Assembly (NCBI GenBank): GCA_023818375.1 | Contig: JAMWCC010000071.1 | Coordinates: 1 to 32,186 of the forward strand | Origin: Candidatus Omnitrophota bacterium | Lineage (GTDB): Bacteria > Ratteibacteria > UBA8468 > B48-G9 > DTJG01 | Length of the DNA: 32,186 nt | Reading direction: 5' to 3' | Part shown: one piece after another, positions 1-32,186 of the stretch | Layout: every line of letters starts with the position of its first letter | How positions within the stretch are numbered: the stretch's first letter is position 1 | Notes under the pieces: generated by a model | Seen by the model: only the letters and a program-made list of their open reading frames with translations | Database searches by the model: none | Told to the model about the DNA's origin: nothing | Translations under genes and position numbers: made by a program

Positions 1-507
1 ATACTTGCTTTTCTCTGTCTGTTTTTCGGGCTTTACAACAAATTACCCCTTGCAATGATTGATTCCACAGTATTTTTTTCAGGCAGATACCAAGATTTTT
101 CAAAGCATGCCCTTGACCTTTTGAATACTGCCTCTGGTATTACGGTTGCCTGCTTGATTTTCGCATTTTTACTTCACAGATATGGCTGGCTAAAGGCAGG
201 TAAAAAGGCATATCTTGCTTCTGAGATTGTACATAATCTAGTGATTATAAGAGATATTTACCGTCTTGCTGAAAGAAAGATTTTTGATGTGTATGAGCAA
301 GGTATGAAAATTGTAAATACTCTGTCCCTTGCTCTTTATCATGGTTTTGACAGATCTTCTGACTGGTTATATGAAAGGGCAGTGGTTGACTCTGGAAAAA
401 AGGCAATAAATTCGATGAGGGTAGTTCACAAAGGCAATGCCACTCAATATGTAGCCTGGATTTTTGCTGGGGCAGTCATTGTGACAATTTTTGTATTGAT
501 TTTTTAG
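1..507 (+). CDS. Proton-translocating antiporter-like subunit (NuoL/HyfB type), C-terminal part
   Basis: The reading frame is open from base 1, so this is the 3' end of a gene that begins upstream of the window. What remains is the C-terminal membrane region of a NuoL-type antiporter subunit. It has a hydrophobic helix around the sequence ITVACLIFAFLLHRYGWL, an amphipathic stretch containing HGFDRSSDWLYERAV, and a final hydrophobic helix ending at the stop. NuoL and HyfB proteins have this FDxxxDWxYE-like region before their last helix. The gene ends in TAG, a rare stop here, and the SD of the next gene (AGGAGAAGG) starts directly after it. It belongs to the membrane arm of the hydrogenase complex and probably moves protons or sodium ions. 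Assignment to the L-type rather than the M or N type rests only on this C-terminal region. Confidence 0.75.
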   Translation: MLAFLCLFFGLYNKLPLAMIDSTVFFSGRYQDFSKHALDLLNTASGITVACLIFAFLLHRYGWLKAGKKAYLASEIVHNLVIIRDIYRLAERKIFDVYEQGMKIVNTLSLALYHGFDRSSDWLYERAVVDSGKKAINSMRVVHKGNATQYVAWIFAGAVIVTIFVLIF

Positions 508-516
508 GAGAAGGAC

Positions 517-1995
517 ATGTTTTTATTTATTTTCATAGGTATGCCACTTGCGATTGCGGGAATTCTGCCTGTAATCAGCAGGATTTCCAGGAAATTTCTT
601 CCTGATTTTCTTGCTAATCTTTGTTTTGTAATCCTGCTAGCGGCGAGTATCTCAATTTATAATCTCTGGCCCGGGGCAGGAAGGTTTTCACATAACCTTG
701 GCTGGTTCGGTACAGATCTTAACATATCTCTAGTACTTGATGGTTTCAGTCTCTTGATGATTTTCACTGTTTGTATTGTTTCTCTTGCAGTGGGACTTTT
801 TTCGATAGATTATATCGAGCGCTACGGTTGGCGGTCGGCATATTATTCTATTTTGCTTGTACTTGTTGCTTCAATAAATGGAATTATTCTTACTTCTGAC
901 CTTTTTACCATGTATGTTTTCATAGAGGCTGCTGGGCTTGTTTGCTATGGTTTGGTTGCTTTTGGAAGAACGAGATTTGCAATTGAAGGTGCCATAAAAT
1001 ACCTTATCATTTCAGCGATTGCGTCTGTTTTTATTCTTCTTGGTATCGCTCTAATTTTTGTTAGGACTGGAAGCACAGATCTTAGGGTAATCGCTGCTTA
1101 TCCAGTAGCTGCATCAAAGGTCAATATAATTTTGTTCCTTGTTGGTTTTGGGGTGAAATGTGCGCTTGTTCCTTTTCACTTTTGGATGCCTGATGCATAT
1201 ACAGCTGCACCAGCTGTATTACCAGCAATGAGTTCCGGTATCTTCGTGAAGGCAGCGGGAGTTTACGCGTTGTGCAGGATTTTCTTTAATACATATGGTG
1301 TTAATCAGGCTGTTTTATCTGTCATGATATATCTTGGAATAGTTTCAATCCTCGTTGGTGCATTTCTTGCCCTGGGACAAACAAGACTGCGGAGAATGCT
1401 TGCTTATTCTTCCATAAGCCAGATGGGCTATATTGTACTTGGTCTGGGTATAGGTACACCGCTGGGGATTATTGGTGCTCTTCTTCATTTGTTTTTCCAT
1501 TCAGCTTTTAAGTCCCTTTTGTTTTTAAATGCAGGTGCAGTTGAATATGCTACAGGGACTGATGAAAGTAAAGAACTTGGTGGTCTTGGTGGAAGGATGC
1601 CATTTACGTCCACTACAAATATTATTGGTATTCTTTCAGCAGCCGGGGTGCCGCCGCTGAATGGCTTCTGGAGTAAATTAATTATTGTTATCGCTTTGTG
1701 GCAGGCAAAGATGTTTTTGTATGCTTTCATAGCAATATTTGCAAGTGTTCTTACTTTATGGTATTTACTCTTAATCCAAAGAAGGATATTTTTTGGAAAA
1801 TTAAACAAGTTGTTGGCAGAAGTTTATGAAGTTCCTTTTTGGATGAATTTATCAATGGTTGGATTGGCTCTGGTATGTGTATGGACGGGTGTTTCATTTG
1901 CATCTTTTATTTGCACTTGGCTACTCCCTGCTTCTGGTGTCTTGATTGATGGTGTTAAGGGGCAACTATTTATAATTGGGAGTCAATTCTTATGA
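517..1995 (+). CDS. Proton-conducting membrane subunit of hydrogenase (NuoM/NuoN/MrpD-like)
   Basis: A 492-residue polytopic membrane protein of the antiporter-like family shared by complex I, group 4 hydrogenases and Mrp antiporters. It keeps the two charged residues that define the channel: a glutamate at about residue 137 (TMYVFIEAAGLVCYG) and a lysine at about residue 214 (GVKCALVPFHFWMPDAY). The second half has the HLFFHSAFKSLLFLNAG motif with another buried lysine. The length is normal for NuoM/NuoN. The ATG follows AGGAGAAGGAC. The stop overlaps the next start as ATGA, so the two are probably translationally coupled. In the complex it should couple H2 chemistry at the peripheral arm to ion translocation. 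Whether it sits at the M, N or HyfB/D position cannot be decided from sequence alone. Confidence 0.9.
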   Translation: MFLFIFIGMPLAIAGILPVISRISRKFLPDFLANLCFVILLAASISIYNLWPGAGRFSHNLGWFGTDLNISLVLDGFSLLMIFTVCIVSLAVGLFSIDYIERYGWRSAYYSILLVLVASINGIILTSDLFTMYVFIEAAGLVCYGLVAFGRTRFAIEGAIKYLIISAIASVFILLGIALIFVRTGSTDLRVIAAYPVAASKVNIILFLVGFGVKCALVPFHFWMPDAYTAAPAVLPAMSSGIFVKAAGVYALCRIFFNTYGVNQAVLSVMIYLGIVSILVGAFLALGQTRLRRMLAYSSISQMGYIVLGLGIGTPLGIIGALLHLFFHSAFKSLLFLNAGAVEYATGTDESKELGGLGGRMPFTSTTNIIGILSAAGVPPLNGFWSKLIIVIALWQAKMFLYAFIAIFASVLTLWYLLLIQRRIFFGKLNKLLAEVYEVPFWMNLSMVGLALVCVWTGVSFASFICTWLLPASGVLIDGVKGQLFIIGSQFL

Positions 1996-2468
1996 CCAGT
2001 TTACTGATAGGGGCAGTATTGGTTTTTGCTTGTTTGGCTGTTTTTCTGAAAGACATGCTTAAAGCAGTATTGTGTCTATTAATCTCAAGTATATTTTTAG
2101 CAATTATCTTTTTCAGGCTGAATGCTCCTTTTGCGGGAGTTTTTGAAATTTCTGTCGTTGCTGGTTTGATTATGGTTCTTTTCATTATTACGATTTCTAT
2201 TGTCGGTCCACAAGATACAGTTTCTGAACCAACTGTTCCTATAGCAATTTTCCTTGTATTATTCATGATTTTTTCCTATCTAGTAAATGATGGTATCGTC
2301 CATTTGCTAACATCCGAAAAATTTTTAGCAAATTCCAAAGACTATAAAAGATTTGGTGAGGCATTGTGGTTAGGAAGGACTTTTGATATCGTCGGTCAGA
2401 TAAGTGTAATTTTTGCAGGTGTTTTTGTTGTTTTGTTGGTTGCCGGAAGGAGAAGGAATGGTAAATAA
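1992..2468 (+). CDS. NuoJ-like membrane subunit of hydrogenase
   Basis: A 158-residue protein with several hydrophobic helices that resembles NuoJ/MbhD-E, the subunit carrying the pi-bulge helix in complex I. The early helices are followed by a conserved-looking block (SVVAGLIMVLFIITISIVG) that matches the NuoJ TM3 region in position and character. A polar loop and a last helix ending in an Arg-rich tail (AGRRRNGK) follow. It starts inside the stop of the upstream antiporter subunit and overlaps the start of the NuoK-like gene, which is the usual J-K gene order. Its role is inferred from complex I: part of the proton path linking the interior cavity to the antiporter subunits. Confidence 0.85.
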   Translation: MTSLLIGAVLVFACLAVFLKDMLKAVLCLLISSIFLAIIFFRLNAPFAGVFEISVVAGLIMVLFIITISIVGPQDTVSEPTVPIAIFLVLFMIFSYLVNDGIVHLLTSEKFLANSKDYKRFGEALWLGRTFDIVGQISVIFAGVFVVLLVAGRRRNGK

Positions 2469-2775
2469 CAATTTAACGGATTGCTGGTTGCTTATGCATG
2501 GGGCTGCGGCACTTTTATTTATTGGTTTTTATTGTATCTTTGCGAGACGAAATATGATACGCCTTTTGATAGGGCTGGAAATTATATCAAAGGGAATATG
2601 CCTTCTTATAATTTGTGGTAGTTTTCCATCAGGAATACTTGTTGCTCAGGCACTTGTTATAACCATAATAGTTATTGAGGTTTGCTTGATGGCTGTTGGT
2701 CTTGCTTTGGTCATCAAAGCTTATAAGCAGGCTGGTAGTATTGATATTAGAAAATTTGCTAATCTGAAAGGTTGA
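2458..2775 (+). CDS. NuoK-like membrane subunit of hydrogenase
   Basis: A 105-residue, three-helix protein. I chose the ATG at 2458 because it follows GGAAGGAGAAGG and gives the normal NuoK length; an earlier in-frame start at 2413 would only add residues lying inside the nuoJ-like gene. Two buried glutamates essential in NuoK are present: E41 (LLIGLEIISKG) and E74 (IVIEVCLMAVGLAL), equivalent to E36 and E72 of the E. coli protein. It overlaps the end of the upstream gene by 11 bases. In complex I and in MBH-type hydrogenases (MbhG) this subunit forms part of the central proton relay, so the enzyme here should be ion-pumping. Confidence 0.9.
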   Translation: MVNNNLTDCWLLMHGAAALLFIGFYCIFARRNMIRLLIGLEIISKGICLLIICGSFPSGILVAQALVITIIVIEVCLMAVGLALVIKAYKQAGSIDIRKFANLKG

Positions 2776-2779
2776 CAAA

Positions 2780-3157
2780 ATGAGCAAAATAGATATATTA
2801 ATTTCACCACCTATTGCATTTTTGATAATGAGCCTTTTTTTTAGCGTTTTGTATATCTTAGCAGGAAAATTTGCTTTAACTACAAAAAGAAGCAAGGAGA
2901 AGGTTTCGACATATGCTTGTGGTGAAAACATCCCTGGTTTTAAATTTCAATTTGGTTATAATTTGTTTTTCGTTTTTGCATTGTTCTTTACCATTATGCA
3001 TGTTGCAGCACTTATTTTTGCGACTTTGCCATCGGGTTTACCTTTGGTGTATTTTGGTATTTTTTATCTTTTCGCAATTTTTCTTTCAGTAATCAGTATG
3101 CTTTCTTACATTGAATCAGATTATGTAATTTCTGAAAGTGAGGAAGAAAGTGATTGA
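2780..3157 (+). CDS. NuoA-like membrane subunit associated with a [NiFe]-hydrogenase
   Basis: A 125-residue, three-helix protein with the NuoA layout: an N-terminal helix, then a loop with the cysteine motif YACGENIPG, then the block FGYNLFFVFALFFTIMHVA and a third helix, ending in an acidic tail (SESEEESD). NuoA proteins have Y-x-C/S-G, then Fxxx-F-Y and the acidic FDVE motif. Here the last motif reads MHVA, so both conserved acids are gone. The gene sits between the K-like and B-like genes with gaps of only a few bases. MBH and E. coli Hyf hydrogenases lack a recognised NuoA, so its presence beside a Ni-binding large subunit is unusual. The family call is fairly secure; the function of the altered loop is unknown. 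Confidence 0.8.
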   Translation: MSKIDILISPPIAFLIMSLFFSVLYILAGKFALTTKRSKEKVSTYACGENIPGFKFQFGYNLFFVFALFFTIMHVAALIFATLPSGLPLVYFGIFYLFAIFLSVISMLSYIESDYVISESEEESD

Positions 3158-3581
3158 GAGGTTGATAAAGTGGTCGAGGCTAAAGTCTCCGTGGATACTT
3201 CATTTAAACACTGGTGCATGTAATGCCTGTGATATTGAAATTGTGGATGCCCTTACACCAAGATTTGATGTTGAAAGATTCGGAATTTTGCTGAAGGCAT
3301 CTCCAAGACATGCGGACGTGATAGTATGTACCGGTCCTGTGACAAGGCAGATGAAGGACAGGATTATCAGGATTTATGAGCAAACTCCAGATCCCAAGTT
3401 TGTCATTGCTGTTGGAGCCTGTGCCATGTCTGGTTGTGTATACAGAGGTGCATACAATGTTATTGGAGGGGTGGACCAGGTTATTCCTGTTGATATATAT
3501 GTTCCTGGATGCCCACCAAGGCCAGATGCAATTATCGACGGCGTAGTAAAATTATTACAAAAGCTGGAGAGTTCTAAATGA
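3150..3581 (+). CDS. [NiFe]-hydrogenase small subunit (NuoB/HycG-like)
   Basis: A 143-residue iron-sulfur subunit that carries the proximal [4Fe-4S] cluster and passes electrons to or from the Ni-Fe site. The cluster ligands are visible as C24 and C27 (GACNACDIE), C91 (GACAMSGC) and C121 (PGCPPRP). The CxxC arrangement of the first pair is typical of hydrogenases; NuoB of complex I has adjacent cysteines instead. I prefer the GTG at 3150, which follows AGGAAG at suitable spacing and overlaps the stop of the NuoA-like gene by eight bases. An upstream GTG at 3138 has no SD and would add four residues. The next gene starts in its stop codon (ATGA). Confidence 0.92.
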   Translation: MIERLIKWSRLKSPWILHLNTGACNACDIEIVDALTPRFDVERFGILLKASPRHADVIVCTGPVTRQMKDRIIRIYEQTPDPKFVIAVGACAMSGCVYRGAYNVIGGVDQVIPVDIYVPGCPPRPDAIIDGVVKLLQKLESSK

Positions 3582-4051
3582 ACCAGGCAGAAATTTTTGA
3601 AAAAATTAGAACAAACCTATCTGCACAAATAACTGATATTTCTATGCCATCTCCAAGAAGGATCTTTGTTTCTGTTGCTCCAGAAAAACTTATTGAAACA
3701 TTGAAAATATTGAAAGATGATTTTGGTTTCTACCATCTTTCAACGATATCAGGTCTTGACAAAATAACAGGCTTTGAAGTTCTTTACCATCTTGCAAATT
3801 CGTTTGTCAGTTTGACCGTGAGGGTTCAAATCGACAGAGCTAAGCCTGAGATAATCTCGATATGTGAAGTTATCCCGGGTGCAATTCTTTACGAACGCGA
3901 AATTCAGGATATGTTTGGTATAAAAGTTATAAATATTCCTGATTCGAGACCGCTTGTTTTACCAGATGACTGGCCAGAGGGTGAATATCCATTGAGAAAG
4001 GACTGGAATTATCAACCGCCAGCAGAAACAATTCCAGGGGAAGAACAATGA
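3578..4051 (+). CDS. NuoC-like 30 kDa subunit of hydrogenase
   Basis: A 157-residue soluble protein related to NuoC and to the N-terminal part of HycE/HyfG. The family signature appears in the second half: YEREIQDMFGI followed by PLVLPDDWPEGEYPLRKDW. In E. coli hydrogenases 3 and 4 this domain is fused to the large subunit; here it is a separate gene, as in many complex I and MBH operons. It overlaps the small-subunit gene upstream and the large-subunit gene downstream by four bases each. It has no cofactor-binding motif and is structural in known complexes, packing against the small and large subunits. Confidence 0.92.
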   Translation: MNQAEIFEKIRTNLSAQITDISMPSPRRIFVSVAPEKLIETLKILKDDFGFYHLSTISGLDKITGFEVLYHLANSFVSLTVRVQIDRAKPEIISICEVIPGAILYEREIQDMFGIKVINIPDSRPLVLPDDWPEGEYPLRKDWNYQPPAETIPGEEQ

Positions 4052-5247
4052 AAAAAATAAAAATTCCAATAGGACCGCAACATCCTGCGTTGAAAGAACC
4101 CATTAGTTTAAGGATAACGGTTGAGGGTGAAGTGATAAAAGATGCAGATGTCAGACTTGGTTATAATCATCGTGGAATAGAAAAACTTGCAGAAAGCAGA
4201 ACGTATGTTCAAAATATCTATCTAATGGAAAGAATCTGTGGGATTTGTTCACATTCACATACAACCTGTTTTGTCCAGGGGGTTGAATCGCTTTGTGGAC
4301 TTGAGGTTCCTAAAAGAGGTTTATTTATAAGGATGCTTGTTTGTGAGCTTGAAAGAATCCATAGCCATTATCTCTGGTTGGGTGTTGCTGCTCATGAGGC
4401 AGGATTTGATTCGCTGTTCATGTACACATGGCGCGACAGGGAAGTGGTAATGGATCTTCTGGAAATTATTTCAGGCAACAGGGTTCATTATGCAATAAAT
4501 ACAATTGGCGGGGTCAGGAGAGATTTAAGTGAGGTACAGAAAGAAAAAATTCTTGAGGGAATACAATTTTTGAAAAAGAGAATGGAGTATTACACCAATC
4601 TTGGTACTACAGAACCATCATTTGTTGCAAGGGTTTCGGGTGTTGGTATTCTTCCAAAGGAAAAGGCAATGTCTCTGTGTGCTGTTGGTCCTACATTGAG
4701 AGCATCCGGCATTGCTTCTGACATAAGAAAAGATGATCCTTATGCTGCCTATGATGAAATACCATTTAGTGTTTGCACAGCTACCAGTTGCGATGTTTTG
4801 GGAAGGGTTGTGGTGAGAATTAAGGAAACAATGGAATCAATAAAAATTGTTGAATACTTGGTAAAAAATCTGCCAAGTGGTGAAATAAAAGTACGGGCAC
4901 CAAGAAAAGTAAAGGAAGGAGAGGCCGTAAGCAGATATGAAGCTCCGCGTGGAGAAAATATTCATTACATAAAAAGCAACGGAACTGATAAGCCTGAAAG
5001 AGTAAAAGTAAGAGCTCCTACGCTTGCAAATTATCCTGCAACAATAGAGATGTTGAAAAGCGGATTCATTGCAGATATTCCCTTAATATTTGCAGCTATA
5101 GATCCGTGTATCTGTTGTGCAGAAAGATTTGTTGAGGTGATTGATACCAAAAATGAAAATACACAAGTGTTAACGATGGCAGAAATAAAAAAAAGATATT
5201 CTAAAAGCCAAGGGCTAAAGAAAGGAAGTTCAGTATGGCCATTATGA
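4048..5247 (+). CDS. [NiFe]-hydrogenase large (catalytic) subunit, group 4 (NuoD/HycE-like)
   Basis: A 399-residue catalytic subunit. The L1 motif RICGIC gives C64 and C67 and the L2 motif DPCICCAER gives C354 and C357; these four cysteines hold the Ni-Fe(CN)2CO centre. Complex I NuoD lacks them, so this enzyme should make or use H2. Other family landmarks are GPQHPALKEP near the N-terminus, LGYNHRGIEK, ELERIHSHYLWLG and GNRVHYAINTIGGVRRD. After the L2 motif there are 39 more residues, like the HycE extension that is cut off after the arginine of DPCxxCxxR once nickel is inserted. The HycI-like protease gene three genes downstream fits this. Direction and electron partner (probably ferredoxin) are inferred. 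Confidence 0.95.
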   Translation: MKKIKIPIGPQHPALKEPISLRITVEGEVIKDADVRLGYNHRGIEKLAESRTYVQNIYLMERICGICSHSHTTCFVQGVESLCGLEVPKRGLFIRMLVCELERIHSHYLWLGVAAHEAGFDSLFMYTWRDREVVMDLLEIISGNRVHYAINTIGGVRRDLSEVQKEKILEGIQFLKKRMEYYTNLGTTEPSFVARVSGVGILPKEKAMSLCAVGPTLRASGIASDIRKDDPYAAYDEIPFSVCTATSCDVLGRVVVRIKETMESIKIVEYLVKNLPSGEIKVRAPRKVKEGEAVSRYEAPRGENIHYIKSNGTDKPERVKVRAPTLANYPATIEMLKSGFIADIPLIFAAIDPCICCAERFVEVIDTKNENTQVLTMAEIKKRYSKSQGLKKGSSVWPL

Positions 5248-6206
5248 AAGCATTGGTTTATCTTTTTGTCTATCCTGGGCTTTTGTTTCTTTTTGTTTAT
5301 TCAACATTCTGTGAATGGTTTGATAGAAAACTATACGCAAGACTCCAAAACAGAGTTGGTCCTGCTTATACAGGAAGAGCAGGAATTCTTCAGCCGATTG
5401 CAGACTTTTTAAAATTGCTTTTTAAAGAAGATATAATTCCAGAAAATGCAGACAGGATAATATTTTCAATTTTGCCAGTGATTGGAGTTGCAACCGTTGC
5501 TACTGCTGGTCTTTATCTTCCATTGTGGAATTACGATGTATCCAGAACTACGTTCAACTCATTTCAGGGAGACATTATTGTTGTTCTTTATCTTTTATGT
5601 TTATCCACCGTCATACTTTTTCTTTCTGGCTGGCACTCAACAAATTTTTTCTCAACCATTGGAGGCGTGAGAGTCTTAACAATGCTTTTTGGCTATGAGG
5701 TTCCATTGTTCCTTTCAGTTTTAAGTCCTGCAATTGTGGCTGATTCATGGCGACTTGCCGAAGTAGCGAATTTTTACCAGGATTTTCCGTTTCTTTTGTT
5801 TTTTCAAATTATAGGACTTTTTGTTGCACTGATTTCATTACAGGCAAAACTTGAAAGAACGCCATTTGATATTCCACACGCGGAAACTGAGATTGTTGGT
5901 GGTACTTTTACCGAATTCTCAGGGAAAAAACTTGCTTTTTTTAGGTTAATGACTGATATTGAAATGGTAGTTGGAAGCGGTTTGATAGCAACGGTTTTTA
6001 TGGCAGGCTTTGCCGGCGGTCTTATGGGTTCACTTGCAAGGTTTGTTTTAAAAACCTTGATAGTTATTGCAATTCTTTCAATCATTCGGGCGACTTTTTC
6101 CCGGATTAGGGTTGATCAGATGGTTGTTTTTTCGTGGAAATACCTGACGCCGCTTGCAATTTTACAGTTGTTGGTAAGCATAATAATTAAAGGGGTTATA
6201 AAATGA
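5235..6206 (+). CDS. NuoH-like membrane subunit of hydrogenase (HyfC/HycD/MbhM type)
   Basis: A 323-residue membrane protein that anchors the catalytic arm. Family motifs are present: RLQNRVGPAYTGRAGILQP in the first cytoplasmic loop, followed by LADxxKLL-like residues (IADFLKLLFKED), and FDIPHAETEIVGG in a later acidic loop that corresponds to the quinone or ion-channel entry region of NuoH. The start at 5235 follows AGGAAG with eight bases of spacing and overlaps the large-subunit gene by 13 bases. The stop overlaps the next start (ATGA). The length is normal. Its role in coupling redox chemistry to ion movement is inferred from complex I and MBH structures. Confidence 0.92.
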   Translation: MAIMKALVYLFVYPGLLFLFVYSTFCEWFDRKLYARLQNRVGPAYTGRAGILQPIADFLKLLFKEDIIPENADRIIFSILPVIGVATVATAGLYLPLWNYDVSRTTFNSFQGDIIVVLYLLCLSTVILFLSGWHSTNFFSTIGGVRVLTMLFGYEVPLFLSVLSPAIVADSWRLAEVANFYQDFPFLLFFQIIGLFVALISLQAKLERTPFDIPHAETEIVGGTFTEFSGKKLAFFRLMTDIEMVVGSGLIATVFMAGFAGGLMGSLARFVLKTLIVIAILSIIRATFSRIRVDQMVVFSWKYLTPLAILQLLVSIIIKGVIK

Positions 6207-6604
6207 AATTAAGACCTGGTGCATTTATACCTGAACTGCTTAAGCATTTGTTTAAAAAGCCAGCAACTGTAATGTACCCTTTTGAGAAGCTCAATATACC
6301 AAAGGATTTCAGGGGTACTCCTGTACTAAAGCCAGAGTTATGTATAGTTTGTAGGGCTTGTGTAAGGGATTGTCCTGCATTTGCAATTGAGATAGAAACA
6401 CTTTCTGAAGAAGAGAAAAAATACAAAATGACAATTCACAATGATAGATGTATTCACTGTGCACAGTGTGTAGAATCTTGCCCAACCAAGGCGCTTTTTA
6501 TGGACGATGGTTATGAGCTTTCAACTGATAGCAGGCGAAAGCTTAAAATTGCATATGTGTATTCAAGACCTAAAAAGACCGCACAGCAGTCCAGTGAAAA
6601 ATAA
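6203..6604 (+). CDS. NuoI-like 2x[4Fe-4S] ferredoxin subunit of hydrogenase (HycF/HyfH/MbhN type)
   Basis: A 133-residue electron-transfer subunit with two complete CxxCxxCxxxC motifs: C47, C50, C53, C57 (CIVCRACVRDC) and C83, C86, C89, C93 (CIHCAQCVESC). The N-terminus (KLRPGAFIPELLKHLFKKPATVMYPFE) is the amphipathic membrane-associated segment typical of NuoI/HyfH. It ends the block of structural genes. No NuoE, NuoF or NuoG-like gene lies in the window downstream, so electrons probably come from a soluble ferredoxin, or from a partner encoded elsewhere or upstream. The start lies in the stop codon of the NuoH-like gene. Confidence 0.93.
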   Translation: MKLRPGAFIPELLKHLFKKPATVMYPFEKLNIPKDFRGTPVLKPELCIVCRACVRDCPAFAIEIETLSEEEKKYKMTIHNDRCIHCAQCVESCPTKALFMDDGYELSTDSRRKLKIAYVYSRPKKTAQQSSEK

Positions 6605-6619
6605 AAGAGATTTGTTTTA

Positions 6620-7114
6620 ATGAGCTTTTGGAAAAAGGAAATTTACAATAGAGTTAAAAATTTTAAAAAGCTTGTTATCTTATGCGTAGGCAATCCAGAG
6701 GCATCTGATGATGGTGTCGGTGTAGAAATTGGAAAAAGGCTGCTAGAAAATCTGTTTGATAGCCCTGATGTTTTCATCTTTAATTGTTATACTGCGGCAG
6801 AAAATTTTACTTCACCGGTAAAAAAAATAATGCCCAGCCACATCTTGATCATAGATTCATGTGTAGCTGGTAAGGTGCCAGGTACAGTTTCAGTTTTTTG
6901 TCCGGATGATTTAAAAGAAGAAGATATTTCGTCTCATAGGATACCAGTACAATTATTATCAAGATACCTTAAGAATGAGACTGGAGCAGATGTTATAATT
7001 ATTGGGATAGAGCCCGAGATTCTTGGTAAAGGACGACATTTAAGTGGTTCTGTTAAGAACGCGGCTGATGAGATTGTCGAGTTTTTGTTGAAAATTTTTA
7101 GAAAGAACTGGTGA
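6620..7114 (+). CDS. hycI: Hydrogenase maturation protease (HycI/HyaD family)
   Basis: A 164-residue endopeptidase of the M52 family that removes the C-terminal extension of the large subunit after nickel insertion. The nickel-sensing residues are visible in GNPEASDDGVGVEIG near the N-terminus and in the IIDSC strand that follows, and a later SSHRIPVQLL block matches the HycI-type SSHxxPL motif. The length fits the family (about 150-165). The gene lies 15 bases after the ferredoxin subunit and before hypA. The large subunit keeps a 39-residue tail beyond its L2 motif, so substrate and protease are encoded together. The SD is weak. The HycI subtype is inferred from the group 4 context. Confidence 0.88.
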   Translation: MSFWKKEIYNRVKNFKKLVILCVGNPEASDDGVGVEIGKRLLENLFDSPDVFIFNCYTAAENFTSPVKKIMPSHILIIDSCVAGKVPGTVSVFCPDDLKEEDISSHRIPVQLLSRYLKNETGADVIIIGIEPEILGKGRHLSGSVKNAADEIVEFLLKIFRKNW

Positions 7115-7124
7115 TGGTGATATA

Positions 7125-7385
7125 ATGCAAGAGTTAAGTATGATTGAAAGCCTAAGAATTTTGCTTAAAAATGTTTGCGAAAGGGAAAACGCCAAGAAAG
7201 TTATCTCGATCGAAATGACAGTTCATCCTTACAGCTGTCTTGATGAAGATAATTTGAATTTCATGTATCTATCAATTCTTGGAGACGATCCAATTTTGAA
7301 GGATGCCAAAATTAAGATTAAGAGAAGTGAAAAAGTACAACAGAGACAATTTATAGTTAACAATATTGAAATTGAGGTTGATTGA
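7125..7385 (+). CDS. hypA: Truncated HypA-like protein lacking the zinc ribbon and His2
   Basis: An 86-residue protein that aligns with the N-terminal and extreme C-terminal parts of HypA, the nickel metallochaperone for hydrogenase. It has the M-x-E-L-S-M start, the VxxIxxxVxxxSCLxxxxLxF pattern and a final strand ending in IEIEVD. Normal HypA is about 113 residues and carries two CxxC motifs forming a zinc ribbon before that final strand; here the stretch is missing and only RSEKVQQRQF remains. The second residue is Gln (CAA) instead of the nickel-binding His. A stop codon (TAA) just upstream in frame excludes a longer start. The frame is clean, so this is a shortened but apparently intact gene. 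It may act as a HypB partner or be functionally degenerate. Confidence 0.78.
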   Translation: MQELSMIESLRILLKNVCERENAKKVISIEMTVHPYSCLDEDNLNFMYLSILGDDPILKDAKIKIKRSEKVQQRQFIVNNIEIEVD

Positions 7386-7392
7386 AAAAACC

Positions 7393-8055
7393 ATGACTTT
7401 CAAAAAAGTAAAGATTGAACAAAACCTGTTTTCACAGAACGAGGAAATTGCCAGAGAAAACAAAAGTATTTTTACAAAACATAAAATTTTGTCTTTGAAT
7501 TTTATGGGAGCACCTGGTTGTGGAAAGACTTCTATTATTGAAAAGCTTATTCCAGAACTTTTAGCTAAAAAAATATATTGCGGGGTGATAGAAGGTGATA
7601 TCGCAGGTAGTTTTGATAGCGAGAGACTGGAACATTATGGAATACCCTTGGTACAGATTAATACAGGTGGTGCATGCCATCTTGATGCACTCATGATTAA
7701 GAAAGGAATGGAGAACCTGCCGCTTAAACAGCTGAATGTTGTTATTATTGAAAATGTGGGAAATCTTGTATGTCCTGCTGAATTTGAACTTGGTGTGGAT
7801 TGTAATATAACTGTTGCCAGTATTACAGAAGGCGAAGAAAAACCATTAAAATATCCGTTGATGTATTCAGTCTCTGAGCTTGTGCTTCTTAATAAAATTG
7901 ATCTGATAAATGTTGTTGATTTCAGTATTGAAAAATTTACCCGATTTCTAAGGCAGATCAATCCAAAGGCTGAACTTATTGCTGTTTCTGGAAGAACCGG
8001 TATTAATATAAAAGCCATAAAGGAATATGTGCTAAAAAAGATGGGACTCTTATGA
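7393..8055 (+). CDS. hypB: Hydrogenase nickel incorporation GTPase HypB
   Basis: A 220-residue SIMIBI-class GTPase that drives nickel insertion into the large subunit. The P-loop is GAPGCGKTS (residues 39-47). GDIAGSFDSERL follows as the switch region, then NTGGACHLDALMI with the Cys-His metal site at the dimer interface, ENVGNLVCPAEFELG, and the base-specificity motif LNKIDL. The N-terminal CxxCGC nickel site and histidine-rich region of some HypB proteins are absent. I chose the ATG at 7393 because the following residues match the normal HypB start; TTG codons at 7366-7378 are in frame but overlap hypA and lack an SD. The stop overlaps hypF by four bases. Confidence 0.93.
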   Translation: MTFKKVKIEQNLFSQNEEIARENKSIFTKHKILSLNFMGAPGCGKTSIIEKLIPELLAKKIYCGVIEGDIAGSFDSERLEHYGIPLVQINTGGACHLDALMIKKGMENLPLKQLNVVIIENVGNLVCPAEFELGVDCNITVASITEGEEKPLKYPLMYSVSELVLLNKIDLINVVDFSIEKFTRFLRQINPKAELIAVSGRTGINIKAIKEYVLKKMGLL

Positions 8056-10352
8056 GAAGGATTGAACTGCTCATTAATGGAATTGTGCAGGGTGTTGGTT
8101 TCCGACCATTTGTTTATCGACTGGCTCAGCAAAACAATATCACTGGCTTTGTAAAAAACACAATGGATGGCGTGTTAATTCAGGCACAAGGCAGGGAATC
8201 TGATATAGAAAATTTTATTTACTTGATAAAAAATTCTCCACCACCGAAAGCAAAAATTAAGGAAATTTTTGTAAAGCCGGTAACTCTTGTGAAAAAGGAA
8301 CATAAATTTGCAATATTGAAAAGTGATGGATATTATCGGCACAGATTAGAGATTCCTCCTGATATTGCAACTTGTAAAAATTGCGTTAGGGAAATCCATG
8401 ATCCCAAGAATCATAGATACCTTTATCCTTTTACAAATTGCGTTGATTGCGGTCCGCGTTTTACGATCATAAGAAATTTACCTTATGATAGAGAAAACAC
8501 TTCAATGAATAAATTTAAAATGTGCCCTGTTTGTGAAAAAGAATATAATAGTCCCAGCAACAGACGATTTCACGCCCAGACAAATTGTTGTGGTATATGC
8601 GGTCCAAAGTATTTCCTTGCGGATTCAAAAGGGAATGAAATCGCAAGTGGGACCCTGGCGATAAAAAGAGCTGCAAGACTTCTTGTGGAAGGAAAAATCA
8701 TCGCACTTAAAGGGATTGGTGGCTTTCATATCGCCTGTAATGCATTTTCAACAGAATCCATCAAAAGATTAAGAGTACGTAAGAATAGAGAGGAAAAGCC
8801 CTTTGCCTTGATGTCAAAGGATACTAAAATCATAGAAAAGTACTGTATTGTTTCACCTGTTGAGAAAGAATACCTGCTTTCTTCATCGGCACCAATTGTG
8901 CTTTTGCAAAAAAAGAAAAGAGCAAAGTGGTGCGAAGAAATTGCTCCGCATAACAATTATTTAGGTATTATGCTTCCATACGCACCATTACATTATCTGA
9001 TTTTTGCTTTTGAACCGGATCTTGAATTGCTTGTTATGACAAGTGGAAATTATTCTGAACAGCCAATCTGTACTGAAAATCAGCAGGCACTAAAATTGTT
9101 ATCAAAAATTGTAGATTTTTTTCTTTTCCATGACCGAGAAATTGTTTCTGGTTGCGACGATTCTGTAATGAGAGTCCTTCCAGACGGCAAGATACAGATG
9201 ATAAGGAGATCTAGAGGATTTGCCCCAGAATCCATCACTTTACCATTTAAATTCAAGAAAAGTGTACTTGGTTGTGGTGGGAATATGAAAAACACTTTCT
9301 CTTTTGTTAGTAATGATACACTCTATATGAGCCATCATGTAGGTGATATTGACAGTCCTGAAGCTTTTGAAAATTATACCTCTTCAATTATGAGATACGC
9401 CAAAATTTTGAGAATAAGTCCAGAGATTGTTGCATATGATGCACATCCTGAGTATATGTCAACTGTTCTTGCAACAACTCCGGATTTTTTTTATAAAGCC
9501 AAAAAGATTAAGGTTTATCATCATCATGCACATATATGTTCATGTATGGTTGAGAATAGACTGGAAAATAGGAAAGTTATAGGAATTGCTTTTGATGGTA
9601 CTGGTTATGGTCAGGATGGAACTTTGTGGGGAAGTGAATTTTTAGTTTGTGATTACTCAGGTTTTGAACGAATTGCTCATTTGAGACCTATAAGGCTTGC
9701 AGGATCCCAGCAGGCAATAAAAGAAATCTGGCGGATAGCAATCGCTTACCTAATAGATACTTTTGGTGATGAGTATCGTGAATATGGTTTTAAATTTTTA
9801 AAGCAAGTAAATAAAGAGCAACTATCCTTAGTAGAAAAAATGATTAAAGTTGGAATGAACAGCCCGTATTCCTCTGGAATGGGTAGATTTTTTGATGCTG
9901 TTTGCTGTATTTGTGGTATAAGAAACAAGATAAACTATGAAGGTCAGGCAGCTGCTGAACTTGAGGCAATTCTTTACCAGGATAATTCTGAAAATCCATA
10001 CGAGTTTGAGCTTGTTAAGGTTGAAGGAATGTTCATTATAGATCACAGGAAAGTCGTTCGTTCGATTGTAAAGGATATCATGAATAAGGTTCCGTCAAGC
10101 AAAATTTCTTATAAATTTCATCTTACGATAGTAAGGATGGTTTTTGACCTTTGTAGAATTATAAGCAAGGAAACAGATATTCGGGATATTGTTTTATCTG
10201 GAGGCAGTTTTCAGAACGCATTTCTTTCTGTTAGAATAAGACAAATTCTTGAAGAAAATGGATTTAATGTTTACTCGCACAGCTTGATTCCGCCAAACGA
10301 TGCCTGTATTTCAGTTGGACAGTGTGCTATTGCAGGTTTTAAATCTTTTTAA
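8052..10352 (+). CDS. hypF: Carbamoyltransferase HypF
   Basis: A 766-residue multidomain protein that makes the cyanide ligands of the Ni-Fe site from carbamoyl phosphate, working with HypE. Domains in order: an acylphosphatase domain (about 1-90, with GIVQGVGFRPFVYRLA), two zinc-finger modules (about 108-185, CKNC...CVDCGPRF and CPVC...CCGICGP), a YrdC-like ATP-binding domain (about 200-380, GKIIALKGIGGFHIACNA) and a Kae1-like carbamoyltransferase domain with HHHAHICSCMVEN, GIAFDGTGYG and LSGGSFQN. The length is normal for HypF and no motif seems missing. It overlaps the end of hypB by four bases and lies 17 bases before hypC. Confidence 0.96.
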   Translation: MRRIELLINGIVQGVGFRPFVYRLAQQNNITGFVKNTMDGVLIQAQGRESDIENFIYLIKNSPPPKAKIKEIFVKPVTLVKKEHKFAILKSDGYYRHRLEIPPDIATCKNCVREIHDPKNHRYLYPFTNCVDCGPRFTIIRNLPYDRENTSMNKFKMCPVCEKEYNSPSNRRFHAQTNCCGICGPKYFLADSKGNEIASGTLAIKRAARLLVEGKIIALKGIGGFHIACNAFSTESIKRLRVRKNREEKPFALMSKDTKIIEKYCIVSPVEKEYLLSSSAPIVLLQKKKRAKWCEEIAPHNNYLGIMLPYAPLHYLIFAFEPDLELLVMTSGNYSEQPICTENQQALKLLSKIVDFFLFHDREIVSGCDDSVMRVLPDGKIQMIRRSRGFAPESITLPFKFKKSVLGCGGNMKNTFSFVSNDTLYMSHHVGDIDSPEAFENYTSSIMRYAKILRISPEIVAYDAHPEYMSTVLATTPDFFYKAKKIKVYHHHAHICSCMVENRLENRKVIGIAFDGTGYGQDGTLWGSEFLVCDYSGFERIAHLRPIRLAGSQQAIKEIWRIAIAYLIDTFGDEYREYGFKFLKQVNKEQLSLVEKMIKVGMNSPYSSGMGRFFDAVCCICGIRNKINYEGQAAAELEAILYQDNSENPYEFELVKVEGMFIIDHRKVVRSIVKDIMNKVPSSKISYKFHLTIVRMVFDLCRIISKETDIRDIVLSGGSFQNAFLSVRIRQILEENGFNVYSHSLIPPNDACISVGQCAIAGFKSF

Positions 10353-10369
10353 ATTTTTGGGAGAAAAAC

Positions 10370-10609
10370 ATGTGTCTTGCAATTCCGATGAAGATTATGA
10401 AGAAGAAAGGAAATACAGCGGTTGTGTCTCTTGGTGGTGTTGAAAGAACCATAGATGTTTCGCTTGTCAAGGGTATCAAGACTGGTGATTATGTGATTGT
10501 TCATGCTGGTTTTGCAATTCAGAAGCTTAATAAAAAAGAGGCAAGAGAAACCTTGAAACTTTTTGATAAGATGAAATATGGAACATATAGAAAAATTCAG
10601 AAATCCTGA
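10370..10609 (+). CDS. hypC: Hydrogenase assembly chaperone HypC/HybG
   Basis: A 79-residue chaperone that shuttles the Fe(CN)2CO unit from HypD to the large subunit. The protein starts with the invariant MCLAIP, whose Cys2 is the functional residue. It continues with a small beta-barrel of the OB type containing GDYVIVHAGFAIQKL, the usual HypC motif. The ATG follows GGGAG. The 3' end overlaps the start of hypD by 32 bases, and the C-terminal helix is of normal length. Confidence 0.95.
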   Translation: MCLAIPMKIMKKKGNTAVVSLGGVERTIDVSLVKGIKTGDYVIVHAGFAIQKLNKKEARETLKLFDKMKYGTYRKIQKS

Positions 10610-11672
10610 TTACATCAAGGCACTTGTTTTGCAAATACATACTGTATCAAAAAAGATTAAGAAAGAGGTGAAACTGATGGAAGTGTGCGGGACACATACT
10701 ATGGCAATTGCCCGATGGGGTATTAGGAAGATGCTTCCAGAAAATGTTAGTCTTATTTCCGGTCCAGGATGTCCAGTTTGCGTTACACCAAACCAGTTTA
10801 TTGATACCGCAATTGAGATTTCAAAATTGGGTAATGTAAAAATTGCTACATTTGGAGATATGTACAGGGTTCCTTCAGGAAAAAAATCACTGGAAAAACA
10901 ATCAGCAAATGGAGCGGTTGTGGATATAGTGTATTCTCCGCTTGATGCTCTTAAAATTGCAGAGAAAAATCCCGAAAAGAAAATTGTTTTTTTGGCTGTA
11001 GGTTTTGAGACAACTTCACCTTTGACAGCTAAGGTTATTCTTTATGCGAGAAACCGGAAACTGAAGAATTTCTTTGTTCTTTCGGGACACAAACTTATTC
11101 CGCCAGCAATGGTCGCTCTTGTAAAAGACAAGACGCATCACATCGATGGGTTTTTATGTCCTGGACATGTAAGTGCCATAATTGGATCTGAACCATATAG
11201 AGTTTTTCCAAACAACTACGGAGTGCCTTGCGTAATTTCTGGATTTGAAGTATGTGATATCTTACAATCAATACTGATGTTGCTTGAAATGATTTGTGGG
11301 AAAAGGAAATTGTCAGTTGAGATTCAATACACAAGATGTGTGCTTAGATATGGAAATACAGTTGCACAAAAGATTATTGCCGAGGTTTTTAATGTTGTTG
11401 ATGTGGACTGGAGAGGTATAGGAATGATAGAACAAAGTGGATTGGCAATTAATAGAAAATTTACTGAATTTGATGCGTTTTCTAATTTTAAATTGGATGT
11501 GAAAATTTCCAGTGAGGCAAAAAGTTGTATCTGCGGACAGATATTAAAAGGTCTGAAAACACCCTTAGATTGTAAATTATACAGAAGGTTATGTACTCCT
11601 GAAAGTCCTATTGGACCTTGTATGGTTTCTTCTGAAGGAACCTGTGCTGCTTATTATAACTATGAAAGATGA
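10578..11672 (+). CDS. hypD: Hydrogenase maturation protein HypD
   Basis: A 364-residue iron-sulfur protein that serves as scaffold for assembly of the Fe(CN)2CO group together with HypC. The conserved cysteines are in CGTHTMAIARWGIR and in GPGCPVCVT, and the [4Fe-4S] ligands lie in the C-terminal block CICGQILKG...DCKLYRRLCTPESPIGPC. GHVSAIIG is also present. The start MEHIEKFRNP matches the usual HypD opening (MxxIxxFRDP), so the overlap with hypC appears real. The coding end overlaps the start of hypE by 11 bases. Length and motifs are complete. Confidence 0.96.
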   Translation: MEHIEKFRNPDYIKALVLQIHTVSKKIKKEVKLMEVCGTHTMAIARWGIRKMLPENVSLISGPGCPVCVTPNQFIDTAIEISKLGNVKIATFGDMYRVPSGKKSLEKQSANGAVVDIVYSPLDALKIAEKNPEKKIVFLAVGFETTSPLTAKVILYARNRKLKNFFVLSGHKLIPPAMVALVKDKTHHIDGFLCPGHVSAIIGSEPYRVFPNNYGVPCVISGFEVCDILQSILMLLEMICGKRKLSVEIQYTRCVLRYGNTVAQKIIAEVFNVVDVDWRGIGMIEQSGLAINRKFTEFDAFSNFKLDVKISSEAKSCICGQILKGLKTPLDCKLYRRLCTPESPIGPCMVSSEGTCAAYYNYER

Positions 11673-12678
11673 AATAATTCTTCTTGCACATGGGACAGGT
11701 GGAAAACAAAGCAGGATGCTTATTGAAAATTTAATTCTGAAATATTTACATGACCCCGCATTAAGATTCTTACCCGACTCTGCCTCAATAAAGGTTCCTC
11801 GTATCAACGATGAAATCTGTTTTACAACCGATTCATTCGTTGTCAGTCCTCTTTTTTTCCCTGGCGGAGATATCGGGAAATTAGCAATCTGTGGTACAGT
11901 TAATGATCTTGCTGTTTGTGGTGCCCAAGCTTTGTATATGTCATGTTCTTTAATAATTGAGGAAGGTTTGAGGTTTTCAGAACTAGAAAGGATTTTAAGA
12001 TCAATGGCGACTACTGCTGGTAAAACAGGTGTAAGGATTGTGACAGGGGATACAAAGGTTGTTGAAAAAGGAAAATGCGATGGGATCTTTATCAACACCT
12101 GTGGCATAGGTGTTAGAAAAAGTCATGTCTCTTTGGGTCTGGAACGAATCAAACCGGGAGATGCAATAATTCTAAGTGGGGTGCCTGGAATGCATGAGTT
12201 GGCAATTATATGTACCAGAGAAAATATCAGATTCAAATCTTCTTTGAAAAGCGATTGTGCTCCAATTAAAGACCTTGTTTTTCAAGTTTTGAGTGAATCT
12301 GTTGATGTAAAATTTATGAGGGATCCTACGAGGGGTGGCCTTGCAACGACATTAAATGAGATTGCTTCAGAATGTAAGTTCGGAATAAGAATTTATGAAA
12401 GTAAGATTCCCCTTGTAAAATCTGTCAAGTATTTGTGTGAAATTCTTGGGTTTGACGTAATGAATCTTGCTTGTGAGGGTAGGGTGGTTATGATAGCGAA
12501 ATATGATGATGCAGAAAAAATAGTATCGACTATGAGAAAACATCCACTTGGAAGAAAAGCAAATATAATTGGGGTAATTACTGAGAGATTTCCTGGAAAA
12601 GTAATTTTGGAAACGGTTAATGGTTCTGAAAGGTTTATAATGATGCCATCAGGAAGACAGTTACCAAGAATCTGCTGA
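11662..12678 (+). CDS. hypE: Hydrogenase maturation protein HypE
   Basis: A 338-residue PurM-like ATPase that dehydrates the thiocarboxamide on its own C-terminal cysteine to thiocyanate, supplying cyanide for the active site. The HypE opening MKDEIILLAHGTGGKQS starts at 11662; a longer frame from 11611 only runs into hypD. The ATP-binding segments GDIGKLAICGTVNDLAVCGA and MRDPTRGGLATTLNE are present. The protein ends in LPRIC, the invariant tail whose last cysteine is carbamoylated by HypF. It is the last gene of the hydrogenase operon; the next gene is convergent and may end only five bases beyond. Confidence 0.96.
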   Translation: MKDEIILLAHGTGGKQSRMLIENLILKYLHDPALRFLPDSASIKVPRINDEICFTTDSFVVSPLFFPGGDIGKLAICGTVNDLAVCGAQALYMSCSLIIEEGLRFSELERILRSMATTAGKTGVRIVTGDTKVVEKGKCDGIFINTCGIGVRKSHVSLGLERIKPGDAIILSGVPGMHELAIICTRENIRFKSSLKSDCAPIKDLVFQVLSESVDVKFMRDPTRGGLATTLNEIASECKFGIRIYESKIPLVKSVKYLCEILGFDVMNLACEGRVVMIAKYDDAEKIVSTMRKHPLGRKANIIGVITERFPGKVILETVNGSERFIMMPSGRQLPRIC

Positions 12679-12682
12679 GTTT

Positions 12683-12778
12683 TTAGACCCTTCTGTAAAA
12701 ATCTTTTAATTCTTTCAATTTTTGATCTATGGAGGTATCAGAGATTTCTTCCTCAACACTTCGCCATGCTTGTATTTT
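12683..12778 (-). other. Possible out-of-frame C-terminal tail of the preceding small gene
   Basis: On the minus strand, losing one base from the A6 run at 12775-12780 would let the upstream protein run on as VKIQAWRSVEEE, then ISDTSIDQKLKELKDFYRRV and a TAA at 12683. This tail looks like a charged helix and ends five bases from the hypE stop, a natural convergent boundary. Without the shift the protein ends in SMAKC at 12753 and leaves this stretch unexplained. A homopolymer sequencing or assembly error, or a true recent frameshift, would both fit. Confidence 0.4.
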
Positions 12779-13076
12779 TTACTCCACACAGTACAAATGG
12801 TTGGCCCCTTTCTTTAACGTATCTTGAAGCTTCATTTCTTTTGTTGAAAACAAGTTCTCCTCTTCTGGTGACTGGAATTTTTTTAATTTCCTCTTCTGGC
12901 ATATTTCTGATTGCTGCGAACATCTGGTACAAACCCAATCCAGGATCCATGACCAGCGTAAGTTCTTCAACAGTTTCTTCAGATGCAGTCACCCCTGTTC
13001 CTGCAGCCTCAGCCGCAGTAAGACACAAATATGGTCTTGTTCTTATTCTATACCTTCTTTTGATATTAGTTTCCAT
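12753..13076 (-). CDS. Small protein of unknown family, probably frameshifted near its 3' end
   Basis: I do not recognise this family. The 107-residue frame starts at an ATG preceded by TGGAG with six bases of spacing, 13 bases after the stop of the HD-domain gene, so it is probably the last gene of that operon. The N-terminus is basic (NIKRRYRIRTRPYLC), followed by a small-residue segment TAAEAAGTGVTAS and then acidic and basic stretches with GLGLYQMFAAIRNMPEEEI. It has no signal peptide, membrane helix or clear metal motif. Near the end the coding character moves to another frame after a run of six A (see 12683-12778). An open frame on the opposite strand over the same bases has no operon context and was treated as a shadow. 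Confidence 0.6.
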   Translation of the reverse strand: METNIKRRYRIRTRPYLCLTAAEAAGTGVTASEETVEELTLVMDPGLGLYQMFAAIRNMPEEEIKKIPVTRRGELVFNKRNEASRYVKERGQPFVLCGVKNTSMAKC

Positions 13077-13089
13077 TGTTCGCTCCAGG

Positions 13090-13668
13090 TTATTTTCTGA
13101 AATATATTGTTTTTTGTAGCTTTAATCTTCCATCTTCCATAGCAGCTGCCCAGGTATCAGCAAAAGTTACCAGAAGTGTTAGCGCACATTCCTTATGGGC
13201 TATGTGTTTATTCTCCATTATATACTGACCATCATGATAAAGTATTGCTTGGGCTTCTTCATCGGTTAGGGGGATAAATTTTGAAACAAGATACAAACTT
13301 CTTGCTGCTACCGACATTTCAACCTGATTTTCATTGTAAACGTAAGATGTATCTTTTTTTATGTACCTTGGCGCGTGTGGCATTCCAACCTTGCCGACAT
13401 CATGAAAAAGTCCCACTATCACACAGCTTTCATCGCTGATTTCAGGAATAAGCGTACTTTTTAATTTCAGCATTATGAGGGCTACGTTTACTGAATGAAT
13501 GATAAGGCCATGCTCAAAACAGAGATGGTACTTAGTGCTCGCAGGTGCAGTAAGCCATGTTGTTTCTTTTTCCAAAAATCTCACGAATTCATCACATTCA
13601 TCCTTTCGCTCGATGACTTTTAACAATAATTCCCTATATTTTTTTTCAAAATCAAAGTCCAGTTCCAT
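13090..13668 (-). CDS. HD-domain metal-dependent hydrolase
   Basis: A 192-residue HD-superfamily protein. The metal-binding residues are seen in order: a histidine in FEHGLIIHSVNV, the HD pair in VGLFHDVGKVGMP, a histidine in AILYHDGQY and a late aspartate in FADTWAAAMED. A lead block LTAPASTKYH resembles one seen in HD hydrolases of phage and plasmid origin in Firmicutes. Substrates of such proteins vary (nucleotides, cyclic nucleotides) and cannot be named here. The gene overlaps the end of the upstream FlgO-like gene by 17 bases and is followed 13 bases later by the small unknown gene. Confidence 0.8.
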   Translation of the reverse strand: MELDFDFEKKYRELLLKVIERKDECDEFVRFLEKETTWLTAPASTKYHLCFEHGLIIHSVNVALIMLKLKSTLIPEISDESCVIVGLFHDVGKVGMPHAPRYIKKDTSYVYNENQVEMSVAARSLYLVSKFIPLTDEEAQAILYHDGQYIMENKHIAHKECALTLLVTFADTWAAAMEDGRLKLQKTIYFRK

Positions 13669-14686
13669 TTTTTTCCCTTAAAATAGGAATGTTTGTGAAC
13701 TGAATCTTTGACAGCTCGTCTTCCTGACGTAGAAACGTTCCAAGTCTATCCGAGATAGTGACAGGTGCTACTACCATTTCAAGGATACCAATTGACTTTG
13801 CTGTTCGTGAAATATTTTGTAACTTCACCTGGGCTTTGAGTTGCTGGTGTTTGCGGAACTGCACATCAAATTTGTCAGAAATTTTTCCGCCACTGTAGGA
13901 TTGAATTTTTCCTGATTCACCGATAATAGCTCTGTCCAACCCGACTGAAACGCTTGAAGGAAAATAAATCCGACCTGTATCGTCTATACCTTTAATAGAA
14001 TCAATAGTGAGATATCGTTCTTGATCAGAGTTATTTATTATTTCGAAACTTAGAATCATCGTACTTCCATCCATCAGAGCTTCTTTAAGAATAAAAATAA
14101 AATCATATGCTTCTTTTACCTGTTGTGCCAAGAGCGTTTTTTGTGCAGTTATTGGTTCTGTTAGCCTATAACTGACTTTTATTAGGTCATCGATTGCTTT
14201 GTTTCTTAAAATTATTGAGGATTCACCAGCAAAAATTCTGGCACTATTAACATCAATAAGTTTCACTGACACATACAAACCTTCTGCCACTGGATATACT
14301 GTTCCTGTAAGAATTACTTCTGCACCACTGATGCTGCCTATTTGTTTAGCAAAACCAGGGTCTATTACACCTGTAGATGAAATCTTTTTTTCAGCAAGGA
14401 GTTTCTTTAGTTGGTTTCTATCAATTATTGTTATCTCTTTTTTTTGAGATGCTAGTACTATGGAAAATTCTTCAGCGATAAATCTACCAAGAACATTGAT
14501 ATTTCCTTCAAGATCAGTAAAATCTGTCACCGCCACGATTTTCTTATTGTTTGCTACAAGTGAATCTGAAATTGTTGCTGTAAGATTTGTGATTTCAGGG
14601 ATAACAGAACCTCTTGCCAGGTTAACAAAGACTAATAGAACCAAATAGAGGATTAGAAATTTTCCTTTTATGCACATTTTTCTCAT
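13652..14686 (-). CDS. Exported FlgO/CsgG-like protein
   Basis: A 344-residue protein with a Sec-type signal: basic MRKMCIKGK, a hydrophobic core LILYLVLLVFVNLA, then a short cut region. About 45 residues in begins a CsgG/FlgO-type fold: KKIVAVTDFTDLEGNI, then ITIIDRNQLKKLLAEKKIS, then GAEVILTGTVYP and LYVSVKLIDVNSARIFAGES. The C-terminal half looks like a beta-rich domain of unknown role. No lipobox cysteine is evident, so it is probably periplasmic or outer-membrane-associated. I chose the ATG at 14686 because a promoter (14696-14723) places transcription start about three bases before it; an ATG at 14707 would lie between the -35 and -10 boxes. The function is not known. Confidence 0.72.
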   Translation of the reverse strand: MRKMCIKGKFLILYLVLLVFVNLARGSVIPEITNLTATISDSLVANNKKIVAVTDFTDLEGNINVLGRFIAEEFSIVLASQKKEITIIDRNQLKKLLAEKKISSTGVIDPGFAKQIGSISGAEVILTGTVYPVAEGLYVSVKLIDVNSARIFAGESSIILRNKAIDDLIKVSYRLTEPITAQKTLLAQQVKEAYDFIFILKEALMDGSTMILSFEIINNSDQERYLTIDSIKGIDDTGRIYFPSSVSVGLDRAIIGESGKIQSYSGGKISDKFDVQFRKHQQLKAQVKLQNISRTAKSIGILEMVVAPVTISDRLGTFLRQEDELSKIQFTNIPILREKNGTGL

Positions 14687-14695
14687 TCTAATTCT

Positions 14696-14723
14696 ATAAT
14701 ACCACATTCATGACCAGAATCAA
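14696..14723 (-). promoter_or_regulatory. Predicted sigma70-type promoter for the FlgO-like operon
   Basis: The minus strand has TTGATT (14718-14723), a 16-base spacer and TATTAT (14696-14701). Transcription would start at about 14689, three bases before the ATG at 14686, so the mRNA would be almost leaderless. No SD is visible before that ATG. Confidence 0.5.
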
Positions 14724-14821
14724 TAATTGAAAAAACAGGTTCAAAAATATAGTAAAAGGATTGGAAACAGAAAATAGATTCTCATCAGTGCTTTTCACAA
14801 CAAAAGTCAGCAAATTCGTTA

Positions 14822-14850
14822 TTGACTTGTATCTATAAAAATGATATCAT
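14822..14850 (+). promoter_or_regulatory. Predicted sigma70-type promoter for the phosphate transport pair
   Basis: TTGACT (14822-14827), a 17-base spacer and TATCAT (14845-14850) lie on the plus strand. The start site would be near 14857, downstream of the ATG at 14841 and upstream of the GAGGAG SD at 14865-14870. This argues for the TTG start of the DUF47 gene. Confidence 0.5.
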
Positions 14851-14876
14851 TTTTCTTTAGTGCTGAGGAGCTTAAA

Positions 14877-15503
14877 TTGTTAAGAAAATTCCTTCCAAAT
14901 AACTTTGATTTTTTTGAACTCTTTGAGAAGCAGGTTGGTTATGCTGTGGATGCCGCTTCAACATTCAGAACAATTGCTGAGACAGGAATATTGACCGAAA
15001 ATCTTTATAACAAGATACAATCCCTTGAGCACCAGGGAGATGAGATTACTCACACTATCATCAATGAACTTAACAAAACATTTATCACGCCCTTTGACAG
15101 GGAAGATATTTACAATCTTGCGAAGGAACTTGATGATGTCATAGATATGTTCAATACCATTACAAATCGGATGAGGGTTTATAAAATTTCTGGTGTTAAT
15201 CCAATTCTTGTCGAATTTGCCTCTGTAATACAGGATTCTGTTAAAACTGTGCAGAGTGCTATTGTCTGTTTACGAAATGTGAAACAGCATGGTTCAATTA
15301 TGGACTCCTGCGTTGAAATTAATAGATTGGAAAATGTTGGAGATACCATGCGGGATAAAGCTCTTGGGGAGCTTTTTGACAAAGAAAAAGATCCTATCGC
15401 AATAATAAAATGGAAGGAAATTTATACCGATGCAGAAACAATCCTTGATATTTGTGAAGATGTTGCTCACATTATTGAAACCATTCTTGTGAAACAAGCA
15501 TAA
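14877..15503 (+). CDS. DUF47 (PhoU-related) phosphate transport accessory protein
   Basis: A 208-residue, all-helical protein of the DUF47 family, which is related to PhoU and normally encoded beside PiT transporters. Conserved-looking parts are the FLPNNFDFFELFEKQ opening, EHQGDEITHTIINELNKTFITPFDREDIY, and RLENVGDTMRDKALGELFD; the two ExxxD-type segments match the metal-binding helices of PhoU-like proteins. I chose the TTG at 14877: GAGGAG lies six bases before it and the resulting N-terminus matches the family. An ATG at 14841 lies inside a predicted promoter and has no SD. The transporter gene follows after one base. A role in controlling phosphate transport is inferred from the family. 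Confidence 0.88.
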   Translation: MLRKFLPNNFDFFELFEKQVGYAVDAASTFRTIAETGILTENLYNKIQSLEHQGDEITHTIINELNKTFITPFDREDIYNLAKELDDVIDMFNTITNRMRVYKISGVNPILVEFASVIQDSVKTVQSAIVCLRNVKQHGSIMDSCVEINRLENVGDTMRDKALGELFDKEKDPIAIIKWKEIYTDAETILDICEDVAHIIETILVKQA

Positions 15504-15504
15504 A

Positions 15505-16497
15505 ATGACAGTCTCAATAATCTTCCTGATTTTTCTTGCTTACACGTTTGATTTTCTCAATGGTTTCCATGATTCAGCAAATTCTATTGCAACGATAGTT
15601 TCAACGCGTGTACTTTCTCCGAGATTGGCAGTTGTGTGGGCGGCTTTTTTTAACTTTATAGCGTTTCTTTTCTTTGGATTACATGTGGCAAAGACAATTG
15701 GGAAAGGAATCGTGGAAATCGGGGTTATTGACAATGTCGTAATTTTTGCAACCCTGATTGGTGCCTGTGTCTGGAATATAATAACCTGGTATTTTGGGCT
15801 TCCTACAAGTTCTTCCCATGCACTCATAGGTGGTCTTATTGGAAGCGCACTTACTAAAATAGGTCCGGAAGTTCTCATATGGAAGGGAATTTTTAAAACA
15901 GTGTCCTTTATTTTTATTTCCCCAACACTTGGTCTTTTTCTCGGACTTAGTTTCGGAATTCTTGTTTACTGGCTGGCAAGGCGTTCAAGTCCGACAAAGA
16001 TAGACCATGTATTCAGAAAGGGTCAGCTTATTTCTGCAGCTGTATATAGTTTGGGTCATGGTGGTAATGATGCCCAGAAAACGATGGGAATTATTGCAAG
16101 CTTATTATTCAGCGCGGGACTCCTTGGACCAACATTTCACATACCATTATGGATTGTTCTGTCATGTCATGGCGCAATCGCTCTTGGTACTCTTTTTGGT
16201 GGCTGGAGAATTGTAAAAACAATGGGGCAAAGAGTTGTGAAGTTGAAACCTGTTGACGGATTCTGTGCAGAATTAGGAGCTGCTGTGTCAATATGGTTAT
16301 CAACTCATCTTGGAATACCTGTTAGCACCACACATACAATTACTGGCGCCATAATGGGCGTTGGATCTGTAAAAAGAATTAGTGCAGTGAGATGGGGAGT
16401 TGCACACAGAATATTGTGGGCATGGATATTAACCATTCCGTGCTCAGCAATTATTTCTGCTTTCACCTACAAATTGGTGGATTTTATACGTACTTGA
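15505..16497 (+). CDS. pit: PiT-family inorganic phosphate transporter
   Basis: A 330-residue integral membrane protein for low-affinity phosphate (metal-phosphate) uptake driven by an ion gradient. The two inverted PiT signature repeats are present: FLNGFHDSANSIATIVSTRVLSP with GLPTSSSHALIGG in the first half, and GHGGNDAQKTMGI with GIPVSTTHTITGAIMG in the second half. The length agrees with short bacterial and archaeal PiT proteins. It begins one base after the DUF47 stop, so the two form an operon. No Pho-box-like repeat was recognised upstream. Confidence 0.95.
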   Translation: MTVSIIFLIFLAYTFDFLNGFHDSANSIATIVSTRVLSPRLAVVWAAFFNFIAFLFFGLHVAKTIGKGIVEIGVIDNVVIFATLIGACVWNIITWYFGLPTSSSHALIGGLIGSALTKIGPEVLIWKGIFKTVSFIFISPTLGLFLGLSFGILVYWLARRSSPTKIDHVFRKGQLISAAVYSLGHGGNDAQKTMGIIASLLFSAGLLGPTFHIPLWIVLSCHGAIALGTLFGGWRIVKTMGQRVVKLKPVDGFCAELGAAVSIWLSTHLGIPVSTTHTITGAIMGVGSVKRISAVRWGVAHRILWAWILTIPCSAIISAFTYKLVDFIRT

Positions 16498-16571
16498 TTT
16501 TTAGGTTTCCCCTTCACGAGATAAATCCACAACCCCCAAAACAAGATCGGGGGCATACCCTTGGCTTCCAA

Positions 16572-16606
16572 CAAATCGCTTGGCGCAGTGCGCCTGGCGC
16601 GATTTG
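16572..16606. repeat. Inverted repeat overlapping the 3' part of the tRNA-Arg gene
   Basis: CAAATCGC (16572-16579) is an exact inverted match of GCGATTTG (16599-16606), and between them GGCGC (16582-16586) and GCGCC (16590-16594) form an inner stem with a three-base loop. The right arm is the T loop and T stem of the tRNA, so the hairpin would compete with tRNA folding. There is no T run beside it, so it is not a typical intrinsic terminator. Confidence 0.55.
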
Positions 16607-16662
16607 AACGCGCGACCTCTGGATTCGAAGTCCATCGCTCTATCCAGCTGAGCTACAGGCGC
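16589..16662 (-). tRNA. tRNA-Arg (anticodon TCG)
   Basis: On the minus strand a 74-base cloverleaf begins GCGCCTG and closes with CAGGCGC plus discriminator A. The D arm is GCTC/GAGC, the anticodon loop is CTTCGAA giving anticodon TCG (arginine, CGN codons), the T stem is GCGCG/CGCGC and the T loop is TTCAAAT. The top pair of the anticodon stem is an A-G mismatch. The 3' CCA is not encoded. An in-frame peptide beginning APVAQLDRA across this locus is the usual artefact of tRNA genes. Confidence 0.95.
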
Positions 16663-16746
16663 AGAGTTTATATTTTTATTATACAATGAAAGGCACTTAT
16701 TTTTAAGTTATCTGGGTTCTTGATTTTCGAGAAATGGGTTATCCGC

Positions 16747-17940
16747 TTATGGCTGATGGATTTTTCCAGCAAAAAGTATCAGTCCAGAAGTTTCTTCAAT
16801 GATAAAGAATAAAAACGGATGGTCTGCCCTGAATACCTTTTTAATTTCAGGTCTTGCAGCTGTGATTTTCATTACTATCCCTGTTACTGCAGCTGCTTCA
16901 GTTCCTTCTTCATTTACCTCAATGTATGACTTCTGAATCGCCTTTGAAATAAAAAGGTCCTTATTTCCGGTCATTCTTGAAAAGTCAGCAAACTCTGGAT
17001 TGAAAGCAGTGTTTATTCCAAGATTTTTCAGCACACCTGAAAGGTCAATCGTTGATTCCACCTTAAAACGAGGCAAGAAAACATCAATTTTTTGTTTTTT
17101 CAATAACTTTTGATATTCATTGAGGTCAGTTTCTGTTATTCTTTTTGTCTGCTTTGTATGTTTTGGCAACAAAATCAGGATAGCAAGATTCTGACATTCA
17201 TATGGTAGTTTTATAATCTGAAAATCCTGTGTTTCGGCATAAGGAAATTCTTTATCCAACAGTTGCATCATTTGAACCTTTGTAGATCTTCTGTCATCAA
17301 GCCAGAAGTCATCAAGCCTTGTGGCTTTCTTGTCGAACTGGAACTGCCATATTCCCTTGAAATAGACGGCATTGGTGAGGACAATCCGGGTATCCCTGTT
17401 TACATCACCTTCTTCCAGAAACTTTTTAATCTTGCCCTGAGTTTTTTTATCTGCCCATTGGTTTATTCTGGCAGCAGCTTTTTCAGGTTCTTTGATGAAA
17501 TTTACATTGTAAGCTTCTCCCTTATAGTATTTTTCAATCTTTTCTGTATAGTTTTTGAGAAGACGATAATTTTCCTGCACCCAGTATGCATTAGAAATAT
17601 TCAACTTACAATTTGATTTTTCAAATGTAAGCAGATCGTTAAGGATGAGGAAGCCTTTCAATCTGTCTTCTTCCACCGGTGACAAATGAAAAACTCTTTT
17701 TATTTCTTCCGCGGTTTTACTATTTGCGCCTTCATATACCATCCCGAAGGCATTAATAATGCTGAATGGAGAAAAGAAAATATTTCCAGTTGTTCCTTTT
17801 TCAACTTCATACAAGAAATTCAATGAAAACTGATTGTTGGCTTCAACCACTGAAGGATATTCATTAGAAGCCTGCAATTTGATAATACAAGTCGAATTAA
17901 GGAAAACTAATAGAAATAAGATTATATTTACAATTCCCAT
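16747..17940 (-). CDS. Exported serpin-family protease inhibitor
   Basis: A 397-residue serpin, full length for the family. The N-terminus MGIVNIILFLLVFLNSTCII is a Sec-type signal, so the protein should leave the cytoplasm. Serpin landmarks include NIFFSPFSIINAFGMVYEGA, NAVYFKGIWQFQFDK and the C-terminal ADHPFLFFIIEETSGLILFAG. The hinge is EEGTEAAAVTG, with the small residues needed for inhibitory loop insertion, so it is probably a true inhibitor. Counting from the hinge puts Thr at P1 followed by Ala-Ala-Arg (VMKITAAR), suggesting an elastase-like or other non-tryptic target. I chose the ATG at 17940, which has AAGGGG upstream; a TTG at 17985 overlaps the previous gene. It is the last gene of the six-gene operon. 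Confidence 0.93.
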   Translation of the reverse strand: MGIVNIILFLLVFLNSTCIIKLQASNEYPSVVEANNQFSLNFLYEVEKGTTGNIFFSPFSIINAFGMVYEGANSKTAEEIKRVFHLSPVEEDRLKGFLILNDLLTFEKSNCKLNISNAYWVQENYRLLKNYTEKIEKYYKGEAYNVNFIKEPEKAAARINQWADKKTQGKIKKFLEEGDVNRDTRIVLTNAVYFKGIWQFQFDKKATRLDDFWLDDRRSTKVQMMQLLDKEFPYAETQDFQIIKLPYECQNLAILILLPKHTKQTKRITETDLNEYQKLLKKQKIDVFLPRFKVESTIDLSGVLKNLGINTAFNPEFADFSRMTGNKDLFISKAIQKSYIEVNEEGTEAAAVTGIVMKITAARPEIKKVFRADHPFLFFIIEETSGLILFAGKIHQP

Positions 17941-17981
17941 CTTGCCCCTTTTTAAATTAGACAGCAAAATATAGAAAAAGT

Positions 17982-18812
17982 TCAATCTGAAGAAAGAATT
18001 TCATTGAAGATTTCAACATTTTCCTTTATCTGATTTTTTGTTTTCTGAAAAACACCAAACAATATCAGGTCGTTTTGTTTAATATTTTCTATTGCGAATT
18101 TCAAGGCAGATTTTATTTGGGTTCTGTTTTTGCATAATCTTCCTGCTCCGAAGATTTTGTAGGCTACACAAGGCTTTTTAACTTTTTTTATTATTTGGCA
18201 CATTTTAGGTGGGTCTGTCATATCAAAAATTTCTCCCTGGGAACCAACAATTGCTGTCAAGCCACTCTTGCCACGTCCTGTCAGATTAAAAAAACATGTA
18301 AGATAAAAATCGACGTCCCAGTTTTCTTCTTCTGCCATTTCAATGAATTCTGGCTGATGGGAAGCCATTCCAGTGGGGTACCCTGCATCCCTTATCATTT
18401 TTAACTGGTCCTTTACAAGTTGTTTCTTACCTTCCATTAAGAGATTGTCGAGTTGTCCACCATGATGGTAAATAAATGAGGGTTTAAACTTTGAATTTAC
18501 AATCATTGAAACATTTGCCTGAAAACTTAAAAACTCAGGCGCTGTCTGGACAAACCAGTGAAATTCTTTAACTCTGCCTTCGTTATAGTATTCTCTTGCA
18601 ATTCTTAGTATGTGCCTATCTCCCCGTGCACAAAATCCATTGATGCCACAATTTTGTGCCTGGTCCCATGCTTTTTTTATTTCCTCTGCAGTATAAAAAT
18701 CAAGCATTTCTTCATCCATCTGTGGTGTTTGATGTGAGAAACCACTGAAAGGATTTGAACCAAGAATAAGTTTTGAAATCTTGAAACCAAGAAAATCTAC
18801 TTGTGGAATCAT
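17982..18812 (-). CDS. TIM-barrel protein resembling aldo/keto reductases
   Basis: A 276-residue cytoplasmic protein. The opening VDFLGFKISKLILGSNPFSG resembles the first strand of aldo/keto reductases, and the order of helices and strands (GINGFCARGD, PSFIYHHGGQLD, VAYKIFGAGRLC, LILFGVFQKTKNQIKEN) suggests a TIM barrel ending in an AKR-like last helix. I cannot place the complete Asp-Tyr-Lys-His catalytic tetrad, so enzymatic activity is uncertain. Similar short AKR-like proteins occur near Gfo/Idh/MocA genes in environmental genomes (from general knowledge). It starts in the stop codon of the M14 gene (ATGA). Confidence 0.55.
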   Translation of the reverse strand: MIPQVDFLGFKISKLILGSNPFSGFSHQTPQMDEEMLDFYTAEEIKKAWDQAQNCGINGFCARGDRHILRIAREYYNEGRVKEFHWFVQTAPEFLSFQANVSMIVNSKFKPSFIYHHGGQLDNLLMEGKKQLVKDQLKMIRDAGYPTGMASHQPEFIEMAEEENWDVDFYLTCFFNLTGRGKSGLTAIVGSQGEIFDMTDPPKMCQIIKKVKKPCVAYKIFGAGRLCKNRTQIKSALKFAIENIKQNDLILFGVFQKTKNQIKENVEIFNEILSSD

Positions 18813-19951
18813 ACTTTAATCCCTTTTATAATCGCGATGGCGATTCTTTTTCCAATTTCCTGGTAATCTTTAATTTCTAAAGCTTTATCATTGCTTATAC
18901 CGTATGGAACTTCAATACATAAAGCAGGAATTTTTAATACATAGTCAAAGTAGCAAGTAAACATCAAACCGACCATATTTTTCAGATCTCCCTCTGGTTT
19001 TGAATTTCTCTTTAGTCCTGAAAGCATGTATTCGTTTCCAACTTCTTTTCCAATAAGATTTATCCATAGAAATTCCTTGTTCTTAATCTTGACAGGTTTT
19101 TCTTTGTCCATGAAGAAGAAATAAACTCCTTTTCCTTCAGCACCACCTGGAGCGTGGAAATCAAGACCTAAAACCGGATTACATCTTTCCATCCATCTTG
19201 CGATATCCCGCTGGATTACAAGGTTTTCGTGCCTCAGGACCTTTTTCCCCCAGGAGCGATTTAAGTCAAAAGGAAAATAGTCTTTGCCATACCTTCCTTT
19301 CTCGATTCCGTCAATGTTTGATAAAGGGATTACCCAGATAATAACATCCTTTGTTTCTAAAGTCACAAGATGTCTCATAAGACCATCAAGAACCCAGCTT
19401 CCTGGGGTTTCTCCTGAATGCTGGCGCGCAATGATGTAAATCCCAGGCTTTTTTGTTCCAGCTGAGGAATAATCATTGGCTAATCTTATAATTGGACGAT
19501 TTTCTGTACTTACACCAATGATATCTTTCTTCCAGTAACCTTTGGAGGTTTGCAAAAGGCTTTCAAGTTCAGGTAGTCCATAGGGATAGCACAGGGCGAT
19601 ATCGTTTATTTTCCCAGGGTTGTTCAAAATCCATGATATCTGGTATCTTCCATCAGGAAGCGTATGGAACTGGTAGGTTTTTTCAATCCTATGCCACTGT
19701 TCACCATCTTTCCTTATTACTGGCAGAATATTTGAAAGTTCGCAGCTTCCCATCAGCATATTATAGGGATGTTTAAGAACAAGTTTGATGTGTTTCAAGA
19801 TTCTAGTTGTTTCAATTCTGAAACAAAACCATAAACATTGTGGTCCATCAGAAGGAGATGCTGCAAAATAAACTGTTGCAGTGTTTCCACATTCCTCAAT
19901 AGAAACATCACAGGCATTGCCATAAGGTATGCTTGTTGAAACTTTTATCAT
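18809..19951 (-). CDS. M14-family zinc carboxypeptidase (cytosolic carboxypeptidase-like)
   Basis: A 380-residue protein with an N-terminal beta-sandwich-like domain (about 1-135) followed by an M14 peptidase domain, the layout of the cytosolic carboxypeptidase (CCP) group. The zinc ligands are His and Glu in RQHSGETPGSWVLDG and the later His in LDFHAPGGAEG. A substrate-binding element is seen in DLNRSWGK, and the catalytic Glu is probably in ALCIEVPYG. No signal peptide is seen, so it is probably intracellular. It would remove C-terminal residues from peptides or act as an amidase on peptide-like substrates. It lies four bases after the Gfo/Idh/MocA gene without a clear SD, consistent with coupled translation. 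Confidence 0.82.
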   Translation of the reverse strand: MIKVSTSIPYGNACDVSIEECGNTATVYFAASPSDGPQCLWFCFRIETTRILKHIKLVLKHPYNMLMGSCELSNILPVIRKDGEQWHRIEKTYQFHTLPDGRYQISWILNNPGKINDIALCYPYGLPELESLLQTSKGYWKKDIIGVSTENRPIIRLANDYSSAGTKKPGIYIIARQHSGETPGSWVLDGLMRHLVTLETKDVIIWVIPLSNIDGIEKGRYGKDYFPFDLNRSWGKKVLRHENLVIQRDIARWMERCNPVLGLDFHAPGGAEGKGVYFFFMDKEKPVKIKNKEFLWINLIGKEVGNEYMLSGLKRNSKPEGDLKNMVGLMFTCYFDYVLKIPALCIEVPYGISNDKALEIKDYQEIGKRIAIAIIKGIKV

Positions 19952-19955
19952 TTTT

Positions 19956-20987
19956 TTAGATTCTTACTTGAATTTCCTTTTTTTTCTTTGCACTTTCAAT
20001 TGCACCAAAAACCATCGCTAAACTTTTGATATTATCGTCTGCAGAAGTCATTGGTTTTTTGCCTGTTTTTATGCATTGCAAAAACTCACGGATTATACCG
20101 CGATGCCCTTCGTTTTCTTCTTTTTTTTCTGGAAATATTATATTTATGTTTCTGGTTTTTCTAATAAACCCCTTTTTTCCAACAACTTTCTCAGCAGAAA
20201 ATTTTTCCATTCCGTCCCAGATTGCGCTTCCCTTTTGAGCGATAAATCTCCAGTTTCCTGCCCATGTTGTGTTTTCTCCTTCAGCGCACCAGCTGCCAAG
20301 ATATGTGTAAACAAGACCATTTGTCATTTGAAAGATAGCATGGGCTGATGCATCGTATTTGTACCAGGAACCGGCTGGATTCCATTCCTTGCAATAAACA
20401 GCAACGGGGTCGGTATTTGTGAGAAAACGTGCCATGTCAAAAGTATGGATTGCCATATCAAGTAAAAGTACATGCTGCATTTCGTCTCTGAATCCGCCAA
20501 AGTGTGCACCAATGTAAAATTCACTGGTAACAGTAGTCAACTTGCCAATTTTTCTTTTTGCCAGAAATTTTTGGACACCGCGTATGTAGTTGTAGTATCT
20601 CCTGTTTTGAATTACAGCCAGAATTTTTCCTGCCTTTTTTGCCTGGTCAACCATTTTTCTTGCGTGAAACATGGTATGGGCAAGTGGTTTTTCTATCAGC
20701 ACATGACAGCCATATTTTAATGCTATCATTGTAGTTTCATAATGTGCTTCAGGAATTGTACAATTAAATATGGCGTCAGGTTTCAATGTTTTTAGTGCAT
20801 CCTTAAAATTCGTGGTTATGTAAACATTCTTTAATTTGAATTTTTTCGCCTTTTCTTCTGCGGCATGTTTTTTGATATCAACAAGACCAACGATTTCGAC
20901 TTCTTCTTTCGTTGCTGCATGAAGCCATGCTCCACTGATCGCACCGCACCCAAGAAGAACTGTTCTTATTTTTGCTTCCTTCATCAT
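19956..20987 (-). CDS. Gfo/Idh/MocA-family NAD(P)-dependent oxidoreductase
   Basis: A 343-residue dehydrogenase of the glucose-fructose oxidoreductase/inositol dehydrogenase family. The N-terminal Rossmann fold has GCGAISGAWLHAA as its nucleotide-binding turn, the acidic end of strand two is in GLVDIKKHA, and the catalytic EKPLAHT motif lies near residue 97. A C-terminal alpha/beta domain with the DMAIHTFDMARFL active-site helix follows. Such enzymes oxidise sugars, sugar acids or inositols; the substrate cannot be read here. The gene follows the large secreted protein after 15 bases with an AGGGAG SD, and either of two adjacent ATG codons could be the start. Confidence 0.93.
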   Translation of the reverse strand: MMKEAKIRTVLLGCGAISGAWLHAATKEEVEIVGLVDIKKHAAEEKAKKFKLKNVYITTNFKDALKTLKPDAIFNCTIPEAHYETTMIALKYGCHVLIEKPLAHTMFHARKMVDQAKKAGKILAVIQNRRYYNYIRGVQKFLAKRKIGKLTTVTSEFYIGAHFGGFRDEMQHVLLLDMAIHTFDMARFLTNTDPVAVYCKEWNPAGSWYKYDASAHAIFQMTNGLVYTYLGSWCAEGENTTWAGNWRFIAQKGSAIWDGMEKFSAEKVVGKKGFIRKTRNINIIFPEKKEENEGHRGIIREFLQCIKTGKKPMTSADDNIKSLAMVFGAIESAKKKKEIQVRI

Positions 20988-21002
20988 TGCTCCCTTTGTT
21001 TA

Positions 21003-24000
21003 TTATTCCTCAATGATTGTTAAACCATCTGCCTGAGCAATTGCTCTTGGTACAACAAGTGAACCAGGGGATTTTGCCCAGAGTTGCGGTATCGAGTAAA
21101 AATAAGGAAAAGAAAAACCATTTCCTTCAATCCTTGCTATTGTGCCATCTTCGCCTGGATTTAGCTTGATAGTGTATGTTCCCTGTTTGCTTATATCTAC
21201 CTTTCTGATTTTGGACGGATCTGTTGGGAAAAGACCTGTGTAAAGCGTTAGTATTTTATGGTTATAGGTATCAAACACTTCTAAGTCCAGGGTTTTTGTT
21301 CCTTTTGGAATATAGAAATATACCGGCGATTGTGTTAGTCCATCCTGATTTAGAAAATAAGTATGCGGATGAAATCTTGAATATTTACCTGTCTGAACAT
21401 CAAAATACGGAGTGGTAAGACAGGCTAGATTTCCACCATATCCGAGGATAAATTTGTATGTTCCGGGTCTGGTTGCTTTTATTGAAACGTCCACAAGTTG
21501 AATTTTTGAACCATTTGGAAGTGTGGCTTCTTTTGATGGCTGTTTAGTCGTTGTTTCATCTATTATCTTTACCCACTTCTTTGCCTTTGTATCCCAGTAT
21601 TCCAAGCCATAGACAAAATCTCTTGCTCTGTAATAACCGTCATCAGGATTATAAGGCCAGTAGATTTTAAATCCAATTATTTCCCCAGCAGATTTTGCAA
21701 CAGTGAGAAATTGAACCGGCTTTTGATAACCACTATTATAACCGAAGGGTGAATCAACCGGTGTCCTTGAATAATAGTTGCAGGGACTGGGAAATTCATC
21801 CTGAAATTCTTTAATAATAACAAGGTCATTGAGGTCTATATCTGAGGCTTTTTTACCATTTATCAGCGTGGTGTCCTTAAAATATGTAACAGGAACATAT
21901 TTCCAGAAATCAAGAACCTGGTTCCACCATTTCTGTGTTTCTTGGTGAGTATAGTGGGCAGGACCACTGGCAAATTCACCCGCTGCTTTTCTCACGTCAT
22001 TGGTACCAAAAACCCTCCTTACCACAGCATGCATGGCTACCATATAAGACATCTGTCCTTTCCATACATATTCCCTCATTTCAGAAGAATCCGGTTTCGC
22101 TTTTCCGCTTTCTTCAAGGTAGTGGTAGTACCAGTACTGTTTTACATCATCAATTCTTTTTTGAGCCATTGGTTCTTTCAGTGGATCAATCTTTTTATCA
22201 GCTTCATCTATCATCCTTATTGCCTTTGCCCAGGAGTTTGGTCCATTTACAGGAAGATTATCAACAAGCATAAAATCATAATACTGTTTCATTTCCTTCC
22301 ATCCGCTTCCAAATGCTTTCTGAAACCATCTGTCCCTTATTTTTTCAAGCTCAGTAAGTGTCATCTCAGGATTCCATAGGACTTTGCACATTAAATAATA
22401 TGCAAGTCCATACTTGCCAAAGTTAAAATCGGTTTCGCATGAAAGCGCTTTGATTCCTGCATCATAGGTTTTTTTCAGATCATCAAGGATACTTTTTGGT
22501 GAAGCACTCCACCTTGCAGGAATCCCAGCAGTGCCCGGATCCTGATAATAGGCAAGACTTATAATTCTGTAATCACCTGAAGGTTCCCGTGGCAGCATTA
22601 CCTGAAATGCCTTTGCCATATCTAGTTGGCTTTTGAAATTTTTCCATTTTCCCCAGCCGCGATTTTTTGGATAACCTGCTATCATCACTCTTATTCTCGG
22701 GTCAAGATTAAAGTTTGGTGGCACATCATGGTAATTGTAGCTGTACCCGCTACTTCTTACCATCTCTTTTTTTGATTTCCCTGTTGCAGTTATTCTTTTT
22801 TCTGGCGGAAGTGAGTCAAACCATTTATCGTACTCATGCAAAAGCCAGTTTGCAAAACCAAAAACAGTGTCTGATGCTGAATTCGGGTCCCAGGTTTCAA
22901 CTGGCTGGTTCAATCCATTGTATCCATGTAACACATAGGGTTTTCCGAATGAAATTCCTTCCTGTTTGCAGTAATCAGGGTACCAGTTTTTATATCTCAT
23001 GTACTTACCAACAACAGCATAACCACCACCATCTTCTGGTTCATGACCAAAAATAAATATCTCATCTGGATTTTTTTCAAAATGTTTTTCTGACTGTTTT
23101 ATCATTTCTTCAAGAATAAGTTGTCTGACAAGTGGAACAGATAAATCAAGATTAGCACCTATTTCAAGAAGATTTTGTTCAACCCATTCTTTTCCATTTG
23201 AAATATAAACTTTTCCTGCCTGCGGAGTCTTTTCTGGATCGCTGTTGATCCACATTTCGCCTTTATTCTCACTGGACGCAGGTGGTCTTTCTGAAGAAAC
23301 TCCAATCGTTATTTTTGGCACAAGAAATCCTTCTGTAGTATTTGTTTTCTTCATCGCTTCAATTACTGCTTTATGATATGCCTGCATTGCGTGACCTGGA
23401 AAGCTTGGCATAGATTTTCCGTAGATTCTTGCTCCTATTGCCCATCTATTCCAACTTATATCAACAGGTTCATCCTCAGGATCTGACGTTTGGCCCATTA
23501 TTGTACCTACTCCATAGCCTTGACCGCTTGTGGGCCATAATGCTCTTAGGTAAAAGCCGGGTCTACCTGCTTTTTTAATATCAAAAACAAGTGGTTTTGT
23601 TCTGTAATCTGGCGCATAGATCCAGTTGGGTCCCATTCCAAGGATTTCATAATCAACACTTTCAAGCAGATCAACAATACCTGCAATAATTCCGTCAGGT
23701 TTGTTGGCAATGACAATGACCCTGTCTTTTTCGCTTCTGATGAAGTAAGCCTCCTGATTGTTATAGGTATCCTTCCCGTTATTAGAAAGAGCCTTTTTTA
23801 TTTCGGGGTCGTTCTTAAATTCCTGTGGTGCGCAATCAACCGTGAGAAGTACTATTCCTTTTGATATTTCTGTGTCGCACCTTATCGGAATTTTTTTTCC
23901 TGTCATCTTTTCAATGGCTTCCTGTATAAATGTTGCGGAGCGTCTCATTGTTGCTTGGGGTGAAGAATCATACCATAAAAGGGGTTTCGTAAGGTCAATG

Positions 24001-24152
24001 TTATAACCCATTTTTGTCTCTGCATTATAATAAATAACGATGCCTGGCAAACTTTCTGCGGACATTGATGGTGTAATCATTTTATAGCTGGCTGCTTCAA
24101 GCAACAATATCTGGGTCAACACCGCAAAAAAACACAGAACTATTCTTTTCAT
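21003..24152 (-). CDS. Large secreted glycosidase-like protein (DUF4838-like)
   Basis: A 1049-residue exported protein with signal peptide MKRIVLCFFAVLTQILLLEA. Residues about 75-200 resemble the N-terminal domain of GH67/GH20-type glycosidases: an amphipathic helix with ATFIQEAIEKMTGKKIPI, then YFIRSEKDRVIVIANKPDG and a helix containing LLESVDYEILGMGPNWIYAP. The central region has IFIFGHEPEDGGG and many aromatic residues, as in DUF4838 proteins. The C-terminal part (about 760-1049) looks like beta-sandwich modules. I infer action on a polysaccharide or glycoprotein outside the cytoplasm, but no catalytic pair is identified. The ATG follows AAAGGAG. It lies between a URO-D-like gene and a Gfo/Idh/MocA gene. 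Confidence 0.65.
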   Translation of the reverse strand: MKRIVLCFFAVLTQILLLEAASYKMITPSMSAESLPGIVIYYNAETKMGYNIDLTKPLLWYDSSPQATMRRSATFIQEAIEKMTGKKIPIRCDTEISKGIVLLTVDCAPQEFKNDPEIKKALSNNGKDTYNNQEAYFIRSEKDRVIVIANKPDGIIAGIVDLLESVDYEILGMGPNWIYAPDYRTKPLVFDIKKAGRPGFYLRALWPTSGQGYGVGTIMGQTSDPEDEPVDISWNRWAIGARIYGKSMPSFPGHAMQAYHKAVIEAMKKTNTTEGFLVPKITIGVSSERPPASSENKGEMWINSDPEKTPQAGKVYISNGKEWVEQNLLEIGANLDLSVPLVRQLILEEMIKQSEKHFEKNPDEIFIFGHEPEDGGGYAVVGKYMRYKNWYPDYCKQEGISFGKPYVLHGYNGLNQPVETWDPNSASDTVFGFANWLLHEYDKWFDSLPPEKRITATGKSKKEMVRSSGYSYNYHDVPPNFNLDPRIRVMIAGYPKNRGWGKWKNFKSQLDMAKAFQVMLPREPSGDYRIISLAYYQDPGTAGIPARWSASPKSILDDLKKTYDAGIKALSCETDFNFGKYGLAYYLMCKVLWNPEMTLTELEKIRDRWFQKAFGSGWKEMKQYYDFMLVDNLPVNGPNSWAKAIRMIDEADKKIDPLKEPMAQKRIDDVKQYWYYHYLEESGKAKPDSSEMREYVWKGQMSYMVAMHAVVRRVFGTNDVRKAAGEFASGPAHYTHQETQKWWNQVLDFWKYVPVTYFKDTTLINGKKASDIDLNDLVIIKEFQDEFPSPCNYYSRTPVDSPFGYNSGYQKPVQFLTVAKSAGEIIGFKIYWPYNPDDGYYRARDFVYGLEYWDTKAKKWVKIIDETTTKQPSKEATLPNGSKIQLVDVSIKATRPGTYKFILGYGGNLACLTTPYFDVQTGKYSRFHPHTYFLNQDGLTQSPVYFYIPKGTKTLDLEVFDTYNHKILTLYTGLFPTDPSKIRKVDISKQGTYTIKLNPGEDGTIARIEGNGFSFPYFYSIPQLWAKSPGSLVVPRAIAQADGLTIIEE

Positions 24153-24170
24153 AATCTCTGCTCCTTTGAT

Positions 24171-25268
24171 TTAATTTTCTTCAAGCCATTTTGATAGTTC
24201 ATCAAATTCCTTTTGGTTTCTGACATCAACGTGATAGATTGTTTTTTCTGGTTCAAGTTCCTTGTGAAGCTGTTTTACTATTTCAGGTGTCAGCCTTTCA
24301 TTAGAATTTCCAAATACACAAACGGCTTTACCTGCCTTCTGTGCTTTTTGTAAAACATCAAGCCACCGGAAATTTGGTTTTTTTCCCTCTCCTGGCTGCC
24401 ACTGGAGGATTCCAAGCTTTTTGATTGAAAGAATATCATCAAGATGTTTCAGGTCAGCCGGTCCATCAAGATGAAAGTAGCTATGGTCATAATATTCAAT
24501 TTCTTCTTCAAGGGCTGGCATAACATACTTCCTGAACATTTCAGGACTCATCATGCAGATAAAATCTGCCTGAACCACTCCAAATTTTTTTTCACTGTAA
24601 TAGCCACCGGTCCAGGAAACCGTCGTACCAAGCCCTGCATTATCAACGCCTGCTTCATATAGTATATCTGAAATTTTTGGAAAATCCTTTCTTAGATCAA
24701 GCATTGCCCTTTCAATTATTTCAGGACAATCATAAAGGTCTGTACACAATTTTTCTGCTCCCCTTAAAGCAAGCAATGTATCAATATTTGAATGTTTATC
24801 AATGTCTGAAACAAGATATTTTCCTTTTGCATCTTTAGCTATGATTTTAGTATATTCAACAAGTTTCTTGAATGTCAGGTTTTCAGGGTTAAACCTGAGA
24901 GGTAGAAATTTGTTCCAGTCATGAATAATTGGTTCAGCCCAGTTTGTTTGCTTTGATTGCTCTGAAAATTTAAGCTCAGCACCATAGAAAGCAGCAAACT
25001 GATCGGGTCCAAAATCAGGGGCAAGAGATGGTATAGATTCTCCGAGGAATTCAATGCACTCAGCCCACTGGTTAAAAAGTTCAATCTGCTGTTTCCATAA
25101 GCCGTTATAAGCCACGTAATACCTTAGCGAAAGGCTATCTGGTGGGAGTTTTTTCCCTTGTTTTATACACCAAGCAACCAGTAATGGTCTTTTATACAAT
25201 TCCTTATTCCAGAAGTAGGTCCATCTTTTTTGTGCCTCCTCAAAATCGGGTTTATACTTTAGTGTCAA
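24171..25268 (-). CDS. URO-D/corrinoid-methyltransferase-like protein lacking the zinc motif
   Basis: A 365-residue protein of the uroporphyrinogen decarboxylase superfamily by overall layout: an N-terminal Trp-rich segment, then SPEMFRKYVMPALEEEIEYYDHSYFHLDGPADLKHLDDIL, interrupted here for description only, and a C-terminal KTIYHVDVRNQKEFDEL. In methyltransferases such as MtaA the corresponding motif is HxC; here it reads HLDGP, so zinc-dependent methyl transfer is doubtful. These proteins are common in uncultured anaerobes beside sugar-degradation genes, without a settled function. The start is a TTG with AAAGGAG six bases upstream. It is the first gene of the operon that ends with the serpin. 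Confidence 0.75.
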   Translation of the reverse strand: MTLKYKPDFEEAQKRWTYFWNKELYKRPLLVAWCIKQGKKLPPDSLSLRYYVAYNGLWKQQIELFNQWAECIEFLGESIPSLAPDFGPDQFAAFYGAELKFSEQSKQTNWAEPIIHDWNKFLPLRFNPENLTFKKLVEYTKIIAKDAKGKYLVSDIDKHSNIDTLLALRGAEKLCTDLYDCPEIIERAMLDLRKDFPKISDILYEAGVDNAGLGTTVSWTGGYYSEKKFGVVQADFICMMSPEMFRKYVMPALEEEIEYYDHSYFHLDGPADLKHLDDILSIKKLGILQWQPGEGKKPNFRWLDVLQKAQKAGKAVCVFGNSNERLTPEIVKQLHKELEPEKTIYHVDVRNQKEFDELSKWLEEN

Positions 25269-25321
25269 TTTTTGCTCCTTTTGACTAATAATCTAACACC
25301 AAAAAGAAATTTAAGCCAATC

Positions 25322-25350
25322 TTGATTATAAGTTAACCCTGAAATAAAAT
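25322..25350 (+). promoter_or_regulatory. Predicted sigma70-type promoter for thiM-thiE, near-leaderless
   Basis: TTGATT (25322-25327), a 17-base spacer and TAAAAT (25345-25350). Transcription should begin at about 25357, within two bases of the thiM ATG at 25359. There is no SD in AAAACATA before the ATG, and no TPP riboswitch could fit in such a leader. Confidence 0.55.
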
Positions 25351-25358
25351 AAAACATA

Positions 25359-26165
25359 ATGAAAAACACTTCAAAGATTTACGATATAGTTGAGAAAATC
25401 AGGGAGCAAAAGCCAGTTGTTCACCACCTTACAAACTGGGTGACGATTTATGACTGTGCAAATATTGTGAAAGTTCTGGGTGGTTCTCCGATTATGGCGC
25501 ATGCACCTGAGGAAATTTTTGAAATTACAAGTATTGCATCTTCGCTTGTTCTGAACATTGGTACACTAACAGTTGATTTTGTTGAATCAACCAAGATTGC
25601 CGCAAAAACTGCAAATCTGAAGAAAATTCCTGTTGTTCTTGATGTGTGTGGTGCAGGCGCTTCGCGACTGAGAAACCAGAAAGTAAGTGAACTGATTGAA
25701 TACGCAAGCATTAACATCATTAAGGGAAATGGTTCTGAAATTGCAAGTATTGCTGGAGAGAATGTTTTCACAAAGGGAGTTGATTCAACAGAGACAGGCC
25801 TGAATCTTATAAAAGTTGCAGAAAAACTTGCAGTTGAAAAACAATGTATTGTGGCGATTACAGGAAAGCAAGATATTGTCTCTGACGGAAAACGAACATT
25901 TATGGTAAAAAATGGGCATGAACTTTTAAGCCATATTGTTGGTACTGGATGCATGGCGACTTCTGTTATTGGAACTTTTGCGGCTGTTGAAAAGGACCTT
26001 GTAGTTGCTGCTACTGGTGCACTTGCCCTTTTCGGCATTGCAGCAGAAGTTGCTGCTGAATCAACAAATCTTCCGTCAAGCTTCAAGACAAAATTGTTTG
26101 ATGTACTTTATTCAATTGACAGACAAACGATTGAAAAAAGATTAAATTTGGAGAAGATAGAATGA
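25359..26165 (+). CDS. thiM: Hydroxyethylthiazole kinase ThiM
   Basis: A 268-residue ribokinase-like enzyme that phosphorylates 4-methyl-5-(2-hydroxyethyl)thiazole with ATP in thiamine salvage. The family opening is clear: HHLTNWVTIYDCANIVKVLGG, then SPIMAHAPEEI. Next come VLDVCGAGASRLR, NIIKGNGSEIASIAG and the anion-hole/catalytic motif GTGCMATSVIG. The length is normal. It heads a three-gene operon and overlaps thiE by four bases (ATGA). The predicted promoter implies an almost leaderless mRNA. No thiD or thiC lies in the window, so salvage is the visible part of the pathway. Confidence 0.95.
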   Translation: MKNTSKIYDIVEKIREQKPVVHHLTNWVTIYDCANIVKVLGGSPIMAHAPEEIFEITSIASSLVLNIGTLTVDFVESTKIAAKTANLKKIPVVLDVCGAGASRLRNQKVSELIEYASINIIKGNGSEIASIAGENVFTKGVDSTETGLNLIKVAEKLAVEKQCIVAITGKQDIVSDGKRTFMVKNGHELLSHIVGTGCMATSVIGTFAAVEKDLVVAATGALALFGIAAEVAAESTNLPSSFKTKLFDVLYSIDRQTIEKRLNLEKIE

Positions 26166-26791
26166 GGGAATTTGTGAAGGGTTATTATTTTATCACTGAT
26201 GCAAAGCTTTCCCGTAATGGGATTTTTGAAGATGTAAAAGCGGCCATCAAGGCAGGCGTTAAAATTTTTCAGTACAGGGAGAAAAATAAATCCACAAGAG
26301 AAATGCTTTATGAGGCGCTGGAATTAAGAAAACTAATAAATGATGGTGTTTTGATTATCAATGATAGAGTAGATATAGCCATTGCTGCTGGTGCTGACGG
26401 TGTTCATATAGGCCAGGATGATATGCCTGTTTCAATTACAAGGAGGTTAATCGGGATAGATAAAATTATTGGCGTGACTGTTCATAACTTGTTGCAGGCG
26501 CAGGAAGCAGAAAAAGAAGGGGCCGACTATATTGCGGTCTCTCCAATTTTTCATACAACAACAAAATTGGATGCTGAAAATCCAGTAGGAGTTCAAATTA
26601 TTTCTGAAATTAAAAAATTTGTTTGTCTGCCTGCAGTGGCAATTGGCGGAATAACACTTGAAAATGCAAAAGAAGCAATAGAAGCCGGTGCAGATGCTAT
26701 TTGTGCAATATCAGCAGTATTAACTAAAAATAATGTTGAGGAAGAGATAAGAAAATTTCAAAAATTGTTTAACAATGGGGGACAAAGATGA
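26162..26791 (+). CDS. thiE: Thiamine-phosphate synthase ThiE
   Basis: A 209-residue TIM-barrel enzyme joining HMP-pyrophosphate and thiazole phosphate to thiamine phosphate. The motifs follow the family order: FQYREKNKSTREML (substrate and pyrophosphate binding), INDRVDIAIAAGADGVHIGQ with the metal-binding Asp region, DYIAVSPIFHTTTK, and AIGGITLENAKEA for phosphate binding. The length is normal. It overlaps thiM upstream and the outer-membrane protein gene downstream by four bases each, so all three should be translated from one message. Confidence 0.95.
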   Translation: MREFVKGYYFITDAKLSRNGIFEDVKAAIKAGVKIFQYREKNKSTREMLYEALELRKLINDGVLIINDRVDIAIAAGADGVHIGQDDMPVSITRRLIGIDKIIGVTVHNLLQAQEAEKEGADYIAVSPIFHTTTKLDAENPVGVQIISEIKKFVCLPAVAIGGITLENAKEAIEAGADAICAISAVLTKNNVEEEIRKFQKLFNNGGQR

Positions 26792-27669
26792 AAAAGATAT
26801 TGTTACTGGTGGTTGTGGTTTTTGTTTATGCAGGCAGTAGTTTTGCTACTGAAGGTGGTGGCGGAGCATACCCAAATGGTGCTGAAGATTTTATGGCGGG
26901 TGCTGTTCCACCACCAGGTTTTTATTATATCAATTATACTGTTGGTTATTTTTCTGATACCTTCAGGGACTCTCACGGAAAAAGTATTGTTCCTGGCTTT
27001 GAACTTGCTGTAATTGGTAATGTCTCAAGATTGGTTTATGTTACGGACAAGAAGGTTTTTGGTGGAAACTGGGCGATGCATGTTCTTATTCCATTGATGA
27101 ATGTAGATGTAAAAACACCTGCAGGTGATGACTCAAAATTCGGTCTTGGTGATATATTTATTGACCCGTGCATTATTTCCTGGCACTCAAAAAATGCTCA
27201 TTGTGCAGCTGGAGTTGAAGTAATAGTACCTACCGGTGCCTATAACAAAAATGATATTGCAAATGTCGGAAGAAACTACTGGACGATAGAACCAGTTTTT
27301 GCGATTACCTTTGTTTCTGGCAATGGATGGGAATTATCTGGAAAGTTCATGTATGACATCAATTTTGAAAATGATGCCACTGACTATAAATCGGGTCAGG
27401 AATTTCACTGTGATTATACGATAGGAAAGAAAATCAATGAAAGATGGACTGCTGGTATTGGCGGATACTGGTACACCCAGCTAACAGACGATAAACAGAA
27501 TGGAATTAAGGTTGGGGATGGAAACAAAGGAAATGTTTTTGCGATAGGTCCACAGATAAAGTATGATTGGAAAAAAGGAAGTTTCATTCTGAAATATCAA
27601 AAAGAGATGTCAGTTGAGAACAAGCCAGAAGGAAGCAAGGCCTGGTTGAAGTTCATTGTACCGCTATAA
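26788..27669 (+). CDS. Outer-membrane beta-barrel protein (phenol MetA/SphA-like porin family)
   Basis: A 293-residue exported protein with signal peptide MKKILLLVVVVFVYAGSSFA. The rest alternates polar and hydrophobic residues in strand-length runs with many aromatic residues, and ends in a short strand closing with a hydrophobic residue (WLKFIVPL). The layout resembles the transporter family linked to the meta-pathway of phenol degradation (PF13557): GLGDIFIDPCIISWHSKN followed by GVEVIVPTGAYNKND, where most members have P-x-G-x-Y. It implies an outer membrane. Translation is coupled to thiE (ATGA overlap), so it might take up a thiamine precursor; that link is inferred only from position. 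Confidence 0.75.
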   Translation: MKKILLLVVVVFVYAGSSFATEGGGGAYPNGAEDFMAGAVPPPGFYYINYTVGYFSDTFRDSHGKSIVPGFELAVIGNVSRLVYVTDKKVFGGNWAMHVLIPLMNVDVKTPAGDDSKFGLGDIFIDPCIISWHSKNAHCAAGVEVIVPTGAYNKNDIANVGRNYWTIEPVFAITFVSGNGWELSGKFMYDINFENDATDYKSGQEFHCDYTIGKKINERWTAGIGGYWYTQLTDDKQNGIKVGDGNKGNVFAIGPQIKYDWKKGSFILKYQKEMSVENKPEGSKAWLKFIVPL

Positions 27670-27840
27670 TCTGGATTGTTCTTCGAGCTTTTTTAATAGT
27701 GAGTTCTTCTCGTAGATTGATGCTTTCATTTTATTTATGACCTTTCTGAAAAAGGAAATGGTATTGTCATAGGTGTTCCTATCAACTCTGTAAGGAGTTC
27801 CATCTTTTCCACCGTGAGCAAAAGAATATCGTGCTGGATC
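27664..27840 (-). other. In-frame continuation of DUF763 beyond an internal TAG
   Basis: After the TAG at 27841-27843 the same minus-strand frame stays open for 58 more codons and ends at a TAG at 27664. It begins DPARYSFAHGGKDGTPYRVD, which is how DUF763 proteins normally continue after their PPSW/PPSY motif (from memory of the family), and then forms a charged helix. The true stop overlaps the stop of the convergent outer-membrane gene. The stretch is therefore ancestral coding sequence cut off by one stop codon. Confidence 0.75.
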
Positions 27841-28824
27841 CTAATATGAAGGTGGAGCATTGTAGATTAACTCAGCAACAAGACTAAGTGCCCGGACAGT
27901 TTTTGGGCCAACTCCTTCAAAGGAGATTAGTCTTTCATAATTTTCAGGTTTATACTCACAGAGTTTTGCAAGAATTTTTTCAAGATACCTGCTGCGGGAA
28001 AAATCTTCTTCAACTACAGGATGCCAGTAGAATTCCTTATTTTGAAATTCAGCAAATACTAATTCCTGCTGTCCAGTTCTTATGGCGACCATTTTTGAAA
28101 CATTTCCACAGTGCTTTCTTAATATCTGAATATCTTTTATTAACCCTGAATAACCTGCCTGGACAAGTTCAGTGCTTATTTTTCTTGTCTTTTCACTTTC
28201 TTTTGCTGTCATGTTCAGGCAGGGCTGGATAATCTGACTTATTATTCCAGAATGTGGTTCACAAACAAAGTTAGTAATTTTCTTTGAAAACCAGTGATAT
28301 CTTCTTGCTGTTTGATTATGTTGATTCATTCCCTGCTGTACCACGCCCCATGCACCATTTCTTGAAAAGAAAAACGCGTGATGATAGAGTTGATAACCAT
28401 CCTGGATTAAGCTGCTGTCAACCTTTGCAGTAATTTTTGAACTATAGACAAGTTGTTTAACATTTTTATCAGGCAATGCAAGTTTTTCTCCCCAGTTTAC
28501 AATTTCATCAGGTGTTTTGAGGGATGTTTTTCCCTTTCCTCCACAAATAAATAGTCCAAGCTGTTTTTCCTTTCCTTTGATTGCTTCTTTAAGTGAAGCT
28601 GTTAATACTGTTGTTAATCCTGATGCATTCCAATCAAAGGCAAGCACTGTACCAAGAGATTGAAACCATACAGGGTCTGAGACCCTATAAACAAATTCAT
28701 CAGGTCCATATTCGTCAACAATAATTTCCACTATCTGGCTTCCCAATTTTACCATTCTTTCGAAAAGCCAGCGAGGACACTCTCCTGTATCGAGTGTAAG
28801 TGTCGCTATGCCTCTTTTAATCAT
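27841..28824 (-). CDS. DUF763 protein, interrupted by an in-frame TAG
   Basis: A 327-residue open frame belonging to the DUF763 family (PF05559). Signature blocks are PRWLFERMVKLGSQIVEIIV, DEYGPDEFVYRVSDPVWFQS, FDWNASGLTTVL, GGKGKTSLKTPDEI, QDGYQLYHHAFFF, QQGMNQHNQTARRYHW and CEPHSGI. Near residue 305 is a helix-hairpin-helix motif (FEGVGPKTVRALSLVAELIY), so DNA binding is plausible. Normal members run about 60 residues further; here a TAG follows PPSY and the conserved tail continues in the same frame (27664-27840). The start overlaps the stop of the DNA glycosylase gene (ATGA). Nonsense mutation, sequencing error or stop-codon readthrough are all possible. The family's biochemical function is not known to me. 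Confidence 0.85.
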   Translation of the reverse strand: MIKRGIATLTLDTGECPRWLFERMVKLGSQIVEIIVDEYGPDEFVYRVSDPVWFQSLGTVLAFDWNASGLTTVLTASLKEAIKGKEKQLGLFICGGKGKTSLKTPDEIVNWGEKLALPDKNVKQLVYSSKITAKVDSSLIQDGYQLYHHAFFFSRNGAWGVVQQGMNQHNQTARRYHWFSKKITNFVCEPHSGIISQIIQPCLNMTAKESEKTRKISTELVQAGYSGLIKDIQILRKHCGNVSKMVAIRTGQQELVFAEFQNKEFYWHPVVEEDFSRSRYLEKILAKLCEYKPENYERLISFEGVGPKTVRALSLVAELIYNAPPSY

Positions 28825-29471
28825 TTTTGTCCCTTCATTTCAATTACAATAAGTGCATGATAGTCCTGATATATTTTATAATCTTTTTCCAAAGCATTTT
28901 CAAATATCTGTTGCATGTGGTGGTAAGTTAATTTGTTGGTAAGATTGTGTTTCAATGCAAACCTTCTCGTGTATTCATCAATAACAAACACAGGTCGTTC
29001 AAATGCATACAGAAGAATATCATCAGCGGTTTCATCTCCAACACCATCAATTTCAAGTAATTTAATTTTCAATTCAGCTGTTTTGAGAGTTTCTGCTTTT
29101 TCAATGCCGCCTAGACCTTTTACAAAAAATTTAGCAAGGTTTTTTAATCTTTTTGCCTTTTGAATATAGAAGCCACTGGGTTTGATGAGAAATTCGATTT
29201 TTTTGTTCGGTGTGGAAAGTATATTTTGAAGTGACATTAAATTGGATTTCTGTAATTTTGATACCGCAAGTTCAACATTTTTCCAGTTTGCTCTCTGGGT
29301 TAGTATGGACTCAATGACAATTCTTTCTTTTTCTTCTGAATTTTTTGGCCTTTTACACCAAAAACTCCATTGTGGGGTTAGGGCAGGTTCTCCGTGTTTT
29401 TCGAGCAAATTGTAATAAAGGTCAATTATCTTTCTTTTTTTATCTAAGGAATCTACCACCATTGATATCAA
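28821..29471 (-). CDS. HhH-GPD DNA glycosylase, endonuclease III-related (MagIII-like)
   Basis: A 216-residue base-excision glycosylase of the HhH-GPD superfamily. The helix-hairpin-helix is LLEIDGVGDETADDILLYAF and the catalytic aspartate lies in FVIDEYTRRF. The lysine that gives endonuclease III its lyase activity (GVGRKTAN) is replaced by Glu, and the C-terminal [4Fe-4S] cysteines are absent. Both features match the COG2231/MagIII group, which removes alkylated bases. The protein ends shortly after YQDYHALIV, somewhat earlier than usual. I chose the TTG at 29471 because AGGAG lies six bases upstream; an ATG at 29462 is possible. It overlaps the SDR gene by 32 bases and the DUF763 gene by four. 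Confidence 0.83.
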   Translation of the reverse strand: MISMVVDSLDKKRKIIDLYYNLLEKHGEPALTPQWSFWCKRPKNSEEKERIVIESILTQRANWKNVELAVSKLQKSNLMSLQNILSTPNKKIEFLIKPSGFYIQKAKRLKNLAKFFVKGLGGIEKAETLKTAELKIKLLEIDGVGDETADDILLYAFERPVFVIDEYTRRFALKHNLTNKLTYHHMQQIFENALEKDYKIYQDYHALIVIEMKGQK

Positions 29472-30210
29472 TTACTGCTCCTGTGGTAAATGATGCTGCG
29501 TCACTTACAAGATATAACACAGCACCAGCGACTTCCTCGGGCCTGCCATTTCTACCGAGCGGTGTTTCCTTTTTATATTGTTCCATTCTTTCAGGAGTAC
29601 TGAAGATTTCATGATGGTGAGTTTCTATAACTCCTGGTATAACTGCATTTACCCTTATTTCAGGTGCAAGTTCTCTTGCTAAGGTTCGGGTAAAAACAAG
29701 AAGAGCACCTTTAGCAGCAGCGTAAGGTCCTGCACCATTTGCTCCACCGGTTTGAACAGAAAGAGATATTATGTTTACGATCGCGCCATTTTTCGTTTTT
29801 CGTAAATGAGGAATAGCTCTTTTTGTAACCATAAAAGCGCTTGTCATATTCACGTCAAAAACAGTCTTCCATAGTTTTAGCGGACAATCTTCAATTTTAC
29901 TCCTTTGAACTGGAGAGCCAGCATTATTAACCAGTATGTCAAGCCTGCCAAAAGTTGAAACTACATTATCAACAGTAGTATTTGCCTGTTTTTCTTCAAT
30001 AAGATCAGCCTGAATAAGAATACCATCTGAACCTATTTTTTTAATTTCTTCAAGTGTTTTTTCAGCCTCTGATTTACTAGATTTGTAATGAACACCGATC
30101 TTTGCTCCATAACCTGCAAGACATATTGCAATTGCCCTTCCAATACCTGTCCCTGCACCTGTAATCAGAGCGACTCTGCCATTTAACGAAAAATCAAACC
30201 TCTGGGTCAT
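29440..30210 (-). CDS. Short-chain dehydrogenase/reductase (SDR family)
   Basis: A 256-residue classical SDR oxidoreductase. The NAD(P)-binding motif is TGAGTGIGRAIA, NNAG appears at the expected place, the catalytic serine is in NIISLSVQTGG and the YxxxK pair is in YAAAKGALL. The C-terminal GxxIDINGGRFLR is the usual SDR ending. I chose the ATG at 30210, which follows AAGGAGG at ideal spacing; the frame is open for 43 codons upstream, but that stretch lies inside the URO-D gene. The substrate is unknown; its sequence resembles the 3-oxoacyl-ACP reductase/sugar dehydrogenase type. Confidence 0.93.
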   Translation of the reverse strand: MTQRFDFSLNGRVALITGAGTGIGRAIAICLAGYGAKIGVHYKSSKSEAEKTLEEIKKIGSDGILIQADLIEEKQANTTVDNVVSTFGRLDILVNNAGSPVQRSKIEDCPLKLWKTVFDVNMTSAFMVTKRAIPHLRKTKNGAIVNIISLSVQTGGANGAGPYAAAKGALLVFTRTLARELAPEIRVNAVIPGVIETHHHEIFSTPERMEQYKKETPLGRNGRPEEVAGAVLYLVSDAASFTTGAVIDINGGRFLR

Positions 30211-30226
30211 ACTAACCTCCTTCATT

Positions 30227-31318
30227 TTACGTGTATCTGTAAGAATGTGCTGTGCGTACCATTTCGAAAACCTTTTCTGGAGAAGTTTCGGTAGGAAGCA
30301 TATCCCCACATGCCAGAATATAACCGCCCCCGGGTGCACCTTCAGAAAGACATCTATTTATATCCTGTCTTACTTCCTCTAAGGTCCCAGTAGCAAGCTT
30401 CAGTGTATTGACTCCACCCATTAATGAGACCTTTTTTCCGACACGCCTTTTTACATCAGCGATATCTACTCCACCTAGTGGATCGAGAGGTTCAATACAA
30501 TCAACGCCAGTATCAGCCATTAATTCGAAAAGCTTGGTACTGTTGCCACAAACATGCAGGTAAATACATACGTCGTACTTTTTTATTTTATCAACGAACA
30601 TTTTAAAATAAGGGACACAGAATTTTTTGAAATGTTCTGGTCCGATTACACCGCCAAAAGTTTCACCAAGCATAAAGGCATCAACACCTGCCTCAACCAT
30701 TGCAAGTGCCTTCTGAATGGCTGCCTGGGTCGCACGGTACAATATTTTGTGCACAAAATCAGGATTTTCAACAAGGTCAATAAACGTTTGTTGCTTTCCC
30801 CTAACGACGGTTGCAAATTCAACACTTATGCATCCTGGTGATGTGATAACAAAGAGATCATTCCTTGCATTCTGGACAAGTTTCTTGGTTTTTTTAAAAG
30901 ACTCGGTTTTTATAAACTCAGAGGCAGGAATAACCGGAATTTTATCAAGATCATATTCATTTTCTACTAGAGTTTCCTCTTTTAAAGGGATAATCCATCC
31001 ACCCCCTTTAAAGTCCAGTCTTCCGATGTATTTATTGCTTATTGAATCTATCTGCCAAACGTTTTCACCATCGTCATAAAGATTTTGAACTCCCTGCTGA
31101 TGAATCCATATTCTTACACCGTCAGCCCCATAATATCTGGCGCATTCAATTTGAAGTTTATTTACAAGTTCTGGATTCTTTACAGCTTCAATCATTGTTT
31201 TCCTGAAGTTTAAGCCAAGTGCCTTTATTGCATGGGGATGGCATATTTGTGGGATTACAGGAACAAAGTCTGGTATCCCGCCCGTCATGGCAGTTCTGCA
31301 CCGTTTTCTTGAGTCCAT
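30227..31318 (-). CDS. URO-D superfamily protein with methyltransferase-type zinc motif
   Basis: A 363-residue protein of the uroporphyrinogen decarboxylase superfamily, close in layout to MtaA/CmuA-type corrinoid methyltransferases. The opening MDSRKRCRTAMTGGIPDFVP is typical. The zinc ligands of methyltransferases (HxC and a distant Cys) are seen in YLHVCGNSTK and YILACGDMLP. GVDAFMLGETFGGVIGPEHF and VSLMGGVNT are other family blocks. True HemE decarboxylases lack this HxC pair, so a methyl-transfer role is more likely than haem synthesis. No corrinoid protein is encoded nearby. The ATG at 31318 gives the family start; a GTG at 31327 is also in frame. Neither has an SD. Confidence 0.82.
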   Translation of the reverse strand: MDSRKRCRTAMTGGIPDFVPVIPQICHPHAIKALGLNFRKTMIEAVKNPELVNKLQIECARYYGADGVRIWIHQQGVQNLYDDGENVWQIDSISNKYIGRLDFKGGGWIIPLKEETLVENEYDLDKIPVIPASEFIKTESFKKTKKLVQNARNDLFVITSPGCISVEFATVVRGKQQTFIDLVENPDFVHKILYRATQAAIQKALAMVEAGVDAFMLGETFGGVIGPEHFKKFCVPYFKMFVDKIKKYDVCIYLHVCGNSTKLFELMADTGVDCIEPLDPLGGVDIADVKRRVGKKVSLMGGVNTLKLATGTLEEVRQDINRCLSEGAPGGGYILACGDMLPTETSPEKVFEMVRTAHSYRYT

Positions 31319-31347
31319 TTGTTTCACGTCAATACTTTGTTCTCATT

Positions 31348-31377
31348 ATGATATAATGATGAGACAACAAGAGTCAA
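31348..31377 (-). promoter_or_regulatory. Predicted divergent promoter region between URO-D and DUF362 genes
   Basis: On the minus strand, TTGACT (31372-31377) faces TATATC or TATCAT (16 or 18 bases away). On the plus strand a perfect TATAAT lies at 31352-31357 with a weak -35. The two -10 boxes overlap, so the divergent genes probably compete for RNA polymerase. Confidence 0.4.
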
Positions 31378-31398
31378 TAATTTTACGGGAGGTGGGAT

Positions 31399-32186
31399 AT
31401 GACGGATGTATACTTTGCATCTGCAAAAGTAAAAAAGCTTGAAAAAAATGCGTCTCTTCCTTCAAAGTTTATTAGATTACTTTCGAAACTTGGTTTGGAT
31501 AAAAAGATTGAAGAAAAAAATGTGTGTATCAAGATGCATGTAGGAACAGGTTACGGATATACGACAATACATCCGCTTTTTGTTAAACTTGTTGTTGATT
31601 TTGTAAAAGAAAAGGGTGGAAGACCATTTATTACTGACATTGTTTCTTTGAACTCAGTGAGGGGATATAATGAATTAACGATTGGTTGCAGGTTTGTGCA
31701 GGCGACAGGACTCAGGGATACAAATTATTTTACAGTAAAAGTACCTGCGGGATATGGTTTTAAAGAACTTCAGCTTGCAGGGGTTTTAAAAGACACCGAC
31801 TTTTTGATAAATTTATCTCATGCAAAAGGACATGGAAACTGTGCCTATGGAGGAGCAATTAAAAATCTTGGAATGGGTTTTGTAACGACAAAAACAAGGA
31901 TTGACCTTCATCGCACACAAAGTATAAAGCCATACTGGAATAAATCCAGATGTAAATACTGTATGGTATGTGTAAAAAACTGTAGAAGTTCAGCAATAAC
32001 TTTTGATAAAAACAAGCATCTTTGTATTGATTTTCATATCTGTGTTTTCTGTATGAGGTGTGTTGCACTATGTCCGCATAAATCAATTGGTTTTGGTAAA
32101 GAAAATTATGTGATTTTTCAAAGGGCACTTGCTCTTTCTGCTAAGAAGGTTCTGCAACAACTTGGTGGGAATTACTGCCATATTAA
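31399..32186 (+). CDS. DUF362 iron-sulfur protein, 3' end beyond the window
   Basis: The frame starts at an ATG with GGGAGG at 31387-31392 and runs open to the last base, 262 codons, so the C-terminus is missing. The first 190 residues match DUF362: VCIKMHVGTGYGYTTIHPLF, GRPFITDIVSLN, DFLINLSHAKGHG and GGAIKNLGMGF. A ferredoxin module with two [4Fe-4S] motifs follows (CKYCMVCVKNC and CVFCMRCVALC). Such proteins occur in strict anaerobes and are thought to move electrons; no specific reaction is established for them. It is transcribed away from the URO-D gene. Confidence 0.88.
   Translation, partial: MTDVYFASAKVKKLEKNASLPSKFIRLLSKLGLDKKIEEKNVCIKMHVGTGYGYTTIHPLFVKLVVDFVKEKGGRPFITDIVSLNSVRGYNELTIGCRFVQATGLRDTNYFTVKVPAGYGFKELQLAGVLKDTDFLINLSHAKGHGNCAYGGAIKNLGMGFVTTKTRIDLHRTQSIKPYWNKSRCKYCMVCVKNCRSSAITFDKNKHLCIDFHICVFCMRCVALCPHKSIGFGKENYVIFQRALALSAKKVLQQLGGNYCHI

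Follow-up and report, generated by a model that had tools for sequence, protein, structure and literature searches.

Gene Content and Organization of the Locus

The stretch of DNA analyzed here (the window, 32,186 nucleotides) represents the first 32 kb of a 58-kb contig (C36) from a Candidatus Omnitrophota genome of 2.07 Mb that is 89% complete. Its leading genes run in the order L (cut)-N-J-K-A-B-C-D-H-I-HycI-HypABFDE, all on the forward strand (Table 1), and form an operon that is truncated by the 5′ end of the window. Because the contig begins at this point, only a C-terminal fragment of L is present. The missing N-terminal portion of L and the M gene both sit at one end of another contig (C46) from this genome, and they face the way that adjacency of C36 and C46 would predict. 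The intact order M-L-N-J-K-A-B-C-D-H-I can be read in five relatives (L038, L040, L043, L044, and L045), and NuoL models cover full-length L over its entire extent. The coordinates and descriptions of A, B, C, and D in the original prediction proved correct, as did its claim that relatives of A, J, K, H, L, and M/N are present, with J, K, H, and I lying in the window and M and the rest of L on C46. Both conserved Glu residues are retained in K, the second of them at an Mrp/MBH-like position in the column table.

Table 1. Features of the hydrogenase operon and the adjoining maturation genes, with positions in the window
Feature	Position	Strand	Evidence
L-type antiporter, C-terminal part (lateral helix region and last TM)	1-507	+	open frame from base 1; matches C-terminus of the 614-616 aa L of relatives
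N-position antiporter-like subunit, 492 aa	517-1995	+	PF00361, E=1.4e-65; N trees of relatives lead to MBH-type antiporters
J subunit, 158 aa	1992-2468	+	PF00499, 8.5e-12; MbhD PF13244, 1.1e-6
K subunit, about 105 aa, likely start 2458	2458-2775	+	PF00420, 3.2e-21
NuoA-like subunit A, 125 aa	2780-3157	+	profile searches, Pfam NuoA; three-helix model
YACGE, loop 1 between TM1 and TM2 of A	2912-2926	+	conservation in 56 sequences
MHVA in TM2 of A, where NuoA has FDVE	2996-3007	+	column table, 70 sequences
B, small subunit, hydrogenase-type CNAC proximal cluster motif	3138-3581	+	PF01058, 1.1e-33; motif table
C subunit	3578-4051	+	PF00329, 2.3e-31
D, large catalytic subunit, Ni ligands and C-terminal extension	4048-5247	+	best PDB match MbhL, 4.7e-111
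L1 motif CGIC (C64, C67) of D	4237-4248	+	invariant in relatives, including all 80 fetched
L2 motif CICC (C354, C357) of D	5107-5118	+	invariant in relatives, including all 80 fetched
H subunit, membrane anchor	5235-6206	+	PF00146, 5.8e-82
I subunit, two 4Fe-4S motifs, likely ferredoxin-facing entry	6203-6604	+	Fer4 families, NuoI/HycF models
HycI maturation protease	6620-7114	+	PF01750, 8.1e-15
HypA-like, short	7125-7385	+	PF01155, 1.4e-6, just under cut-off
HypB	7366-8055	+	PF02492, 2.6e-20
HypF	8052-10352	+	five HypF domains
HypD	10578-11672	+	PF01924, 2.2e-145
HypE	11662-12678	+	PF00586 and PF02769

Elsewhere in the window, a full-length serpin is encoded on the reverse strand (16747-17985; PF00079, E=4.3e-112), in what is a bacterial genome. 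DUF4838/glycosidase-like and URO-D-like proteins are encoded upstream of the operon, both in this genome (L036, 3023-6336) and in a congeneric relative (L040, 712-4232); any metabolic link between these neighbors and the hydrogenase is only a guess.

Catalytic Core and Probable Hydrogen Chemistry

The large subunit D contains both CxxC pairs expected of a group 4 [NiFe] hydrogenase (ERICGICSH and DPCICC), and the small subunit B displays hydrogenase-type CxxC spacing at the proximal cluster (GACNAC), whereas most Nuo/Fpo B proteins have an adjacent CC; the assignment of a nickel-site hydrogenase made earlier from these motifs thus stands. Both nickel pairs are kept in D of all 80 relatives fetched. 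Among PDB entries, D is closest to MbhL of MBH, then to HycE, and then to Nqo4, and it continues for 39 residues beyond CCAER, the Arg of which ends the solved MbhL chain. The Glu of its LKEP motif, aligned with MbhL E21, is conserved in 43 of 43 tabulated A-bearing hydrogenases, whereas this column holds Gly in 27 of 27 Nuo/Fpo proteins. The quinone-site His and Tyr (Nqo4 H38 and Y87) are absent from D, which has Lys and Gly there according to both the alignment to 2fug_4 and the column table.

The surrounding genes were considered alongside these residues. HycI and HypABFDE follow directly downstream of I, and POR and Rnf-type genes are present in the genome. No UbiA-family quinone prenyltransferase was found in the genome, while all 14 control genomes gave matches; because the assembly is 89% complete, this absence is not proof. 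No true NuoA was found elsewhere in the genome. As judged from sequence, the combined picture favors H2 chemistry over quinone chemistry. It is extremely improbable that the operon instead specifies a ferredoxin:quinone complex I whose nickel site is vestigial and non-functional; such an enzyme would account for the overall similarity to an 11-subunit Nuo without the NADH module, but the nickel ligands, the proximal CxxC, the equivalent of MbhL E21, and the protease and Hyp genes have all been kept, the quinone-site residues have not, and no UbiA was found.

Subunit A and Its Relation to NuoA and MbhI

Considered alone, subunit A from the window matches the Pfam NuoA model (PF00507) only weakly, at E=0.008, below the cut-off. 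Because of this weak single-sequence match, the profile search proposed in the original prediction was the appropriate check, and it placed the 125-residue protein in the NuoA family: the Pfam model is matched by 49 of 56 family members (best value 1.8e-8), and NuoA/ND3/NdhC chains are the sole significant matches in a PDB profile search with the A family (8.5e-6 with 8 sequences and 2e-6 with 56). The predicted structure consists of TM1, a long unstructured TM1-TM2 loop, TM2, and TM3 (pLDDT 83, pTM 0.47); a Foldseek search with this low-pTM model returned nothing below E=1 and one ND3 chain at E=6. On the strength of the profiles, the protein is a true NuoA homolog over TM1-loop-TM2-TM3.

Two motifs noticed earlier in this protein hold throughout the family. 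In loop 1, the Y-x-C-G-E signature is conserved, with Y45, G48, and E49 invariant in 56 sequences and C47 nearly so. In TM2, the replacement of FDVE by MHVA extends across the clade, as His stands in place of Asp in 24 of 28 tabulated bacterial members. Here, bacterial proteins show M/L-H-V-A and archaeal ones frequently F-D-V-[AFG], and the final Glu of FDVE is common only in Nuo/Fpo among the 70 sequences of the column table. To judge from these residues, the archaeal FDV[AFG] form looks intermediate.

The earlier statement that MBH lacks a recognized NuoA requires correction, since MBH possesses a partial counterpart in MbhI, whose TM1 and loop 1 correspond to those of Nqo7/ND3 in published structures (PMC7684303, PMC10396290). 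The A profile hits MbhI weakly (E=0.12) and only over residues 8-53 of the profile. A reading of A as MbhI itself was rejected because the match ends after loop 1; TM2 and TM3 of NuoA are what Hfo, the hydrogenase type discussed below, and complex I have in common beyond MBH. In four other loci (L226, L227, L228, and L230), MbhI-like ORFs lie directly upstream of B, with NuoA-profile E values of 0.003 to 0.2 and a loop of the form P[YF][LI]SGN[AP]EP (for example, PYLSGNAEP); such ORFs are a sequence-level sign of the MbhI-NuoA kinship already evident from structures.

Distribution of Related Operons

Relatives were drawn from a scan of 84,980 species genomes, of which the best 80 loci among those listed were fetched; most are from metagenome-assembled genomes (MAGs). 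Bacterial hosts among these 80 include Aminicenantes/Acidobacteriota, Omnitrophota, Elusimicrobia, Planctomycetes, Margulisiibacteriota, Bacillota, and others, and archaeal hosts include Bathyarchaeota, Asgard lineages, and Euryarchaeota. The named relatives with 78-85% identity in D are MAGs labeled TA06 and Omnitrophota. The A gene occurs in 72 of the 80 loci; of the remaining eight, five run into a contig edge at B or ahead of it, and the other three (L061, L108, and L123) retain B-C-D-I with no A or H nearby. From these gene sets, the NuoA-bearing nickel hydrogenase is widespread in bacteria.

Several variant loci were also encountered. In L061, L108, L123, L207, L208, and L209, which come from Bathyarchaeota and one Acidobacteria MAG, the Hfo lineage is represented by B-C-D-I, and genes for A, H, J, K, or antiporters were not seen in the neighborhood; by their gene content these loci are possible soluble derivatives. 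One archaeal genome has two A-bearing hydrogenase operons of the clade adjacent to each other on opposite strands (L202, G130:C6, about 1-19500), and another locus (L214, G170:C10) has the order B-C-D-I-A-H-J-K-antiporters, with A in an unusual place, and its long branch leaves the clade close to the base. Additionally, the Omnitrophota genome itself encodes a second group 4 hydrogenase (L037, G000:C12, 1-10042) with H, B, C, D, two antiporters, J, MnhB, and K; its D is 43% identical, and the genes upstream resemble FeS and FAD/NAD subunits of NAD(P)-linked sulfhydrogenases.

Phylogeny and the Age of NuoA

Hfo (Fpo-like hydrogenase, subgroup 4g) of Bathyarchaeia has been presented as the first [NiFe] hydrogenase to match Fpo and Nuo in all 11 subunits (Loh et al. 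2021, PMC7886697). Relatives have been reported in Methanomethylicus and Pyrodictium, and the enzyme has been argued to close the gap to complex I (PMC7886697). In the present trees, D of the operon falls into one clade with bathyarchaeal Hfo-like D (100/99 in one tree and 98 in another). A survey of 100 further loci found A next to two kinds of D, namely D without Ni ligands (Nuo/Fpo) and D of the Hfo-type hydrogenase clade, and did not find it in the sampled Ech-, Hyc-, and MBH-type loci.

In the combined B+D+H tree, all A-bearing hydrogenases and Nuo/Fpo form one clade (100/100), apart from the Ech, Hyc, and MBH types, and Nuo/Fpo stand beside the archaeal members (99/98). H alone also brings the A-bearing hydrogenases and Nuo/Fpo together (100), B alone agrees weakly with this clade, and D alone neither resolves nor rejects the Hfo-Nuo join (p=0.63 and 0.58). 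Joining Nuo to the bacterial Hfo alone is rejected (p=0.0008), while Hfo monophyly, which would make Hfo and Nuo sisters, is compatible with the data (p=0.21). The root is unsure, as the group 1/3 outgroups sit on very long branches. In the tree of A, the hydrogenase sequences lie outside the diversity of Nuo/Fpo A (100/99), and the same hydrogenase clade is kept across the trees of A, H, B, and K.

Since the A-bearing hydrogenases share one clade with Nuo/Fpo, the better reading of these trees is that NuoA most likely joined before nickel was lost. Under either branching order, the common ancestor of Hfo and Nuo/Fpo would most simply have had both nickel and A, and NuoA is probably older than the use of quinone. 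Of the proposal that the operon preserves an intermediate between hydrogenase and complex I, the shared clade and the arrival of NuoA before nickel loss are retained; a placement of Nuo within Hfo is tentative, because D alone does not resolve it and Hfo monophyly remains acceptable.

The other option raised in the original prediction, a later gain of NuoA, is disfavored. Here, an MBH- or Ech-like hydrogenase would have received NuoA horizontally from a complex I operon, and nothing ancestral would have been kept. Modules do move, as the antiporters described below illustrate by their swap, and some hosts carry a true Nuo as well (G008 and G009). However, acquisition from a modern complex I is hard to reconcile with hydrogenase A branching outside Nuo/Fpo A rather than within it, with the common clade kept by A, H, B, and K, and with the intermediate look of archaeal FDV[AFG], and this scenario is considered unlikely. 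The favored reading, to which high confidence is assigned, is that of a bacterial Hfo-type energy-converting [NiFe] hydrogenase with the core of complex I. In this reading, the common ancestor that Hfo shares with Nuo/Fpo contained nickel and already possessed NuoA, and MBH-type pumps serve the bacterial line.

Origin of the Antiporter-Like Subunits

The pump subunits of the bacterial enzyme have a different affinity from its core. In trees, support of 100 joins bacterial L, and likewise bacterial N, to antiporters from MBH-like hydrogenases of bacteria, and bacterial M groups with one MBH-like antiporter, whereas L, M, and N of archaeal Hfo group with NuoL, NuoM, and NuoN. Orthology of bacterial L with NuoL had been expected and was rejected (AU p=9.5e-6), so the "almost the full complex I membrane set" of the original prediction does not apply in terms of descent. 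K and J are nearest to archaeal Hfo, but for these short proteins the tests do not separate MBH from Hfo/Nuo affinity (p=0.15 and 0.07). With MBH-type antiporters on a Nuo-type core, the bacterial enzyme is a mosaic, and the grouping of its antiporters with MBH-like ones indicates that pump subunits have been exchanged between the Hfo and MBH kinds.

The C-terminal loop of L differs between the two kinds, reading FxGGE or a close variant in MBH-like L (nine sequences) and AYLASEP or GLKAVDH in Hfo L (five sequences). This pattern suggests that loop 1 may have been, as it were, handed from L to A. It has tentatively been considered, at somewhat less than even probability, that the bacterial members represent a second, independent complex I-like assembly, in which a NuoA-bearing Nuo-type core was combined with MBH/MBS-type pumps, A supplies loop 1, and the loop of L has degenerated.

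The antiporters also bear on whether the operon might be an ordinary MBH-type (Mrp-linked) 4g hydrogenase, as MAG papers label such enzymes, with A being just MbhI. The labels "4g, Mrp-linked" in Omnitrophota, the closeness of D to MbhL in the PDB, and the MBH-type L and N would all fit; on the other hand, A matches NuoA over TM1-loop-TM2-TM3 and MbhI merely up to loop 1, no MnhB-like gene was seen in the complete operon of relatives, and the B, D, and H trees separate the enzyme from MBH-like loci. An ordinary MBH-type enzyme is accordingly rated as very unlikely.

Proposed Mechanism

The Hfo-type enzyme is likely to function as a ferredoxin-linked, ion-pumping, reversible hydrogenase. Reduced ferredoxin would deliver electrons to the two clusters of I. 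They would then travel by way of B, through its proximal cluster, to D, whose NiFe site would reduce protons to H2. Loop 1 of A, loop 2 of D, and loop 3 of H would couple this reaction to the charge axis in the membrane, and ions would be exported by the J/K path and the three antiporter subunits; the reverse process, in which H2 and an ion gradient yield reduced ferredoxin, would also be possible. Both the I-B-D electron path and the three-loop coupling are proposed by homology with MBH and MBS, and the partner, the direction, the pumped ion, and the coupling are likewise putative. Ferredoxin is assumed to be the donor because NADH and F420 modules are missing and POR and Rnf-type genes are present, which fits such a role.

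Hydrogenases of the Hfo-like type are reversible, which speaks for the possibility that the same enzyme operates mainly in reverse in vivo, the ion gradient driving ferredoxin reduction with H2. This mode has been proposed for bathyarchaeal Hfo (PMC7886697), while the POR and Rnf-type genes are, weakly, more in keeping with a fermentative, H2-evolving host; a predominantly reverse role is thus a possible but rather doubtful variant. For the forward direction, the energy available from ferredoxin to H2 is small under standard conditions (12 kJ/mol for MBH; PMC7684303), for which three antiporters seem many. By our own estimate, the energy would suffice where H2 is low, as in syntrophic habitats: with ferredoxin at -500 mV, about 45 kJ per 2 electrons would be available at 1 Pa H2, which would pay for about three ions, and far less at 100 kPa.

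By what steps a hydrogenase became complex I is a long-standing problem, and the order of events becomes testable with a nickel enzyme that has a full NuoA and occurs in many bacterial phyla: NuoA and the core would come first, nickel loss and quinone binding later. MBH-type pumps on a complex I core also offer a way to study the part that NuoA and its conserved acids play in coupling, and the enzyme lends itself to asking how many ions one hydrogenase can pump. If TM2 and TM3 of A set the position of the arm as in complex I, the shift of the arm between MBH and complex I would have happened in a hydrogenase, before nickel loss.

Comparison with Known Systems

Because archaeal Hfo has already been described (PMC7886697), the finding is a bacterial branch of a known kind. 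The enzyme is not new at that level: the original prediction had named the existence of many described group 4 operons with the same subunit as evidence against itself, and the archaeal form published in 2021 (PMC7886697) is in part such a case. No earlier description of the bacterial 11-subunit form or its pump set was found in a search confined to open-licence papers, which yielded the archaeal paper only, and the new elements here are the bacterial members and the new pump arrangement. Omnitrophota and Endomicrobia are credited with HydDB group 4g hydrogenases of the same large-subunit class, and V. archaeovorus, which carries one of the loci of the present set (L104), with a 4g enzyme, in the available portions of three papers (PMC10066038, PMC8542988, PMC11257099); those portions give a class label or "Mrp-linked" only and do not discuss the A gene or the complex I core. 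The present enzyme presumably belongs to subgroup 4g as well, given the relatives so labeled in the literature.

Like archaeal Hfo, the bacterial enzyme has Ni motifs in D, an A-B-C-D-H-I core, and 11 subunit types (as read in the complete operon of relatives), lacks an NADH or F420 module, and falls into the same B, D, H, and A clade as the sampled bathyarchaeal loci. Unlike it, the bacterial operon has the order M-L-N-J-K-A-B-C-D-H-I with HycI and Hyp genes behind and does not keep the Fpo/Nuo gene organization beyond A-B-C-D-H-I, its L and N are MBH-type where the archaeal antiporters are NuoL/M/N-type, and its A motif has His rather than Asp.

With the 11-subunit form of complex I (Nuo/Ndh-1) and with Fpo, the enzyme shares homologs of A, B, C, D, H, I, J, and K, the A-B-C-D-H-I block, and three antiporter-like subunits. 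It differs from them in retaining the nickel site, in having CxxC rather than CC at the proximal cluster, in lacking the quinone-site His and Tyr, in its altered FDVE motif in A, and in bacterial antiporters that are not orthologous. With MBH and MBS of Pyrococcus (6CFW, 6U8Y), it shares MbhL as the best solved match of D, the MBH-type L and N, and the TM1 and loop 1 that MbhI has in common with A; in contrast to those complexes, no MbhI, Mrp Na+ module, or MnhB-like gene was seen in the operon of relatives, which instead encodes a full NuoA with TM2 and TM3 and a third antiporter.

Follow-up and report, generated by a model that had tools for sequence, protein, structure and literature searches.

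A HypA variant lacking both the zinc ribbon and the His2 nickel ligand, encoded next to hypB in a bacterial [NiFe]-hydrogenase operon

The window analyzed here, a stretch of 32,186 nucleotides, belongs to contig C36 (58,070 bases) of a metagenome-assembled genome of a Candidatus Omnitrophota bacterium (2.07 Mb in 129 contigs, 89% complete). It encompasses a set of complex-I-like hydrogenase genes followed by genes for hydrogenase maturation, among which is the hypA that is the subject of this work:

517 to 6604, plus strand: complex-I-like hydrogenase genes (NuoL/M-, J-, K-, B-, C-, H- and I-like) flanking the large subunit gene
2780 to 3157, plus strand: A-like gene of the complex-I-like set, assigned by position alone
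4048 to 5247, plus strand: [NiFe]-hydrogenase large subunit, group 4/NuoD-like, with RICGIC and DPCICC intact and the C-terminal extension present
6620 to 7114, plus strand: HycI-type hydrogenase maturation protease (profile match)
7125 to 7385, plus strand: hypA, ribbon-less, 86 aa, with Gln2 and Gln75 (ORF, profiles, model, alignment)
7125 to 7133, plus strand: N-terminal nickel motif, here Met-Gln-Glu (ATG CAA GAG), Met-His-Glu in 23 of 23 order relatives
7236 to 7244, plus strand: Cys38-Leu39-Asp40, where Asp40 aligns to Asp40 of H. pylori HypA, a proposed ligand of nickel (PMC5557546)
7323 to 7352, plus strand: short turn, residues 67-76 including Gln75, in place of the CxxC...CxxC ribbon of other HypAs (model, alignment)
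7393 to 8055, plus strand: hypB GTPase, with P-loop, GGACH and LVCPAEF metal-site residues and N-terminal V-x-I docking motif (PMC3287977)
8052 to 10352, plus strand: hypF (profile match)
10370 to 10609, plus strand: hypC
10578 to 11672, plus strand: hypD (profile match)
11662 to 12678, plus strand: hypE (profile match)

The hypA open reading frame starts with ATG and encodes 86 amino acids, from MQELS to the terminal RQFIVNNIEIEVD, with no CxxC among them. The ATG of hypB, at 7393, lies seven bases past the hypA stop, and the operon hycI-hypA-hypB-hypF-hypC-hypD-hypE is intact, with the same order across the genus and relatives. A hidden upstream start or alternative frame that would restore His2 is ruled out, as none exists: between the ATG at 7125 and the stop before it, the frame reads KFLERTGDGDI. 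A scan for viral contigs gave no match. Elsewhere in the window, the minus strand encodes a complete serpin-family protease inhibitor in this bacterial genome (16747-17985, Pfam 375 bits) and, within a gene cluster, a protein of 1049 aa whose start is signal-like and for which Pfam gave no match at E 0.001 (21003-24152).

Two features have been taken to define HypA: the N-terminal Met-His-Glu nickel motif has been termed invariant in the family (PMC5557546), the zinc site of two CxxC motifs has been stated for all HypA proteins (PMC7055735), and a 2019 review attributes both sites to all of them. The window protein departs from both and is, therefore, best called a HypA variant, HypA-like in its working as far as the anatomy shows; the hallmarks of HypA/HybF that it does present are the alpha/beta fold and the association with hypB and other hyp genes. 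With the canonical proteins (H. pylori 2KDX/6G81; T. kodakarensis 3A43, the HypAB-Ni complex 5AUN and the HyhL-HypA complex 5YXY), it shares the core, the positions of Met1, Glu3 and Asp40, the adjoining hypB, and a match to profile positions 1-68. Unlike them, it has no CxxC...CxxC ribbon and, hence, neither a zinc site nor ribbon histidines, one of which, His98 of T. kodakarensis, contributes to the nickel site of the HypAB complex; moreover, it carries Gln2 in place of the imidazole ligand, Gln in place of the conserved Glu75, and an extra Cys38. In the open-access papers searched, we found no published account of a HypA without the zinc domain, although prior notice elsewhere is possible.

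The Pfam HypA profile gives the window protein 28.7 bits (cut-off 28.9) over profile positions 1-68 of 112, and NCBIfam TIGR00100 gives 29.7 bits (cut-off 88.1) over positions 1-68 of 116, with both matches significant but short of the curated cut-offs and ending at the point where the ribbon would start. The majority of order relatives score above the Pfam cut-off, and every ribbon-less HypA that was scored falls under that of TIGR00100, so that some of these proteins are likely to be unnamed or mis-annotated. The AlphaFold2 model (input alignment of 14 relatives, pLDDT 89.7) predicts helices at residues 2-21 and 41-52 and strands at 23-33, 62-67 and 76-85; with all these elements present, the entire alpha/beta core is retained. 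When the model was compared with the PDB using Foldseek, the 14 best matches were all HypA chains (probability 1.00), the top ones including 3a43, 6g81, 5aun and 5yxy, at query-normalized TM of about 0.8. An eight-residue turn connects the last two strands of the model, at the position of the ribbon in full-length HypA; in terms of the model, the ribbon deletion is the removal of an inserted domain that leaves the core in place. The initial annotation of this DNA, made from the sequence alone, had described a HypA without the ribbon and without His2 adjoining hypB, and this description is borne out by the ORF, the profiles, the model and the operon; its further remark that the first and last strands of the fold were kept falls short, the model showing the whole core.

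The ribbon-less form occurs in 7 of the 8 genomes of the genus, the window's included, and in 24 of the 28 genomes of the order (Ratteibacteria/Omnitrophota-like MAGs), namely, the window's own and 23 found via PF01155 and read as sequence (L003-L008, L011-L016, L019-L023, L026-L029, L034, L035). As for the four remaining order genomes, in G001 hypB stops at the contig edge where hypA would be expected, and in G019, G020 and G023 no HypB was detected either. The order relatives share with the window protein a length class of 84-100 aa, a PYSCLDEENLNF-type motif, a REYIVENIEIEV-type final strand and membership in the same clade; they differ from it in that all 23 have both His2 and Glu75. The nearest organisms by kinship with full-length HypA (about 113-122 aa, with both CxxC and His2) are 4 genomes of the same class, drawn from two further families (L042-L045). 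A pattern scan of contigs returned only loci of the same ribbon-less type, in records that were mostly Omnitrophota/Ratteibacteria or untitled, with one Elusimicrobia and one Vermiphilus.

A broader survey took in 386 genomes. Of these, 162 lie outside the phylum and bear a HypA, and the 21 weakest-scoring HypAs among these were re-searched and read; 13 turned out to be ribbon-less, 79-98 aa long, and spread over 11 unrelated bacterial families (L100, L102, L105-L112, L114, L116, L117), with hypB, hypC, hypF or hycI within the fetched stretch in 12 cases. These proteins share with the window HypA the core and the excision of the ribbon at the same place and differ from it in the junction sequences, in the presence of His2 and, mostly, in the lack of Cys38. 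The collection of homologues with the same gap, which the initial annotation had called for, thus yielded 23 in the order and 13 in unrelated families: a form that is the only one found in a bacterial order and is present in 13 of the 162 HypA-bearing genomes sampled outside the phylum. In a tree built on 83 core columns, the order forms a single clade (support 100/100), and the other ribbon-less HypAs are scattered in several places. From this placement, several independent ribbon losses seem likely but not proven, a single origin of all ribbon-less HypAs being disfavored by the tree although one clade is not rejected by the AU test (p 0.31). Hydrogenase type was also considered as the cause of ribbon loss and dropped: group 4 enzymes are present in ribbon-less genomes, and several of these (G002, G005, G022, G025, G193, G317, G332) also have high-scoring large subunits, so there is no simple link. 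Zinc-site cysteine mutants of HypA are reported to leave 9-60% of activity (PMC7055735). The natural occurrence of ribbon-less HypAs suggests that the zinc domain is dispensable for the core role of HypA and that these proteins can be regarded as natural experiments.

The substitution at position 2 is another matter. The other 23 order members agree fully at six columns (M1, H2, E3, S37, E75 and E82), and the window HypA departs at two of them, with Q in place of both H2 and E75; in a leave-one-out comparison, no other order member breaks more than one invariant column, and 21 of the 23 break none. His2 is kept, in addition, in 13 of the 13 ribbon-less HypAs elsewhere and in all full-length HypAs read. 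Glu75, replaced by Gln only in the window, aligns with the acidic residue that often opens the last strand of full-length HypAs. Position 38 is Cys in 22 of the 23 order relatives and His in the remaining one, and Asp40 is mostly kept within the order. Judging from these alignments, the ribbon loss and Gln2 have separate histories: the former is order-wide and recurrent with His2 kept, and the latter is private to the window genome, accompanied by the change of Glu75 to Gln, which is absent from the initial annotation. That annotation asked the right question, namely, whether this HypA acts only in docking HypB or nickel takes another route, but took the two losses as one event; ribbon loss alone does not imply lost nickel binding. 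The identity of hypA to its counterpart in the sister genome is 69% (hypB 71, hypF 68, hypC 65, hypD 70, hypE 71), and its dN is 0.18 compared with 0.18-0.23 for the neighbors, with dS saturated so that dN/dS is no more than indicative. The window HypB breaks 0 of 46 order-invariant columns, the rest of the operon's proteins being average. Given that hypA evolves at a rate like that of its neighbors and HypB is unbroken, Gln2 and Gln75 are, to the extent that sequence comparison can tell, no sign of general decay; a pseudogene is ruled out by the ordinary substitution rate and the intact length.

The presumptive partners of this HypA are conserved. HypB retains its metal-site residues and the docking motif; compensation through an N-terminal Cys- or His-rich nickel site in HypB was dropped because none was seen in the window or relatives. 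On contig C12, the genome encodes another group 4 large subunit, its ligands intact, and RICGIC and DPC.CC are kept in both large subunits, ruling out the loss of the nickel need in the target enzyme. The second hydrogenase (G000 contig C12, 498-9054, L153) is accompanied by Mrp-antiporter-like genes and by genes resembling those for the beta and gamma chains in soluble (sulf)hydrogenases. The search for a second full-length HypA or SlyD, also proposed initially, found neither in the 89% complete genome: there was no second HypA in a PF01155 search at E up to 10 and no FKBP_C/SlyD match over the cut-off (best own-genome match 15.6 bits vs 21.1). With the assembly at this level of completeness, either protein could sit in the missing part.

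In characterized HypAs, nickel is bound by the amino terminus, His2, Glu3 and, probably, Asp40 (PMC5557546, PMC7055735), HypB reaches the large subunit HycE only with HypA (PMC7055735), and HypB binding to HypA needs the N-terminal hydrophobic-x-hydrophobic motif of HypB (PMC3287977). On balance, we lean toward a genuine, maintained HypA that docks HypB to the hydrogenases and serves here mainly as an adaptor, with nickel supplied by HypB or held weakly by remaining ligands. A HypA that lost the zinc-ribbon insertion and kept the alpha/beta core would pair with the GTPase HypB and bring it to the immature large subunits of both group 4 [NiFe]-hydrogenases. Most ribbon-less HypAs could still hold nickel in their N-terminal Met-His-Glu clamp; here, that clamp has lost its imidazole, along with the order-invariant Glu75, and HypA would most likely work mainly as a docking adaptor for HypB. 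With the imidazole lost, nickel would be held either at HypB's own metal site or, weakly, by the remaining HypA ligands, the amino terminus, Glu3, Asp40 and the order-specific Cys38, whose conservation makes it a plausible candidate for an extra metal ligand. Nickel carriage, HypA expression and docking are what we infer here. The existence of a Met-Gln-Glu member makes an old question testable: must HypA carry nickel, or is bringing HypB enough?

A stricter version, which we regard as less likely than not, is that this HypA is a metal-free adaptor that does no more than dock HypB on the hydrogenase precursor, with nickel passing from the site in the HypB G-domain into the enzyme. Should this be the case, a metallochaperone step thought to be universal for [NiFe]-hydrogenases would be absent in this species. 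The H2A mutant of H. pylori HypA, in which nickel binding is abolished, retains HypB binding yet shows less than 2.5% of hydrogenase activity (PMC5557546). This counts against the adaptor reading in general, as docking is not known to be enough by itself.

It is also possible, if less than probable, that, across the order, ribbon-less HypA carries nickel in the ordinary way, using Met-His-Glu with Asp40 and perhaps Cys38, and that the window allele is weakened or recently damaged, the loss being tolerated, for example, where nickel is plentiful. The universal retention of His2 in the other ribbon-less HypAs, the joint loss of two invariant residues only in the window HypA, and the partial rescue of hypA or hypB mutants by added nickel (PMC3287977) are all in line with such damage; the normal rate and length, the absence of any further broken conserved column, and the full conservation of the hydrogenase and HypB speak against it. 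Quite unlikely, in our estimate, is the arrival of nickel by a route independent of HypA, through a SlyD-like or other donor, with HypA vestigial. The missing nickel ligand would fit such a route, as would the order genomes without detectable HypA or HypB that nonetheless encode [NiFe] large subunits (two in G023, which is 90% complete, and one in G020), but no donor of the FKBP_C/SlyD type scores over the cut-off in the window's genome, and hypA keeps its place in the operon and evolves like its neighbors.

Errors of sequencing or consensus in the metagenome assembly, the true protein being MHE...RE, are highly improbable as the source of Gln2 and Gln75: it is true that the assembly is a MAG in 129 contigs and that a single base separates each changed codon from its ancestral form (CAA vs CAT/CAC and CAA vs GAA), but two independent errors would have had to hit two codons among the six best conserved while leaving the frame intact, and the neighboring genes show no excess of odd changes. 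Assembly deletion or a frameshift in this contig as the cause of the missing ribbon has next to no probability, with nothing found in its favor and the same short form present in 23 other order genomes and recurring with other junctions in 13 genomes from 11 unrelated families; assembly error, which the initial annotation had named as its own refutation, is thus excluded for the ribbon and, short of strict exclusion, unlikely for codon 2.

Several observations on related genomes concern the wider hydrogenase maturation machinery. The [NiFe] large subunits of G020 (L145) and G023 (L157, L158), where HypA and HypB were undetected, have intact ligand motifs. Three genomes of the same class (G034, G031 and G032, with loci L043, L044 and L045, respectively) encode full-length HypA, but none has a HypB that scores above the TIGR00073 threshold, and the [NiFe] large subunits detected in them are few or absent; the HypA genes of L044 and L045 have HycI-like and ferredoxin-like neighbors. 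In family f3 of the order (L122, L126, L127, L129, L136, L137, L144), HypB is fused to a C-terminal HycI-type protease in frames of 370-394 aa, as in L126, with Pfam cobW at 36-192 and HycI at 254-373, a physical link between nickel delivery and C-terminal cleavage.
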